Part shown: positions 1 to 64,000 of the stretch, one piece after another
Layout of the letters: each line of letters begins with the position of its first letter
Numbering within the stretch: the first letter of the stretch is position 1
Source: Bathymodiolus thermophilus thioautotrophic gill symbiont
GTDB taxonomy: Bacteria; Pseudomonadota; Gammaproteobacteria; PS1; Pseudothioglobaceae
Assembly (NCBI RefSeq): GCF_003711265.1
Contig: NZ_CP024634.1
Span: 1,674,001 to 1,738,000 of the forward strand
Direction of reading: 5' to 3'
Length of the DNA: 64,000 nucleotides
Notes under the pieces: model-generated
The model's input: the letters and a program-made list of their open reading frames with translations, nothing else
Database searches by the model: none
Told to the model about the DNA's origin: nothing
Made by a program: the position numbers and the translations under genes

Positions 1-663
1 ACTAAAGCTGGCACGCAAGCCACGCTGATTAAGGTTCTGAATGAAATTGTTACCTTGCTCCACCCTATCATTCCATTTATTACCGAAGAAATCTTTGAAC
101 AATGCAACAGTTTGCTCGGCAAAAACAACGGCAGTTTGATGAGCGAAGCCTATCCAGAAGTTGACACACAACTCGTTTCAACAACCTCTGAAGCAGAAAT
201 TCAATGGCTACAAACTTTCATTTTAGGCGTGCGTCAAATTCGTGGCGAAATGAACATTTCACCGAACAAACCACTGGATTGTTTTGTGCAGAATTTCAAT
301 GCAACCGACGAAACCCACCTTGATAACAACACTAATATCTTAAATTCCTTGGCGACAATAGAAATTAACAAACTCCCTGAAAACGAGGAAGCACCCGAAT
401 CAGCAACTGCTTTGGTGGGTGAGATGAAAATACTCATTCCTTTAGCGGGGCTGATTGACAAAGACCAAGAAATTGCCCGTTTAAACAAAGAAATTGACAA
501 ATTAAACCAACAAAAAACACAATTTGAAGGAAAGCTAAACAATGAAAAATTTGTCAACAGTGCACCTGAAGCAATTGTCAATACAGAAAGGGGGCGATTG
601 GCATCAGTTGAAAGCACCCTTGCTGACTTATCAACACAATTAAGGAAAATAAACAGCTTATGA
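1..663 (+). CDS. valS: Valyl-tRNA synthetase, C-terminal part (5' truncated by window)
   Basis: The reading frame is open from base 1 and ends at TGA 661-663. It begins inside the anticodon-binding domain, where LLHPIIPFITEEIFEQ is the class Ia signature typical of ValRS. The last ~70 residues are rich in Lys, Glu and Gln with heptad-like spacing and match the ValRS C-terminal coiled coil that contacts tRNA. The enzyme charges tRNA-Val in the cytoplasm. The HIGH and KMSKS catalytic motifs lie upstream of the window and cannot be checked. The stop overlaps the next start by four bases (ATGA), so the two genes are probably cotranscribed. Confidence 0.93.
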   Translation, partial: TKAGTQATLIKVLNEIVTLLHPIIPFITEEIFEQCNSLLGKNNGSLMSEAYPEVDTQLVSTTSEAEIQWLQTFILGVRQIRGEMNISPNKPLDCFVQNFNATDETHLDNNTNILNSLATIEINKLPENEEAPESATALVGEMKILIPLAGLIDKDQEIARLNKEIDKLNQQKTQFEGKLNNEKFVNSAPEAIVNTERGRLASVESTLADLSTQLRKINSL

Positions 664-1322
664 AACTAAAAAATACTTTACTTATAACACTTGTATTACT
701 GTGTTCAGTGGCAAACGCCAAATCATTCGTGTATGTGACAGATATGGTGCCAATTCCAATGCGTTCTGAAAATAGAATCCAAAATAACCCCAGTAATCTC
801 ATAAAAATGCTGGATTCTGGCACCAAACTAGAAATTTTATCCACCAAAAGCGGCTGGACCAAGGTAAGATTTGAAAACACAGTTGGCTGGATGATTTCAC
901 GCTACCTAACCTCTAACAAGCCTGCAAGAGTGCAATTAGAAGCACTTAAACGCAATAGCAATAACAAACGATTATCGCTTTCTAAGCAACAAAAAAGAAA
1001 CAAAAAACTCGAAAAACAAGTGGCCGACTTAAGAGCAAAAAACACCAAATTGTCTATTCAATCTGGCAAACTGGCATCAGAAAAAAAACATGTCAAACAA
1101 GTTTACAAAGACGCACTTAAACTTGAATACAAGAACAAAAAATACAAAGCACAAGTACTACAACTACAATCAGAATTGCAATTATTACAAAGTAACAGCA
1201 CTATTGGGCAAGAGGCCAATGCTAGAAACTGGTTTATTGTTGGCGCATTGGTTTTGTTTTTTGGATTCATGGTCGGCTTTTTTATCCAAAAACGCATTAA
1301 CATTAATCAAAGGAGATTTTAA
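660..1322 (+). CDS. SH3-domain protein with C-terminal membrane anchor (YgiM-like, TIGR04211 type)
   Basis: 220 aa. Residues 1-20 form a signal peptide ending VANA. A bacterial SH3 domain follows (about 22-85, with VPMRS-like start and [15 protein letters not shown] core), then a long coiled coil (about 95-180, [20 protein letters not shown]), then one transmembrane helix near 193-212 and a basic tail. This order is that of the SH3-and-anchor family: a periplasmic domain held to the inner membrane by its C-terminus. The role is poorly known; cell-envelope binding is inferred. The start is set by the ATGA overlap with valS. guaB follows immediately. Confidence 0.85.
1309..1316 (+). promoter_or_regulatory. 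Ribosome-binding site for guaB
   Basis: AAAGGAGA lies 7 bases before ATG 1324. It fixes the guaB start there; the same frame stays open upstream to 1090 inside the preceding gene. Confidence 0.8.
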
Positions 1323-1323
1323 A

Positions 1324-2784
1324 ATGAACTTACTGAAAACCGCACTTACCTTTGACGATGTATTGCTTGTACCTGCACACTCAACCACCATGCCAAAAGA
1401 AGTCAAATTAACAACACAACTAACCAAAAACATCACCCTGAATACCCCCATTCTATCCGCTGCCATGGACACTGTGACCGAGGCCAATTTGGCAATTACC
1501 ATGGCACAAGAAGGCGGTATTGGCATTATTCATAAAAATATGTCAATTGAAGAACAAGCGACAGAGGTGCGTAAAGTCAAACGATTTGAATCTGGCATCA
1601 TCAGAAATCCAATCACCATCAACGCCAAAGCGACGATTGCCGATGTCTATCACAGTCAACAACAACATAAGATTTCAGCGTTGCCTGTGGTTGATGGCAA
1701 TACAATTATTGGCATGGTTACCAGTCGTGATGTTCGGTTTGAAACCAATCCCAATGAATTGGTTGAAAATGTTATGACACCGCAAAACAAACTTATTACC
1801 GTTACAGAAGGCACAAATATGAGTAAAGTGCGTGCCCTATTGCAAAAACATCGTATTGAACGCGTGGTTATTACGGACGACAGTTTCACTCTACAAGGTA
1901 TGATTACCGTGCGTGATATTCAAAAATCAACCGATTTTCCGAATGCCTGTAAAGACAATAAAGAGCAATTACGAGTTGGCGCTGCAGTTGGTGTAAGCGC
2001 TGGTACGGGTGAGCGTATTGATGCATTGGTTAAGGCGGGCGTTGATATTATTGTCATTGATACTGCACACGGTCATTCTCAAGGGGTGTTAGACAGGGTT
2101 AAAAAAACCAAAAATAAACACCCAAATTTAGACATTATTGCCGGCAACATTGCCACCGCTAGTGCCGCACTAGATTTAGTTAAAGCAGGTGCTGACTGTG
2201 TCAAAGTTGGCATTGGCCCAGGCAGTATTTGCACCACTCGCATCGTTGCTGGCGTTGGCGTACCACAAATCACCGCCATTGCTGATGTTGCTGATGCGTT
2301 GAAAGGCACAGGCGTGCCACTCATTGCTGACGGCGGTATTCGCTACTCAGGTGATATTGCCAAAGCCTTTGCTGCTGGCGCTTATTGCGTGATGCTCGGC
2401 TCAATGCTAGCAGGTACAGAAGAATCCCCCGGTGAAGTCGAACTTTACCAAGGTCGGTCTTACAAGTCCTACCGTGGCATGGGTTCAATCGGTGCAATGA
2501 ATCAAGCACATGGCTCATCTGATCGCTATTTTCAATCGGATTCTAAAGCTGATAAACTCGTCCCCGAAGGAGTTGAAGGTCGTGTCCCTTTCAAAGGCTC
2601 TATCCGCCCTATTATTCACCAAATGATTGGTGGCGTCAGATCATCCATGGGTTATACAGGCTGTGCAACTTTGGAGAAAATGCGCACTAACGCAACTTTT
2701 GTTCAAGTAACTTCAGCAGGCATGGTTGAGTCTCATGTGCACGATGTTTCCATTACCAAGGAAGCCCCCAACTACCACCAATAA
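1324..2784 (+). CDS. guaB: Inosine-5'-monophosphate dehydrogenase
   Basis: 486 aa, normal family length. It oxidises IMP to XMP with NAD+, the committed step of GMP synthesis. Residues 1-90 and 210-486 form the TIM barrel, and two CBS domains lie between about 95 and 205. The catalytic loop [13 protein letters not shown] carries the active-site Cys303, and the flap region GMGSIGAM and the IADGGI phosphate-binding motif are present. The start is chosen at [15 protein letters not shown], matching other GuaB proteins and the strong ribosome-binding site. guaA does not follow; the downstream genes run the other way. Confidence 0.97.
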
Positions 2785-2803
2785 AACACCCTTTTCTTGC
2801 TAC

Positions 2804-3152
2804 TTAAAATATAAGTCTTGGCAATTTTAGCAATTGCTTGTCGTTGGTTAATAGTGTTGCATTATTAACAAGAGCAGTTGCACAAATAATTGCATCGGGA
2901 GTTTTAAGTTTGTGTGTTTGTCTAAGTTGTATTGCTTGTTCTTTAATATCTTCTGACAAAGGAAAACTATAAATGCCAACAAGTATACTTTTTTAATTTT
3001 TGCTTATCGTCTTTATTCAAATCCGGATAAGCGAATAATTTAATTTCAGAAATAATGGAAATGCCCAATAAAGGTGGCATTTCACCTGCTAATTTATCTG
3101 CAAGAAGAGCAATAAGAATATTGGTGTCAGCGATGTAATTATTTCTTACCAT
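2804..3152 (-). pseudogene. PIN-domain (VapC-type) toxin, frameshifted
   Basis: Reading begins MVRNNYIADTNILIALLAD and stops after 61 codons, but the other half of a PIN domain continues in another frame: KTPDAIICATALVNN and LLTNDKQLLKLPRLIF, ending at 2804. The switch falls at a run of six T (2989-2994 on this strand); one base less restores a full protein of about 115 aa. All four acidic PIN residues are present across the two frames (IADTN, ISEIK, TPDAI, LTNDK). Such toxins are ribonucleases. It lies 9 bp after the antitoxin gene, the usual order. It could be a dead toxin, a phase-variable gene or a homopolymer sequencing error. Confidence 0.75.
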
Positions 3153-3161
3153 TATCTCAGG

Positions 3162-3524
3162 TTAATTCCACTCTGAGCGTATTTGTTGTTGCCATTTAAC
3201 AGGGTCTAAATTTGAAAATCCTTTTATTTCCCCTTTAAACTTAGTCAAACTATTACCCTGAGCAGTATTTTTTTGCATTTCCTTCTTTAACAACGGTATC
3301 GTTGCAAGAAGCTCAGAACTATTGCCCTGAGTAGCGTCCTTAGCTTGGATTGTTTTTTGCATATCCTCTACTAATGACATTATTGTAGCAATTTGCATAT
3401 CCTCTATTGGTAACATTATTGCAACAAGACGATCTTTCTTTGTTACTACAACAGGCTCTCTTTGCACACTATCTAAAAACTGCTCAAAGTGAGTTTTTGC
3501 TTCAATTGCACTCACGATTTTCAT
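3162..3524 (-). CDS. Phd/YefM-type antitoxin, extended
   Basis: 120 aa. The N-terminus MKIVSAIEAKTHFEQFLDSV followed by REPVVVTKKDRLVAIMLP is the Phd/YefM fold that binds DNA and represses its own operon. The middle is longer than usual (members are commonly near 80-90 aa) and carries loose internal repeats (VEDMQ/IEDMQ; ATQGNS/TAQGNS). The tail WQQQIRSEWN resembles the toxin-neutralising ends of VapB partners. It precedes the PIN toxin in the same operon. An intact antitoxin beside a broken toxin fits toxin decay first. Confidence 0.75.
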   Translation of the reverse strand: MKIVSAIEAKTHFEQFLDSVQREPVVVTKKDRLVAIMLPIEDMQIATIMSLVEDMQKTIQAKDATQGNSSELLATIPLLKKEMQKNTAQGNSLTKFKGEIKGFSNLDPVKWQQQIRSEWN

Positions 3525-3591
3525 AAAATACTCCGATATATTATAATTGTTATAACCATAACAGTGCCACTCTTGCTATCTCTTCCACTCT

Positions 3592-4338
3592 TTATTGACT
3601 AAGATTACAAATTGGGCAATGCTTGTCCTTGCTTAACTTTATCGTTCTAAAATTTAAATCCAATGCGTCAACCATCATTAATTTGCCCGTTAGTTGTTCG
3701 CCTAAATTGAGAATGACTTTAATGGCTTGCAGTGCTTGCATGGTGCCAAGTAGCCCTGCAACAGGTGCAAGAATGCCGTTATTGCTACAGTTTTCATCAT
3801 TGTTACCTGTGGTTGGATACAAACATTGGTAACAAGGTTGGTTTCTCTCATAGCCTTTAAAAACTGACAATTGCCCTTCAAAACGAATAACGGCAGCTGA
3901 GACCAGAGGTGTATGTTGGGTAACGCACGCCTGATTAATTCTAAAACGGGTGTTAAAATTATCGGTGCCGTCTAGCACAATATCGGCTTTTTGCACCCAG
4001 TCTTCTATATTGTCCTCGCTTAAATCGGTTAAGGTGGTGATTTGAATATCGGGGTTAATTGCCAACATTTTTTCTTTAGCAGAAATGACTTTGTCTTTGC
4101 CAATATCATTAGTGTGATGAATGACTTGACGGGCAAGATTAGACAATTCCACTTGGTCGAAATCGGCAATAATCAAATGTCCAACACCACTAGCGGCAAG
4201 ATACAAGGCATTGGGTGCGCCTAAACCGCCCATGCCAATTAACAACAATGTTGAATTCAATAATGTTTGTTGCCCTTCTATGCCTATTTCTGGCAAAAGA
4301 ATTTGACGGGAATATCTAAGTAATTTTTTATCATTCAT
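3592..4338 (-). CDS. moeB: MoeB/ThiF-family E1-like adenylyltransferase
   Basis: 248 aa from MNDKKLLRYSRQILLPEIG; the frame is open further upstream, but this start matches MoeB length (about 249 aa). The ATP-binding loop LIGMGGLGAPNALYL, the DFDQVELSNLARQ motif and DIVLDGTDNFNTR are present, and a structural zinc site is formed by CYQC and the C-terminal CPIC pair. The family activates the C-terminal glycine of MoaD or ThiS by adenylation for sulfur transfer in molybdopterin or thiamin synthesis. No MoaD or ThiS gene is nearby, so which pathway it serves cannot be decided here. It is transcribed divergently from the AlkD-like gene with only 19 bp between starts. Confidence 0.85.
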   Translation of the reverse strand: MNDKKLLRYSRQILLPEIGIEGQQTLLNSTLLLIGMGGLGAPNALYLAASGVGHLIIADFDQVELSNLARQVIHHTNDIGKDKVISAKEKMLAINPDIQITTLTDLSEDNIEDWVQKADIVLDGTDNFNTRFRINQACVTQHTPLVSAAVIRFEGQLSVFKGYERNQPCYQCLYPTTGNNDENCSNNGILAPVAGLLGTMQALQAIKVILNLGEQLTGKLMMVDALDLNFRTIKLSKDKHCPICNLSQ

Positions 4339-4357
4339 AATGTTAAAATTATAATCT

Positions 4358-5074
4358 ATGGAAGCAGAAATAATCATCAAAGCGCTAAAGTCTTTTGCTA
4401 CGCCTGAGCGTAAAAAAACCAACGAATGGTTTTTCAAAACCGGCAAAGGCGAATACTCAGAATTTGACAAGTTTATGGGGGTTCGTATGCCCAAAGTAAG
4501 GCAAGTTGCCAAGCAGTATGGAAACAGCCTTACTTTTAATGAAATCAAAATACTCACCGACCACCCTATTCATGAAGTGCGTCATTGTGGGTTGATTATT
4601 CTCGTTCATCATTATCAAATTGGCGATTGTGAAACGGTATTTAACTATTATATAGACAATATTCAAGCAGTCAATAATTGGGATTTGGTGGACACCACAA
4701 CGCCACAGATTGTGGGAGATTATTTATTTAAACATCAAGAAAAATTATCGCTATTGTTGAACTATGCGCACTCACCTAACCTTTGGGAGCGGCGTATTGC
4801 CATTATCGCAACTTTGGCTTTTATTAGGCAAAATGAGTTTAACATAACACTCAAAATAGGTAAACTGTTACTAAATGATACACAAGACCTAATCCACAAA
4901 GCCGTTGGCTGGATGCTGAGAGAAGTTTACAAAAGAGACCCTAATATTTGCAAAAAGTTTTTACAAAAAAACTACAAACAACTGCCTAGAACTACTTTGA
5001 GATATGCAATTGAACATATGCAGAAGACAGAAAGATTAAAGTGTTTAAAAGGAAATTTTAATGTATCAAATTAA
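4358..5074 (+). CDS. DNA alkylation repair protein, AlkD-like HEAT-repeat family
   Basis: 238 aa of helical repeats. Family signatures seen are FMGVRMPKVRQVAK near the N-terminus, NNWDLVD, LWERRIAIIATLAFI, DLIHKAVGWMLREVYK and RTTLRYAIEHM. AlkD-type proteins are ALK/HEAT-repeat DNA glycosylases that remove bulky N3/N7 alkylpurines. The Trp, Asp and Arg residues expected around the DNA-facing groove (WDLVD, WERR) are present, so it is probably active. The last 14 bases overlap the next gene, indicating translational coupling. Confidence 0.85.
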   Translation: MEAEIIIKALKSFATPERKKTNEWFFKTGKGEYSEFDKFMGVRMPKVRQVAKQYGNSLTFNEIKILTDHPIHEVRHCGLIILVHHYQIGDCETVFNYYIDNIQAVNNWDLVDTTTPQIVGDYLFKHQEKLSLLLNYAHSPNLWERRIAIIATLAFIRQNEFNITLKIGKLLLNDTQDLIHKAVGWMLREVYKRDPNICKKFLQKNYKQLPRTTLRYAIEHMQKTERLKCLKGNFNVSN

Positions 5075-5372
5075 TTTTTATGTGCCTGAACCCGATTTAG
5101 AAGTGGTTAAAAATGCAATGTTTAAAGCAGGCTCTGGGCAGTATAACAACTACGAACAATGTGCCTGGCAAACCTTAGGACAAGGGCAATTTAAGCCCAT
5201 TAACAACGCCAAACCTACCATTGGTACATTAGACAAACTAGAAACACTTAAGGAATACAAAGTCGAGATACTCTGTGCCAAGGACAACCTTGAAGCGACA
5301 ATTAAAGCAATGAAATCTGCACACCCTTATGAGCAAGTTGCCTATTCAATTTTAAAAATGGAAAACTTATGA
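5061..5372 (+). CDS. NIF3/YqfO C-terminal-domain-like small protein
   Basis: 103 aa. The pattern FKAGSGQYNNYEQCAW, GQFKPINNAKPTIG, KVEILC and SAHPYEQVAYSI is that of the stand-alone CutA-like domain inserted in YqfO/NIF3 proteins. The biochemical role is not established for this family. It overlaps both neighbours, 14 bp upstream and 4 bp downstream (ATGA), so it sits inside a tight operon. Confidence 0.8.
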   Translation: MYQINFYVPEPDLEVVKNAMFKAGSGQYNNYEQCAWQTLGQGQFKPINNAKPTIGTLDKLETLKEYKVEILCAKDNLEATIKAMKSAHPYEQVAYSILKMENL

Positions 5373-6439
5373 ACACACCTTACGAACACGGCTTTATATT
5401 GAGCTTATTAATTCTGGCAATCGGCGCTCTGGTGTGGCTATTTACCCCCTTTATACCCGCCCTATTCTTGGCATTACTTCTCGCTATTGCCACTTTTTCA
5501 CAATACAATAAAGCAAAAGAACGCCTCTCAGACGCAAGCGCTGCGCTACTGATGACGCTACTAATAACCATTATGCTTATACTGCCACTCAGTTATATTT
5601 TATTGGTTAGTGGATTGGAAATTTCCACACTCATACAAACCATTGACACAGACTTTGATGCCAAACATATCAATCAAATGCTACACCAAACCCTCTCAGG
5701 ACTACCTTTGTCAGAGTCAATAAAAAGCACACTAAGCACCACTCTCAATAATAATTTAGACGGGTTACTAATTGATACAAAGGATTTTATGCTGCATATT
5801 TTAAAAAGCATTGTATCACTCTCTTCGCACTTTGTATTCTTTCTCATTATTGCCATCTTCTCACTTTATTACTTTTATATAGATGGAAAACACATTGTTA
5901 AAAGATTAAAAGACTTGTCACCACTAGAAAATCACCTGGACGACATCCTCTTTAACCAATTTTCAAGTCTGTCTATTACACTAGTCGGCAGTGTTTTTAT
6001 TGTGGCATTGTTGCAAGGTATAACATTCTCTATTGGAGTGATGATCATTGGATTGCCTGCCCTATTTTTTGGCATTTCTATGGCGTTAGCAAGTTTTATC
6101 CCTGTGCTTGGCGGGCTAATTATTTGGCTACCTTTAACACTGTATCTATACGCACAAGGGCAAACCACTGATGCTCTAATTATTCTCCTATTCGGCGCCT
6201 TCTTTGTAGGGGCAATTATTGATAACATTATTAGACCCATTATCATCAAAAAATTATCCAGTAAATCCACCCAAACAAGTGCATTGGATCACACACTAAT
6301 TACAGTGCTATCAACGCTTGCTGGTATTATGCAATTTGGCATCCTAGGGCTGTTCATCGGTCCAATTATTGCCGCTATGGCGATCAGTATTTTTGACATA
6401 TACGCCGTTAAATACGCAAGTTCATTGGACAAATCATAA
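5369..6439 (+). CDS. AI-2E family (PerM/TqsA-like) membrane permease
   Basis: 356 aa with about seven or eight transmembrane segments: two near the N-terminus, one near 60-80, one near 155-175 and a cluster from about 205 to 345. The segment order, the central soluble part (about 85-150) and IDNIIRPIIIKK before the last membrane pair are characteristic of the AI-2E transporter family in the inner membrane. Substrates in the family vary (autoinducer-2 export, sodium/proton exchange), so none is assigned. It overlaps the next gene by one base (TAATG). Confidence 0.87.
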   Translation: MNTPYEHGFILSLLILAIGALVWLFTPFIPALFLALLLAIATFSQYNKAKERLSDASAALLMTLLITIMLILPLSYILLVSGLEISTLIQTIDTDFDAKHINQMLHQTLSGLPLSESIKSTLSTTLNNNLDGLLIDTKDFMLHILKSIVSLSSHFVFFLIIAIFSLYYFYIDGKHIVKRLKDLSPLENHLDDILFNQFSSLSITLVGSVFIVALLQGITFSIGVMIIGLPALFFGISMALASFIPVLGGLIIWLPLTLYLYAQGQTTDALIILLFGAFFVGAIIDNIIRPIIIKKLSSKSTQTSALDHTLITVLSTLAGIMQFGILGLFIGPIIAAMAISIFDIYAVKYASSLDKS

Positions 6440-6921
6440 TGAAAACAATAGATAAGATTTGGATGTTTTTTGGTGCAGTTGCAATGGCTATTGTGGCATC
6501 ATTTCTGTTTTTGGTTGACTCTATGAGTCCTTTTGTGCCAATGCCTTTTTATATGCTTATACTGGCTTGGGTATTGCCATATGGTTTTGTTATTGTTATT
6601 ATGCCTGCAATATATTTAATTGAGTTTAAATTATTGAGTCACAAAAAGAATTTTGGGAAAATAATTCTCGTCGCCGCATCGCTGCTTTTCATACTAAATA
6701 TTTTGTATTTTTGGGCTACTTGGGAATATGGCGCTCTATACCAAGGTGAATTGCATGTAAAAATTATTGCTATCGAAAACACAGTGGGGTTTTTAAGTCT
6801 GTTGCTAATGGCATATTTAGGCATTAAAAAAGATTCGAAAATAATACAATATTCTGCAAATCTATACTTGTTATTGTTGCTTACATGGTGTGCATTTCCC
6901 TATTTTGGAGAGACACTCTAA
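6439..6921 (+). CDS. Small polytopic membrane protein, function unknown
   Basis: 160 aa with four to five hydrophobic segments (about 8-28, 35-60, 72-92, 112-128, 138-155). I do not recognise the family. It is the last gene of the 4.3-6.9 kb operon and its start overlaps the upstream stop, so it is almost certainly translated. No terminator hairpin is evident right after it; a T-rich stretch at 6950-6962 follows. Confidence 0.7.
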   Translation: MKTIDKIWMFFGAVAMAIVASFLFLVDSMSPFVPMPFYMLILAWVLPYGFVIVIMPAIYLIEFKLLSHKKNFGKIILVAASLLFILNILYFWATWEYGALYQGELHVKIIAIENTVGFLSLLLMAYLGIKKDSKIIQYSANLYLLLLLTWCAFPYFGETL

Positions 6922-7026
6922 GTCATTAATACACTCAAAACTTTGTGTGATTTTTTTTAAAAAACCCTATTCACTGAACTGTATGAAATTAAATCAAGAA
7001 AAGGCGAAGGCTTCTTAAATTAGACT

Positions 7027-7187
7027 GAGACCTTTGCATAAATATGGATGATTAGCAAAATTCAATTTTTGCCCACTTGGTGATTTTCTTAAACCTTGTC
7101 CTAGCAGGGCTAAGGCTGGGTTTAAAAAATTACCAAGTGGGTGAAAAGTGGATTGTTGATGATTATTTATATTTATGCAAAGGTCTC
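7027..7187. mobile_element. Miniature inverted-repeat element, family A, complete copy
   Basis: 161 bp bounded by GAGACCTTTGCATAAATAT and its complement ATATTTATGCAAAGGTCTC. A second, inner inverted repeat (CCCACTTGGT... and ...ACCAAGTGGG) makes nearly the whole element fold on itself. It is flanked by ACT on both sides, consistent with a 3-bp target duplication. No coding capacity. Other copies or pieces lie at 10517, 25621, 26635, 32334, 43215, 52463, 55642, 58852 and 62114. The GAGACCTTTGCA end resembles IS5-superfamily ends, from memory. Confidence 0.88.
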
Positions 7188-7188
7188 A

Positions 7189-7347
7189 CTATATATAAAA
7201 ATTTAAAAAGTTACCAGAGGTTTTGGGATGATACACCCCTTGAAAGGCAATTCTTTCGGCATCTTTGCCATAACTGTACATTGTTTTAAGCACAAAGAAA
7301 CTACTTAAAAACAATACGCTTGCGATGATGATGACAATTTTTTTCAT
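7189..7347 (-). pseudogene. Small N-anchored protein, 3' end replaced at repeat boundary
   Basis: 52 codons starting MKKIVIIIASVLFLSSFFV, a signal-anchor, followed by a short polar part up to VYHPKT. After that the sequence differs from the copy at 14296, exactly where the long repeat ends, so at least one copy (perhaps both) lacks its natural C-terminus. It follows nusB in the same direction. Function unknown. Confidence 0.5.
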
Positions 7348-7775
7348 TTTGAGGCCTCTATTTCAATTTTTCTAAGGGACTGGGCTAACTTGTCTAACGA
7401 AGCGTTAACAAGTTTAAATGCACCTTCTGCACCGTATAATTTGGCAACTTCAAGCGCCTCGTTAATAACAACTTTATAAGGCACTTCAATGCTGTTTTGA
7501 AGTTCATATGCCCCTAGATACAGCACTGCTTGTTCCACAGTACCCAGTTCATTCGCCTCTCTACTGATGGTGGGGGCAATGAGCGCATCTAATTCGGTGC
7601 GGTTTTTAAGGATGTTAATGAACAAGTTGGAAAAAAAGGCTTTTGAAATTTTGCCAGACTTTTGATTTAAAAATTGTTGTTCAATTTTTAATACTTCGCC
7701 ACCTGATACTATATATTGATATAGTGCTTGTACCACACGCTCTCTGGAGCGATGTTTAGGGGTTGTGAATGTCAT
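7344..7775 (-). CDS. nusB: Transcription antitermination factor NusB (copy 1)
   Basis: 143 aa from MTFTTPKHRSRERVVQALYQ, the start used by NusB proteins; the frame stays open upstream inside ribH, but that part is antitermination-unrelated. Typical motifs are RSRERVVQALYQY, PYKVVINEALEVAKLYG and FKLVNASLDKL. NusB binds boxA RNA with NusE (S10) during rRNA antitermination. The start lies one base beyond the ribH stop, the common ribH-nusB arrangement. The protein is identical to the copy at 14430. Confidence 0.9.
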   Translation of the reverse strand: MTFTTPKHRSRERVVQALYQYIVSGGEVLKIEQQFLNQKSGKISKAFFSNLFINILKNRTELDALIAPTISREANELGTVEQAVLYLGAYELQNSIEVPYKVVINEALEVAKLYGAEGAFKLVNASLDKLAQSLRKIEIEASK

Positions 7776-7776
7776 A

Positions 7777-8316
7777 TTAATGCGTTTTACCAAGTAAATA
7801 CAGCATTTCAACCATTGCCATGGCTGCCTCTTCGCCTTTGTTGCCTTTGTAGCCACCTGCTCTGCCAATGGTTTGCTCCATATTGTTGGTAGTCAGCACG
7901 CCAAAAGTGGTGGGGATTTCATATTGATAAGACACATCGGCAACCCCACGAGCGCATTCGTTACACACAAAATCAAAATGTGGGGTTTCGCCATTAATGA
8001 CTGCTCCCAGAGTAACAATGCCATCATAAGGGCGAATACCATCATAATAACCCTTTATACGCCGCATTTCTTTTCCTTCTTTGGCTACTTGCTTGTTCAA
8101 TGTGGCTATTCGTTTAGCCATTAATGGGATTTCAAACGCACCTGGTACATAAAAAACATTAACATTGTTTTTGTCAATACCGTATTTTTCTAGAATATTG
8201 TATGCACCAGCCAGTAATTTATCACCAATCTCTTGATAAAAATAACCAACAATGATGGCAATTTTTTTATTTATTAAAAAATCTTCATTTGCGTCTTTGT
8301 TAAACTTAAATTCCAT
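7777..8316 (-). CDS. ribH: 6,7-dimethyl-8-ribityllumazine synthase (copy 1)
   Basis: 179 aa. It condenses the ribityl-aminouracil intermediate with dihydroxybutanone phosphate, the penultimate step of riboflavin synthesis. Substrate-site motifs are VPGAFEIPLMAKR, TLGAVINGETPHFDFV and NEC...GV followed by TTFGVLTTNN. It is about 20 residues longer than the common 156-aa form because of an N-terminal extension and an insert near residue 80 (KEGKEMRRIKGYYDG), as in the longer RibH type. It lies between ribB and nusB. Confidence 0.93.
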   Translation of the reverse strand: MEFKFNKDANEDFLINKKIAIIVGYFYQEIGDKLLAGAYNILEKYGIDKNNVNVFYVPGAFEIPLMAKRIATLNKQVAKEGKEMRRIKGYYDGIRPYDGIVTLGAVINGETPHFDFVCNECARGVADVSYQYEIPTTFGVLTTNNMEQTIGRAGGYKGNKGEEAAMAMVEMLYLLGKTH

Positions 8317-8321
8317 ATCGC

Positions 8322-9359
8322 CTACTTTTTATTTGTAATATATTCAGTTACTTCTAAGCCAAAGCCTTTGATAGCATTCAGTTTTCTTGGACTGCCCAAA
8401 ATACGCATTTTACTCACACCCAAATCGGACAAAATTTGCGCGCCAACCCCATAAGTTTTAACATCGTTACTGCTTTCAGTTGAACGAATTAACAAAAACA
8501 CACCACTGTCTTCTTTGCTAATATATGCCAGTGCATCGTTAACCCCCAAAGAATCACTGCTTTCTTGCAAAACATCGGTAAATACATTTTCCATGTGTAC
8601 ACGCACGCAAACAGGGGTGTCTTTATCAATATCGCCCTTAACTAAGGCAGTGTGTGTTTGCTGATGAATGCTATCCAAAAACGACACCAATGTGAAATCA
8701 CCATATTTGGTGCTAAATGGACGCTCATCCACCCGCTCAATAGTTTTTTCATTTTCAATTCGATAAGAAATTAAATCTTCAATCGTACCCCACTTAATAT
8801 TATGCTTTTGCGCAAACAACTCTAAATCGTCACGGCGTGCCATTGAGCCATCTTCATTTAAAATCTCAACAATCACAGAGGCAGGCTCCAAACCCGCAAG
8901 GCGTGCCAAATCACATCCCGCTTCAGTATGACCCGGACGAATCAACACGCCACCCGGTTGTGCCATTAATGGAAAAATATGCCCCGGTTGCACAATATCG
9001 CTAGACTTGGCATTTGGTGCAACCGCATCCAAGACTGTTTTGGCTCTATCTGCGGCAGAAATGCCCGTGGTTACACCCTCTACCGCTTCAATTGAAACAG
9101 TAAAATTTGTGCCATTTGCATCGTTATTTTGCGCCACCATTAAAGGCAAATTAAGACGCTGGCAACGCTCCTGCGTTAGTGTCAAACAAATCAACCCTCT
9201 GCCATAGGTCGCCATAAAGTTAATGTCTTCTTTGGTAACAGTGGCAGCAGGAATAATCAAATCACCTTCATTTTCACGGTCTTCATCGTCCAGCAAAATA
9301 ATCATTTTGCCTTGCTTGTAATCTTCTAATATCGCTTCAATGCTAGCTTTAGTCTTCAT
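8322..9359 (-). CDS. ribB: 3,4-dihydroxy-2-butanone-4-phosphate synthase with degenerate GTP cyclohydrolase II domain (copy 1)
   Basis: 345 aa. Residues 1-200 are a complete RibB domain ([28 protein letters not shown]) making dihydroxybutanone phosphate from ribulose 5-phosphate. Residues 205-345 align with RibA, but the zinc-binding cysteines expected in GTP cyclohydrolase II are absent: the region reads [17 protein letters not shown] instead of the Cys-rich EC...RCDCG stretch. This is the RibBX-like hybrid in which the second domain is not catalytic. A separate ribA would be required elsewhere. Identical copy at 15408. Confidence 0.9.
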
Positions 9360-9364
9360 TTTTA

Positions 9365-9544
9365 TTATTTGTTTTTAATTAATTGTTCAAGGTGTCGGGC
9401 AATAATATCAACTTCCAAATTGACCGCATCGCCTACCGTCAACTGCCCTAATGTCGTTACACTTAGCGTATGTGGCACGATATTAATGTCAAAATCATTT
9501 TCTTCAATACGGTTTACCGTCAAACTAACGCCATTCACGGTAAT
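9365..9544 (-). pseudogene. ribE: Riboflavin synthase, C-terminal fragment
   Basis: Only the last ~59 codons of ribE remain ([19 protein letters not shown] to the LIKNK end). At 9545 the sequence jumps to murG-derived DNA, so start, first lumazine-binding repeat and half of the second are missing. The intact gene is at 16451. Confidence 0.9.
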
Positions 9545-10508
9545 AATAATGGCAGGTGGCACGGGCGGGCATATTTTTCCCGCTTTGGCAATTGCCAAAG
9601 CACTCAAATCCCACTCGGTTAATGTTGAGTGGCTTGGCTCAAAACACGGTATGGAAAATACACTGGCGCCCAAACTCCACAGCGTTAATGCCGTTGGATT
9701 GCGTGGCAAAAGTGCACTCACGCTGATTAAAGCCCCCTTCTCATTGTCGCTTGCTGTTTTACAAACCTTGCGTGTATTTTTCAAAGTTAAACCTAGTGCA
9801 GTATTGGGCATGGGTGGCTTTGCCTCAGGCATTGGTGGCTTGGTTGCTTGGGTTTTGCGCATTCCCTTGATTATTCATGAACAAAACTCAATCCCCGGCA
9901 CCACCAATAAAATGCTATCCAGAATTGCCACCCAAACTTTTCAAGCATTTGATGGTGCATTTGACAATGCTATCACCACTGGTAATCCTGTATTATTTAA
10001 ACCTAAAGAAAATCGCAACAACCACAAAAAACTCAACTTATTGATTGTTGGTGGTAGTCTTGGATCTAAGCCTATCAATGATATTGTCAGTCAATTAAAT
10101 ATCGATATTGAAATTTGGCATCAAACGGGTAAACAACACTTAGACAATGTTAAAGCCCAATATGCAAACAAAAATGCAAAGATAACGGCATTTATTGATG
10201 ATATGGCAGATGCTTACGCATGGGCAGATGTGGTTTTGTGTCGTGCTGGCGCAATGACAGTGTCGGAATTAATGCTTTCAGCCAAACCCAGTATTTTAAT
10301 TCCCTTGCCTCATGCGATTGACAATCATCAATTTTATAATGCCAAAATTTTAGCCGATAACAACGCTGGTATTTTGATTGAACAAAAGGCATTAAGCATT
10401 GAATTGTTAACCTCAACACTAACAGCATTCAACACTGAAAAACTCAATATCATGAGTAAAAATGCAAAAAAAACTCGCCAAACCCAATGCGACAAAAGTG
10501 ATTGGTAA
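9545..10508 (+). pseudogene. murG: Decayed copy of murG
   Basis: Near-identical to the functional murG at 21983 but without its first few codons: the join with ribE falls just before [18 protein letters not shown]. Further damage is a 12-bp in-frame loss between MENTLAPK and LHSVNAV (the intact gene has HNIK there) and one extra A in a poly-A tract near 10465 that shifts the last codons. An in-frame ATG at 9549 would allow translation, but the end is abnormal. I regard it as non-functional. Confidence 0.85.
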
Positions 10509-10516
10509 TTATTTAG

Positions 10517-10640
10517 AGAGCTTTGTATAAATATGAATAATCATCAAAAATCCTCGTTTCACCCACTTGGTAATTTTTAGATTAGTTTAGATGGGTGTTA
10601 CTTTATCAGGTTGATGGGTTGATTTATACAAGAGTCTCTT
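10517..10640. mobile_element. Degenerate family A mini-element
   Basis: GAGCTTTGTATAAATATGAATAATCATC followed by CACCCACTTGGTAATTTTT matches one end of the family A element; the far end (GATTTATACAAGAGTCTC) is diverged. It separates the murG and bioB copies. Confidence 0.65.
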
Positions 10641-10679
10641 GTTGTTTTGAATTGTTTTTTCGGAGAATTAAATTGTATG

Positions 10680-10707
10680 AAAAACTGTTGACTTTTGTAC
10701 AGTTTTT
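10680..10707. terminator. Hairpin with T-run upstream of the bioB copy
   Basis: AAAAACTGT, a 10-base loop and ACAGTTTTT form a perfect 9-bp stem ending in T residues. It could act as a terminator in either direction or as an operator. It is not present upstream of the intact bioB. Confidence 0.4.
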
Positions 10708-10756
10708 TATATTTAAAAGACTGTAAAATTGCCACACTTATTTGATGAGGTAACTT

Positions 10757-11697
10757 ATGAAGGAATTAAGAAACGATTGGATGCTAACAGAAGTTGAGGA
10801 TTTATTTACGCTGCCTTTCAACGATTTATTGTTTCAAGCGCATACGATTCATAGAGAAAACTTCAATCCAAATCAGGTTCAAGTAAGTTCTTTGTTAAGC
10901 ATTAAAACGGGCGCTTGCCCAGAAGATTGTTCGTATTGCTCGCAGAGTTCTAAATACGACACGGGTTTAGAGCGGGAAAAGTTAATGGAAATTGATGTGG
11001 TACTCGAGCAAGCACAAGAAGCAAAAAACAAAGGAGCGACGCGTTTTTGCATGGGTGCTGCTTGGCGTAATCCAACTGACAAAAGTTTGGACAAAGTTAT
11101 TCCCATGATTCAAGGTGTAAAGGCCATGGGTATGGAAACTTGTGTTACTTTAGGAATGCTGACGCAAGCACAAGCATTTACCTTAAAAGAAGCGGGGTTA
11201 GATTATTACAATCATAATATTGACACTTCGAAGGAAAACTACTCAAATGTAATTACCACACGCAATTTTCAAGACCGATTAGACACTTTGGAGTCTGTGC
11301 AAAATGCTGATATTCATGTATGTAGTGGCGGCATCTTGGGCTTGCCGATAGGGCGTCCATGTTGCGTTCGTTAGCGAATTTAGCACAACATCCAGATAGT
11401 GTGCCACTTAATCTTTTGGTGCCAATTCCTGGCACCCCATTTGAGAAAGTTGCACCACCAACGGAAAGTGAATTTGTCCGCACCATTGCAGTAGCACGCA
11501 TTATGATGCCAAAATCAGTGGTATGTTTATCAGCAGGGCGCACCGAGATGAGCGAAGCAATGCAAGCTCTGTGTTTTTTTACGGGCACCAATTCTATTTT
11601 TTATGGAGAGCAATTATTAACAACAGACAATCCAGATACCAATACCGACCACATTCTATTTGAAAGATTGGGTATTAACCAAGCATCTTTGACATAA
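10757..11697 (+). pseudogene. bioB: Decayed copy of biotin synthase
   Basis: About 95% identical in protein to the intact bioB at 22997, including the [12 protein letters not shown] radical-SAM cluster motif and part of the upstream region. Near 11340 a short deletion of about 13 bp removes the GEGQ segment after GILGL and shifts the frame, giving a stop at 11373; the rest (from [14 protein letters not shown]) continues in another frame to 11697. It also carries several substitutions, so it is older than the nusB-rib repeat. Orientation relative to murG differs from the intact locus. Confidence 0.88.
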
Positions 11698-11719
11698 GAG
11701 CGTCCCAATCTAAATATAG

Positions 11720-11874
11720 ACCACCTCCAAAAACCCCAATACAATTTATGAAAAATATAAAACGGCACCTTTTTCATTCAAAAATTCATCAAATAGCAGG
11801 CTGTTCTCCTCATTTTTGGCTAAAAAATGCACTATTTTCTAACCCTCCTAAATTACGGGGTTTCTGGAGGTACC
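11720..11874. mobile_element. Possible mini-element (inverted ends ACCACCTCCAAAAACCCC / GGGGTTTCTGGAGGTACC)
   Basis: The two ends match at about 15 of 18 positions and enclose ~120 bp. The right end motif TTTCTGGAGGTGTCC recurs at 59024, just after a family A element. The segment supplies the odd first ~40 codons of the following reading frame, suggesting insertion upstream of or into that gene. Confidence 0.45.
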
Positions 11875-13580
11875 CAGTTTATTTTTGTATTACGGGCAAC
11901 TTTACTCGTATAGCGTTATTAACAGTGTTATCTGTTATTTTTTTAATAACTAATGTTTATGCTAATAATGTCAATTTAGCTTTTGGAAAATTTGCTACCC
12001 AGTCTAGCACATATCCACATTACACCGATCCTCTTGCTTCAAAAGCCGTAGATGGTAACACAAGTGGCTATTTTTGGGATGCAAGTACTACGCATACCAA
12101 GAAACAACAAGGCGCTTGGTGGCAAGTTGATTTGGAGGAGATTCAAACCATTGGTCAGATTATTATTTACAATCGTACAGATTGCTGCAAAGGAAGGCTG
12201 AATAATTACAAGGTAATTGTTTCTACCGAAGAAAACTTTAATGCCATTACCTACGAACAAAAGTTTAGATCGATACCCAACCCTAAAATAGTTATTGATT
12301 TGGGTGTGAATGGCAAACAAGGTCGTTTTGTTAAAATCCAATTGCTAGGCAATAACTATTTATCTCTAGCAGAAGTACAAATAATAGCGACTGAAAACTC
12401 TTGTAATATAAAAAAGAAGATCAGGAGTTTTTCTGAAATTGATGTTTCTTCTATGTTCAATGATTTTAGCGGGCTACAAAATGCACCACTTTTCCCTAAC
12501 TTTTATGCCTTTGCTGCTATCAACGATGATGGGACAATTACAGCCTGGGGAGATGCAAGCAGTGGGGGATCTAATGCGCCTAGTGACAATGATTACATAA
12601 AAATTTATTCAAATATTAAAGCGTTTGCTGCTCTTAAATACGATGGCTCAATTATAGCTTGGGGAGATGTTGATTACGGAGGTTCAGACGCACCAATTGA
12701 CAATGGTTATATTAAAATTTATTCAAATGAGAATACTTTTGTTGCCATTAAAAATAACGGCTCAATAACTGCCTGGGGTAACGACGACTATGGAAAGGTA
12801 TCGGACGCACCAACAGGAAAGGGGTATCTTAAGGTTTATTCAAATTCATATGCCTTTGCTGCTATTAAGAATGATGGTTCAATTACCGTTTGGGGTAAAT
12901 CGTATTTCGGGGGGTTAAACGCACCAACAGACAGTGGTTACATAAATATTTATTCAACTGATGGCGCATTTGCCGCTCTCAAGTCCGATGGCTCAATTTC
13001 AGTTTGGGGCTCCGGAATAATTGATAAACACCTGCCAACTGACAGCGGTTACATTAAAATTTACTCAAATCATGTCGCCTTTGTTGCTCTTCATATTGAT
13101 GGCTCAATAAAGGTTTTTACGGGGAGTTGGGCTGGTTTTCATGAAAATTCAACTAACAATAATTATATTAAAATTTATTCAACTGAATTTGCTTTTGCCG
13201 CTCTCAAGACTGATGGCTCAATCAAAGTGTGGGGTGAAACAAGTTATGGAGGTGGAGCAGATGCACCAACAGACAGTGGTTACATAGATATTTATTCAAC
13301 TGGCGGTGCATTTGCTGCCATTAAGCCCGATGGGTCAATAAAAGCGTGGGGCTGTTCAGTTTGCGGCGGACTTCATGCGCCAAAAGATAATGGTTATATT
13401 AAAATTTATTCAACTGGCAGTGCATTTGCTGCCATTAAACTTGATGGTACAATTAGTTCTTGGGGTGGTTTAAATCATAAAGGGGCTAACGCTCCAGATG
13501 ACAAGGGTTATATTGATATTTACTCAACCATTGATGATTTTATCGCTATTAAACCTGATGGATCAACAAAAACCTGGTGA
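11748..13580 (+). CDS. Secreted discoidin (F5/8 type C)-like plus RCC1-like repeat protein
   Basis: 610 codons. Residues ~54-71 (RIALLTVLSVIFLITNVYA) form a signal peptide; the first ~50 residues are atypical and partly derive from a mini-element, so translation may really start later at a non-ATG codon. Residues ~73-215 resemble a galactose-binding discoidin/fucolectin domain (NLAFGKFATQSST, AVDGNTSGYFWDASTTHT, WWQVDLEEIQTIGQI, GRFVKIQLLG, LSLAEVQI). About ten repeats of ~37 aa follow, consensus YIKIYSxxxAFAAIKxDGSIxAWGxxxxGGxxAPTDxG, similar to RCC1-type propeller blades. The last repeat stops at STKTW, where others have a Gly, so the C-terminus is probably truncated. A surface carbohydrate-binding role is inferred. 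Confidence 0.7.
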   Translation: MKNIKRHLFHSKIHQIAGCSPHFWLKNALFSNPPKLRGFWRYPVYFCITGNFTRIALLTVLSVIFLITNVYANNVNLAFGKFATQSSTYPHYTDPLASKAVDGNTSGYFWDASTTHTKKQQGAWWQVDLEEIQTIGQIIIYNRTDCCKGRLNNYKVIVSTEENFNAITYEQKFRSIPNPKIVIDLGVNGKQGRFVKIQLLGNNYLSLAEVQIIATENSCNIKKKIRSFSEIDVSSMFNDFSGLQNAPLFPNFYAFAAINDDGTITAWGDASSGGSNAPSDNDYIKIYSNIKAFAALKYDGSIIAWGDVDYGGSDAPIDNGYIKIYSNENTFVAIKNNGSITAWGNDDYGKVSDAPTGKGYLKVYSNSYAFAAIKNDGSITVWGKSYFGGLNAPTDSGYINIYSTDGAFAALKSDGSISVWGSGIIDKHLPTDSGYIKIYSNHVAFVALHIDGSIKVFTGSWAGFHENSTNNNYIKIYSTEFAFAALKTDGSIKVWGETSYGGGADAPTDSGYIDIYSTGGAFAAIKPDGSIKAWGCSVCGGLHAPKDNGYIKIYSTGSAFAAIKLDGTISSWGGLNHKGANAPDDKGYIDIYSTIDDFIAIKPDGSTKTW

Positions 13581-13750
13581 TATAATTTTCAAAAAGAGTG
13601 TGTAAATTAAACTGTGTAAACCCACCTTTTACTCCCTAACTATTTCCCATATTTTCCCATAATATCATCAAAAAATACACATAGTTGAAGATAAATCTCA
13701 CTCCAGCTCCTAACTTTGGTTCTTTGCCATTTTTTCCTGTATTCTCTAAT

Positions 13751-13897
13751 CCAAATATAGAAATTGCAAACATAGTACTACCCCCTTCCCCATCTGTGTT
13801 TGCAAAAAAATTAGCCCCACCCATAGGTTCGGCGGCTGTTTTTTGTAAATGCAGATGGGGTAAGGGATGGTACCAGGTTTGTGATTTCTATTTTTGG
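13751..13897. repeat. Imperfect 147-bp palindrome
   Basis: Arms of about 65 bp (CCAAATATAGAAATTGCAAAC... and ...GTTTGTGATTTCTATTTTTGG, with CCCATCTG/CAGATGGG inside) pair at roughly three-quarters of positions around a short centre near 13826. Short open frames cross it on both strands but neither is recognisable. It joins the IS256 remnant directly. Confidence 0.6.
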
Positions 13898-14070
13898 ATT
13901 TGGGTAATAGCGTTTAAAGATTCTATTGGGTTAGTCGCGTATATTAGTGTTCTAACGCTCTGCGGATACTTAAAAAATGTTGATAATTCACCCCAGTGAT
14001 TATGGCATGATTTGGCAATGCTAGGGTATTTCTTATCCCAAATATGTTTAAACTCATTCAATGGAATCAA
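13888..14070 (-). pseudogene. IS256-family (mutator) transposase fragment
   Basis: About 50 residues of the C-terminal third: IWDKKYPSIAKSCHNHW, FFKYPQSVRTLIYATNPIESLNA, the classic mutator-family signature with its catalytic-region Glu (NPIESLN). The N-terminal DDE domain and the last ~50 residues are missing. It touches the palindrome on one side and the BFD-like gene on the other. Confidence 0.8.
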
Positions 14071-14294
14071 TCTTTTTGTTCTATTTTTTTAAATGCTTTA
14101 AAGTCTTTCAAACAGCATTGTTTTGAAGGATTGAGGTTTTTACAATGACAATAATTGTGCTTCGTTTGAAAAACCACAAATTCTTTTAAAATATGCGCTT
14201 TGTTTTGTTTTAAGGCTTCAAAATAAGCATGTTCACTAATGTTAAAGCAATAACACAGTAATTTTTTATCCATTTTTTCGTTGCAACAATTCAT
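14067..14294 (-). CDS. Small BFD-like [2Fe-2S]-binding protein
   Basis: About 75 aa from MNCCNEKMDKKLLCYCF; the frame is open further upstream but that part lies in the duplicated segment. Cysteines are arranged as CYC near the start and CHC...NPSKQCCLKDF near the end, matching the BFD-like [2Fe-2S] domain found in CopZ-type and ferredoxin-like proteins. Such domains pass electrons or iron/copper. The upstream region was replaced by the long repeat, so its native promoter is probably lost. The end overlaps the IS256 fragment. Confidence 0.6.
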   Translation of the reverse strand: MNCCNEKMDKKLLCYCFNISEHAYFEALKQNKAHILKEFVVFQTKHNYCHCKNLNPSKQCCLKDFKAFKKIEQKD

Positions 14295-14295
14295 T

Positions 14296-14433
14296 TTATA
14301 TTGCAGTTTTGGGATGATACACCCCTTGAAAGGCAATTCTTTCGGCATCTTTGCCATAACTGTACATTGTTTTAAGCACAAAGAAACTACTTAAAAACAA
14401 TACGCTTGCGATGATGATGACAATTTTTTTCAT
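14296..14433 (-). pseudogene. Small N-anchored protein, second copy, truncated
   Basis: Starts with the same MKKIVIIIASVLFLSSFFV anchor as 7189-7347 and ends two codons after VYHPKT, at the repeat boundary. Confidence 0.45.
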
Positions 14434-14861
14434 TTTGAGGCCTCTATTTCAATTTTTCTAAGGGACTGGGCTAACTTGTCTAACGAAGCGTTAACAAGTT
14501 TAAATGCACCTTCTGCACCGTATAATTTGGCAACTTCAAGCGCCTCGTTAATAACAACTTTATAAGGCACTTCAATGCTGTTTTGAAGTTCATATGCCCC
14601 TAGATACAGCACTGCTTGTTCCACAGTACCCAGTTCATTCGCCTCTCTACTGATGGTGGGGGCAATGAGCGCATCTAATTCGGTGCGGTTTTTAAGGATG
14701 TTAATGAACAAGTTGGAAAAAAAGGCTTTTGAAATTTTGCCAGACTTTTGATTTAAAAATTGTTGTTCAATTTTTAATACTTCGCCACCTGATACTATAT
14801 ATTGATATAGTGCTTGTACCACACGCTCTCTGGAGCGATGTTTAGGGGTTGTGAATGTCAT
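14430..14861 (-). CDS. nusB: Transcription antitermination factor NusB (copy 2)
   Basis: 143 aa, identical in sequence to the copy at 7344. It closes the yihY-ribE-ribB-ribH-nusB run of same-strand genes, one base after the ribH stop. Because this cluster has the only complete ribE, it is the likelier source of the pair. Two identical nusB copies could raise dosage, although the copy at 7344 lacks the native promoter upstream of ribE. Confidence 0.9.
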   Translation of the reverse strand: MTFTTPKHRSRERVVQALYQYIVSGGEVLKIEQQFLNQKSGKISKAFFSNLFINILKNRTELDALIAPTISREANELGTVEQAVLYLGAYELQNSIEVPYKVVINEALEVAKLYGAEGAFKLVNASLDKLAQSLRKIEIEASK

Positions 14862-14862
14862 A

Positions 14863-15402
14863 TTAATGCGTTTTACCAAGTAAATACAGCATTTCAACCA
14901 TTGCCATGGCTGCCTCTTCGCCTTTGTTGCCTTTGTAGCCACCTGCTCTGCCAATGGTTTGCTCCATATTGTTGGTAGTCAGCACGCCAAAAGTGGTGGG
15001 GATTTCATATTGATAAGACACATCGGCAACCCCACGAGCGCATTCGTTACACACAAAATCAAAATGTGGGGTTTCGCCATTAATGACTGCTCCCAGAGTA
15101 ACAATGCCATCATAAGGGCGAATACCATCATAATAACCCTTTATACGCCGCATTTCTTTTCCTTCTTTGGCTACTTGCTTGTTCAATGTGGCTATTCGTT
15201 TAGCCATTAATGGGATTTCAAACGCACCTGGTACATAAAAAACATTAACATTGTTTTTGTCAATACCGTATTTTTCTAGAATATTGTATGCACCAGCCAG
15301 TAATTTATCACCAATCTCTTGATAAAAATAACCAACAATGATGGCAATTTTTTTATTTATTAAAAAATCTTCATTTGCGTCTTTGTTAAACTTAAATTCC
15401 AT
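14863..15402 (-). CDS. ribH: 6,7-dimethyl-8-ribityllumazine synthase (copy 2)
   Basis: 179 aa, identical to copy 1 (7777). Lies 5 bp after ribB in the complete riboflavin cluster. Lumazine synthase products feed directly into riboflavin synthase encoded by ribE two genes upstream. All active-site motifs are intact (PGAFEIP, GAVINGETPHFDFV, TTFGVLTT). Confidence 0.93.
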   Translation of the reverse strand: MEFKFNKDANEDFLINKKIAIIVGYFYQEIGDKLLAGAYNILEKYGIDKNNVNVFYVPGAFEIPLMAKRIATLNKQVAKEGKEMRRIKGYYDGIRPYDGIVTLGAVINGETPHFDFVCNECARGVADVSYQYEIPTTFGVLTTNNMEQTIGRAGGYKGNKGEEAAMAMVEMLYLLGKTH

Positions 15403-15407
15403 ATCGC

Positions 15408-16445
15408 CTACTTTTTATTTGTAATATATTCAGTTACTTCTAAGCCAAAGCCTTTGATAGCATTCAGTTTTCTTGGACTGCCCAAAATACGCATTTTACT
15501 CACACCCAAATCGGACAAAATTTGCGCGCCAACCCCATAAGTTTTAACATCGTTACTGCTTTCAGTTGAACGAATTAACAAAAACACACCACTGTCTTCT
15601 TTGCTAATATATGCCAGTGCATCGTTAACCCCCAAAGAATCACTGCTTTCTTGCAAAACATCGGTAAATACATTTTCCATGTGTACACGCACGCAAACAG
15701 GGGTGTCTTTATCAATATCGCCCTTAACTAAGGCAGTGTGTGTTTGCTGATGAATGCTATCCAAAAACGACACCAATGTGAAATCACCATATTTGGTGCT
15801 AAATGGACGCTCATCCACCCGCTCAATAGTTTTTTCATTTTCAATTCGATAAGAAATTAAATCTTCAATCGTACCCCACTTAATATTATGCTTTTGCGCA
15901 AACAACTCTAAATCGTCACGGCGTGCCATTGAGCCATCTTCATTTAAAATCTCAACAATCACAGAGGCAGGCTCCAAACCCGCAAGGCGTGCCAAATCAC
16001 ATCCCGCTTCAGTATGACCCGGACGAATCAACACGCCACCCGGTTGTGCCATTAATGGAAAAATATGCCCCGGTTGCACAATATCGCTAGACTTGGCATT
16101 TGGTGCAACCGCATCCAAGACTGTTTTGGCTCTATCTGCGGCAGAAATGCCCGTGGTTACACCCTCTACCGCTTCAATTGAAACAGTAAAATTTGTGCCA
16201 TTTGCATCGTTATTTTGCGCCACCATTAAAGGCAAATTAAGACGCTGGCAACGCTCCTGCGTTAGTGTCAAACAAATCAACCCTCTGCCATAGGTCGCCA
16301 TAAAGTTAATGTCTTCTTTGGTAACAGTGGCAGCAGGAATAATCAAATCACCTTCATTTTCACGGTCTTCATCGTCCAGCAAAATAATCATTTTGCCTTG
16401 CTTGTAATCTTCTAATATCGCTTCAATGCTAGCTTTAGTCTTCAT
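15408..16445 (-). CDS. ribB: RibB with degenerate RibA-like domain (copy 2)
   Basis: 345 aa, identical to copy 1 (8322). Complete dihydroxybutanone phosphate synthase domain; RibA-like half without the zinc cysteines. It starts 5 bp after the ribE stop, so ribE-ribB-ribH-nusB are probably cotranscribed. No FMN riboswitch-like leader is visible: only 38 bp separate ribE from yihY. Confidence 0.9.
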
Positions 16446-16450
16446 TTTTA

Positions 16451-17044
16451 TTATTTGTTTTTAATTAATTGTTCAAGGTGTCGGGCAATAATATCAACTT
16501 CCAAATTGACCGCATCGCCTACCGTCAACTGCCCTAATGTCGTTACACTTAGCGTATGTGGCACGATATTAATGTCAAAATCATTTTCTTCAATACGGTT
16601 TACCGTCAAACTAACGCCATTCACGGTAATTGAGCCTTTTTTAGCAATATATTTTACCAAAGACTGCGGCACATTGATTTCAAAACGCACTGACTTTCCT
16701 TCGATAATCTTGCCCACCACTTTACCCTGTCCATCCACATGCCCACTGACCAAATGCCCATCAATACCTTGGTTTAATCTTAACGCCTTTTCAAGATTAA
16801 CAACATTACCCACCGATAGAGCGCCAAAAATAGAGCAATTTAGCGTTTCCTGCGACACATCTGCGATAAAACCATTGCTACTGACTTTAATTGCCGTTAA
16901 ACACACGCCACTTACCGCAATACTATCGCCGATTTCAACAGTGGAAAAATCCAAGGCATCTGATGTAAAGCCAAACACCGCACCTTTTTCATGCAGGGTT
17001 TTACCTTTGATTTGACCAATGGCCTGAATAATGCCTGTAAACAT
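16451..17044 (-). CDS. ribE: Riboflavin synthase, alpha subunit
   Basis: 197 aa starting [14 protein letters not shown], the family signature. Two tandem lumazine-binding repeats (about 1-97 and 98-190) are seen, with SGVCLTA in the first and NGVSLTV in the second, plus HLVSGHVDG between. It dismutates two lumazines into riboflavin plus the pyrimidine precursor. It heads the rib cluster. The last ~59 codons also exist as the fragment at 9365. Confidence 0.95.
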
Positions 17045-17082
17045 AAAAAATTGATGTTTTTTATAAGTGCGTTGATTTTACG

Positions 17083-17859
17083 CTATTTACTTTCAAGACA
17101 ATAACAAAAACTGGCACCCAATAACACAATTATCCACGCCAAATAAATCCACAATATTAACAACATCAAAACAGACAATGTGCCATAAATTAACTCATAA
17201 ACGGAAAAATATTGAATATAAACAAACAAAGCATATTTAATTATTTCCAAACCAAGCGTTGCAATCACACCAGCCTTAAAGGCATTAATAAATCGCACTT
17301 TTTTCAACGGAGTGGCGTAATACAAAATCGAAAATCCCAGACTGGACAAACCCAATGTTACCAAAATAGTCATATACGGCGCCACAGACAATTGATTAAA
17401 AAATGTCAACGCCATCACCAAAGAACTCACAAGCAACGAAGCCCCAACAAGAATTGGCCCAATAAATAAAACCAACATATAAGACACCAAACTCTGCACC
17501 CAATGACGACGATGCTCATCGTGCCAAATTAAATTAATTCGTTTGTCAATTGCAGACAATAAAAAAATCACCGTCGTTAATAAAAACACAAAAGTAAAAC
17601 CCTTTAATTCTTGCGCATGAGCAACAAACTGTTGCACATAATTTTCCACTACCCCTTGATTCTTTGGCAAAAGTTGAGTGAACAAAAATTGCTCCAAATA
17701 CTGTTGCAATTCCAAAAAATAAGGCGAAAGAGAAAACACACTCAACCCCACCGCCAATCCCGGCACAATCGCAAACAAAGTAGAAAACGACAATATTGCC
17801 GCAGAATCAAAGCCATCTCTGTCAATGAAGCGATTAATTGTTTGTTTTATGATTGTCAT
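17083..17859 (-). CDS. yihY: YihY/BrkB-family inner-membrane protein
   Basis: 258 aa with about six transmembrane helices. DRDGFDSAAILSFSTLFAIVPG near the N-terminus and GTLSVLMLLILWIYLAWIIVLLGA near the C-terminus are typical of the YihY/UPF0761 family (once misnamed RNase BN). The function is not established. It lies 38 bp upstream of ribE in the same direction and may share its transcript. The family is often near 290 aa, so this is a slightly short member. Confidence 0.85.
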   Translation of the reverse strand: MTIIKQTINRFIDRDGFDSAAILSFSTLFAIVPGLAVGLSVFSLSPYFLELQQYLEQFLFTQLLPKNQGVVENYVQQFVAHAQELKGFTFVFLLTTVIFLLSAIDKRINLIWHDEHRRHWVQSLVSYMLVLFIGPILVGASLLVSSLVMALTFFNQLSVAPYMTILVTLGLSSLGFSILYYATPLKKVRFINAFKAGVIATLGLEIIKYALFVYIQYFSVYELIYGTLSVLMLLILWIYLAWIIVLLGASFCYCLESK

Positions 17860-17905
17860 TCGGTAAGTCCATAAATTTTAAGTCTTAAATGTTCAAAAGC
17901 CGCAA

Positions 17906-18080
17906 TCATAATTCAGAAATAATTTTAAAATAAAGGTCTTGTTCATAAAGGTGTAACGCCTCTTCTTGAACAAAATAAAAAATATACCCATCAATAATGC
18001 TTGCATCTTCAGAAACATAACTGCCATCTTTATTTATTAAATCTTGATTTAATTTATTTGCTCTGATTTTTTTTGTTTAG
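17906..18080 (-). pseudogene. C-terminal gene remnant, unknown protein
   Basis: About 55 sense codons without a start: NQDLINKDGSYVSEDASI, DGYIFYFVQEEALHLYEQ, then FKIISEL and a stop at 17906. Composition looks coding, but an in-frame stop just upstream cuts it off. I do not recognise the family. The rest of 17860-18136 shows nothing else. Confidence 0.35.
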
Positions 18081-18136
18081 TTTAATAGGTTTGAAATAAG
18101 AGAAATTAAATTATTGGGGTTTTATAATTGTCTGTG

Positions 18137-18817
18137 CTATCGATCGGCAACAGAGGTGGCGTAGGTAAAAGCGGTATTGGCAGTATTTGCTGTGCAAATT
18201 ATTTTACTGCCGTCTTCTGTGCAAGTAATGGCAGTATTTGTAGTAACTTTTGCTTGTAAAGCTTCAACAATTGCTTTAATTGGAGTGCTGGCATTTACTT
18301 GTGTTACATAAGGAATGTTGTTTATTGTAATAGTGTATGTTTTAGCGGTATTGGCAGATGTTGGAGTGAAGATTGTTACTTGGGCTTTGGCAGATACGGC
18401 GTCTTTTCCTCCGCTAAGTGTTACCTCTGGTTCAGTGTTAATATTTACTGCTGAACTTCCTGGCGATGAACTAAAAAACTCTAAAGTATTAATGTAATTT
18501 GCCAAGTCAGCAGTACTGGATCTTGAATAAAAAAGACGCTGACCGCATGCTATATCTTGATAAGTGTTGTTAAAATGTTTTTGGTAGAATTTACAACCAT
18601 TTGTTGCCGCTCCATGTATAGAAATATAGAGAATATTGCCGCTGGCACCTAAGCGTTTTTTTGCGGTAATAGTGAGTCCTAGAAGCTGAGCAGAGGCATT
18701 TACACGAGGCTGCTCAGGTACTGTTGGCGTGTTACTTATGTCAATTGTATTAGTTGCTAAGGCTTGGGTGGATAACAATAGCATCATGTTGACGATAAAA
18801 CGATTAAATGTGTTCAT
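18137..18817 (-). CDS. Secreted protein sharing the MNTFNRFI leader with the 47-64 kb surface array
   Basis: 226 aa. The signal peptide MNTFNRFIVNMMLLLSTQAL is almost the same as those of the large surface proteins at 53, 56, 59.5 and 62.9 kb. The mature part is Thr/Ala/Ser rich with a GCKFYQKHFNNTY...ACGQ segment (two Cys) and a terminal ITCTEDGSKIICTANTA pair of Cys. It has no cadherin repeats and no membrane tail, and ends ATSVADR. Its end resembles the start of a phage-tail or flagellin-like beta domain, but no family is assigned. It may be a truncated relative or an independent secreted product. Confidence 0.65.
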   Translation of the reverse strand: MNTFNRFIVNMMLLLSTQALATNTIDISNTPTVPEQPRVNASAQLLGLTITAKKRLGASGNILYISIHGAATNGCKFYQKHFNNTYQDIACGQRLFYSRSSTADLANYINTLEFFSSSPGSSAVNINTEPEVTLSGGKDAVSAKAQVTIFTPTSANTAKTYTITINNIPYVTQVNASTPIKAIVEALQAKVTTNTAITCTEDGSKIICTANTANTAFTYATSVADR

Positions 18818-18939
18818 AATAAAGCTCCTAGATAATTAGTGGTATTGATATAGAAAAATTTACAGCGCTTGGCAAACAGGTTACAACAAAAGTTTTAAAT
18901 TATTTCATAAAAACAATGTTTATGTGGTTTTTTTTATTA

Positions 18940-19012
18940 TTTATACCATTTTCAAAAATAAACTAAACAATATAGTACCTATAATCGCCCAAGTATTGGC
19001 AGTAAAAATATT
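18940..19012. mobile_element. Half of a family B mini-element
   Basis: ATACCATTTTCAAAAATAAA and then AATCGCCCAAGTATTGGCAG match the left half of the complete family B element at 25637. The weak 68-codon frame at 18941-19147 (minus) reads through it and is not supported as a gene. Confidence 0.6.
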
Positions 19013-19148
19013 ATCAAACACCTTGACTTCTTCAAAAAATAACAAGTCAATACCACTAAGAGTTTTATATTTTACTTCGTCAAGGATAATTATATTATTA
19101 CCAGTATCCATGGTTTCTTTCCCTCGGCAATTTACAATTACACTCATT

Positions 19149-20735
19149 TTATTTTTGTGTTTTCAAATAATCTTCATAATTACCCGCATAATAATTAGCA
19201 CCTGATTCTGTTAATTCGACAATTTTAGTGGAGAGTGATGAGACAAATTCTCTGTCGTGGCTGACGAAAATTAGGGTACCTTCGTAGTTTTCTAGTGCTA
19301 GGTTAAGGGCTTCAATGGATTCCATATCAAGGTGGTTGGTGGGCTCGTCCATAACGAGGACATTAGGGTTTTGTAGCATTAATTTACCGAATAACATTCT
19401 GCCTTTTTCGCCACCAGATAGAGATTTAATGCTTTTATCGATGTCATTTTTACCGAATAACATTTTGCCTAGAACGGCGCGCATATCTTGGATTTCTTGG
19501 CTGGGTTTTTTGAATTGTGCCATCCAGTCTAGGACGCTCATATCTTCTTCGAAGTCGGCACTGTGGTCTTGTGCATAATAGCCGATATTGACATTTTCAC
19601 TCCATTTAATCTTGCCTTTGTCGGCTTTTATTTCGCCAATCAGTGTGCGTAATAGTGTGGTTTTTCCGACACCGTTTTGCCCGATAATGGCAACGCGTTG
19701 GCCGACTTCAAAGATAAAGTTCATGTCTTTTAGGACGGACAAATCGCCAAAACTTTTGGACAGTCCTTCTACTTCGATAAGGTTTCGATGCAGGGTTTTG
19801 TCTTGTTTAAAATTGATATATGGACTGACTCTTGAGGAGGGGCGCATATCGTCTAAAACAATTTTATCAAGTTGTTTTAGGCGTGAAGTTGCTTGTTTGG
19901 ACTTAGAGGCGTTGGCTGAAAAGCGAGAAACAAAGTGCTTGAGTTCTTTCATTTTTGCTTCTTTCTTGGCGTTATCGGTTTGCATTTTTTCTTGAATGGC
20001 AGTTGCTGCAATCATAAAGTCATCATAATTACCGGGGAAAGTTTTTAATGCGCCATAATCTAAATCTGACATATGTGTACAAACGCCGTTTAAAAAATGT
20101 CTATCGTGCGAAATAATAACCATTGTGGCTTTACGGGCTTTCAATATACCTTCTAGCCAGCGAATTGAATTAATATCCAAGTTGTTGGTTGGTTCGTCCA
20201 ATAATAAAATCTCAGGGTCGGAGAATAAAGCTTGTGCCAACAATACACGAAGTTTCCAACCGGGGGCGATTTCGCTCATCAAGCCATAATGTTGGTCTTC
20301 GGGAATGTCTAAACCCAATAGCAATTCACTGGCAGAAGATTCTGCCATATAGCCATCCATTTCGGCAAATTCCATCTCTAATTCTGCCACCTTGGTGCCG
20401 TCTGCTTCGCTCATTTCTGGCAAGGCGTAAATACGGTCTCTTTCTTGCTTAATTTTCCATAATTCGCTATGCCCCATAATCACGGCATCGACCACACGAA
20501 AATCTTCAAACGCAAATTGATCTTGGTGCAAAATGCCCAATCGCTCACCATCGCTAACATGGACTGTGCCTTGCGTTGGCGTCAATTCGCCTGTTAAAAT
20601 CTTCATAAAGGTTGACTTGCCACAACCATTTGCACCAATCAAGCCGTAACGGTTGCCGCCGGAAAATTTGATGGAAATATTTTCAAATAAAGGCTTTTCA
20701 CCAAATTGCATCGTAATGTTAGCAGTAGAAATCAT
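19149..20735 (-). CDS. ybiT: ABC-F family ATPase, YbiT type
   Basis: 528 aa from [20 protein letters not shown]. Two ABC domains are joined by the linker typical of ABC-F proteins, with no membrane segments. Walker A motifs [10 protein letters not shown] and [10 protein letters not shown], signature [11 protein letters not shown] in the second half, Walker [12 protein letters not shown] and [14 protein letters not shown] proteins bind the ribosome E site and act on translation. Length and the [20 protein letters not shown] stretch match YbiT rather than EttA or Uup. The open frame begins 14 codons earlier, but this start fits the family. Confidence 0.92.
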
Positions 20736-20850
20736 AAGTTTATTGTTGTTTTTTACAAAACGAACATTATCCCACAAGGATTATTAAAATCTTAACTAAT
20801 CACTTTTGAATTTAAGGTATAAATAGCGGTCAAATTACTTGCTTACCTTT

Positions 20851-21990
20851 ATGCTCTCAAAAATATTCAATAAAACTGCTCAATTGCCTGATAAAAACTT
20901 ACTTGTTGCTATTTTGGCGCTGATAATCTTTGGCTGGATACTGTCATCTTCTGCCTCTATTGGGCATTTTGGTAATTATAGCAAAGCCATTAATCAGGCT
21001 ATTTATATTGTACTTGGTATGTTTTTTGGTCTTTTGGTGCTTAAATCTCCTTTGTCTCTTTACAAAGAAAATCGTTATTGGCTTTTTTTGATTACCATTA
21101 TATTGTTGGCAGTGGTTTTTTCCCCCATAGGCAAAACCATTAATGGCTCTACACGCTGGATTGATTTAGTTGCATTCAAATTGCAACCTTCTGAAATTTT
21201 AAAAATAGTTATTATTTTATTTGTTGCTGGTTTTTTGGTTGAGCAAGAAAAAGACTTAAGACGCCCTTGGATGGGGTTTATCAAAACTTTAGTCATTATT
21301 ACTGTTCCGGGTGTATTGTTACTACTTGAATCTGATTTTGGTGCAACCATTATTGTTGTAGCAACTGTATTGGCAATGTTGCTTGCTTCTGGTGTTTATT
21401 TAAAGCAGTTGTTTATTTTTGGCGGGGTTGCCCTGCTATTCGTGGTTGGCCTCATTTCCCTCAACCCAAACCGAGTTGAGCGCTTTACTTCCTTTTGGAG
21501 AGATGACTTGTGGCTCAATCATTCTGACAAAGTGTGGCAAACCAAACAAGCACTCGTTGGCATTGCCAGAGGCGATTGGACTGGCGTGGGACTGGGTAAT
21601 AGCATTCAAAAATACACCAAATTACCTGAGCCGCATACCGATATGATTTTTGCCATTATCGGTGAAGAGACTGGTATTATTGGCATGCTATTTGTTATCC
21701 TTACCTTTACTTATATTATGCTCAAAGGGTTTAAAATTGCCAAAGAGGCACTTAAAGATAACCGCAGATACAGTTCGTATGTTGGTTTTGGCATTTGCAC
21801 TTGGTTGAGTATGCAATTTAGCGTTAATATCGCTATGAACCTTGGCTTGATTCCACCCAAAGGATTTACCTTGCCATTGGTTAGTTATGGCGGCTCAAGT
21901 ATTATATTTGCACTCATTTCTATGGCGTTATTATTGAGGATCAATATGGAAAATAAAGCGGATTCAACCAAGCGAAAATATTATGTCTAA
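20851..21990 (+). CDS. ftsW: Lipid II polymerase / cell-division protein FtsW
   Basis: 379 aa from ATG at 20851; a TTG four codons upstream is an alternative. About ten transmembrane helices of the SEDS fold are present. Signatures: [44 protein letters not shown] and VSYGGSSI. It polymerises septal peptidoglycan with FtsI. The last 8 bases overlap murG, the gene order of the dcw cluster, although murC and others do not follow. Confidence 0.93.
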
Positions 21991-22993
21991 AACTATCTTA
22001 ATAATGGCAGGTGGCACGGGCGGGCATATTTTTCCCGCTTTGGCAATTGCCAAAGCACTCAAATCCCACTCGGTTAATGTTGAGTGGCTTGGCTCAAAAC
22101 ACGGTATGGAAAATACACTGGTGCCCAAACACAATATTAAACTCCACAGCGTTAATGCCGTTGGATTGCGTGGCAAAAGTGCACTCACGCTGATTAAAGC
22201 CCCCTTCTCATTGTCGCTTGCTGTTTTACAAACCTTGCGTGTGTTTTTCAAAGTTAAACCTAGTGCAGTATTGGGCATGGGTGGCTTTGCCTCAGGCATT
22301 GGCGGCTTGGTTGCTTGGGTTTTGCGCATTCCCTTGATTATTCATGAACAAAACTCAATCCCCGGCACCACCAATAAAATGCTATCCAGAATTGCCACCC
22401 AAACTTTTCAAGCATTTGATGGTGCATTTGACAATGCTATCACCACTGGTAATCCTGTGTTATTTAAACCTAAAGAAAATCACAACAACCACAAAAAACT
22501 CAACTTATTGATTGTTGGTGGCAGTCTTGGATCTAAGCCTATCAATGATATTGTCAGTCAATTAAATATCGATATTGAAATTTGGCATCAAACGGGTAAA
22601 CAACACTTAGACAATGTTAAAGCCCAATATGCAAACAAAAATGCAAAGATAACGGCATTTATTGATGATATGGCAGATGCTTACGCATGGGCAGATGTGG
22701 TTTTGTGTCGTGCTGGCGCAATGACAGTGTCGGAATTAATGCTTTCAGCCAAACCCAGTATTTTAATTCCCTTGCCTCATGCGATTGACAATCATCAATT
22801 TTATAATGCCAAAATTTTAGCCGATAACAACGCTGGTATTTTGATTGAACAAAAGGCATTAAGCATTGAATTGTTAACCTCAACACTAACAGCATTCAAC
22901 ACTGAAAAACTCAATGTCATGAGTAAAAATGCAAAAAAACTCGCCAAACCCAATGCGGCAAAAGTCATTGGCAGCTATTTATATCGCCTATAA
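21983..22993 (+). CDS. murG: UDP-GlcNAc:undecaprenyl-PP-MurNAc-pentapeptide GlcNAc transferase
   Basis: 336 aa, a GT-B glycosyltransferase making lipid II at the inner face of the membrane. N-terminal [15 protein letters not shown] glycine loop, [19 protein letters not shown], and the donor site [32 protein letters not shown]. Slightly shorter than the usual ~355 aa but all motifs are present. Cotranslated with ftsW; converges on bioB with 3 bp between. A decayed copy lies at 9545. Confidence 0.95.
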
Positions 22994-22996
22994 GGC

Positions 22997-23950
22997 TTAC
23001 ACCAAAGATGCTTGGTTAATGCCCAATCTTTCAAACAGAATTTGGTCGGTATTGGTGTCTGGATTGTCTGTTGTCAATAATTGCTCGCCATAAAAAATAG
23101 AATTTGCACCTGCAAAAAAACACAGTGCTTGCATTGCTTCGCCCATTTCGGTGCGCCCTGCTGATAAACGCACCACTGATTTTGGCATCATAATGCGTGC
23201 CGCTGCAATGGTGCGAACAAATTCACTTTCCGTTGGTGGGGCAACTTTCTCAAATGGGGTACCAGGGATTGGCACCAAAAGATTGAGTGGCACACTATCT
23301 GGGTGTTGTGCTAAATTCGCCAACGAACGCAACATAGATGCTCTATCGGTTTGCCCTTCACCCAAACCCAAGATACCGCCACTGCATACATGAATATCGG
23401 CATTTTGCACAGACTCTAAAGTATCCAATCGGTCTTGAAAATTGCGTGTAGTAATCACATTTGAATAGTTTTCTTTTGAGGTATCAATATTATGATTGTA
23501 ATAATCCAACCCCGCTTCTTTTAAAGTAAATGCTTGTGCTTGCGTCAACATTCCCAGAGTAACACAAGTTTCCATGCCCATAGCCTTCACACCTTGAATC
23601 ATAGGAATGACTTTGTCCAAGCTTTTGTCAGTTGGATTGCGCCAAGCAGCACCCATACAAAAACGAGTCGCCCCTTTGTTTTTTGCTTCTTGTGCCTGTT
23701 CAAGCACTGTATCAACTTCCATTAACTTTTCCCGCTCTAACCCTGTGTCGTATTTAGAACTTTGCGAACAATACGAACAATCTTCTGGGCAAGCGCCCGT
23801 TTTAATGTTTAACAAAGAACTTACTTGAACTTGATTTGGATCAAAATTTTCTCTATGAATCGTGTGCGCTTGAAACAATAAATCATTAAAAGGCAGTGCA
23901 AATAAAGCCTCAACTTCTGTTAGTGTCCAATCATTTCTTAATTCTTTCAT
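22997..23950 (-). CDS. bioB: Biotin synthase
   Basis: 317 aa radical-SAM enzyme inserting sulfur into dethiobiotin. The ACPEDCSYC motif holds the [4Fe-4S] cluster; YYNHNIDTS and the C-terminal RLSAGR motif, whose Arg binds the [2Fe-2S] cluster, are present. Start [17 protein letters not shown] matches the family. No other bio genes are adjacent. A TAAAAT -10-like box occurs ~40 bp before the start. A decayed copy lies at 10757. Confidence 0.95.
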
Positions 23951-24000
23951 CAGTTATCTCATCGCAAATAATTTTTGCTATTTTACAGCCTTTTAGACAC

Positions 24001-24031
24001 AAAAAAGCCGTGCAATTGCACGGCTTTTTTT
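24001..24031 (-). terminator. Intrinsic terminator after glnA
   Basis: AAAAAAGCCGTGC, loop AATT, GCACGGCTTTTTT: a perfect stem with A/T flanks, 20 bp beyond the glnA stop. Works in either direction. Confidence 0.9.
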
Positions 24032-24051
24032 AAGTTAAAACCTAGGTTGGC

Positions 24052-25467
24052 TTAACAACTATAATACATATCAAACTCAACAGGATGAGGAGAAGCGCGT
24101 AATGCGGTTACCTCTTTCATTTTTAGTCCAATAAATGAATCAATTACATTGTCAGTAAACACGCCGCCTTGCTTTAAAAACTCACGGTCTTTGTCAAGCG
24201 CTTCAAGTGCTTGGTCTAACGAACTACAAACCTTAGGAATAGCAGCTTTCTCTTTTTCGCTCAATTCATACAAGTCTTCATCACCCGGCTTTCCTGGTTC
24301 AATTTTATTTTTAATGCCATCAAGTCCTGCCATTAACATCGCTGAAAATGCAAGATACGGGTTAGCCGTTGCATCTGGGAAACGCACCTCAATACGACGA
24401 CCTTTTGGACTAGATACAAAAGGAATACGAATAGCGGCAGAACGGTTTTTAGCCGAATATGCCAACATTTCTGGTGCTTCAAACCCTGGTACCAAACGCT
24501 TATAAGAGTTGGTAGAAGAGTTGGTAAAGGCGTTAAGCGCCTGAGCATGCTTGATAATACCGCCAATATAATAAAGCGCCATTTGACTTAACTTGCCGTA
24601 TTCATCACCATCAAATAAGTTTTTACCATCTTTGAAAATTGACTGATGCACATGCATACCGTTGCCATTATCAACGGCAATTGGCTTAGGCATAAAAGTG
24701 GCAGTTTTGCCGTAAACATGTGCCACATTATGGATGCAGTATTTTAAGATTTGCGTCTCGTCTGCTTTTTTTACCAAAGTGTTAAACAAAGCACCAATTT
24801 CACATTGACCTGCTGTGCCTACTTCATGGTGATGCACTTCAGTGGTTACCCCCATTTCTTCAATGGCCAAACACATTTGTGAGCGTAAATCATGTAATGA
24901 ATCTACAGGAGGAACTGGAAAGTAGCCACCTTTAATTCTAGGACGGTGCCCTTTGTTACCGCCTTCAAAATCAGAACCAGACTCCCAGTCTGCTTCTTCA
25001 GAATTAATTTCATAAAACGCCTTACCTAAGCCAAAACCTGTGTCCCATTTAACACTATCAAAGACAAAAAATTCTGGCTCATTGCCAAAATAAGCAGTGT
25101 CACCAATCCCTATTTCATTTAAATATTCTTCAGCGCGTTTAGCAATAGAACGAGGGTCTTTTTCATAACCCTTCATATCATTTGATTCAATAATATCGCA
25201 AGTAATGTTCAAAGTAGATTCATCGGTAAATGGATCCAAAACTGCCGTTGCTGTATCTGGTTTCATAATCATATCAGATTCATTAATTGGCTTCCAGCCA
25301 GCGATTGAAGAACCATCAAACATTTGCCCTTCTTCTAATTTCTCGCTGTCAATGGTGTGAGCTGGAACACTTACATGGTGTTCTTTGCCTATAGTATCAG
25401 TAAAACGAAAGTCAATAAATTTCACTTCGTTATCCTTTATCATCTTCATTACATCTTTTGCAGACAT
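24052..25467 (-). CDS. glnA: Type I glutamine synthetase
   Basis: 471 aa, the dodecameric GSI-beta length. ATP-dependent amidation of glutamate to glutamine. Signatures: [54 protein letters not shown] and the metal-site RIPFVSS region. The [13 protein letters not shown] segment carries the Tyr that GlnE adenylylates in enteric enzymes, so activity is probably under GlnE/PII control. An AGGAGA site precedes the start. TTGACG with a downstream AATAAT about 130 bp upstream could be its promoter (weak). No ntrBC follows. Confidence 0.97.
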
Positions 25468-25636
25468 ATTTTCTCCTATTTTTTTAAATAATTTTGATTA
25501 CTAACAATCGTTGTTAAACTGTCTGCGCCGTTGCAAACAAAATTTTATTGTTATAAAAACAATCGCATTATTCTACCCTATTTTCCCCGTCAATAGAATA
25601 ATCTCTTAGACTTTTTTAATGAGACCTTTATATAAA

Positions 25637-25805
25637 GTGATACCATTTTTAAAAATAAAATGAATAATATGGTGCTTACAATCGCCCAAGTATTAGCAGT
25701 AAAAATACCTGTAATACTTATTGATAGCATGGATATTTTTACTGCTAATACTTAGGATCAGGGTGAACGCTAGACTGTTTGGTTTATTTTTAAAAATGGT
25801 ATCAC
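25637..25805. mobile_element. Mini-element family B, complete copy
   Basis: 169 bp with perfect 23-bp ends GTGATACCATTTTTAAAAATAAA and its complement. The interior has a second dyad (AGTATTAGCAGTAAAAATA ... TATTTTTACTGCTAATACT). Non-coding. Partial copies at 18940, 42386, 47366, 52676, 55674 and 62278. A family A end (GAGACCTTTATATAAA) abuts it at 25621. The rest of the 25468-26074 gap holds the glnA upstream region and the lectin-gene remnant below. Confidence 0.88.
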
Positions 25806-25821
25806 CATCCAAAGCGCACAC

Positions 25822-25960
25822 AACTGTCGTGGACGATAGCCGTGGCTACCTAGACCATGGATAAAATTCAGCCGAAACGAAGTGTGCTTGAGGTTATTGT
25901 CAGTGCTATACGAGGATGTCCAAAAATCGTTGATGGGGCGAAAACTTGCATTAGACAAAA
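25822..25960 (-). pseudogene. Lcl_C (DUF1566) C-terminal remnant
   Basis: INDFWTSSYSTDNNLKHTSF and RLNFIHGL then SHGYRPRQL reads like the end of an Lcl_C domain (FWSSS...W.L.F...G). Start and final residues are absent, and it lies directly downstream of the 173-aa gene. Also present in R2 at 31513. Confidence 0.55.
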
Positions 25961-26074
25961 GAGTCTACTACGGTGACTAATGTGGCTAACACTGCCAACT
26001 AAAATATCCCCAACTTGAAAACGAAGCATTCACTTGAGTGTTAAGACTGAACTACAACAAGGGAAAAATAAAAA

Positions 26075-26596
26075 TTACTGCTCAGAACGCACTAAACGAA
26101 CATGATGTTTAATAGTGCGTTTATCGGTAGCATTAGAATTATCAGAAAAATTCTGTATCCACGCATTACTAGAATTGCTGGAACTAAGTGAGGACGACCA
26201 AAAAAAGCCATCAGGTGCATTTGGAAATATAGTTGTATTAATACTGGGGTCATAACAATTATCAATTGCAAGTGACCTTAGTTCACTTATGTTTGGCAAG
26301 CGCCAATCTTTGTACCCTGCAAAACCCGAACCTGTATTTACGCTAAGTGGTACTTGCAATGCCTCTTGCCAAGTGTTTGTCGTAAGTGTGCCTGTGGCAC
26401 AATCATTGCCATTAGCACTATGACTCAATCCTTCGGCACATTGTTTCCACATAAGCCCTGTGATTTTATCGGTGATGGTGCTATTGTGATTGGTATAGCG
26501 ACTATCCTGCCAATTGTTAGGAATGTATCCTTGACAAATTTGAGCATTCGCCAAACTTACTAAAAAAGTTAATGTTAAAAAGAGAAGGGTTTTCAT
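26075..26596 (-). CDS. Secreted Lcl_C (DUF1566) domain protein, R1 copy
   Basis: 173 aa. Signal peptide 1-18 (FLTLTFLVSLANA), then one Lcl_C domain: DKITGLMWKQCAEG, TNTWQEALQVPL, GYKDWRLPNISELRSL, FFWSSSLSSSNSSNAW and HHVRLVRSEQ. The fold is C-type-lectin-like; in Legionella Lcl this domain binds sulfated glycans, so an adhesive role is inferred. Two cysteine pairs probably form disulfides. The R2 copy at 31774 is ~92% identical, with changes concentrated near the C-terminal loops. Confidence 0.82.
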   Translation of the reverse strand: MKTLLFLTLTFLVSLANAQICQGYIPNNWQDSRYTNHNSTITDKITGLMWKQCAEGLSHSANGNDCATGTLTTNTWQEALQVPLSVNTGSGFAGYKDWRLPNISELRSLAIDNCYDPSINTTIFPNAPDGFFWSSSLSSSNSSNAWIQNFSDNSNATDKRTIKHHVRLVRSEQ

Positions 26597-26634
26597 GATT
26601 TTTTCCTATTAATTAAAAAATTAAAAATATTGTT

Positions 26635-26796
26635 AAGACCTTTGCATAAAATATGGGTGATTAGCAAAATTCAATTTTTGCCCACTTGGTAATTTTCTTA
26701 AACCTTGTACTAGCAGGGCTAAGTCTGGGTTTAAAAAATTACCAAGTGGGTAAAATGAGGATTCTTGATGATTATTCATATTTATACAAAGGTCTC
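26635..26796. mobile_element. Family A mini-element in R1
   Basis: 162 bp, ends AAGACCTTTGCATAAAATAT and TATTTATACAAAGGTCTC. It lies where a reverse-transcriptase gene would be expected downstream of an Avd gene. The equivalent copy in R2 shows it predates the duplication. Confidence 0.85.
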
Positions 26797-26800
26797 ATTG

Positions 26801-27094
26801 TTAAATTAGATAAGGTTGATTGCTAATGTAACTTAGTGTGTGACTGGATACAAATAGTTGCCTGACTCGGCGTTGTTTGTAGCAATTATATACATAGCCT
26901 TTTATTTTTAACACCTCACTCAAATCACAGACTGTTTTTCTTGTTTTGCTGCCTAGTGTATATTTATGATACCTAAGGAAATGCTGTGCAGTATTCTCCA
27001 TTTCTACAACTAGACGATTGATATTGAGATAAATGGGGAATCTGTTGTGATATTGCATTGGTTTGTATCGCCTGTTATAAAAAAAATAAATCAC
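26801..27094 (-). pseudogene. Avd-like four-helix-bundle gene, frameshifted (R1)
   Basis: 97 codons. Residues ~14-63 (YHNRFPIYLNINRLVVEM, AQHFLRYHKYTLGSKTRK, VCDLSEVLKI) match the pattern of diversity-generating retroelement accessory proteins (Avd): F/LPIY..., a long helix, then F.R.YKYTLG...R. After LKI the frame yields an unrelated tail, while another frame reads MYIIATNNAESGN, like the next Avd helix (I..ANN). The protein is therefore broken; the same break is in the R2 copy. It overlaps the lipoprotein stop by 4 bp, the position Avd holds behind a target gene. No reverse transcriptase is found in the window. Confidence 0.55.
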
Positions 27095-30000
27095 TGTCCG
27101 GAACGCACCAAACGAACATAACCTTTACTATTACGATTGTAGCCGTGATTAAAGCCAGCGCTAAATCGCAGTTGCCACGCAAGGTCGTGATTGTCAGCTT
27201 TAGGTGAAGACGACCAAACGCTTAATGTTGTAACTGTAGATGTGTTTGGAAAGTAATGGTTGTCAATTTTTGGGTTGACCATTCCCTGATGAACAATACT
27301 TCCCAACTCAACAATAGTCGGCACCTTCCAATTGGTAAACCCACAGTAACCATTGCCAGCATTCTTACTGTCCACTAAACTTGTCCAGTCATCATTATAT
27401 GCGCCTCGCTTATTGGCATGGTTTCTGCCCAGTGCAGTTTTTCCACCCCAAGCATATAGAGTAGATTTGTTACTACCAGTTTTTACCTCCCAAACCAATC
27501 CTGTATGGTTGTCTTTCACACAAGACCATTTAGTGCCAGCACTTTCTGTGCCAGTGTCGCCTGTGTCGTCTGCTTCCCATGTTGCATTTTGAATACTTAA
27601 CACATTGCCTGTACTACCAAGTTTGGTGAAATCAAACCCAGCCATGCCGCCACCCACTTTTGCTAAAGTGCCAGCGACTGCTTTGGCATCTCGTCCATGT
27701 GAGCAATCTTGTGCTGCTATTTTTTCGCCTGTGCAAGTGTCATTATTACCCGACTCATAATTCCCGCCCTGAGTTATACCTGTATCATTAAGCACCCCGA
27801 TTAACGGGGTAGCTGTTACTTCGTTAGATTTGTCACTTTCAACGGCACCTTTAGTGGTTGTAACAACAAAATAATATTTAGTGCCATTGGTTAAATTGGT
27901 AATGAATTTACTGTTACTTGTGATATTTTGCAATAACGAGCCACCATTTAAAGAGGCATAGTTTGACAGATCGCTAATACCGTTAAAACTTTGCATTGCA
28001 TAATATACTTGATATTTTGTCGCCCCACTAATTGCGTTCCAAGCCAAGAAAACGGCACCATTGCTTCTGGCTGATGTAAGATTTTCTGGCGTGATTGAAT
28101 CAATGCTGATACTTATCGTGGCCGTACTATCACCTGCTGAGTTAGTGGCTTTAATGGTGTAAGTTGTGGCATCTTGAAGTACGGTTGGTGTACCAGAGAT
28201 TTGACAACTGCCACCAACAAGGGTTATTGTTAAGCCACTTGGAAGACTGGGTTCGCTATTACAACTACTGGCAAGACCGCCTGTATTTATGAACGCAAAA
28301 ACTTCAATACTGGCATTAAGGATTAAATGTTTGACTGATAAATTGGCAAGTACTGGTTTGCTTAAAATAGGAGTGGCACTTACCATGGCACTTAGAGCAC
28401 TTTCAGCATCCCCTTTTACCGCTGTAACAACAAAATAATATTTTGTATCATTGGTTAAGTTGTTAACGGTTCTGCTAACACTAGATGCTTGCACTGACAA
28501 GGCACTACCTAGGTTAGATGCGCTAATTTCATTTTGGGCGTAATATATTTTATATCCTATTGCACCGCTAACTGCACTCCAAGTTAAGTCAACAGCGGCA
28601 TCACCTTTGGTTGCTGTGAGATTTCTTGGCATGCCTAAACCAACACTGATGCTTATCGTAGCTGAACTATCACCGCTTGCATTAGTGGCTTGAATGGTGT
28701 AAGTTGTGGCATTTTGAAGTGCGGTTGGTGTGCCAGAGATTTGGCAACTGCCGTTAGTAAGCATTATTGACAAGCCATTTGGAAGGCTTGTGGCGCTACA
28801 ACTACTAATAGCACCACCTGTATTATTGAACACAAAGGCTGTGATGTTATCATGAAGAATTAAATGTTTGGCTGACAAGCTGGTGATCGATGGCTTGCTT
28901 AAAACAGGAGTGGCACTTATTGCAGCACTTAGAGAACTTTCAACACCCTCTTTTACCGCTGTAACAACAAAATAATATTTTGTGCTATTGGTTAAGTTGT
29001 TAACGATTCCACTAGCATTGGATGCTTGCATTAACAAAGCACTGCCTAAGTTGGATGCACTAATTTCATTTTGGGCGTAATATATTTTATATCCTGTTGC
29101 ACCACTAACTGCACTCCAAGCCAAGGCAATAGTACCATCTCCTATGGTGGCCACCAAGTTTTTTGGCGTATCCAAATCAACTCTAATACTTACTGTGGCT
29201 GTGCTATCGCCTTTTAAATTAGTGGCTTTAACAGTGTAAGTTATGGTGTCTTGTAGTGCAACTGGTGTGCCAGAGATCTCACAACTCCCTTCAGTTAGTG
29301 CTATTGTTAAGCCACTTGGAAGGTTGGGTTCAACACCACAATTACCGGCATCACCACCGATATTGTTAAATGTAAAAGTTGCAGCGCTACCACTAATCAA
29401 GTTTTTGGTTAATAAGTTAATAAGCAACGGGTTGCCAATCATATTTGTTTTAATTTTATCGGCATTAACATTTTTAAACTTACTCTCTAAAGCATTAAGT
29501 GCCATTATTAATTTTTCTACAGTCATCCGATCTAATGTCTTATCAGCTAAATCAACTTTGAATAAATCTATAACCTTGCTAAGACTATTGCTATCGCTTG
29601 CGCCCTGGCTTTCAAATTTTGAAAGCATTGCTAAAATCATTGCATAATTTCCAGCATCGTCATCGCCTACATCAATTTTATCAATATCCGTAGGGAGAAT
29701 TAAGGTAATGCTTTTTCCTGACAAACCAAAAGCATTGGCAACTGTGTTGTTATGCGTATCAATAACCTTATTAAGGTCAGTATCAATTTGTACGGCAATT
29801 TCAGTTAATGGGGTGATGGCAAATTTTTCACCCTCGGTGAAATTAAGTGCTGCTCGCAACATTGGCGACTGTTTTTCATTGTTTGTCGCTTCATCGGTAT
29901 AGTCTCCAGCAGAACATTCAATTAAAGCCTTGCCAGAATAACCAATATTACTAAATGCAACGACACCCTTTTTGCTAATCTTGGAGGTTAATTTATCACC

Positions 30001-30162
30001 TTTTGCACCTTCTAAAGTGATTTTATAAATAGAACAATTTGCATTATCAACAGGAGCGGCAGAGAGAAAACCGGAAGAAATGTTTGAAGATGATCCACCA
30101 CTACCGCAAGAAAATAATAAACTGGTGAGAGTCATCAGTCCTAAAGTTTTTAAAAATCGCAT
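27091..30162 (-). CDS. Surface lipoprotein with 3 Ig/FN3 module pairs and C-terminal Lcl_C domain (R1)
   Basis: 1,023 aa. Lipobox TSLLFSCGSGG (Cys ~19) predicts outer-membrane lipidation. Residues ~20-250 form a helical and beta N-terminal region found in similar repeat lipoproteins. Then come three pairs of an Ig-like domain (CxxEPxLPSGLTIAL...GSCQISGTPTxLQ) and a fibronectin-III domain (PKNLVAT...LAWSAVSGATGYKIYYA...KYYFVVTAVK). Residues ~800-1023 form an Lcl_C/DUF1566 C-type-lectin-like domain ending VWSSSPKADNHDLAWQLRF and KGYVRLVRSGQ. This end has the form of a retroelement variable region. Ligand-binding tip on a stalk is inferred. Confidence 0.83.
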   Translation of the reverse strand: MRFLKTLGLMTLTSLLFSCGSGGSSSNISSGFLSAAPVDNANCSIYKITLEGAKGDKLTSKISKKGVVAFSNIGYSGKALIECSAGDYTDEATNNEKQSPMLRAALNFTEGEKFAITPLTEIAVQIDTDLNKVIDTHNNTVANAFGLSGKSITLILPTDIDKIDVGDDDAGNYAMILAMLSKFESQGASDSNSLSKVIDLFKVDLADKTLDRMTVEKLIMALNALESKFKNVNADKIKTNMIGNPLLINLLTKNLISGSAATFTFNNIGGDAGNCGVEPNLPSGLTIALTEGSCEISGTPVALQDTITYTVKATNLKGDSTATVSIRVDLDTPKNLVATIGDGTIALAWSAVSGATGYKIYYAQNEISASNLGSALLMQASNASGIVNNLTNSTKYYFVVTAVKEGVESSLSAAISATPVLSKPSITSLSAKHLILHDNITAFVFNNTGGAISSCSATSLPNGLSIMLTNGSCQISGTPTALQNATTYTIQATNASGDSSATISISVGLGMPRNLTATKGDAAVDLTWSAVSGAIGYKIYYAQNEISASNLGSALSVQASSVSRTVNNLTNDTKYYFVVTAVKGDAESALSAMVSATPILSKPVLANLSVKHLILNASIEVFAFINTGGLASSCNSEPSLPSGLTITLVGGSCQISGTPTVLQDATTYTIKATNSAGDSTATISISIDSITPENLTSARSNGAVFLAWNAISGATKYQVYYAMQSFNGISDLSNYASLNGGSLLQNITSNSKFITNLTNGTKYYFVVTTTKGAVESDKSNEVTATPLIGVLNDTGITQGGNYESGNNDTCTGEKIAAQDCSHGRDAKAVAGTLAKVGGGMAGFDFTKLGSTGNVLSIQNATWEADDTGDTGTESAGTKWSCVKDNHTGLVWEVKTGSNKSTLYAWGGKTALGRNHANKRGAYNDDWTSLVDSKNAGNGYCGFTNWKVPTIVELGSIVHQGMVNPKIDNHYFPNTSTVTTLSVWSSSPKADNHDLAWQLRFSAGFNHGYNRNSKGYVRLVRSGQ

Positions 30163-30430
30163 AAGTATGTCTTGTTAAAAAATAGATGGTAAGTATTATA
30201 GACGAAAAGTCTTTGTTATTATGTTTTTCACTACAAATGAATAGAAATTCACCCCCCCTACTATAAGCTCTGTATCAGATATAAATATCAATTAAAGACC
30301 AACTTTCACTCATTTGTAAATTGTTATAAAGCCCATTTATAGCCCCACTAGATAGACTTTACTTTATAAAAATTCACAACCGAATAAAATTTGCCCTTTA
30401 TTCAACATCCATGTCCAATTCAAGTCTTAT
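30163..30430. promoter_or_regulatory. Upstream region of the R1 lipoprotein
   Basis: Shared with 37500-37767. Contains a C7 homopolymer (around 30252) that could slip, and AT-rich promoter-like sequence on the minus strand. No other structure recognised. Confidence 0.35.
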
Positions 30431-31512
30431 AAGACCCCTGCATTAAACTAAAAACCAAAAAAAAATCACAAATCAACCCTCAAAACCTTATGCAAATATT
30501 AGCATTTATGATAAAATACTATAATTATCAAACACTTACAAAAAAATGCGAGTTAAAACCACTCAAGAACAAACCTTTGCTGATAGTTTTATCAACATAC
30601 CAAACTCCCAACTAGACATCATTAACAAAGTTATCGATTGGGAAGTTATAGCCAAAGATCTGTCTCATATTAAAGTTGACTATTCTGCTGTTAGTCTGTT
30701 TAAAGCGCTATTAATAGGCACATGGCACAATCTGATGCACCTTAATTCAAAGCGCTAGACGCACTAAGAAGATTATTACAACACACAAAACTGGTGAGGT
30801 TTATAAGATTGATAGTAACCCAATTCAATATTCAGACGATAAAGATGCAAGATGGACATTTAAGGCGGGAAAATACACTTATGGATATTCATCAGTAGTA
30901 ACAACTGATGCCAATGGATTAATTAACAAAGCCACTACGCACCCTGCTAATGATAGTGAAATGACTCATTTTGAAGAAAATGTTAAACAGGCAGGCAATC
31001 AAAAAGGCGTAAGCGTTTTATACGACAAAGGAGCAGCCTCTCAAGCTAATAGTGAAGCACTTAAAGCACAAAAGTTAAGAGATGGTATTATGCGCAAAAA
31101 ACCCAAAGGCAAGCAAATGAGTCATTGGAATAAATTACGCAATAAAGCAATCAGCAAAAGAAGGTTTGTGGTTGAACGCACCTTTGGTACGCTCAAACGC
31201 ACTTATGGTTTGGCAAGAAGTCGTTATATTGGTTTAGAGAAAGTTGCCAGCGAAGTTAATCTTAAAGCTATTGCTTATAATCTAGTTAGAGCGGCGAATG
31301 TTTATATTAACAAGGGATTAAATACAGCCTAGGGATTATTGTGTTTTTTTTGTGGAAAGAGTAAAAAAAGAGTAGAAAATGAGCGATTTATAGTTGATAT
31401 TGATGATTTTTTTAATGAAAGTTGGATTTTATATGTTTTTTGACTTTGAAAAGTCAAAAATTGAGGGTTTTGGGTTTTGATGGTTGGTTTTGGGATGCTA
31501 TGCAGGGATCTT
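30431..31512. mobile_element. Defective IS5-like insertion sequence between R1 and R2
   Basis: Outer ends AAGACCCCTGCATTAAAC and (complement) AAGATCCCTGCATAGCAT. The element sits exactly between the two direct repeats and cuts the lectin remnant at 31513. Its transposase is broken, so it cannot move by itself. Confidence 0.7.
30546..31332 (+). pseudogene. IS5-family transposase, internal deletion and frameshift
   Basis: The first part (VDYSAVSLFKALLIGTWHNL) and the second part (SARRTKKIITTHKTGE..., MSHWNKLRNKAISKRRFVVE, RTFGTLKRTYGLARSRYIG) are the ends of an IS5-type DDE transposase. About 90 residues in between, including the first catalytic Asp region, are lost near 30740-30760, where the frame also changes. 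The KRRFVVERTFGTLKR motif holds the final catalytic Glu. Confidence 0.82.
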
Positions 31513-31697
31513 AACTGTCGTGGACGATAGCCGTGGCTATCTAGGCCATGGATAAAATTCAGCCGAAACGAAGTGTGCTTGAGGTTATTGTCAGTGCTAT
31601 ACGAGGATGTCCAAAAATCGTTGATGGGCGTATAAGGTTGAAAACTTGCACTAGATAAAAGGTCTACTGTGGTGACTAATGTGGTTAACACCATCAA
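31513..31697 (-). pseudogene. Lcl_C remnant cut by the IS (R2)
   Basis: PINDFWTSSYSTDNNLKHTS, then LNFIHGLDSHGYRPRQL, interrupted by the IS end at 31512. No start codon with a ribosome site; an upstream domain is missing. Same remnant as 25822. Confidence 0.55.
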
Positions 31698-31773
31698 CTA
31701 AAATACCCTCAACTTGGAAACAAAGCATTCGCTTTACTGTTAAGACTGAACTGCAACAAGAACAAAATAAAAA

Positions 31774-32295
31774 TTACTGCTCGGAGCGCACTAAACGAAC
31801 ATGATGTTTGATAGTGCGTTTATTGGAAGCATTAGAACTATCAGCAAAATTCTGCATCCACGCATTACTAGAATTTTTGGAACTAAGTGAGGACGACCAA
31901 AAAAAGCTAGTAGGTGCATTTGGAAATATAGTTGTATTAATACTGGGGTCATAACAATTATCAGCTGCAAGTGACCTTAGTTCATTTACATTTGGCAAGC
32001 GCCAATCTTTGTACCCTGCAAAACCCGAGCCTGTATTTACGCTAAGTGGTACTTGCAATGCCTCTTGCCAAGTGTTTGTCGAAGGTACGCCTGTGGCACA
32101 ATCATTGCCACCAGTACTATGACTTAACCCTTCGGCACATTGTTTCCACATAAGCCCTGTGATTTTATCGGTGATGGTGCTATTATGATTGGTATAGCGA
32201 CTATCCTGCCAATTGTTAGGAATGTAGTCTTTACAAAATTGAGCATTCGCCAAACTTACTAAAAAAGTTAATGTTAAAAAGAGAGGGGTTTTCAT
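31774..32295 (-). CDS. Secreted Lcl_C (DUF1566) domain protein, R2 copy
   Basis: 173 aa, signal peptide then one Lcl_C domain as in 26075. Differences include PDGFF/PTSFF, SSSN/SSKN, NFSDNSNATD/NFADSSNASN; the framework (GYKDWRLPN, FWSSS, HHVRLVRSEQ) is unchanged. Probably a secreted glycan-binding protein. It is the gene downstream of the Avd-like remnant. Confidence 0.82.
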   Translation of the reverse strand: MKTPLFLTLTFLVSLANAQFCKDYIPNNWQDSRYTNHNSTITDKITGLMWKQCAEGLSHSTGGNDCATGVPSTNTWQEALQVPLSVNTGSGFAGYKDWRLPNVNELRSLAADNCYDPSINTTIFPNAPTSFFWSSSLSSKNSSNAWMQNFADSSNASNKRTIKHHVRLVRSEQ

Positions 32296-32333
32296 GATTT
32301 TTTCCTATTAATTAAAAAATTAAAAATATTGTT

Positions 32334-32495
32334 AAGACCTTTGCATAAATTATGGATGAGTTAGTAAAATTCAATCTTTGCCCAATTGGTGTTTTCTTAA
32401 ACCTTGTCCTAGCAGAGCTAAAGCTGGGTTTAAAAAATTACCAAGTGGGTAAAATGGGGATTCTTGATGATTATTCATATTTATACAAAGGTCTC
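32334..32495. mobile_element. Family A mini-element in R2
   Basis: 162 bp, equivalent to 26635-26796, with a few substitutions. Confidence 0.85.
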
Positions 32496-32793
32496 ATTGG
32501 TAAATTAGGTAAGGTCGATTGCTAATGTAACTTAGTGTGTGGCTGGATACAAACAATTGCCTGACTCGGCGTTGTTTGTAGCAATTATACACATAGCCTT
32601 TTATTTTTAACACCTCACTCAAATCACAGACTGTTTTTCTTGTTTTATCGCCTAGTGTATATTTACAATACCCAAGGAAATGCTGTGCATTCTCCATTTC
32701 TGCAACTAGACGATTGATATTAAGATAAATGGGAAATCTGTTGTGATATTGCATTGGTTTGTATTGCCTGTTATAAAAAAAATAAAAAATCAC
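32494..32793 (-). pseudogene. Avd-like gene, frameshifted (R2)
   Basis: 99 codons, ~88% identical to 26801. Keeps FPIYLNINRLVAEMEN and YCKYTLGDKTRK but has the same altered tail after LKI, so inactivation preceded the duplication. It overlaps the lipoprotein stop by 4 bp. Confidence 0.55.
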
Positions 32794-35700
32794 TGTCCAG
32801 AACGCACCAAACGAACATAACCTTTGCTACCACGACTGTAGCCGTGATTATAGCCAGCATCAAATCGCAGTTGCCACGCAAGGAAGAGATTGCTAGCAGA
32901 AGGTGAAGATGACCAAACGCTTAACCTTGTCTCTGTGTTTGGAAAGTAATGGTTGTCAATTTTTGGGCTGACCATTCCTTGATGAACAATACTTCTCAAC
33001 TCAATAATAGTCGGCACCTTCCAATTGGTAAACCCACAGTAACCATTGCCAGCATTCTTACTGTCCACTAAACTTGTCCAGTCATCGTTATATGCGCCTT
33101 GATTACTGGCATGGTTTCTGCCAAGTGCAGTTTTTCCACCCCAAGCATATTCAGTAAATTTGTTACTATAATTTTTTACCTCCCAAACCAATCCTGTATG
33201 GTTGTCTTTCACACAAGACCATTTAGTGCCAGCACTTTCTGTGCCAGTGTCGCCTGTGTCGTCTGCTTCCCATGTTGCATTTTGAATACTTAACACATTG
33301 CCTGTACTACCAAGTTTGGTGAAATCAAACCCAGCCATGCCACCACCCACTTTTGCTAAAGTGCCAGCGACTGCTTTGCCATCTCGTCCATGTGAGCAAT
33401 CTTGTGCTGCTATTTTTTCGCCTGTGCAAGTGTCATTATTACCCGACTCATAATTCCCGCCCTGAGTTATACCTGTATCATTAAGCACCCCGATTAACGG
33501 GGTAGCTGTTACTTCGTTAGATTTGTCACTTTCAACGGCATCTTTAGTGGTTGTAACAACAAAATAATATTTAGTGCCATTGGTTAAATTGGCAATGAAT
33601 TTACTGTTACTTGTGATATTTTGCAATAACGAGCCACCATTTAAAGAGGCATAGTTTGACAGATCGCTAATACCGTTAAAACTTTGCATTGCATAATATA
33701 CTTGATATTTTGTCGCCCCACTAATTGCGTTCCAAGCCAAGGAAACGGCGCCATTGCTTCTGGCTGATGTAAGATTTTCTGGCGTGATTGAATCAACGCT
33801 GATGCTTATCGTGGCTGTACTATCACCTGCTGAATTAGTGGCTTTAATGGTGTAAGTTGTGGCATCTTGAAGTACGGTTGGTGTGCCAGAGATTTGACAA
33901 CTGCCGCCAACAAGGGCTATTGTTAAGCCACTTGGAAGACCAGGTTCGCTATTACAGCTACTGGCAAGACCGCCTGTATTCATGAATGTAAAGACCTTAA
34001 TACTGGCATTAAAGGTTAAATGTTTGGCTGATAAATTAACAAGTGATGGCTTGCTTAAAACGGGGGTGGCACTTACCATGGCACTTGGAGAACTTTCATC
34101 GGCGCCTTTTATCGCTGTAACAACAAAATAATATCTTGTGTCATTGATTAAGCCAGTAATGGTTTTATTATGATCCTTAACATTTCGCAATAACGAACCA
34201 CCATCTAAAGAAGCGTAGTTGGATAAGTCACTAAGACCACTAAAACTTTGCTTGGCATGATACACTTGATACTTGGTTGCCCCATTAACTGCATCCCAAA
34301 CCAACTCAACGGCAGCATCTTTTTTGGTTGCTATAAGATTTTTTGGTATCCCTAAAATAACTCTAATACTTACCGTGGCTGTGTTATCGCCTACTGAATT
34401 GGTGGCTTTAATGGTGTAAGTTACGGCATTTTGAAGCGTGGTTGGTGTGCCAGAGATTTGACAACTGCCATTCATAAGTGCCATTGTCAAACCACTTGGG
34501 AGACCAGTTTCACTGCTACAACTACTAGCAAGACCGCCTGTGTTTATAAATGTAAAGGCTTCGATACTAGTATTAAGGATTAAATATTTGACTGGTAAAT
34601 TAGCAAGTGATGGTTTGCTTAAAACAGGAGTGGCACTTACCATGGCACTTAGAAAACTTTCAGCGTTCCCTTTTACTGTCGTAACAACAAAATAATATTT
34701 TGTGTCATTAGTTAAATTGTTAACGGTGTCATTAACACTAGACACTTGTACTGACAAAGCATTACTTAGATTGGATGGACTAATTTCATTTTGGGCGTAA
34801 TATATTTTATATCCTGTGGCACCACTAACTGCGTCCCAAGCCAAGTCAACGGTGGTGTCGCCTTTGGTTGCTGTAAGATTTTTTGGCACACCTAAAACCA
34901 CGCTAATACTTACCGTGGCTGTGTTGTCGCCTACTGAATTAATGGCTTTAATGGTGTAAGTCGTGGCATCTTGAAGTGCGGTTGGTGTACCAGAGATTTG
35001 ACAACTGCCACCAACAAGGGTTATTGTTAAACCACTTGGAAGACTAGGTTCGCTATTACAACTACTGGCAAGACCGCCTGTATTTATGAACGCAAAAACT
35101 TCAATACTGGCATTAAGGGTTAAATGTTTGACTGATAAATTGACAAGTGATGGTTTTCTTAAAATAGGAGTGGCGCTTACCATGGCACTTAGAGCACTTT
35201 CAGCATCCCCTTTTACCGCTGTAACGACAAAATAATATTTTGTGTCGTTAGTTAAGTTGTTAACAGTTTCACTGACACTAGATACTTGTACTGACAAGGC
35301 GTTGCTTAGATTGGATGCGCTAATTTCATTTTGGGCGTAATATATTTTATATCCTGTTGCACCACTAACTGCGTCCCAAGCTAAGTCAACGATGTTACTA
35401 CCTTCGGTTGCTACAAGATTTTTTGGTGCACCTAAACTAACACTGATGCTTATCGTAGCTGTACTATCGCCTGCTGTATTAGTGGCTTTAATAGTGTAAA
35501 CCGTGACAGCCTGAAGAGTGGCTGGTGTGCCAGAGATTTGACAACTACCACCAACAAGGGTCATTGTTAAGCCACTTGGGAGGCTGGGTTCGCTACTACA
35601 ATTACTAGCAATGCCGCCTGTGTTTATGAACGCAAAAACTTCGATACTGGCATTAAGGGTTAACTGTTTGGCAGACAAATTGGCGAGTGATGGTTTGTTT

Positions 35701-37499
35701 AAAACAGGGGTAGCACTTACCATAGCACTTAAGGGGCTTTCGGTGCCTCCTTCTACCGCTGTAACGACAAAATAATATTTTGTATCATTGGTTAAGTTGT
35801 TAACGGTTCTACTAACACTAGATACTTGCACTGACAAGACGCTACCTAGGTTAGATGCGCTAATTTCATTTTGGGCGTAATATATTTTATATCCTGTTGC
35901 ACCGCTAACTGCACTCCAAGTTAAGTCAACAGCGGCATCACCTTTGGTTGCTGTGAGATTTCTTGGCATGCCTAAACCAACACTGATGCTTATCGTAGCT
36001 GAACTATCACCGCTTGCATTAGTGGCTTGAATGGTGTAAGTTGTGGCATTTTGAAGTGTAGTTGGTGTGCCAGAGATTTGGCAACTGCCGTTAGTAAGCA
36101 TTATTGACAAGCCATTTGGAAGGCTTGTGGCGCTACAACTACTAATAGCACCACCTGTATTATTGAACACAAAGGCTGTGATGCTATCATGAAGAATTAA
36201 ATGTTTGGCTGGCAAGCTGGCGATCGATGGCTTGCTTAAAACAGGAGTGGCACTTATTGCAGCACTTAGAGAACTTTCAACACCCTCTTTTACCGCTGTA
36301 ACAACAAAATAATATTTTGTGCTATTGGTTAAGTTGTTAACGATTCCACTAGCATTGGATGCTTGCATTAACAAGGCACTGCCTAAGTTGGATGCGCTAA
36401 TTTCATTTTGGGCGTAATATATTTTATATCCTGTTGCACCACTAACTGCACTCCAAGCCAAGGCAATAGTACCATCTCCTATGGTGGCCACCAGATTTTT
36501 TGGCGTATCCAAATCAACTCTAATACTTACTGTGGCTGTGCTATCGCCTTTTAAATTAGTGGCTTTAACGGTGTAAGTTATGGTGTCTTGTAGTGCAACT
36601 GGTGTGCCAGAGATCTCACAACTCCCTTCAGTCAGTGCTATTGTTAAGCCACTTGGAAGATTGGGTTCAACACCACAATTACCAGCATCACCACCGATAT
36701 TGTCAAATGTAAAAGTTGCAGCGCTACCACTAATCAAGTTTTTGGTTAATAAGTTAGTAAGCAACGGGTTGCCAATCATATTTGCTTTAATTCTATCGGC
36801 ATTAACATTTTTAAACTTACTCTCTAAAGCATTAAGTGCCATTATTAATTTTTCTACAGTCATCCGATCTAATGTCTTATCAGCTAAATCAACTTTGAAT
36901 AAATCTATAACCTTACTAAGACTATTGCTCTCGCTTGCGCCCTGGCTTTCAAATTTTGAAAGCATTGCTAAAATCATTGCATAATCTCCAGCATCGTCAT
37001 CGCCTACATCAATTTTATCAATATCCGTAGGGAGAATTAAGGTAATGCTTTTTCCTGACAAACCAAAAGCATTGGCAACTGTGTTGTTATGCGTATCGAT
37101 AACCTTGTTAAGGTCGGTATCAATTTGTACGGCAATTTCAGTTAATGGGGTGATGGCAAATTTTTCACCCTCGGTGAAATTAAGTGCTGCTCGCAACATT
37201 GGCGACTGTTTTTCATCGTTTGTCGCTTCATCGGTATAGTCTCCAGCAGAACATTCAATTAAAGCCTTGCCAGAATAACCAATATTACTAAATGCAACGA
37301 CACCCTTTTTGCTAATCTTGGAGGTTAATTTATCACCTTTTGCACCTTCTAAAGTGATTTTATAAATAGAACAATTTGCATTATCAACAGGAGCGGCAGA
37401 GAGAAAACCGGAAGAAATGTTTGAAGATGATCCACCACTACCGCAAGAAAATAATAAACTGGTGAGAGTCATCAGGCCTAAAGTTTTTAAAAATCGCAT
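32790..37499 (-). CDS. Surface lipoprotein with 6 Ig/FN3 module pairs and C-terminal Lcl_C domain (R2)
   Basis: 1,569 aa. Same lipobox (LLFSC) and N-terminal region as the R1 protein. Six Ig-like plus FN3 pairs follow; the excess of 546 residues over R1 equals exactly three 182-aa pairs, so modules were gained or lost as units. The Lcl_C end reads VWSSSPSASNLFLAWQLRF and GSKGYVRLVRSGQ, and differs from R1 at loop positions while the framework is constant. Other variable loops are KNYSNKFTEYAWG (R1 KTGSNKSTLYAWG) and NHASNQGAYN (R1 NHANKRGAYN). Inferred adhesin. Confidence 0.83.
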   Translation of the reverse strand: MRFLKTLGLMTLTSLLFSCGSGGSSSNISSGFLSAAPVDNANCSIYKITLEGAKGDKLTSKISKKGVVAFSNIGYSGKALIECSAGDYTDEATNDEKQSPMLRAALNFTEGEKFAITPLTEIAVQIDTDLNKVIDTHNNTVANAFGLSGKSITLILPTDIDKIDVGDDDAGDYAMILAMLSKFESQGASESNSLSKVIDLFKVDLADKTLDRMTVEKLIMALNALESKFKNVNADRIKANMIGNPLLTNLLTKNLISGSAATFTFDNIGGDAGNCGVEPNLPSGLTIALTEGSCEISGTPVALQDTITYTVKATNLKGDSTATVSIRVDLDTPKNLVATIGDGTIALAWSAVSGATGYKIYYAQNEISASNLGSALLMQASNASGIVNNLTNSTKYYFVVTAVKEGVESSLSAAISATPVLSKPSIASLPAKHLILHDSITAFVFNNTGGAISSCSATSLPNGLSIMLTNGSCQISGTPTTLQNATTYTIQATNASGDSSATISISVGLGMPRNLTATKGDAAVDLTWSAVSGATGYKIYYAQNEISASNLGSVLSVQVSSVSRTVNNLTNDTKYYFVVTAVEGGTESPLSAMVSATPVLNKPSLANLSAKQLTLNASIEVFAFINTGGIASNCSSEPSLPSGLTMTLVGGSCQISGTPATLQAVTVYTIKATNTAGDSTATISISVSLGAPKNLVATEGSNIVDLAWDAVSGATGYKIYYAQNEISASNLSNALSVQVSSVSETVNNLTNDTKYYFVVTAVKGDAESALSAMVSATPILRKPSLVNLSVKHLTLNASIEVFAFINTGGLASSCNSEPSLPSGLTITLVGGSCQISGTPTALQDATTYTIKAINSVGDNTATVSISVVLGVPKNLTATKGDTTVDLAWDAVSGATGYKIYYAQNEISPSNLSNALSVQVSSVNDTVNNLTNDTKYYFVVTTVKGNAESFLSAMVSATPVLSKPSLANLPVKYLILNTSIEAFTFINTGGLASSCSSETGLPSGLTMALMNGSCQISGTPTTLQNAVTYTIKATNSVGDNTATVSIRVILGIPKNLIATKKDAAVELVWDAVNGATKYQVYHAKQSFSGLSDLSNYASLDGGSLLRNVKDHNKTITGLINDTRYYFVVTAIKGADESSPSAMVSATPVLSKPSLVNLSAKHLTFNASIKVFTFMNTGGLASSCNSEPGLPSGLTIALVGGSCQISGTPTVLQDATTYTIKATNSAGDSTATISISVDSITPENLTSARSNGAVSLAWNAISGATKYQVYYAMQSFNGISDLSNYASLNGGSLLQNITSNSKFIANLTNGTKYYFVVTTTKDAVESDKSNEVTATPLIGVLNDTGITQGGNYESGNNDTCTGEKIAAQDCSHGRDGKAVAGTLAKVGGGMAGFDFTKLGSTGNVLSIQNATWEADDTGDTGTESAGTKWSCVKDNHTGLVWEVKNYSNKFTEYAWGGKTALGRNHASNQGAYNDDWTSLVDSKNAGNGYCGFTNWKVPTIIELRSIVHQGMVSPKIDNHYFPNTETRLSVWSSSPSASNLFLAWQLRFDAGYNHGYSRGSKGYVRLVRSGQ

Positions 37500-37844
37500 A
37501 AATATGCCTTGTTAAAAAATAGATGGCGGGCATTATAGACGAAAAGTCTTTGTTATTATGTTTTTCACTACAAATGAATAGAAATTCACCCCCCCTACTA
37601 TAAGCTCTGTATCAGATATAAATATCAATTAAAGACCAACTTTCACTCATTTGTAAATTGTTATAAAGCCCATTTATAGCCCCACTAGATAGACTTTACT
37701 TTATAAAAATTCACAACCGAATAAAATTTGCCCTTTATTCAACATCCATGTCCAATTCAAGTCTTATGCTTATCAACAAGTATAGATCTTTTGCATGGAT
37801 AATATTACCACCCATTTTTATATTATTTCGCACATTCTTAGCAT

Positions 37845-38066
37845 TCATTGCTTTTCTACCAACAACACAATCTCATCAGTTTTTTCATCAATTTCAAGCA
37901 CCTTATGCCCATGCACCTTACACCAAGCGGGTATATCATGCAACACGCCCGGATCGGTGGCAATGACTTGAATGGTGTCGCCTACTTCTATTTGTTCAAT
38001 TGCCTCGCCTAGTCGGATGACTGGCATGGGGCATAACAGTCGTTTGGTGTCTAAATTAATTCTCAT
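37845..38066 (-). CDS. tusA: TusA-family sulfurtransferase
   Basis: 73 aa. [10 protein letters not shown] contains the CPxP motif whose Cys carries persulfide sulfur. TusA relays sulfur for tRNA thiolation and, in sulfur oxidisers, to the Dsr or Hdr systems. It overlaps hemF by 11 bp as the last gene of the xerC-tsaC-hemF-tusA operon. No dsr or tusBCD genes are in view, so the partner is unknown. Confidence 0.88.
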
Positions 38067-38964
38067 CGACCCATGCCTGTGGTTTGAGGTAATGGTTATA
38101 TAATTTGGCTTCGGGGCTGTTGGCTTTTGGTTGGTATTGGTATTCCCAGCGTACTAGGGGGGGTAAAGACATTAAAATTGATTCTGTGCGTCCGCCTGTT
38201 TGTAATCCGAATAGTGTGCCACGGTCGTAAACCAGATTAAATTCTACATAGCGTCCACGGCGATATAATTGGAACTGTCGCTCGTGATCGCTATATTGCA
38301 GGTCTTTGCGTTTTTGGACAATTGGCTTGTATGCTTTGATGTAACTATTGCCAACACGCTGCATAAAGGCAAAACACGATTCAAAACTGCCTTCGTTAAG
38401 ATCGTCAAAGAATAAACCACCGATGCCGCGTTGTTCATCTCGGTGTTTCATATAAAAATAATCGTCACACCATTTTTTGTATTTCGCATAAGTGCCTTTG
38501 GCAAAAGGCTCGCAGGCATCTTTGGCATTTTGATGCCAAGCAACACAATCTTCATCAAAACCATAATATGGCGTCAAATCAAAACCGCCGCCAAACCACC
38601 AAATTGGCGCCTCACCCTCTTTTTCTGCCAAGAAAAAGCGCACATTAGCATGCGAAGTTGGCACGAACGGATTGCGTGGATGAATAACCAGCGACACACC
38701 TAAGGCAGTAAAACTGCGTCCTGCCAATTCAGGTCTAAGTGCGGTGGCAGAAGCTGGCATATCATCACCACGCACGATGGAGTAATTCACACCTGCCTGT
38801 TCAAATACTTTGCCGTTCGTTAACACCCTGGTAAGCCCATCGCCTTTGTTATCGGGCTTTTCCCACTTGTCTTGAATAAATGTTGCCTCAGTATCAACCG
38901 CTTCCAATTGTGTGCAAATATCTGCTTGCAGGTCCAATAAATAAGTTTTAATTTGATCGATCAT
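38056..38964 (-). CDS. hemF: Oxygen-dependent coproporphyrinogen III oxidase
   Basis: 302 aa, normal length. Oxidative decarboxylation of coproporphyrinogen III in haem synthesis, using O2. Conserved blocks: [78 protein letters not shown] and [13 protein letters not shown]. Start MIDQIKTYL overlaps the tsaC stop by 4 bp. Implies growth with oxygen. Confidence 0.96.
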
Positions 38965-39497
38965 CTAAGCCTTTCTCCTGTTTGTAAATTAATAATTTGT
39001 GACGCTTGTGTATTATAGTTTCGTGGCGCGATAATAAAATTTAATTCTTGTTTAAAGGTCATATTTAATGCAAAAACACTGGTTATTGTTGGCTTGCCAG
39101 TGATATTGGCACTGGTAGAAAGTAGCGCACTATTGCATTTTTTACACAAATTGGCAATCAATTTATTGTCTGTTAAGCGCACCGCAACCGTATCAAAATC
39201 ACCTGTAATCAATGTTGATACACCTTTGCGTGCTTTTAATAAATAAGTGGTTGGTTGTTCTTGTGGGCTTATTTGCGTCAATAAATCGATGTCTTGCACA
39301 AATGGTTGAAAAAAACGCACTTCGCTGGCAAGTAAAATGAAGCCTTTTTGGGGGGGTCTGCGCTTAAGCCGTCCCATTTTTTGCATAGCATGTGTATAAC
39401 TTGGCAAACAAGTTAACCCTTGAATGGTGTCTGTCGGATTGCTAATTACCCCACCTAAATTCAGGATTTTTGCTGCTAATCGTGTTTGAAAATTCAT
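38961..39497 (-). CDS. tsaC: Threonylcarbamoyl-AMP synthase (TsaC/YrdC/Sua5 family)
   Basis: 178 aa, the short TsaC form without the Sua5 C-terminal domain. [30 protein letters not shown], and [10 protein letters not shown] with the conserved Ser/Asn pair are seen. It makes the intermediate for N6-threonylcarbamoyl-adenosine in tRNAs reading ANN codons. 4-bp overlaps with xerC and hemF indicate one operon. Confidence 0.9.
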
Positions 39498-40348
39498 TTT
39501 TTTCTAGCCCTTGGGTGACATTTGTCATATACTTTACTCAATTCCAAAAAATCTAAATGGGTGTAAACTTGTGTAGATTTAATGCTTTTATGTCCTAAAA
39601 ATTCTTGCACACTGCGCAAATCATGACTGGATTGCAAAAAATGCGTGGCTGCTGCATGACGCAACATGTGAGGATATACATTAATTTTAATGCCAACCTC
39701 TAAGGCGCGCTTTTTCACCATATCTTGCACCCAGCGCACACTCAATCGCTGGCCATTCTGATTAACAAACACCGCTTTATCAGTGTGTTTAGACTTTTTT
39801 AAATATCGACTTAAAACTTGATAAGATTCTGTACCAATCGGCGTGGTGCGCATTTTTCCACCTTTGCCAAGTACGGTTAAAAATTCTGCGTCAATGTCGT
39901 TCATATTTAACCCAACCAATTCCGACACTCGCAATCCGCAAGAATACAAAAGTTCAATTATTGCCGCATTTCTTAACACCAAGCACTCGCCAGAATGCGG
40001 TTTTGCCATTAATTTAAATTGCTCGTAACTCAGTATATTGGGTAATTTTTTTGTGGTTTTTGGCGTTTGTATTTTACCAATATCGTGCTCTAAAAACTTA
40101 AAAAAACTACGAATGGAAGACATGCAGCGACTTATACTACTAGGGTTTATACCATTATGATATAAGCGCATTGAAAATAAATTGAGCTGCTCGGCAGTAA
40201 CCGCCTCCCATTGATGAATATTTTCTTCTAATAAAAAATCACTTAATTTATGCAAATCACGGGCGTAAGCATTCTGCGTGTGTGGCGAATAATGCCTAAC
40301 ATTTTTTAAAAAATGCATAAAGTGCTTGATTTTTCTTGTTTCGACCAT
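39494..40348 (-). CDS. xerC: Tyrosine recombinase XerC
   Basis: 284 aa from MVETRKIKHFMHFLK; the open frame reaches 22 codons further but that part is unlike the family. N-terminal SAM-like core-binding domain, then the catalytic domain with Arg in SCGLRVSELVGL, Lys in LGKGGKMRTTP, HMLRH, LGHKSIKS and the nucleophile in TQVYTHLD. Resolves chromosome dimers at dif with XerD. Heads an operon with tsaC-hemF-tusA, divergent from htpG. Confidence 0.92.
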   Translation of the reverse strand: MVETRKIKHFMHFLKNVRHYSPHTQNAYARDLHKLSDFLLEENIHQWEAVTAEQLNLFSMRLYHNGINPSSISRCMSSIRSFFKFLEHDIGKIQTPKTTKKLPNILSYEQFKLMAKPHSGECLVLRNAAIIELLYSCGLRVSELVGLNMNDIDAEFLTVLGKGGKMRTTPIGTESYQVLSRYLKKSKHTDKAVFVNQNGQRLSVRWVQDMVKKRALEVGIKINVYPHMLRHAAATHFLQSSHDLRSVQEFLGHKSIKSTQVYTHLDFLELSKVYDKCHPRARKK

Positions 40349-40384
40349 ATTAATGTATTTTACATATAAACTAGGAATAAAAAA

Positions 40385-42235
40385 ATGGCAGATAAACAAA
40401 CACATTCGTTTCAAACAGAAGTTTCACAATTATTAGATTTAATGATTCACTCTTTGTATTCCAATAAAGAGATTTTCTTAAGAGAGTTAGTGTCAAATGC
40501 CTCCGATGCAATTGATAAACTTAAATTTGAGACACTTGCAGATGACTCTTTGGTTGAAGGCAAAGAAAATTTAGCCGTCTATATTGAAGTTGATAAGGAC
40601 AAAAAAACCATCACCATTAGCGACAATGGCATTGGTATGACAGAATCCGAAGTAAACAAAAACATCGGCACTATTGCCAATTCTGGCACTAAAAAATTCC
40701 TCAAAGGCTTAGATGAAAAACAAGCACAAGACTCCAATCTTATTGGCCAATTTGGTGTCGGCTTTTACTCCGCCTTTATCGTGGCTGACAAAGTCACATT
40801 AACCACTAGAAAAGCAGGCTCTAAAAACAAAAAAGGCACACAATGGACATCAAATGGCAAGGGTAAATACTCTACTGAAAAAGTTGATTGCCCCGAATTT
40901 GGCACCTCTGTCACTCTGCATATCAAAGAAGATGAAGCCGAGTTTTTAGATGAACATCGCCTACGCGGCATTATCAGTAAATATTCTGACCATATTACTG
41001 TGCCTATTATGATGATTAAACCCTCAGAAGACAGCAAAGAAATCGAATATGAAGCGGTTAATAAGGCCAATGCTTTTTGGACACAAGACAAAGCGGGGCT
41101 TAAGCAAGAAGATTACGACGAATTTTATAAGTCACTCACTTTTGATTTTGAAGCGCCCCTCACGCAATTACACAATCGTGTTGAAGGCAAATTGGACTAC
41201 ACTTCCCTGCTTTATATTCCGTCAAAAGCGCCCTTTGATATGTGGGAACCTAAGCGTAAAGGCGGCATTAAACTATACGCCAAGCGTGTCTTTATTATGG
41301 AAGACAACGAATCTTTGATGCCACTTTATCTGCGTTTTGTCAAAGGTGTGATTGATACCGCTGACTTATCGCTAAATGTCTCAAGGGAGATTTTGCAAGG
41401 CAATAAAGTGGTTGACACTATTCGTAAAGCCTCAGTGAGTCGCATTTTAAAAGAATTGGAAAAAATGGCAAAAAACCAGCCAGAAAAATACGCCACTTTT
41501 TGGAAAGAATTTGGCATGGTAATGAAAGAAGGTGTGGTTGAAGATTTTTCTAACAAAGATAAAATCGCCAAACTACTGCGTTTTGCCACCAATAAAAGTG
41601 ACGATGCCACGCAAACAGCCACCCTTGAATGCTATGTTAAGAGCATGCAAAAAGACCAAAAAGCCATTTATTACCTCACCGCTGAAACTTATGAAAGCGC
41701 CAAAGGTTCGCCACACCTAGAAGTATTCAATAAAAAGGACATTGAAGTCCTACTACTTTCCGATCGTGTTGATGAATGGATGGTGAGTAATTTTGGAGAA
41801 TTTGAAGGTGTGCCGTTTAAGTCAATTGCCAAAGGTGATTTAGAAGATTTAGACTCTAAAGAAGACAAAGAAGAAAAAGAAAAAGTGTCTAAAGACTACG
41901 AGCAAGTCATCGAAAAACTCAACAAAATCCTTGAACCACAAGTCAAAGAAGTAAAAATCTCCAGTCGCCTTAGCGAATCCCCTTCTTGCCTAGTGGCTGA
42001 TGAAAACGAGATGGGGGGCAACATGGAACGCATCATGAAATCCCTAGGTCAAGATATCCCAGACACTAAACCCATTCTTGAAATCAATCCAACACACCCA
42101 TTGGTAGAAAAACTCAAAACCAAAATTGATGAAGATTTGGCCAAGGTTTTATTTGACCAAGCCGTCCTCAGTGAAGGTGGGCAACTAAAAGACCCTGCTG
42201 AGTTTGTCAAACGCATGAACAAATTGATAAACTAA
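40385..42235 (+). CDS. htpG: Chaperone HtpG (Hsp90)
   Basis: 616 aa. GHKL ATP-binding domain with LVSNASDAIDKL, DNGIGMTESEV, GTIANSGTKKF and GQFGVGFYSAF; middle domain with GVIDTADLSLNVSRE; C-terminal dimerisation domain ending EFVKRMNKLIN. AGGAA precedes the start. The linker region EDKEEKEKVSKDYEQ is charged as in bacterial HtpG. It is followed by a strong terminator. Confidence 0.97.
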   Translation: MADKQTHSFQTEVSQLLDLMIHSLYSNKEIFLRELVSNASDAIDKLKFETLADDSLVEGKENLAVYIEVDKDKKTITISDNGIGMTESEVNKNIGTIANSGTKKFLKGLDEKQAQDSNLIGQFGVGFYSAFIVADKVTLTTRKAGSKNKKGTQWTSNGKGKYSTEKVDCPEFGTSVTLHIKEDEAEFLDEHRLRGIISKYSDHITVPIMMIKPSEDSKEIEYEAVNKANAFWTQDKAGLKQEDYDEFYKSLTFDFEAPLTQLHNRVEGKLDYTSLLYIPSKAPFDMWEPKRKGGIKLYAKRVFIMEDNESLMPLYLRFVKGVIDTADLSLNVSREILQGNKVVDTIRKASVSRILKELEKMAKNQPEKYATFWKEFGMVMKEGVVEDFSNKDKIAKLLRFATNKSDDATQTATLECYVKSMQKDQKAIYYLTAETYESAKGSPHLEVFNKKDIEVLLLSDRVDEWMVSNFGEFEGVPFKSIAKGDLEDLDSKEDKEEKEKVSKDYEQVIEKLNKILEPQVKEVKISSRLSESPSCLVADENEMGGNMERIMKSLGQDIPDTKPILEINPTHPLVEKLKTKIDEDLAKVLFDQAVLSEGGQLKDPAEFVKRMNKLIN

Positions 42236-42262
42236 CCCTATCAACAGTTCAAGTTTGTAAAC

Positions 42263-42297
42263 CAAAAAAAAAGCCCGATAATTTCGGGCTTTTTTTA
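42263..42297. terminator. Terminator after htpG
   Basis: AAAAAAGCCCGA, loop TAAT, TTCGGGCTTTTTT. A close relative of this hairpin, with the preceding AAGTTTGTAAACC-like stretch, recurs at 45655. Confidence 0.92.
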
Positions 42298-42385
42298 TAC
42301 CCCATACTCTATTAGAACTTTCAGCGGAAGGTGCTTTTAATAGCATTACTGTGATCTTTAATAAAGTGGTCTTGGTATTTGACAC

Positions 42386-42434
42386 TGAACTTAAGGCAAC
42401 CTTTTTGTTTGGTTTATTTTTGCAAATAGTATAA
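42386..42434. mobile_element. Family B mini-element end
   Basis: TTTGGTTTATTTTTGCAAATAGTATAAC resembles the right end of family B. Nothing else is seen in the 42298-42519 gap apart from AT-rich promoter-like DNA. Confidence 0.45.
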
Positions 42435-42519
42435 CGCAAGCCTCAAATAATTAAAGTTATTTTTTGTAAAAAAATGATTTAAAATGCAATAACACTTATA
42501 CAAAAAAAGACAATAAATC

Positions 42520-42927
42520 ATGAATAAATCAATCGTAGTCAATGATCAAAAAATATTTGAAGAGCTCATGAAAACAAGTGTATCTACCCCAGAATCTGCT
42601 GCATCTGTAAATTATTTAGCTTGGCTAGAGGGAGAGCTTGACCAAGACGGAAGCTTATTTATACGCTTTAAAGAAAAAACGGTTGGCATTGCTTTATCTG
42701 GTAGGATACTATCATATGTTAGTACCGTGGGAGCGGAAACAACATTACCTCCCTCACCCAATATAAACGCATACGCCTTAATCGGTATGATTGACATGGA
42801 TAACAAATTTGGCTTTGCACTTTATTTAACCTCTAATGGGATCGCACCCATCTCTTCATTTCAACTTTCATTTGAAGTAGGACAAGGGGTTTTAACATAC
42901 GCTGGCACTTTATCAAAAAAACAATAA
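42520..42927 (+). CDS. Hypothetical protein, 135 aa
   Basis: No signal peptide or membrane segment. A helix-prone N-terminus (NDQKIFEELMKTSVS) is followed by alternating beta-type segments, WLEGELDQDGSLFIRFKEK, TVGIALSGRILSYVS and YALIGMIDMDNKFGFALYL. I do not recognise it. It stands alone between mini-element remnants with its own AT-rich upstream region. Codon use looks coding, so expression is likely, but no role can be given. Confidence 0.6.
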   Translation: MNKSIVVNDQKIFEELMKTSVSTPESAASVNYLAWLEGELDQDGSLFIRFKEKTVGIALSGRILSYVSTVGAETTLPPSPNINAYALIGMIDMDNKFGFALYLTSNGIAPISSFQLSFEVGQGVLTYAGTLSKKQ

Positions 42928-43478
42928 GCATTTCAACCATTGCGGTAATGGCAGAAGTTAATACTGTTTTTTGCACTCTCTATCTTTAAGCCAGAGCATT
43001 ATTATGTTCATTGTATCGTCAGGGGTAACCCATAAAACCACGATAAGATTTAGTTGTATACAACTGTCTCTTGTATTTTTACCTAACAAACAAAATAATT
43101 TTTGATTAAAATCATTGCTTAACAGGGGCTTATATTTACAACCCTGTTAATAGACAAGGTTAAATTTTTTTTTACCAATAAAGTTACCGTAAAACCAAAC
43201 CTTTGATCAGTATAAGGCCTTTGTGGAAATATAAATAATCTACTTTTACCCACTTGAAAAAAATTAAAAATAGTCTTAAGTCTTGTTGTATCAAGAATAA
43301 GACGGAATTTAAAAAAATACCAAGTTGTCCAAAAGTAGAGGATTGTCAATTATTTATATTTATGCACTAAATAACTCAATAAAGACACAAACTTGAAAAC
43401 AGCATAAGCGTATAATGCGTATGCTTTTGTCAAAAAATAGCACCCTAAACATAAATAAAATAATAAAGGAATGAAAAA
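42928..43478. other. Gap with degenerate family A element at 43215-43366
   Basis: AAGGCCTTTGTGGAAATATAAATAAT at the left and ATTATTTATATTTATGCAC at the right mark an old family A copy. AAAGGAATGAAAAAATG near 43465-43481 supplies the ribosome site of the next gene. Nothing else recognised. Confidence 0.6.
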
Positions 43479-45566
43479 ATGAAAAAAATACTGTTATTAG
43501 TGCTTTTAAGCATTGGATTGAATACTGGCATACTTGCCAATGATATTGATGATTATAAGAAAGCGTGTAGCTTAAATAGTGACACTGATTGTTTTCGTCT
43601 TGGAGATATGTACAAGAACGGTGTGAGCGTTAAGCAGAATGATTTTAAGGCAGTGAAATTTTATCAAAAGGCGTGTGACTTAGATAGTGGTCGCGGTTGT
43701 TTTAATCTTGGAGTTATGCACAAGAATGGTACAGGCGTCAGGCAAAGTAACCTTAAAGCAGTGAAATATTATCAAAAAGCATGTGACTTAAAGAATGGCT
43801 CTAGTTGCTTTAGTCTTGGAGCCACATATCTAAATGGCACAGGCGTTAAGGTCAACAACCTTGAAGCGGTGAAATATTATCAAAAAGCATGTGGTTTAAA
43901 TGTTGGTAACGGTTGCTTTAAACTTGGTGTTATATACAAGGAAGGCACAGGCGTTAGAAAAAATAACCGCAAAACAGTAAGATTTTATCAAAAGGCATGT
44001 AGCCTGAATGTTGGTGACGGTTGTCTCAATCTTGCTACTATGTATAAAGATGGCGTGGGCATTAAGAAAAATAGTTCTAAGGCAGTAGGATTTTATCAAA
44101 AGGCATGTGGTTTAGACAATGGTAACGGTTGCTTTAATCTTGGTACCATGTATAAGGATGGCGCAGGCATTAAGCAAAGTAGCCTTAAAGCAGTAAAATT
44201 TTATCAAAAGGCGTGTAATTTAGACAGTGGTAACGGTTGTTATAATCTTGGCTCTATGTATGAAGACGGCACAGGTGTTAAGCAAAGCAAATCTAAGATG
44301 ATAAAATACTATCAAAAGGCGTGTAACTTAGACAATGGTAACGGTTGTTTTAGTCTCGGCGTTATATATAAGAATGACTCAAATGGCAAGCAAAGTGATT
44401 TTAAAGCAGCAAAATATTATCAGCAAGCGTGTAGTTTGGGCAATAGTAGTGGTTGTTTGAATCTTGGTGTTATGCACGAGAATGGTACAGGCGCTAAGAA
44501 AAGTAATTTTAAAGCGGCGGAATACTATCAAAAGGCATGTGATTTAAATGCTGGCGACGGTTGTTTCAACCTTGGTGTTATGTATAAAGATGGCACAGGT
44601 GTTAAGCAAAGCAACTTAAAGGTAGTAGAATACTGGCACAAGGCGTGTGACTTAAAGAATGGTATCGGCTGTTCTAATCTCGGCGTCATGTTTAAAAATG
44701 GCTCAGGCGTTAAGCAAAGTAACCTTAAAGCAATGGAGTACTACCAAAAGTCATGCGATTTAGACAATGGTCTCGGTTGCTTTAACCTTGGTGTTATACA
44801 AGCTTATAGCAAAGATGTTAAGAAAAATAGTTTTAGAATAGTAGAAAGTTATCAAAAAGCATGTAAATTAAATGCCAGTCAAGGTTGCTTTAACCTTGGT
44901 GTTATGTATAAAGAGGGTGAAAGCGGTGTTAGACAAAGCGACTCTAAAGCAGTAGAATTTTATCAAAAAGCATGTGATTTGGACAGTGGCCTTGGTTGTT
45001 CCAATCTTGGTGCCATGTATAAGGATGGTACGGGTGCTGAGCAAAGCAACACTAAAGCAGTTAAATACTATCAAAAAGCATGTGGTCTAAACACTGGTCT
45101 TGGTTGCTCTAACCTTGGCACTATGTATAAAGACGGCACAGGTGTTAAGAAAAGCACTTCTAAGGCGGTAGGATACTATCAAAAGGCATGTGGCTTAAAT
45201 ACTGGCCTTGGTTGCGTTAATCTTGGGCTAATGTATAAGAATGGCACAGGTGTTAAGAAAAGCAATTCTAAAGCGGTAAAATACTATCGAGCAGCGTGTA
45301 GTTTGAATGATGGCAACGGTTGTACAAATCTTGGAATTATGTATGGCAGCGGCGCAGGCATTGGGCAAAGTAATTTTAAAGCGGTAGAATATTGGCAAAG
45401 AGCGTGTGATTTGAACGCTGTCAATGGTTGCAACATCCTTGGGTTCGCGTATGAAAACGGTAAAAATGTTAAACAAAGCCGTTCTCAATCTTTAAAATAT
45501 TATGGAAAATCTTGCGATTTAAAATCACAATTAGGTTGCAGAAAATACGCTGAATTGAATCAATAA
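43479..45566 (+). CDS. Secreted cysteine-paired Sel1-repeat (Hcp-like) protein
   Basis: 695 aa. Signal peptide MKKILLLVLLSIGLNTGILA. The rest is about 18-19 helical Sel1 repeats of ~36 aa, consensus YYQKACDLNNGNGCFNLGVM then YKDGTGVKQSNLKAVK. Each repeat carries two cysteines eight apart (AC x7 C), 19 pairs in all, as in Helicobacter cysteine-rich proteins where each pair forms a disulfide. It should be a periplasmic or exported solenoid for protein binding. No catalytic motif. Monocistronic between its own start signals and a terminator. Confidence 0.88.
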   Translation: MKKILLLVLLSIGLNTGILANDIDDYKKACSLNSDTDCFRLGDMYKNGVSVKQNDFKAVKFYQKACDLDSGRGCFNLGVMHKNGTGVRQSNLKAVKYYQKACDLKNGSSCFSLGATYLNGTGVKVNNLEAVKYYQKACGLNVGNGCFKLGVIYKEGTGVRKNNRKTVRFYQKACSLNVGDGCLNLATMYKDGVGIKKNSSKAVGFYQKACGLDNGNGCFNLGTMYKDGAGIKQSSLKAVKFYQKACNLDSGNGCYNLGSMYEDGTGVKQSKSKMIKYYQKACNLDNGNGCFSLGVIYKNDSNGKQSDFKAAKYYQQACSLGNSSGCLNLGVMHENGTGAKKSNFKAAEYYQKACDLNAGDGCFNLGVMYKDGTGVKQSNLKVVEYWHKACDLKNGIGCSNLGVMFKNGSGVKQSNLKAMEYYQKSCDLDNGLGCFNLGVIQAYSKDVKKNSFRIVESYQKACKLNASQGCFNLGVMYKEGESGVRQSDSKAVEFYQKACDLDSGLGCSNLGAMYKDGTGAEQSNTKAVKYYQKACGLNTGLGCSNLGTMYKDGTGVKKSTSKAVGYYQKACGLNTGLGCVNLGLMYKNGTGVKKSNSKAVKYYRAACSLNDGNGCTNLGIMYGSGAGIGQSNFKAVEYWQRACDLNAVNGCNILGFAYENGKNVKQSRSQSLKYYGKSCDLKSQLGCRKYAELNQ

Positions 45567-45590
45567 TTCAAAGAAGTTTGATATAAAAGA

Positions 45591-45621
45591 TGCTATCTTA
45601 AAAAGGATAGCATTTTTTTTA
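45591..45621 (+). terminator. Terminator after the Sel1 gene
   Basis: TGCTATC, loop, GATAGCA followed by eight T, 25 bp after the stop. Confidence 0.88.
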
Positions 45622-45654
45622 TTGACTGTCGAAATTTTAAGTTTATAAACCTAT

Positions 45655-45684
45655 AAAAAAGTCCGATAATCTCGGGCTTTTTTA
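45655..45684. terminator. Second terminator, related to the one after htpG
   Basis: AAAAAAGTCCGA TAAT CTCGGGCTTTTTT; similar sequence and flanks to 42263-42297. Confidence 0.75.
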
Positions 45685-45726
45685 TTGCGCCATCCATTAT
45701 TGAACAATAATGCTATTTAAGCCCTT

Positions 45727-45766
45727 GCATTAAACATGGATATCAATATTCAACCATGTCTAATGC
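45727..45766. repeat. Short palindrome before the IS
   Basis: GCATTAAACATGG and CCATGTCTAATGC face each other across 14 bases. It is preceded by AAGCCCTTGCATTAAAC, like the end of the defective IS at 30431. Confidence 0.5.
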
Positions 45767-45780
45767 AGAAATCTCTAGTT

Positions 45781-47289
45781 AGTCAACCCTTAAAAACCAC
45801 ACAACAATTTGATTTATAACAATAAAAAATCAAATACCCATAGACAAATCAACCAACTTTTGGTATAACAACACTCTTTTACTGGTCGTTTTACCTAAAA
45901 AATATGCTAACCGAATCCTTACCAATATCCACCCAAAACAATTTATTCCATTCAGAGCTTTTTAATCAATTAGACATCAAAGACCCACTCATTACACTAT
46001 CTCACGCCATAGACTGGCAAGTTTTCAATGATGCCTTCACCAAGCACTATTGCCTTAACAATGGCAGACCCTCAAAACCCATTCGCCTAATGGTAGGCTT
46101 GCTTATCCTCAAACAGTTAGAGAATCTATCAGATGAAGCCGTTGTTATGCAGTTTAAAAGAAACCCGTATTACCAATACTTTTGTGGTCACAGTGCTTAT
46201 ATTGCTGATGTACCTTGTAACGCCACTGAGTTAGTGCATTTCAGAAAACGCATTGGCGTTAAAGGTTTTAATCTTATCTTTAAAATGAGCGTTGAGTTAC
46301 ACGGTAAAAAAGCACAAGAGTCAACTGTGTTAATTGACACCACCGTTCAAGAGAAAAACATCACTTATCCTACTGACGCCAAACTGGCAATTAAGATAAT
46401 TAATCGCTTAAACAAACTGGCAAAACAACACGGCATCAAACAGCGAAGAACTTATGTCAAAGAAGTTAAAAACTGTCGCCTTAGCATTCGCCACTTTCGC
46501 CATGTCAAAAAGCGTGCCAAAGCCAAAAAAGCCCTTAAAAGACTCAGAACCATTGCCAACAAGCTTATCCGTGAACTACAACGCAAACTTCCAACTCATT
46601 CTTTGTTTGAAATCTATCAAAAAGACTTCTTGTTCTACCAAAAAGTGCTCGCTCAACAACCTGGAGACAAAAACAAAATTTACGCCCTACATGAGCCCGA
46701 TGTTTATGTTATTGCCAAAGGCAAAGACCATAAGAAATATGAATATGGCAACAAAGTTTCAATCGTCTCTACCAAAGACAGTAACATTATCGTTGGCGTG
46801 GCAAGTCATAAAACAAACATTCATGATTCAAAAACACTAGATACAGCCATTGCTCACGCTAACGCCAATCGTATCAAGCCCATTCAGAAGGCAGTATGTG
46901 ATAGAGGGTATGTGGGTGCAAAAGAAGTACTAGGGGCTGAAATCATCTTACCTAAAAAGCCCCTGAAACGAGACAGCCGTTACCAACGAGATAAAAAGCG
47001 TAAGTTGTGTAAAAGACGAGCAGCAATAGAACCTATCATTGGACATCTTAAAGCAGATTTTAGATTGTCTAGGAATTTACTCAAAGGGCAAGTTGGTGAT
47101 GAGATTAATGTTTTAATGGCTGCTATAGCGTGGAATTTGAAAAAGTGGCTGATTGCCACTGTTATTTTTTTGTCTTTGCAAAAAATTGGTTTGTTTTTTG
47201 TGAAAAGGGCGAGGATTTTGTGTGTTATTGTTTGAAAACTGGTTTGGTTGATTAGGGGTGGTGGGGTTTGGGGTTTTTAAGGGTTGACT
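45781..47289 (+). mobile_element. Complete insertion sequence, 1,509 bp
   Basis: Perfect 18-bp inverted ends AGTCAACCCTTAAAAACC, flanked by AGTT at 45777-45780 and 47290-47293, a 4-bp target duplication. It carries one full transposase. Intact ends, target duplication and gene suggest recent and possibly active insertion. Confidence 0.88.
45904..47235 (+). CDS. DDE transposase, IS5/IS1182-like
   Basis: 443 aa. N-terminal DUF772-type region (GRPSKPIRLMVGLLILKQL, FKRNPYYQYFCG, ELVHFRKRIG), then DDE_Tnp_1: first Asp in STVLIDTTVQEKNI, second in AVCDRGYVGA, Glu in CKRRAAIEPIIGHLKADF. A basic insert (RHFRHVKKRAKAKKALKRL) lies between. Length and the 4-bp duplication favour the IS1182-like side; assignment to a named IS is not possible here. 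No premature stops. Confidence 0.9.
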   Translation: MLTESLPISTQNNLFHSELFNQLDIKDPLITLSHAIDWQVFNDAFTKHYCLNNGRPSKPIRLMVGLLILKQLENLSDEAVVMQFKRNPYYQYFCGHSAYIADVPCNATELVHFRKRIGVKGFNLIFKMSVELHGKKAQESTVLIDTTVQEKNITYPTDAKLAIKIINRLNKLAKQHGIKQRRTYVKEVKNCRLSIRHFRHVKKRAKAKKALKRLRTIANKLIRELQRKLPTHSLFEIYQKDFLFYQKVLAQQPGDKNKIYALHEPDVYVIAKGKDHKKYEYGNKVSIVSTKDSNIIVGVASHKTNIHDSKTLDTAIAHANANRIKPIQKAVCDRGYVGAKEVLGAEIILPKKPLKRDSRYQRDKKRKLCKRRAAIEPIIGHLKADFRLSRNLLKGQVGDEINVLMAAIAWNLKKWLIATVIFLSLQKIGLFFVKRARILCVIV

Positions 47290-47488
47290 AGTTAAAAAAA
47301 CACGAGCGTTCATTATATCTGATATAATTAGAACCGTTATAAGTTAAAAATACCGTAACATCATGGTGCTTATTTGATTCAAGGCAATCACTTACCATTC
47401 TCAAATATTATTACAATACTTGGGATGAGAGTGAACACTAGATTGTTTAGCTCATTGTTAGCAAAAGTTTTTTATTCGGAATTTCATT
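47290..47488. other. Gap with family B remnant
   Basis: CAATCACTTACCATTCTCAAATAT and ACACTAGATTGTTTAGCTCATT (about 47366-47465) are diverged family B pieces. The start of the next gene follows without a clear Shine-Dalgarno beyond GGAA at 47479. Confidence 0.4.
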
Positions 47489-50400
47489 ATGAGCACACTT
47501 AATCGATTTATTGCCACCTTATTAACTGTATTTATTTCACAATCCTTTGCCGCTAACACAGCAGTTATAACGAAATTTGAAAGAATAGATGTTAAAACGC
47601 TTCAAATAACCCTTGATCAGGCTGTTCAAGGGTGGGGCGAAACTTCTAATTCAACTAATTCACGAATAACCTACAGATTGCACCAAGGTGAAACTTATTA
47701 TCTTGAAGGGCCTGATTGGATAAAGCCACACTCTTATATGCGCTCTTTTATAACGCCAATTAACCCCATTAACCGATTTTCCACCCAATGGACATGGCAA
47801 AGTGAAGCTGTATTAAAAAAGTTGGATAGCCTCAATATAGATTCTATAAGTATTTATGCATTCTTTCAGGGAGAAAATTCTAACGGTAGGGTACTCGAAA
47901 TAAACAGCACAATAGACCTTATCGATTATCCTTTCACCATCACTACAGATAATCTAACTGTTAACGAAGAAACCCAAACCATTGCCACCCTCACTACCAA
48001 TAAAGATGGCACAACCTTCTCATTAGACGGTAATACTGATAATAACAACCTCTTTAAAATTGAAAACAATGTATTACAATTCAAAAACGCCAACGGTATA
48101 GACTACGAAACTGCCTCATCAAAAATTTACACCATCCATATTAAAGCTAGTAAAACTGGGGTAATCGATATCACCAAAACCCTTACCATTACCCTAACTG
48201 ATGTCAATGACAACGCCCCTACCGAAATTTCTCTAACAGGCGATATCTATCAATACACAGGTATTATTGAAGATAACAAAAGAAAAATATATGACAGGGC
48301 TTTCTCCGACACAGTTGCCACATTAACTACCGCTGATGTCGATACTAACAACACCTTTACTTACACATTGATTGATAATGAAAAAAACACTTTTAAAATT
48401 TCAGAGGATGGTACAAAATTAGAACTTAATGGGGTAGATGTTGACTATGAAACTAATGTCGACAAATCATTCTCTTTTAGTATTAAAGTCAACGATGGTA
48501 ATCATGAATTTATCCAAAACTTTAAACTTGAAATTAAAGATGTGGATGACAATCCCCCCTCAAATATCCTCATCAATACCACTGATATTGCCAATAACAT
48601 CCCTGCTGGTATGCAAGTTGCTTATTTTTCTGCCGTAGATGCAGATACAGTTAGCACGCATATCTTTACCCTTTATGATCTTAATGGCAATGATGGCACT
48701 AATGCTGATAACAACAAATTCACCCTAAGCACAGACGGCAAATTAAGCATTAAAGAAACCGTTAATTTTGCCACTCAAGCACAATATAAACTTTCTATTT
48801 CTGTTGAGGATGGAATTGGCAGAGTAACAAGAAATTTTACTTTGAATGTTATTAAAGGACTTGCTATTACCTCGCCAGCCATTGCCACCGTAATTGAAAA
48901 CACCGACAAAGTTATTACGCTTACTAGCAATAAAAGTAACACAACTTTCGCCATCACAGGCGGCACAGATCAAACCAAATTCACCCTTAACGGCACACAA
49001 CTCACCTTTACAGCCACCGACTTTGAAGCCAGGGCTGATGACAACACCTATGAAGTTGAAATCACTGCCAGTAAAACAGGTGAAACCAATGCCGCTCAAA
49101 CACTAATAGTTACTGTAACCGACCTCAACGATGAAACCCCCAGCAATATTGACTTCGTTGGCTCTAGTAATATCACTGAAAACACTGCCACTGATGCCGA
49201 ATTAGGCACTCTCTCTACCACCGATGCCGATACAGGGGACACCTTTACCTACACCCTAGAAAACAACAGTGCAGCTTATTTTGCCATCGATGGCAACAAA
49301 CTAAAACTCGCCAAAACAGTAGACTACGAAAGCACCAAAACCCTCAATATCACAGTTAAAGTAACCGATGGCAATAATCATTCATTTAGCAAAACCTTTG
49401 ACTTCGCCATTACCGATGCTAACGACATTGCCCCCAGTAACATTCAACTCAGCACTATCACTATCGCCGACAGCACAACAACTGGCACCACCATTGCCAC
49501 CATTACAGCCACCGACACAGATACCACAGGCGAGACTATGGTTTACACCCTCGGCGGTACTGACGCAAACAGTTTCAGCATTAATGGCAGTCAATTAAAA
49601 ATGGCACAGAATGTTGTTTTTGCCACTAAATCCAATTACAGCATTAGCATTACTGCTTCTGATGGTGTAAACACTTCTGTTGCTATGAACTTTACCCTTA
49701 GCGTAAATCAAGACTTTGCCATTACCTCATCAGCCACTGCCACTGCCACCGAAGAAACCGACAAAATCATTAACCTTACCGCCAATAGAACAGACGCAAC
49801 TTTTAACATCACAGGCGGTGCAGATAAAGCCAAATTCACTCTAAATGGCGCAACACTCACCTTTGTCGCTACCGACTTTGAAGCCAGAGCCGATGACAAC
49901 ACTTATGAAGTGGAAATTACTGCCAGCAAAACAGGCGAAGATAACGCTATTCAAACACTAATAGTTACTGTAACCGACCTCAACGATGAAACCCCCAGAA
50001 ATATTGACTTTGTTGGCTCTAGCAATATCATTGAAAACACTGCTATTGGTGCCGAATTAGGCACTCTCTCTGCCACCGATGCTGATACAGGGGACACCTT
50101 TACCTACACCCTAGAAAACAACAGTGCGGCTTATTTTGCCATCGATGGCAACAAACTAAAACTCGCCAAAACAGTAGACTACGAAAGCACCAAAACCCTC
50201 AATATCACAGTTAAAGTAACCGATGGCAATAATCATTCACTTAGCAAAACCTTTGACTTCGCCATTACCGATGCTAACGATATCACCCCTAGCAACATTC
50301 AACTCAGCGCCACCACTATCGCCGACAGCACAACAACTGGCACCACCATTGCCATCATCACAGCCACCGACACAGATACCACAGGCGAGACTATGGTTTA

Positions 50401-52399
50401 CACCCTCAGCGGTACTGACGCAAACAGTTTCAGCATTAATGGTAGTCAATTAAAAATGGCACAGAATGTTGTTTTTGCCACCAAATCCAATTACAGCATT
50501 AGCATTACTGCTTCTGATGGTGTAAACACTTCTGTTGCTGCGAACTTTACCCTTAGCGTAAATCAAGACTTTGCCATTACCTCATCAGCTACTGCTACTG
50601 CTACCGAAAAAACCGACAAAATCATTAACCTTACTTCCAATAGAACAGGCGCAACTTTTAACATTACAGGCGGTGCAGATAAAGCCAAATTCACCCTAAA
50701 TGGTACAACACTCACCTTTGCCGCTACCGACTTTGAAGCCAGAGCCGATGACAACACTTATGAAGTGGAAATTACTGCCAGCAAAGCAGGCGAAGATAAC
50801 GCTATTCAAACCATCATCGTTACCCTTAATATGTTTGAAAACACCATTACCATTGACGATCAAGCCCGAAGTGTCGAAGAAAACTCAACTACTGACACCA
50901 ACATCGGCGCCCCCCTAATTACTACAGGTACAATAACAATCTTCAGCATTACTGCTGGCAACGACAAAAACTTCTTTAAAATTGACAATATAGGGCAAAT
51001 CCAAATCGCAAAAATAGGCTTAGACTACGAAACCAAACAAAGCTACGCCCTCACAGTCAAAATTGAAGGCGACGACGCCGAAGATAAAACCGCCCAAATC
51101 AACATCGAAATCACCGATGTTGACGACATCGCCCCCACCAATATCGTCCTAACTCACAATAACATCACACTCAATGCACCCATTGGCACAATCATAGGCA
51201 CCTTGTCCGCAACTGATATAGACACTAAAGATTTAACCTATAGCGTCGTCAACAATACTAATTTTGAAATTACTGGCAACCAACTAAAAGTCAAAACCAC
51301 ACTCAGCACAGTAGCCACACTCAACCTCAACATTACCGCCAGTGACGGCACTAACATTTCCACCCCACAAGCCTTTACCATTGCCGTAATCGACAACAAT
51401 ACACCGATAATCAAACAATTCATCGTAACTCAAGATGGTAACAATGGTCGCCTCATTAGTAAAAATGGCGGCGATGTTACCGTGCAAGCCGTCGTGAGTG
51501 CATCATCTTACACTTGGGACTCCAGTAGCCTTACTAATAAAAATAGTAGCAACAGCACAACTTTTGTTTTTGACCCCACAAATATAAATAGTGGCACCCA
51601 TGCAATCAAATTAAAAGTAGAGGCTAACAGTAACTACTCAGAAAGAACCCTGCAACTTAAATTGATTACAGAAAGCATCACCAGTAACGACAGCGATGGT
51701 GATGGTATTCCCAATGACAAAGACACCAGTAACGCCAATAATAAAATCCAAGCAGGCGAAGGTAAAACCATCACCAGCTCAACAAACACCAGGCTTTTAC
51801 TCGGCATTTTAGCCACAGAATCTGCTCGCTTAACCCTTGCCCAAAACAACCAACTGTCTAACAAATCCAGCGACACACTAACCATTGGTGATATTTACGA
51901 CTATGTAATCGAAGGCCTAAGCACTACTGGCGCCACCACTGAAGTCATCATTGACCTTACCACCCCCATCCCTAAAAATTCAGAATTATACAAATATTCA
52001 TCAATACATGGCTGGTCTGCTTTTGTGGTTGACAATAATAATACAATCAAATCTAAAAAAACCTGCACCGATATTAGCACTTGGCAAACTGGCCTAATTA
52101 CAGATACCACCTGCCTCAAACTCACCATCAAAGACGGCGGCGAAAACGACACCGACGGCACCCAAGTCAACAACAGAGGTCAAGACAACGGTGTTATCAA
52201 AAGCACTATCTCAATCACAACCCCCGCTTCCAATGACAGTGGTAACGGCAATGATGATAGCAACAGTGGCGGTGGTAGCAGTGGTGGTGGTTGTGCTTAT
52301 AACCCCAATGCACCCACTAGATTTGATATAAGTTTTATTCTGCTAATGGTATTAAGCACTTATTATCTAATCAGAAGAAGGCGCCGATTTTCTTATTAA
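47489..52399 (+). CDS. Giant cadherin-repeat surface protein with C-terminal sorting tail
   Basis: 1,636 aa. Signal peptide MSTLNRFIATLLTVFISQSFA. Head domain ~22-150, class 1 (KFERIDVKTLQITLDQAV...), related to the heads at 53084 and 62944. Cadherin-like domains fill ~150-1270, with repeated DLNDETP, DANDI.P and DYE motifs that bind calcium; a 285-aa unit occurs more than twice almost unchanged (from ~48.85 and ~49.71 kb). Then an Ig/PKD-like domain, a thrombospondin-3-like Asp-rich stretch (SDGDGIPNDKD), an anchor-associated domain (~1420-1570; choice-of-anchor-U type), a Gly/Ser linker, GGGCAYNPNAPTRFD, one membrane helix and RRRRRFSY. Inferred adhesin. Confidence 0.86.
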   Translation: MSTLNRFIATLLTVFISQSFAANTAVITKFERIDVKTLQITLDQAVQGWGETSNSTNSRITYRLHQGETYYLEGPDWIKPHSYMRSFITPINPINRFSTQWTWQSEAVLKKLDSLNIDSISIYAFFQGENSNGRVLEINSTIDLIDYPFTITTDNLTVNEETQTIATLTTNKDGTTFSLDGNTDNNNLFKIENNVLQFKNANGIDYETASSKIYTIHIKASKTGVIDITKTLTITLTDVNDNAPTEISLTGDIYQYTGIIEDNKRKIYDRAFSDTVATLTTADVDTNNTFTYTLIDNEKNTFKISEDGTKLELNGVDVDYETNVDKSFSFSIKVNDGNHEFIQNFKLEIKDVDDNPPSNILINTTDIANNIPAGMQVAYFSAVDADTVSTHIFTLYDLNGNDGTNADNNKFTLSTDGKLSIKETVNFATQAQYKLSISVEDGIGRVTRNFTLNVIKGLAITSPAIATVIENTDKVITLTSNKSNTTFAITGGTDQTKFTLNGTQLTFTATDFEARADDNTYEVEITASKTGETNAAQTLIVTVTDLNDETPSNIDFVGSSNITENTATDAELGTLSTTDADTGDTFTYTLENNSAAYFAIDGNKLKLAKTVDYESTKTLNITVKVTDGNNHSFSKTFDFAITDANDIAPSNIQLSTITIADSTTTGTTIATITATDTDTTGETMVYTLGGTDANSFSINGSQLKMAQNVVFATKSNYSISITASDGVNTSVAMNFTLSVNQDFAITSSATATATEETDKIINLTANRTDATFNITGGADKAKFTLNGATLTFVATDFEARADDNTYEVEITASKTGEDNAIQTLIVTVTDLNDETPRNIDFVGSSNIIENTAIGAELGTLSATDADTGDTFTYTLENNSAAYFAIDGNKLKLAKTVDYESTKTLNITVKVTDGNNHSLSKTFDFAITDANDITPSNIQLSATTIADSTTTGTTIAIITATDTDTTGETMVYTLSGTDANSFSINGSQLKMAQNVVFATKSNYSISITASDGVNTSVAANFTLSVNQDFAITSSATATATEKTDKIINLTSNRTGATFNITGGADKAKFTLNGTTLTFAATDFEARADDNTYEVEITASKAGEDNAIQTIIVTLNMFENTITIDDQARSVEENSTTDTNIGAPLITTGTITIFSITAGNDKNFFKIDNIGQIQIAKIGLDYETKQSYALTVKIEGDDAEDKTAQINIEITDVDDIAPTNIVLTHNNITLNAPIGTIIGTLSATDIDTKDLTYSVVNNTNFEITGNQLKVKTTLSTVATLNLNITASDGTNISTPQAFTIAVIDNNTPIIKQFIVTQDGNNGRLISKNGGDVTVQAVVSASSYTWDSSSLTNKNSSNSTTFVFDPTNINSGTHAIKLKVEANSNYSERTLQLKLITESITSNDSDGDGIPNDKDTSNANNKIQAGEGKTITSSTNTRLLLGILATESARLTLAQNNQLSNKSSDTLTIGDIYDYVIEGLSTTGATTEVIIDLTTPIPKNSELYKYSSIHGWSAFVVDNNNTIKSKKTCTDISTWQTGLITDTTCLKLTIKDGGENDTDGTQVNNRGQDNGVIKSTISITTPASNDSGNGNDDSNSGGGSSGGGCAYNPNAPTRFDISFILLMVLSTYYLIRRRRRFSY

Positions 52400-52418
52400 G
52401 TAAATAAACCAAATAAAG

Positions 52419-52450
52419 AAAAAAGCCCTGTGAAAACAGGGCTTTTTTTT
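52419..52450 (+). terminator. Terminator after the 1,636-aa gene
   Basis: AAAAAGCCCTG, loop TGAAAA, CAGGGCTTTTT. Confidence 0.88.
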
Positions 52451-52462
52451 ATGTCTGATTTA

Positions 52463-52780
52463 TTGAGACCTTTGCATAAATATGAATAATCATCAAGAAT
52501 CCACTTTTTCATCCACTTGGCAATTTTTTTCAGCGACAACATAAATGTTGAACAAAGGGCAAATTTTTTTCAGTTGTCATCTTTATAAAACCTATCTAGC
52601 AGAACTAAAATGGGTTTTATAAGAATTTACCAATGAATGCAAGCAATATTTATATCTAATGTAGTGGCAGGCTTGTAATCGTCTAAGCGTTAATACCACT
52701 TATTAATATTTTACTACTGACACTTAGGATGAGAATACCTACCATATTGTTTCGTTTATTTCTGAAAATAGCATAATAAA
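52463..52780. mobile_element. Broken family A element followed by a family B remnant
   Basis: GAGACCTTTGCATAAATATG opens a family A copy interrupted near 52527-52585 by foreign sequence bounded by AATTTTTTTCAG repeats. From ~52676, AATCGTCTAAGCGTTAATACC... and TGTTTCGTTTATTTCTGAAAATAG are family B pieces. Confidence 0.55.
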
Positions 52781-52835
52781 TTACCCGCAAGAATGAAAAA
52801 AATGAAAAATTACCCACCTACAATCAAAAAACTTA

Positions 52836-52868
52836 TGCAAATATTGTTTTTTATGGAATAATCCAAAG
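52836..52868 (+). promoter_or_regulatory. Conserved upstream element of the surface array (1)
   Basis: ATGCAAATATTGTTTTTTAT then GGAATAATCC. The core TATGGAATAAT recurs at 55806, 59144 and 62488, each before a surface-protein gene; it resembles an extended -10 promoter box. Confidence 0.5.
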
Positions 52869-52899
52869 TTATACATCACATTACTTAATTCCAAAACCC

Positions 52900-53067
52900 A
52901 TGAATACATTGCATTACAATCGTACCTACAACGAACACAAAACCCTCAAATTCACCCCTGACCAAGCAGGCCAATTCTGCCACATCACCGCTACAACATT
53001 AACAACATCGAAAGTGGTGCTTATAGCATACCACCTTCATTCGCCATTACTTAGAAATAACCATTAA
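52900..53067 (+). pseudogene. Short leader reading frame, repeated before each array gene
   Basis: 55 codons, MNTLHYNRTYNEHKTLKFTP..., ending RNNH just before the next gene's ribosome site. The versions at 55844, 59165 and 62521 share its start but diverge by frameshifts and substitutions, so they look like remnants of one gene. Not recognised. Confidence 0.4.
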
Positions 53068-53083
53068 CTTAGGGGGTTTTATT

Positions 53084-55642
53084 ATGAACACACTTAATCA
53101 CTTTATTATTAGTATTTTATTGATTTTATTTGCTTCGCAGGCGTTTGCCGTTAAACCAACAATTACAACAATTGAAAGATCAGGCAATAAGACAATTCTT
53201 ATCACCTTTGATCAACCTGTCAAGCCCCATCCGCTTTCTGACAACTTAGTGGGGGTAAAACTATATTCTGACGCCACATACTATTTAGGCACTCAGCATT
53301 CTGGCGCTAGGTATTCTACAGAATACATAAATCCTGTTAATGATTACAGTCAACAGATGGAAATCACACTTGGGGATGACAGTTTTAGAATGGCCGACGC
53401 TAGTGGAAAAACTTCGGTGACTGCACTCTTAGATAATGTTTACATCACAAATGCAACGAATCAATACAATTTAGACAGCTACATTAAAAATCTTGTTCTT
53501 GCTTTTAGTCATGACCTCACTATCACCTCCACCAACAACCTTAACGCCAACGAAGGCATTAGCCTCATCCACACCCTCGCCACCACCAACACCGCCGCTA
53601 CTTTCAGCATTATTGAAAATACCAGCAATTTATTCAGCCTCAGCGGCACCAACAACGCAATCCTAGCTTTCAACGGCACCACCACCAATTACAAAACCAA
53701 AAAATCCTACACCGTCAAAGTCAAAGCCACTATAGGAAATGGCGATAATGAAAACACCGAACAAACCATCACCGTTACCATCAACAATATCCTCACTATC
53801 AACAACCAAACCCTATCCGTCAACGAAAACGCATCCATAGACACCAACATTGGTAACCCCCTAGTCACCACAGGCACAATAACAGCCTTCGCCATCACCG
53901 CTGGCAATAACGACGGCTTCTTTAAAATCAACACCACCACAGGACAAATCCAAGTCGCCAAACTAGGTTTAGACTACGAAACCAAACAAAACTACACGCT
54001 TACAGTCAAAATCACTGGTGCCGATGCAGAAGACAAAACCGCCGAAATCTCTATTAACATCATTAACCTCAAAGAAAACACCCTTACTATTGGTGCTAAA
54101 ACTTTATTTGTCGATGAAAATGCACTCGTCAATACCGATGTTGGCAATGTAAATGCCACAGGCACAATAACAACCTATACCATTACCACTGGCAATAACG
54201 ACGGCTTCTTTGCAATCAACAACACAGGACAAATCCAAATCGCCAAACTAGGTCTAGACCATGAAACTAAACAAGTCTACATTCTCACAATCAAAATCAC
54301 TGGCACTGATGCCAAAGACGAAACCGCCCAAATCACCATTCGTCTCAACAATCTTAATGACACCACCCCTGCCAATATCACCCTAAGCAAGAAAAATATT
54401 GTACTCGGCGAACCCGCTGGCACAGTCATAGGTACCTTATTCGCAACCGATCCAGACGATGGCGATTTAATCTACACCGTCAACGACACCAACAATTTTG
54501 AAATTTCTGACAACAAACTAAAAATCAAACAAGTAACCACCGAAATACGCACATACCCAATCACCATCACCGCCAACGACAGCTTGCACACCTCCGAGCC
54601 ACAATCCTTCAACATCACCATTACTGCTACCTACATCGCCGCCCCAGTAATCTCCCAATTTAGCATAACCCAAGGTGAAAACAAAGGCCCTTTAATCAGC
54701 AAAGATGGTGGAGAAGTTACCGTCAGTACCTCAGCAGGCACAGGAACTTACGCTTGGAGTAGTGCCGATTTTTCCAACACAAGCACCAACAAGACTTTTG
54801 TTTTCAATCCCCAAAGTGTCAATGTCGGCACCCGAACAATCACATTAAAAGTAACAGCCGGCGATTTTTCATCAGAAAGAGTGCTAAAACTTAAATTAGT
54901 TGATACCTACCCCAACGGCCGAACAGACATAAACGGCAACGGCATTTCCGACAGCAAAGAATTAAGAAATAGCAACAACGAATTGCTCACAACTACAAAC
55001 AAAAAAATTACCAGCTCAGGAGACACTAGAATATTACCTAGCATCATGGGCGAAGATTCTGGACAACTAACCCCCGATCAACTAAAACAATACAGAGTAG
55101 CCAACCACCTATCCGACTACACTAAAGACACCCTAACCACTGGTGACATCTACAGTTATATCGTTGAAGGTCTAAGCGCCACTGGTGACTTCACTCAGGT
55201 AACCATCGAACTTAGCACCCCTATCCCTGCAAATGCAGTATTGCGTCAATACTCACTGGCAACTGGCTGGCGTAATTTTGTAGTTGGTAACAACAACATA
55301 CAATCTAAAATCAACGCAAGCAATGTCTGCACCGACACCGATGGCACTTGGCAAACTGGATTAATCACTGGCGCAACTTGCCTTAAACTAACCCTTAAAG
55401 ATGGTGGTGAAAATGATGCGGATGACAATCATGCTAATGGCGTGGTTGAAAGCACTATTTCAATAGCAACGCCTGTTATTGTCGGTGGCAATGATGATAG
55501 TAATGATAATGGTGATAGTAGCAGTGGCGGTGGTTGTGTTTACAATCCTAATGCACCTGCTAGATTTGATATAGTTTTTATTCTGTTAATGACATTGAGT
55601 GCTTATTATTTAATCAGAAGAAGGCGCCAGTTTTCTCATTAA
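53084..55642 (+). CDS. Surface protein, array member 2 (class 1 head)
   Basis: 852 aa. Signal peptide MNTLNHFIISILLILFASQA. Head ~24-150 (TTIERSGNKTILITFDQPV..., Tyr-rich) of the same class as the 1,636-aa protein. Cadherin-like domains ~150-510 (EGISLIHTLATTNTAATFSI; LSVNENASIDTNIG; GQIQVAKLGLDYETKQ), an Ig/PKD-like domain ~520-610, YPNGRTDINGNGISDSKE (calcium-binding loop), anchor-associated domain ~640-790, GGGCVYNPNAPARFD, membrane helix and RRRRQFSH. The 3' 1.43 kb is almost identical to the next gene. Start follows AGGGGG. Confidence 0.86.
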   Translation: MNTLNHFIISILLILFASQAFAVKPTITTIERSGNKTILITFDQPVKPHPLSDNLVGVKLYSDATYYLGTQHSGARYSTEYINPVNDYSQQMEITLGDDSFRMADASGKTSVTALLDNVYITNATNQYNLDSYIKNLVLAFSHDLTITSTNNLNANEGISLIHTLATTNTAATFSIIENTSNLFSLSGTNNAILAFNGTTTNYKTKKSYTVKVKATIGNGDNENTEQTITVTINNILTINNQTLSVNENASIDTNIGNPLVTTGTITAFAITAGNNDGFFKINTTTGQIQVAKLGLDYETKQNYTLTVKITGADAEDKTAEISINIINLKENTLTIGAKTLFVDENALVNTDVGNVNATGTITTYTITTGNNDGFFAINNTGQIQIAKLGLDHETKQVYILTIKITGTDAKDETAQITIRLNNLNDTTPANITLSKKNIVLGEPAGTVIGTLFATDPDDGDLIYTVNDTNNFEISDNKLKIKQVTTEIRTYPITITANDSLHTSEPQSFNITITATYIAAPVISQFSITQGENKGPLISKDGGEVTVSTSAGTGTYAWSSADFSNTSTNKTFVFNPQSVNVGTRTITLKVTAGDFSSERVLKLKLVDTYPNGRTDINGNGISDSKELRNSNNELLTTTNKKITSSGDTRILPSIMGEDSGQLTPDQLKQYRVANHLSDYTKDTLTTGDIYSYIVEGLSATGDFTQVTIELSTPIPANAVLRQYSLATGWRNFVVGNNNIQSKINASNVCTDTDGTWQTGLITGATCLKLTLKDGGENDADDNHANGVVESTISIATPVIVGGNDDSNDNGDSSSGGGCVYNPNAPARFDIVFILLMTLSAYYLIRRRRQFSH

Positions 55643-55735
55643 GAGACCTTTGCATAAATATGGATATCTGCTGATGCCTAGGATAAGAATGCACACCAAA
55701 TTGTTTTGTTTATTTTTGAAAATAGCACAATGAAT
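55642..55735. mobile_element. Fragments of families A and B
   Basis: AGAGACCTTTGCATAAATATG (A) fused to CCTAGGATAAGAATGCACACC and TGTTTATTTTTGAAAATAGC (B). No terminator hairpin follows this gene, unlike its neighbours, so the element may have replaced it. Confidence 0.55.
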
Positions 55736-55780
55736 TACCCACAAGAATGAAAAAAAATAAAATTACCCTTTCGCAATCAA

Positions 55781-55820
55781 AAACTCATACAAACATTATT
55801 TTTTTATGGAATAATTTAGA
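55781..55820 (+). promoter_or_regulatory. Conserved upstream element of the surface array (2)
   Basis: ACTCATACAAACATTATT then TTTTTATGGAATAATTTAGA; same core as at 52836. Confidence 0.5.
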
Positions 55821-55843
55821 ACTCACACATTATCCAAAACCTA

Positions 55844-56004
55844 TGAATATATTACATTACAATCGCACTCAAAACGAACACAAAACCCTCAAATTCACCC
55901 CGACCGAGCAGGCCAATTCTGCCCACCACCCGCACGCTACAGCATCAACAACGGTGAATTTCAATGGTATTTATAGTATGCCACTTTCATTCGCCATTAC
56001 TTAA
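55844..56004 (+). pseudogene. Leader reading-frame remnant (2)
   Basis: ATGAATATATTACATTACAA begins a copy of the 52900 frame (MNILHYNRTQNEHKTLKFTP); one frame ends in NGIYSMPLSFAIT at 56004, the first half and end matching copy 1 in content. Confidence 0.4.
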
Positions 56005-56052
56005 CAACAACATAGAAAAATAACCATTAATTATCAGCCTAGGAGTTTTATT

Positions 56053-58686
56053 ATGAATATATTTAATCGCTTTATTATTGCCTCATTTTGCCTGTTGGCT
56101 TTATCGACACAAACGCTAGCTCTTGACTTTACCCAAGCCATTAAGGATACAACCTATGTTCTTAGCGATACGCAAAAAACTATACGAGTTACACTTGATG
56201 ATTATGCACTTCTTCTTAACGCAAACAATCGCTTTTTTGATGAAAGTAATAATAAAATTAATGCGAATGAATTCATCGGTTTTGGTGTTGGTGTTGGCAT
56301 TATCGCACCTTTTAAAGTAAAATACTTTGCAGGAACCCAAGTCTTATACAAAACTTGGGATTTAACATTTCAGTCCTCTACTATTTTAGAGATAAAAAAA
56401 CAAGGGGGTAAGAGGTTCACCTTTCAAACTCTTTACGACACTAATGCTGCCATCCCATCTTTATTTATAAGTGTAAGCACTAACGGTGCACTAAGTCCTT
56501 TAATACCCCAAAGAACCATTAATTTCTGCTGGGAAGATTGTGGCACTCTCACCATCACTTCCACCAACAACCTCAATACCAACGAAGGCACCAACCTCGA
56601 ACACACCCTCACCGCCAGCGACACCGCCGCCACTTTCAGCATTATTGAAAACACCAGCGGTTTATTTAGCCTCAGTGGCACCAACAACACAACCCTAACC
56701 TTCAACGGCACCGCCACCGAATACGAAGTCACAGAATCCTACGCCGTCAAAGTCAAAGCCACCACAGGAGACGGAGATGATAAAAATACCGAACAAACCA
56801 TCACTGTTACCATTAACAATGTCCCTAAAAATACCATCACCATCAACGACCAAGATCTATCCGTCAACGAAAATTCACCCATAAATGCCAATGTTGGTAC
56901 CGTTGACACCTCAGGTGCAATAACAAATTACACCATTATTAATGGCAATAACGCTGGCTTCTTTAAAATCAACGCCACCACAGGACAAATCCAAGTGGCA
57001 AAAACAGGCCTAGACTACGAAACCACACAAAGTTACACCCTCACAATCAAAATCACTGGCACCGATGCAGAAGGTAAAGCCGCCAAAATCACTATCACCA
57101 TCAATAACCTCAAAGAAAACACCATTACCATCGCCAATCAAACCCGCTTTATCGATGAAAACTCAGCCATTGGTACCAACATTGACAGCTCTCTAACCAC
57201 CGCAGGCGTAGTAACATCCTTCGCCATTGTTAGTGGAAATAACGACGGCTTCTTTGCAATCAACAACACAGGACAAATCCAAATCGCCAAACTAGGTCTA
57301 GACCATGAAACTAAACAAGTCTACATTCTCACAATCAAAATCACTGGCACTGATGCCAAAGACGAAACCGCCCAAATCACCATTCGTCTCAACAATCTTA
57401 ATGACACCACCCCTGCCAATATCACCCTAAGCAAGAAAAATATTGTACTCGGCGAACCCGCTGGCACAGTCATAGGTACCTTATTCGCAACCGATCCAGA
57501 CGATGGCGATTTAATCTACACCGTCAACGACACCAACAATTTTGAAATTTCTGACAACAAACTAAAAATCAAACAAGTAACCACCGAAATACGCACATAC
57601 CCAATCACCATCACCGCCAACGACAGCTTGCACACCTCCGAGCCACAATCCTTCAACATCACCATTACTGCTACCTACATCGCCGCCCCAGTAATCTCCC
57701 AATTTAGCATAACCCAAGGTGAAAACAAAGGCCCTTTAATCAGCAAAGATGGTGGAGAAGTTACCGTCAGTACCTCAGCAGGCACAGGAACTTACGCTTG
57801 GAGTAGTGCCGATTTTTCCAACACAAGCACCAACAAGACTTTTGTTTTCAATCCCCAAAGTGTCAATGTCGGCACCCGAACAATCACATTAAAAGTAACA
57901 GCCGGCGATTTTTCATCAGAAAGAGTGCTAAAACTTAAATTAGTTGATACCTACCCCAACGGCCGAACAGACATAAACGGCAACGGCATTTCCGACAGCA
58001 AAGAATTAAGAAATAGCAACAACGAATTGCTCACAACTACAAACAAAAAAATTACCAGCTCAGGAGACACTAGAATATTACCTAGCATCATGGGCGAAGA
58101 TTCTGGACAACTAACCCCCGATCAACTAAAACAATACAGAGTAGCCAACCACCTATCCGACTACACTAAAGACACCCTAACCACTGGTGACATCTACAGT
58201 TATATCGTTGAAGGTCTAAGCGCCACTGGTGACTTCACTCAGGTAACCATCGAACTTAGCACCCCTATCCCTGCAAATGCAGTATTGCGTCAATACTCAC
58301 TGGCAACTGGCTGGCGTAATTTTGTAGTTGGTAACAACAACATACAATCTAAAATCAACGCAAGCAATGTCTGCACCGACACCGATGGCACTTGGCAAAC
58401 TGGATTAATCACTGGCGCAACTTGCCTTAAACTAACCCTTAAAGATGGTGGTGAAAATGATGCGGATGACAATCATGCTAATGGCGTGGTTGAAAGCACT
58501 ATTTCAATAGCAACGCCTGTTATTGTCGGTGGCAATGATGATAGTAATGATAATGGTGATAGTAGCAGTGGCGGTGGTTGTGTTTACAATCCTAATGCAC
58601 CTGCTAGATTTGATATAGTTTTTATTCTGTTAATGACATTGAGTGCTTATTATTTAATCAGAAGAAGGCGTCGATTTTCTTATTAA
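56053..58686 (+). CDS. Surface protein, array member 3 (class 2 head)
   Basis: 877 aa. Signal peptide MNIFNRFIIASFCLLALSTQ. Class 2 head ~24-165: LDFTQAIKDTTYVLSDTQKT, VLYKTWDLTFQS, IPQRTINFCWEDCG, different from class 1 and shared with the 59.5-kb protein. Cadherin-like domains ~170-520, then Ig/PKD-like, calcium loop, anchor-associated domain and GGGCVYNPNAPARFD, membrane helix, RRRRRFSY. From ~57237 to ~58671 the DNA equals the previous gene at a constant offset of 3,044. The terminator is at 58717. Secreted, envelope-anchored adhesin by inference. Confidence 0.86.
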   Translation: MNIFNRFIIASFCLLALSTQTLALDFTQAIKDTTYVLSDTQKTIRVTLDDYALLLNANNRFFDESNNKINANEFIGFGVGVGIIAPFKVKYFAGTQVLYKTWDLTFQSSTILEIKKQGGKRFTFQTLYDTNAAIPSLFISVSTNGALSPLIPQRTINFCWEDCGTLTITSTNNLNTNEGTNLEHTLTASDTAATFSIIENTSGLFSLSGTNNTTLTFNGTATEYEVTESYAVKVKATTGDGDDKNTEQTITVTINNVPKNTITINDQDLSVNENSPINANVGTVDTSGAITNYTIINGNNAGFFKINATTGQIQVAKTGLDYETTQSYTLTIKITGTDAEGKAAKITITINNLKENTITIANQTRFIDENSAIGTNIDSSLTTAGVVTSFAIVSGNNDGFFAINNTGQIQIAKLGLDHETKQVYILTIKITGTDAKDETAQITIRLNNLNDTTPANITLSKKNIVLGEPAGTVIGTLFATDPDDGDLIYTVNDTNNFEISDNKLKIKQVTTEIRTYPITITANDSLHTSEPQSFNITITATYIAAPVISQFSITQGENKGPLISKDGGEVTVSTSAGTGTYAWSSADFSNTSTNKTFVFNPQSVNVGTRTITLKVTAGDFSSERVLKLKLVDTYPNGRTDINGNGISDSKELRNSNNELLTTTNKKITSSGDTRILPSIMGEDSGQLTPDQLKQYRVANHLSDYTKDTLTTGDIYSYIVEGLSATGDFTQVTIELSTPIPANAVLRQYSLATGWRNFVVGNNNIQSKINASNVCTDTDGTWQTGLITGATCLKLTLKDGGENDADDNHANGVVESTISIATPVIVGGNDDSNDNGDSSSGGGCVYNPNAPARFDIVFILLMTLSAYYLIRRRRRFSY

Positions 58687-58716
58687 GCAAACAAATCAAG
58701 TAAGAATACTGACAAC

Positions 58717-58746
58717 AAAAGTCCCGTGAAAATGGGGCTTTTTTTT
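58717..58746 (+). terminator. Terminator of array member 3
   Basis: AAAAGTCCC, loop, GGGGCTTTTTTTT; near-identical hairpin at 61928. Confidence 0.8.
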
Positions 58747-58775
58747 GCGCCTGATTTATGGTAATAATTTTTTTT

Positions 58776-58830
58776 CACTCTCACGCAGAGTATGAGAGTG
58801 AGGCAAGAGGATGGGTTGTAGAATTTTCAA
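58776..58830. repeat. Short inverted repeat CACTCTCA / TGAGAGTG with downstream GATGGGTT
   Basis: CACTCTCACGCAGAGTATGA, GAGTGAGGCAAGAGGATGGG; the same sequence recurs at 61986, there extended by CAAACCCATCCCTAC. A small palindromic unit repeated between array genes. Confidence 0.6.
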
Positions 58831-58851
58831 GAATAAAATGAATAATACAAT

Positions 58852-59012
58852 GAGACCTTTGCATAAATATGGATGATTAGCGAAATTCAATTTTTGCCCA
58901 CTTGGTAATTTTATTAAACCTTATCCTAACAGGGCTAAGGCTGGGTTTAAAAAATTACCAAGTGGGTAAAACGAGGATTCTTGATAATTATTCATATTTA
59001 TGCAAAGGTCTC
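58852..59012. mobile_element. Family A mini-element, complete
   Basis: 161 bp, ends as in the 7027 copy; flanks TACAAT/ATTGTA extend the inverted repeat. Followed at 59024 by TTTCTGGAGGTGTCC, the motif seen at 11861. Confidence 0.88.
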
Positions 59013-59126
59013 ATTGTATTAGAATTTCTGGAGGTGTCCTTAAATAAGACGACCAAGAAAAGGGTGTTATTTCCACCTTCATTCTCACACAGCGAACAAC
59101 AAAGATTCAATTCAACAATAAAACCC

Positions 59127-59158
59127 ACACAATTATTCATTTGTATGGAATAATTTAG
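59127..59158 (+). promoter_or_regulatory. Conserved upstream element of the surface array (3)
   Basis: ACACAATTATTCATTTGTAT then GGAATAATTTAG. Confidence 0.45.
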
Positions 59159-59164
59159 TCACTT

Positions 59165-59467
59165 ATGAATACATTGCATTACATTATAATGACACCATAC
59201 CGCTTAGCAACATCTGGGCTTAATTCAAGCCAAACGACCCTTTATTTCCCCACCCTAATTATTCGCCTCGTTAACCGAAGTTTTTTTGCTTTTATCGCCT
59301 GTATTGCAATCGTTGAGAAAAAACATTCTATATTTAAAACCATTTCCTCCACGCCTCTCTCCATCGCTCCGCTACACCATAAAACTAGTAACACCTGCGC
59401 CAAAAAAAATTCAAACATTTGTCTCTTACCACTAAAGCATTTTTATTTTTTCAAACAACAGAAGTGA
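59165..59467 (+). pseudogene. Leader reading-frame remnant (3)
   Basis: 100 codons starting MNTLHYI, continuing differently (LATSGLNSSQTTLYFPTLII...). From ~59200 it is closely similar to 62555-62805. Not recognised; the beginning links it to the other leader remnants. Confidence 0.35.
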
Positions 59468-59532
59468 TCCCAGTGGGCAACAAAAAATACAACAACTTTA
59501 GCACCGTTAATTACCAACCTAGGAATTTTATT

Positions 59533-61899
59533 ATGAATACATTTAATCGCTTTATCGTTAGCTCATTTTGTCTATTAGTTCTATCAGCACAAACACTAGC
59601 CCTTGACTTTACCCAAGCCACCAAGGATACAACCTACATTCTTAGCGACACACAACACACTATACGAGTTAGAGTTGATAATTATGCAGTTGTTATTAAC
59701 AAAAACAATCTTTTCTTTGATGAAAATAATAATCAAATTGATTCTCGTGACTTTGATAATAAATCTGGTGTTGACACAAGTACCTCTTTGCCTTTCAATG
59801 TAGGTAACTATAAATCTACAGAAGTCTCTCACAAAATTTGGGATTTAACACTTCATCCTATAACCATTACAGCAATAAAAGAACAAGGTGGCAAAAGATT
59901 CACCATAAAAACTTATTACAGGAGTACTGGCACGGTTAGATCTTTATTTTATGGCGCAAGTATCAATGACGCACCAAGCCCCTTCATGCCCCAAAGAACC
60001 ATTAACCTCTGCTGGGAGTCTTGCCCAGTTTCAGCCACCCTCACCATTACCTCCATCAATACATTCCCCGCCAATGAAAAAGCAGCAAGCACCACCCACA
60101 CCCTCACCGCCAACGACCCCGCCGCCACTTTCAGCATCACCGAAGACACCAGCAGCTTCTTCAGCCTCAGTGGCACCCGCAACAACACCCTAACCTTCAA
60201 CGGCACCAACACCGACTACGAAAGCACCACAAAATCCTACACCGTCAAAGTCAAAGCCACCACTGGAGATGGCAACGATAAAAACACCATCCAAACCATC
60301 ACCGTTACCCTTAATGACCTCAACGACGAAACCCCCACCGCCATCACTCTCACAGGCGACCGCACCATTGCTGAAAACACAAGCACTGGCGCTGAATTAG
60401 GCACACTCTCCACCACCGATGCCGATGCCAACGACACTTTTACTTACACCAGTAGCAACGCCAAATTTACCATTGACAATGACAAACTCAAACTCAACGC
60501 CACCCTAGACTACGAGAACGCCAACAGTCTTAACACCACCATTACCGTAACCGATGGCAACAATCACACATTCGACAAAATCTTTAATTTCACAGTTGGC
60601 AACATAGACGACACCGCCCCAACTAACATTCTACTTAGTAATGTAAACTTGATCAAAGACCAACCCGCCAATACCCTAGTCGGTACCCTCAGTGCCAGTG
60701 ATGTAGATACCAACACTCCCCTTACCTTTACCGTCAACGACACCACCAACTTCAAAATCGTCAACGGCAATGAACTTAGAACCAATAAATCCATCACCAC
60801 CGCCCTCGGAAATACGATCAACATTAACATCACCGCCAGCGACAATACTAACGACTCCGCTCCACAACCCTTTACCATTGCCATTACTACCACTTACATC
60901 GCTGCCCCAGTGATCTCCCAATTTAGTGTAACCCAAGGTGAAAACAAAGGTCCTTTAATCAGCAAAGACGGTGGAGAAGTTACCGTCAGAGCCTCAGCAG
61001 GCACAGGAACTTATACTTGGAGTAGTGCCGATTTTTCTAACACAAGCACCAGTAAGACTTTTGTTTTCAATCCCCAAAGTGCCAACATCGGCACCCGAAC
61101 AATCACACTAAAAGTAACGGCTGGCGATTTTTCATCAGAAAGAGTATTGAAGCTTAAATTAGTTGACACCTACCCCAATGGACGAATAGACACAAACGGC
61201 AACGGCATTTCCGACAGCAAAGAATCAGGAAATAGCGACAATGAATTACCCGCAGGCACAAACAAAAAAATCACCAGTCCAGGAAGTACTAGAATATTAC
61301 CCGGTATCATGGGCGAAGATTCTGGGCAGCTAACCCTTGATCAACTAAAACAATACAGAGTAGCCAACCACCTATCCGACTACACTAAAGACACCTTAGC
61401 CACTGGCGATATCTACGACTATATCGTTGAAGGTCTAAGAGCCACTGGTGACTCTACCCAAGTAATCATTCAACTCGCCACCCCAATCCCTGCAAATGCA
61501 GTATTGCGTCAATACTCACTAGCGACTGGTTGGCGTAATTTTGTGGTTGATAATAATAACAGCATACAATCCAAAACCAACACAAGTAATATCTGCACCA
61601 GCACCGATAGCACTTGGCAAACTGGATTAATCACCGGTGCAACTTGCCTTAAACTAACCCTTAAAGATGGTGGTGAAAATGATGCGGATGACAATCATGC
61701 TAATGGCGTGGTTGAAAGCACTATTTCAATAGCAACGCCTGTTGTTGGTGGTAATGATGATAGTAGCAGTAACAGTAGTAGTGGTGGTGGTTGTGTTTAC
61801 AATCCCAGTGCACCCGCTAGATTTGATACAGTTTTTATTCTGTTAATGACATTAAGTGCTTATTATTTAATCAGAAGAAGGCGTCGATTTTCTCATTAA
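59533..61899 (+). CDS. Surface protein, array member 4 (class 2 head)
   Basis: 788 aa from MNTFNRFIVSSFCLLVLSAQ; an upstream in-frame ATG at 59419 lies in the leader region and is not preferred. AGGAATTTT precedes the chosen start, as in the other members. Class 2 head (ALDFTQATKDTTYILSDTQH, IWDLTLHP, MPQRTINLCWESC), two to three cadherin-like domains (LNDLNDETPTAITLTGD; DDTAPTNI), Ig/PKD-like domain, calcium loop, anchor-associated domain, GGGCVYNPSAPARFD, membrane helix, RRRRRFSH. The C-terminal half is ~90% identical to members 2 and 3; the cadherin part equals that of member 5. Confidence 0.86.
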   Translation: MNTFNRFIVSSFCLLVLSAQTLALDFTQATKDTTYILSDTQHTIRVRVDNYAVVINKNNLFFDENNNQIDSRDFDNKSGVDTSTSLPFNVGNYKSTEVSHKIWDLTLHPITITAIKEQGGKRFTIKTYYRSTGTVRSLFYGASINDAPSPFMPQRTINLCWESCPVSATLTITSINTFPANEKAASTTHTLTANDPAATFSITEDTSSFFSLSGTRNNTLTFNGTNTDYESTTKSYTVKVKATTGDGNDKNTIQTITVTLNDLNDETPTAITLTGDRTIAENTSTGAELGTLSTTDADANDTFTYTSSNAKFTIDNDKLKLNATLDYENANSLNTTITVTDGNNHTFDKIFNFTVGNIDDTAPTNILLSNVNLIKDQPANTLVGTLSASDVDTNTPLTFTVNDTTNFKIVNGNELRTNKSITTALGNTININITASDNTNDSAPQPFTIAITTTYIAAPVISQFSVTQGENKGPLISKDGGEVTVRASAGTGTYTWSSADFSNTSTSKTFVFNPQSANIGTRTITLKVTAGDFSSERVLKLKLVDTYPNGRIDTNGNGISDSKESGNSDNELPAGTNKKITSPGSTRILPGIMGEDSGQLTLDQLKQYRVANHLSDYTKDTLATGDIYDYIVEGLRATGDSTQVIIQLATPIPANAVLRQYSLATGWRNFVVDNNNSIQSKTNTSNICTSTDSTWQTGLITGATCLKLTLKDGGENDADDNHANGVVESTISIATPVVGGNDDSSSNSSSGGGCVYNPSAPARFDTVFILLMTLSAYYLIRRRRRFSH

Positions 61900-61927
61900 G
61901 TAAACAAATCAAGTAAAATACTGACAA

Positions 61928-61956
61928 CAAAAGTCCCGTGAAAATGGGGCTTTTTT
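61928..61956 (+). terminator. Terminator of array member 4
   Basis: AAAAGTCCC, loop, GGGGCTTTTTT, 28 bp after the stop. Confidence 0.8.
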
Positions 61957-61985
61957 GCGCCTGATTTATTGTAATAATTTTTTTT

Positions 61986-62075
61986 CACTCTCACGCAGGG
62001 TATGAGAGTGAGGCAAGAGGATGGGTTACAAACCCATCCCTACCTAAAACGGCGTAGGGATAAAGTAAAGGGGTG
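61986..62075. repeat. Inverted-repeat unit, second copy
   Basis: Same CACTCTCACGCAGGGTATGA unit as 58776 followed by GGATGGGTTACAAACCCATCC, itself a palindrome, and CTACCTAAAACGGCGTAGG. Confidence 0.6.
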
Positions 62076-62113
62076 AGTTATAGAATTTTCAAAAATAAAA
62101 TAAATAATACAGT

Positions 62114-62274
62114 GAGACCTTTGCGTAAATATGGATGATTGGCAAGATTCAATTTTTGCCCACTTGGTGATTTTCTTAAACCTTGTTCTAGCGGGGCTAA
62201 GGCTGGGTTTAAAAAATTACCAAGTGGGTAAAACGAGGATTCTTGATGATTATTCATATTTATGCAAAGGTCTC
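62114..62274. mobile_element. Family A mini-element, complete
   Basis: 161 bp, GAGACCTTTGCGTAAATATG to TATGCAAAGGTCTC, inner CCCACTTGGT/ACCAAGTGGG. Confidence 0.88.
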
Positions 62275-62277
62275 ACA

Positions 62278-62406
62278 GTGTTTGTAATCGCCTAAATGTT
62301 ACTAGTAAAAACATCTGCTAATTATTGATAGCATAGATATTTTTACCTATATTTAAAATGAGAATACACGCCAGATTGTTCGTTTATTTTTGAAAAAAGT
62401 ATAACG
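62278..62406. mobile_element. Family B mini-element, diverged
   Basis: GTTTGTAATCGCCTAAATG ... TTGATAGCATAGATATTTT ... TTCGTTTATTTTTGAAAAAAG matches most of family B without its first end. Confidence 0.55.
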
Positions 62407-62460
62407 AATCACCTGCAAGAACAAATAAAAAAATCAAAATTACCCATCCACCCACAATTA

Positions 62461-62500
62461 AAAACTCACACAAATATTATTTTTTATGGAATAATTCAGA
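62461..62500 (+). promoter_or_regulatory. Conserved upstream element of the surface array (4)
   Basis: ACTCACACAAATATTATTTT then TTATGGAATAATTCAGA. Confidence 0.5.
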
Positions 62501-62520
62501 GCATTACTTAATTTTAGACT

Positions 62521-62930
62521 ATGAATATATTGCATTACAATAGCACCGCAATTTTAGCAACATCTGGGCTTAATCCAAACCAAACGACCTCTTATTTCTC
62601 CACCCTAATTATTCGCCTCGTTGCTTTTATTACCTGCATTGCAATCGTTGAAAAAAAATATTCTATATTTAAAACCATTTCCTCCACGCCTCTCCCCATC
62701 GCTCCGCTACACCATAAAACTAGTAACACCTGCGCCAAAAAAAATTCAAACATTTCTCTCTTACCACTAAAGCATTTTTATTTTTTCAAACAACAGAAAT
62801 GATTCCGATAGATAACAAAAAATACAACAACTTTAGCAACGAATTAGAGATTGTCAATCAATACCTTGCCACCAAGTTTATTCGTCACTACTTAAAAATA
62901 ACACGGAAAAATAACCATTAATTACCAACC
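62521..62930 (+). pseudogene. Leader reading-frame remnant (4)
   Basis: MNILHYNSTAILATSGLNPN opens a 93-codon frame ending at 62802. Beyond it, near 62830-62925, NELEIVNQYLATKFIRHYLK is readable in another frame; FIRHYL also hides in copies 1 and 2 in a shifted frame. The copies together suggest one ancestral gene, now broken differently each time. Confidence 0.4.
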
Positions 62931-62943
62931 TAGGAATTTTATT

Positions 62944-64000
62944 ATGAATACATTTAATCGCTTTATTGTTACCACTTTATTGGTTTTGTTTGCTTCTCAG
63001 GTGTTTGCCACCCAACCAACGGTTACAAAAATTGAAAGAACAGATAGCAAGACGATTCTTGTTACCTTTGATCAGAGAATTAAGCCAATTGCAGATATCC
63101 TTAGTCAACCAATTGAAGGTATATTTTATATAAAACTATATGCTGACACTACTTTTTATCTAGGATCATCTACTACCAGTGAAGCACGCAAGCCAACCCC
63201 AGTTAATCCTAATGACAATGGTTTTGCTATGCAATGGCAATGGGAAGAATCAACATTAACTGCTATAGATAACGATAGGCTAAGTGAAATTACTATCTAT
63301 CTCTATTTTTCTGATTTTAAGAATAGTGCCGAGGCATCTCTTTTTAGCTATACAAAAAATTTTAACCTAGTGTGGCAGAATGGACTCACCATTACCTCCA
63401 CCAACACATTCCCCGCCAATGAAAAAGCAGCAAGCACCACCCACACCCTCGTCGCCAACGACACCGCCGCCACTTTCAGCATCACCGAAGACACCAGTGG
63501 CTTCTTTAGCCTTAGCGGCACCCACAACAACACCCTAACCTTCAACGGCACTACCACCAATTACGAAAGCACCACAAAATCCTACACCGTCAAAATCAAA
63601 GCCACCACTGGAGATGGCGACGATAAAAACACCACCCAAACCATCACCGTTACCCTTAATGACCTCAACGACGAAACCCCCACCGCTATCACTCTCACAG
63701 GCGACCGCACCATTGCTGAAAACACAAGCACTGGCGCTGAATTAGGCACACTCTCCACCACCGATGCCGATGCCAACGACACTTTTACCTACACCAGTAG
63801 CAACACCAAATTTACCATTAGCAATGACAAACTCAAACTCAACACCACCCTAGACTACGAGAACGCCACCAGTCTTAGCACCACCATTGCCGTAACCGAT
63901 GGCAACAATCACACATTCGACAAAATCTTTAATTTCACAGTTAGCGACATAGACGACACCGCCCCAACTAACATTCTACTTAGTAATGTAAACTTGATCA
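62944..64000 (+). CDS. Surface protein, array member 5 (class 1 head), cut by window end
   Basis: Open from ATG 62944 to base 64000 with no stop (352 codons seen). Signal peptide MNTFNRFIVTTLLVLFASQV, class 1 head (KIERTDSKTILVTFDQRIKP, TFYLGSS, NGFAMQWQWEE), then cadherin-like domains: LTITSTNTFPANEKAASTTH, LNDLNDETPTAITLTGD, DIDDTAPTNILLSN. These cadherin domains are nearly the same as in member 4, which has a class 2 head. Anchor region lies outside. Same AGGAATTTT ribosome site. Confidence 0.85.
   Translation, partial: MNTFNRFIVTTLLVLFASQVFATQPTVTKIERTDSKTILVTFDQRIKPIADILSQPIEGIFYIKLYADTTFYLGSSTTSEARKPTPVNPNDNGFAMQWQWEESTLTAIDNDRLSEITIYLYFSDFKNSAEASLFSYTKNFNLVWQNGLTITSTNTFPANEKAASTTHTLVANDTAATFSITEDTSGFFSLSGTHNNTLTFNGTTTNYESTTKSYTVKIKATTGDGDDKNTTQTITVTLNDLNDETPTAITLTGDRTIAENTSTGAELGTLSTTDADANDTFTYTSSNTKFTISNDKLKLNTTLDYENATSLSTTIAVTDGNNHTFDKIFNFTVSDIDDTAPTNILLSNVNLI

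Follow-up and report, generated by a model that had tools for sequence, protein, structure and literature searches.

The window analyzed here, a 64,000-nucleotide stretch of the genome of the Bathymodiolus thermophilus thioautotrophic gill symbiont, contains two tandem units about 5.7 kb apart (spacing of 5691 to 5699 in the flanking repeats) that adjoin glnA, bioB, and murG and lie next to 24052-25467 at the glnA locus. Each unit is ordered as a long gene, a short open reading frame, a small Lcl_C gene, and an Lcl_C-like remnant, all on the minus strand, and the flanks of the two units are 89 to 98% identical. Long gene A (27091..30162) codes for 1023 amino acids with fn3 repeats (1.9e-21) and a C-terminal Lcl_C domain (DUF1566, PF07603; 4.5e-24), a domain type known from DGR targets, and long gene B (32790..37499) codes for 1569 amino acids, also with fn3 repeats and Lcl_C (6.1e-25). 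The short open reading frames, here called scar A (26801..27094) and scar B (32494..32793), are fusions of an N-terminal Avd fragment to the C-terminal tail of a lost RT. Small Lcl_C genes A (26075..26596; 4.1e-34) and B (31774..32295; 4.3e-34) each code for 173 amino acids, and the Lcl_C/VR-like remnants (25822..25937 in unit A, E 0.017; 31513..31628 in unit B, E 0.004) are weak matches that are 98% identical to each other. A DDE transposase fragment on the plus strand (30961..31332; PF01609, 5.7e-17) lies between the units, with a reading-frame piece near 30547 upstream of it, and a MITE-like element with 15- to 16-nt terminal inverted repeats (AGACCTTTGCATAAA) lies behind each scar (26636-26795 and 32335-32494).

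The dN/dS of the long-gene bodies is 0.22, which suggests that the proteins are still in use, and they are likely surface adhesins by analogy with Legionella Lcl and the DUF1566 literature on DGRs, together with their fn3 stalk. The C-terminal DUF1566 domain of Lcl belongs to a surface adhesin that binds glycosaminoglycans, as described in PMC11162425, although Lcl has a collagen-like stalk where the window genes have fn3 repeats, and the word retroelement is absent from that text. PMC6642488 names DUF1566 as the PFAM domain found most often in DGR target genes, but the DGRs described there have a TR and an RT. We took the Lcl_C fold from these two papers; an AlphaFold model from a 7-row alignment of the domain had a pLDDT of 32 and was discarded, and the profile of that alignment matched no solved structure at E<=0.01.

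The variable regions (VRs) of the long genes are the last 41 codons and the stop codon in A (27091..27216, minus strand) and the corresponding end of B (32790..32915, minus strand). The initial annotation named eight codon pairs that differ between these ends (AAA/TCT, GAC/AGC, CAC/CTC, GAC/TTC, AGC/GAT, TTT/TAT, AAT/AGT, and AAT/GGT), and all eight are present in the coding strands. They are the eight amino-acid-changing codons of the VR, which has three silent differences besides; five of the eight are multinucleotide changes and six keep the third base. The first 870 codons, which form the body, have 23 amino-acid-changing codons, one of them multinucleotide, and 31 silent ones, a rate that predicts 1.08 amino acid changes in the VR (Poisson P=1.8e-5). 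By the Nei-Gojobori method, dN is 0.158 in the VR and 0.009 to 0.016 in three segments of the body, confirming that amino-acid-changing differences are concentrated at the Lcl_C ends; dS is also higher in the VR (0.18, compared with 0.02 to 0.08 in the body segments; in a separate estimate 0.169, compared with 0.054 for the body). A second patch within the Lcl_C domain and upstream of the VR (27403..27483 in copy A and 33096..33176 in copy B, both on the minus strand; codons 894 to 920) is equally rich, with seven amino acid changes in 27 codons where 0.71 are expected (P=1e-5). Multibase codon changes are present in this patch and account for 4 of 12 changed codons in the remainder of the Lcl_C domain, and a 6-base indel between copies A and B is located just upstream of the VR. 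The small-gene pair was considered as a further case of the same VR focus and rejected, with similar dN upstream (0.063) and in the VR (0.071).

An intact DGR with Lcl_C targets is present in a relative, the MAG Dive100_bin10.137 (G066), on contig JAJRPY010000067.1 (C102; locus L111, the same as L138). The order there is Avd (3-353, cut off by the contig start), TR (from 562, with 16 AAY codons and encoding the peptide SNFWSSSPNANNSSNAWQLNFNHGNDNNNNNRNNTNRVRLVRLG), RT (635-2170), and three Lcl_C target genes; the RT contains the string GLPIRNITSQ, which we take to be a DGR motif. The nearest target departs from the TR almost solely at adenines (14 of 39, compared with 1 of the 90 remaining positions; p=9.2e-8), and the five remaining targets of this genome give p values of 0.0097, 0.018, 0.27, 0.079, and 0.002. 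Its Avd is 62% identical to the one full Avd of the window genome, its TR has the same peptide as a TR remnant there, and its RT tail matches the window scars, but RT and TR are retained only in the relative. In the family, bAvd is matched in 6 of 83 genomes, and the G066 RT finds matches in 10 genomes, with a full-length RT of that kind only in G066. The longer matches, in G050, G052, G056, G069, and G071, are 31 to 35% identical, apart from one short 52% match (G050). No relative was found among viral contigs scanned with this RT, nor in a contig scan of genomes with long gene A as the query; the Lcl_C alignment matched one locus among the viral contigs.

Comparison with this element identifies what is left in the window. 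Scar A is 44% identical to the full Avd over residues 2-73, with no Pfam match and an NF033474 hit (E 0.078) below the cutoff, and it matches residues 454-491 of the G066 RT; scar B is 42% identical to the full Avd and matches RT residues 429-490 (E 0.014). At the nucleotide level, scar A joins L111 Avd positions 3-125, Avd positions 180-218, and RT positions 2052-2101, and scar B has the same two junctions. An Avd fragment and an RT tail therefore lie beside the target in both units, as remains of a relict DGR. A TR search of positions 20001 to 40000 of the window matched nothing besides the Lcl_C genes and weak remnants.

The window genome is a single contig of 2.83 Mb rated 100% complete, and it has 18 Lcl_C matches, counted as 17 domains since two are in one gene, none of them with internal stops. 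Nine domains are in long genes and eight in small genes, arranged as long/small pairs with the exception of one long gene. An Avd piece follows seven of the nine long genes (three at L013, the two in the window, and one each at L015 and L016), and none was found beside the long genes of L012 and L014 at E<=1. The full Avd open reading frame is at L013 (15137-15511) and matches PF22296 (bAvd; 5e-7) and NF033474 (6.1e-5), both below the curated cutoffs; it is followed by the TR remnant (15648-15734), which has 69% identity over 29 residues and is cut after 29 codons, and then by an RT tail (15746-15814). Searching with the G066 RT recovers only C-terminal tails (residues 425-491) at four places in this genome, two of which are in the window. 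RVT_1 finds three RTs, and we considered whether one of these could be the DGR RT; this was rejected, as the best models in the PADLOC defense library are RT_UG17 (1.5e-115) for the UG17-like RT at L017 (6500-7711), the retron RT_I-B for an RT split in two adjoining open reading frames at L018 (6148-7166), and AbiP2 (2.6e-168) for the AbiP2-like RT at L019 (5632-7221). No DGR RT was thus found in the genome by RVT_1, the PADLOC models, or the G066 RT search, and a complete DGR, with an RT in the genome and a TR near its target, was not recovered.

The proposal that the differences arose at AAC or AAT codons was examined using the G066 TR, a template from another genus that stands in for the lost TR of the window. 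The TR has AAC or AAT at six of the eight differing columns, in keeping with the proposal, and AGC at the other two, codons 992 and 993 of gene A, where it does not apply. Scored over the 39 adenines and 90 other bases of this TR, with p values that are nominal, drawn from many tests, and taken across paralogous VRs that are not independent, the window long pair has 11 differences among the adenine sites and 7 among the other bases (p=0.0035), and the window small pair has 6 and 5 (p=0.07). Differences are concentrated at template adenines in the window long pair and not in the ortholog-like L015/L114 long pair (9/39 versus 24/90, p=0.74); the L015/L114 small pair gives 13/39 versus 15/90 (p=0.032). 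Only 9 of 24 single VRs of the window genome (G000) and its relative G057 reach p<0.05 against the TR, and these include the L012 gene with no adjoining Avd and its small neighbor.

Adenines largely occupy the first two codon positions, so an apparent adenine bias can also be produced by selection on amino acids. We therefore asked how often pyrimidine-ending codons (NNY) are used at the AAY columns of the TR, counting those residues for which purine-ending codons exist as well and deriving the expectation from the genes of the set outside G066, VRs excluded. In the window genome, the seven long genes with a linked Avd use NNY at 40 of 45 such positions (29.7 expected, p=0.0001), whereas at the other VR columns of the TR the same genes are at expectation (63 of 112 versus 59.9). 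The excess is seen in the two window long genes alone (15/17 versus 11.6 expected, p=0.035), in the small genes of the window genome (34/40 versus 27.4, p=0.010) and of G057 (16/18 versus 12.1, p=0.023), and in G066 targets 2 to 6 (34/38 versus 25.2, p=0.0008), with G057 long genes at 12/14 versus 9.2 (p=0.068). A weak excess is also seen in the four genes of L012 and L014, the loci without Avd (21/29 versus 16.5, p=0.04), perhaps because these are older targets or because the codon test has a background bias.

We consider it likely, with good confidence, that an Avd-type DGR once diversified the two long genes, which are now its relict targets. While the RT was present, copying of an AAC/AAT-rich template would have put other bases in place of its adenines in the last ∼120 bp of the Lcl_C genes and so altered residues of a lectin-like surface adhesin domain. 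Deletion of the RT core would have come next, followed by duplication of the ∼5.7-kb unit, and the diversified ends would persist as fixed variants. Because both units share the same scar, loss of the RT in cis probably preceded the duplication, and any later adenine bias between A and B, if real, therefore needs another source: an RT in trans, earlier diversified alleles brought together, or selection. The suggestion of adenine-directed retroelement mutagenesis in the initial annotation is supported as the origin of the variation, by the template of the relative and by the Avd and RT scars adjoining the genes, but not as a present activity or a full account. The local element is broken and the searches of the genome recovered no DGR RT, and DGR action does not explain the whole A/B difference, because the patch at 27403-27483 lies outside the template tract and varies as strongly.

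That patch, as rich in amino acid changes as the VR, is equally what would be expected if the A/B differences are point mutations in surface loops of Lcl_C under plain positive selection on a ligand-binding face, with no retroelement behind them, even if a DGR had once acted here. The L015/L114 pair with no adenine bias and the probable loss of the RT in cis before the duplication are consistent with this, but NNY is favored among synonymous codons at the AAY columns, and multibase changes make up 5 of 8 VR codons and only 1 of 23 in the body, yet 4 of 12 in the remaining Lcl_C domain; we regard selection alone as rather unlikely. Alternatively, recombination may have joined ends that were already diversified in separate strains or clusters, in which case the VR difference predates the tandem arrangement. 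The presence of 17 Lcl_C genes in similar clusters and the higher dS in the VR than in the body speak for this, and the 6-base indel just upstream of the VR fits an exchanged block; set against this, two deletion junctions are common to both units, the flanks are 89 to 98% identical, and neither copy has a closer VR than that of the other copy among the nine sequences searched. We judge this explanation unlikely on balance, though slightly less so than selection alone.

A DGR that is still active, with an RT elsewhere in the cell or a non-DGR RT of the genome rewriting the ends, is very improbable. The full Avd open reading frame and the TR remnant do persist at L013, and in the congeneric G056 targets beside truncated RTs are adenine diversified while a full-length RT is present in only 2 of the 10 modules seen. 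However, the window genome is one contig with a 100% completeness rating, a DGR model is the best match for none of its three RTs, searching with the G066 RT recovers tails only, and the L013 TR remnant stops after 29 codons.

G056 belongs to the same genus as the window genome, and the five 20-kb stretches of its contig C1 that we examined (L072 to L076; 1-40000, 55001-95000, and 1410001-1430000) contain an array of DGR modules whose targets belong to a family other than Lcl_C. The TR is present in 10 identical copies. Differences from it in the 13 VRs affect 197 of 648 adenines and 16 of 1302 other bases, and two of the 10 RT open reading frames seen have 381 residues (full length), the other eight having 83 or 92. 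With adenine-diversified VRs beside truncated RTs, this array is a plausible congeneric precedent for RT action in trans. We regard it as a real possibility, somewhat short of an even chance, that RT-less DGR modules behave as satellites, duplicated and with their VRs still rewritten by an RT elsewhere until the last RT is lost and the repertoire is frozen. If so, the window pair would be a fossil of the satellite state, marked by the shared RT-deletion scar and by VR divergence biased to adenines, and the G056 array, with 10 modules seen, identical TRs, and two full-length RTs, a present-day example.

Other relatives show different degrees of decay. DGR cassette pieces are also found beside three long Lcl_C genes of G057, whose locus beside glnA, bioB, and murG has one unit. 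The Avd there is uninterrupted over L111 positions 12-276 and is followed by a bit of TR (601-626), a break that differs from that in the window; this difference suggests two or more losses of the RT core at the glnA place, unless a paralogue has taken over from one of the occupants. Between the two genomes, the long genes at this place are strongly diverged (dS 0.9). In Ca. Ruthia sp. Plio_17_S18 (CP072538.1; L139, 5200-6700), a member of the family in which the G041 match of the RT search is located, an Lcl_C pseudogene runs directly into a DGR RT start, of which 52 residues are matched (79% in the best segment) and the remainder is lost, with a small Lcl_C remnant behind it; judged by eye, this locus lies beside carA-like and ThiS-like genes, as does L114.

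Relict DGR targets are already known: remnant DGR target genes occur in Treponema denticola isolates that have no RT and TR, as reported in PMC4891356. As described there, diversified target genes are likewise left after loss of the core, and the window is a further case, differing in that Avd and RT-tail scars persist in several clusters of a single genome and that a unit was duplicated after the loss. No paper on a DGR in Bathymodiolus or sulfur-oxidizing symbionts, or on DUF1566 in Bathymodiolus, was found in open-access full texts. On the relict-target reading, odd codon differences become a datable history, in which a hypermutation system would be lost and its products kept, with stages among relatives from a complete system (G066), through an amplified one with few full RTs (G056) and scars only (the window genome), to a pseudogene (Ca. 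Ruthia). The several clusters with different deletion points in one genome, together with these staged relatives, allow tests of whether diversified adhesins are still useful after loss of the mutator and whether RT-less modules are served in trans. We also note that the small Lcl_C gene at L013 (4744-5409) has an insert of repeats of about ten residues (NNSSLNSQ-like) inside its VR.
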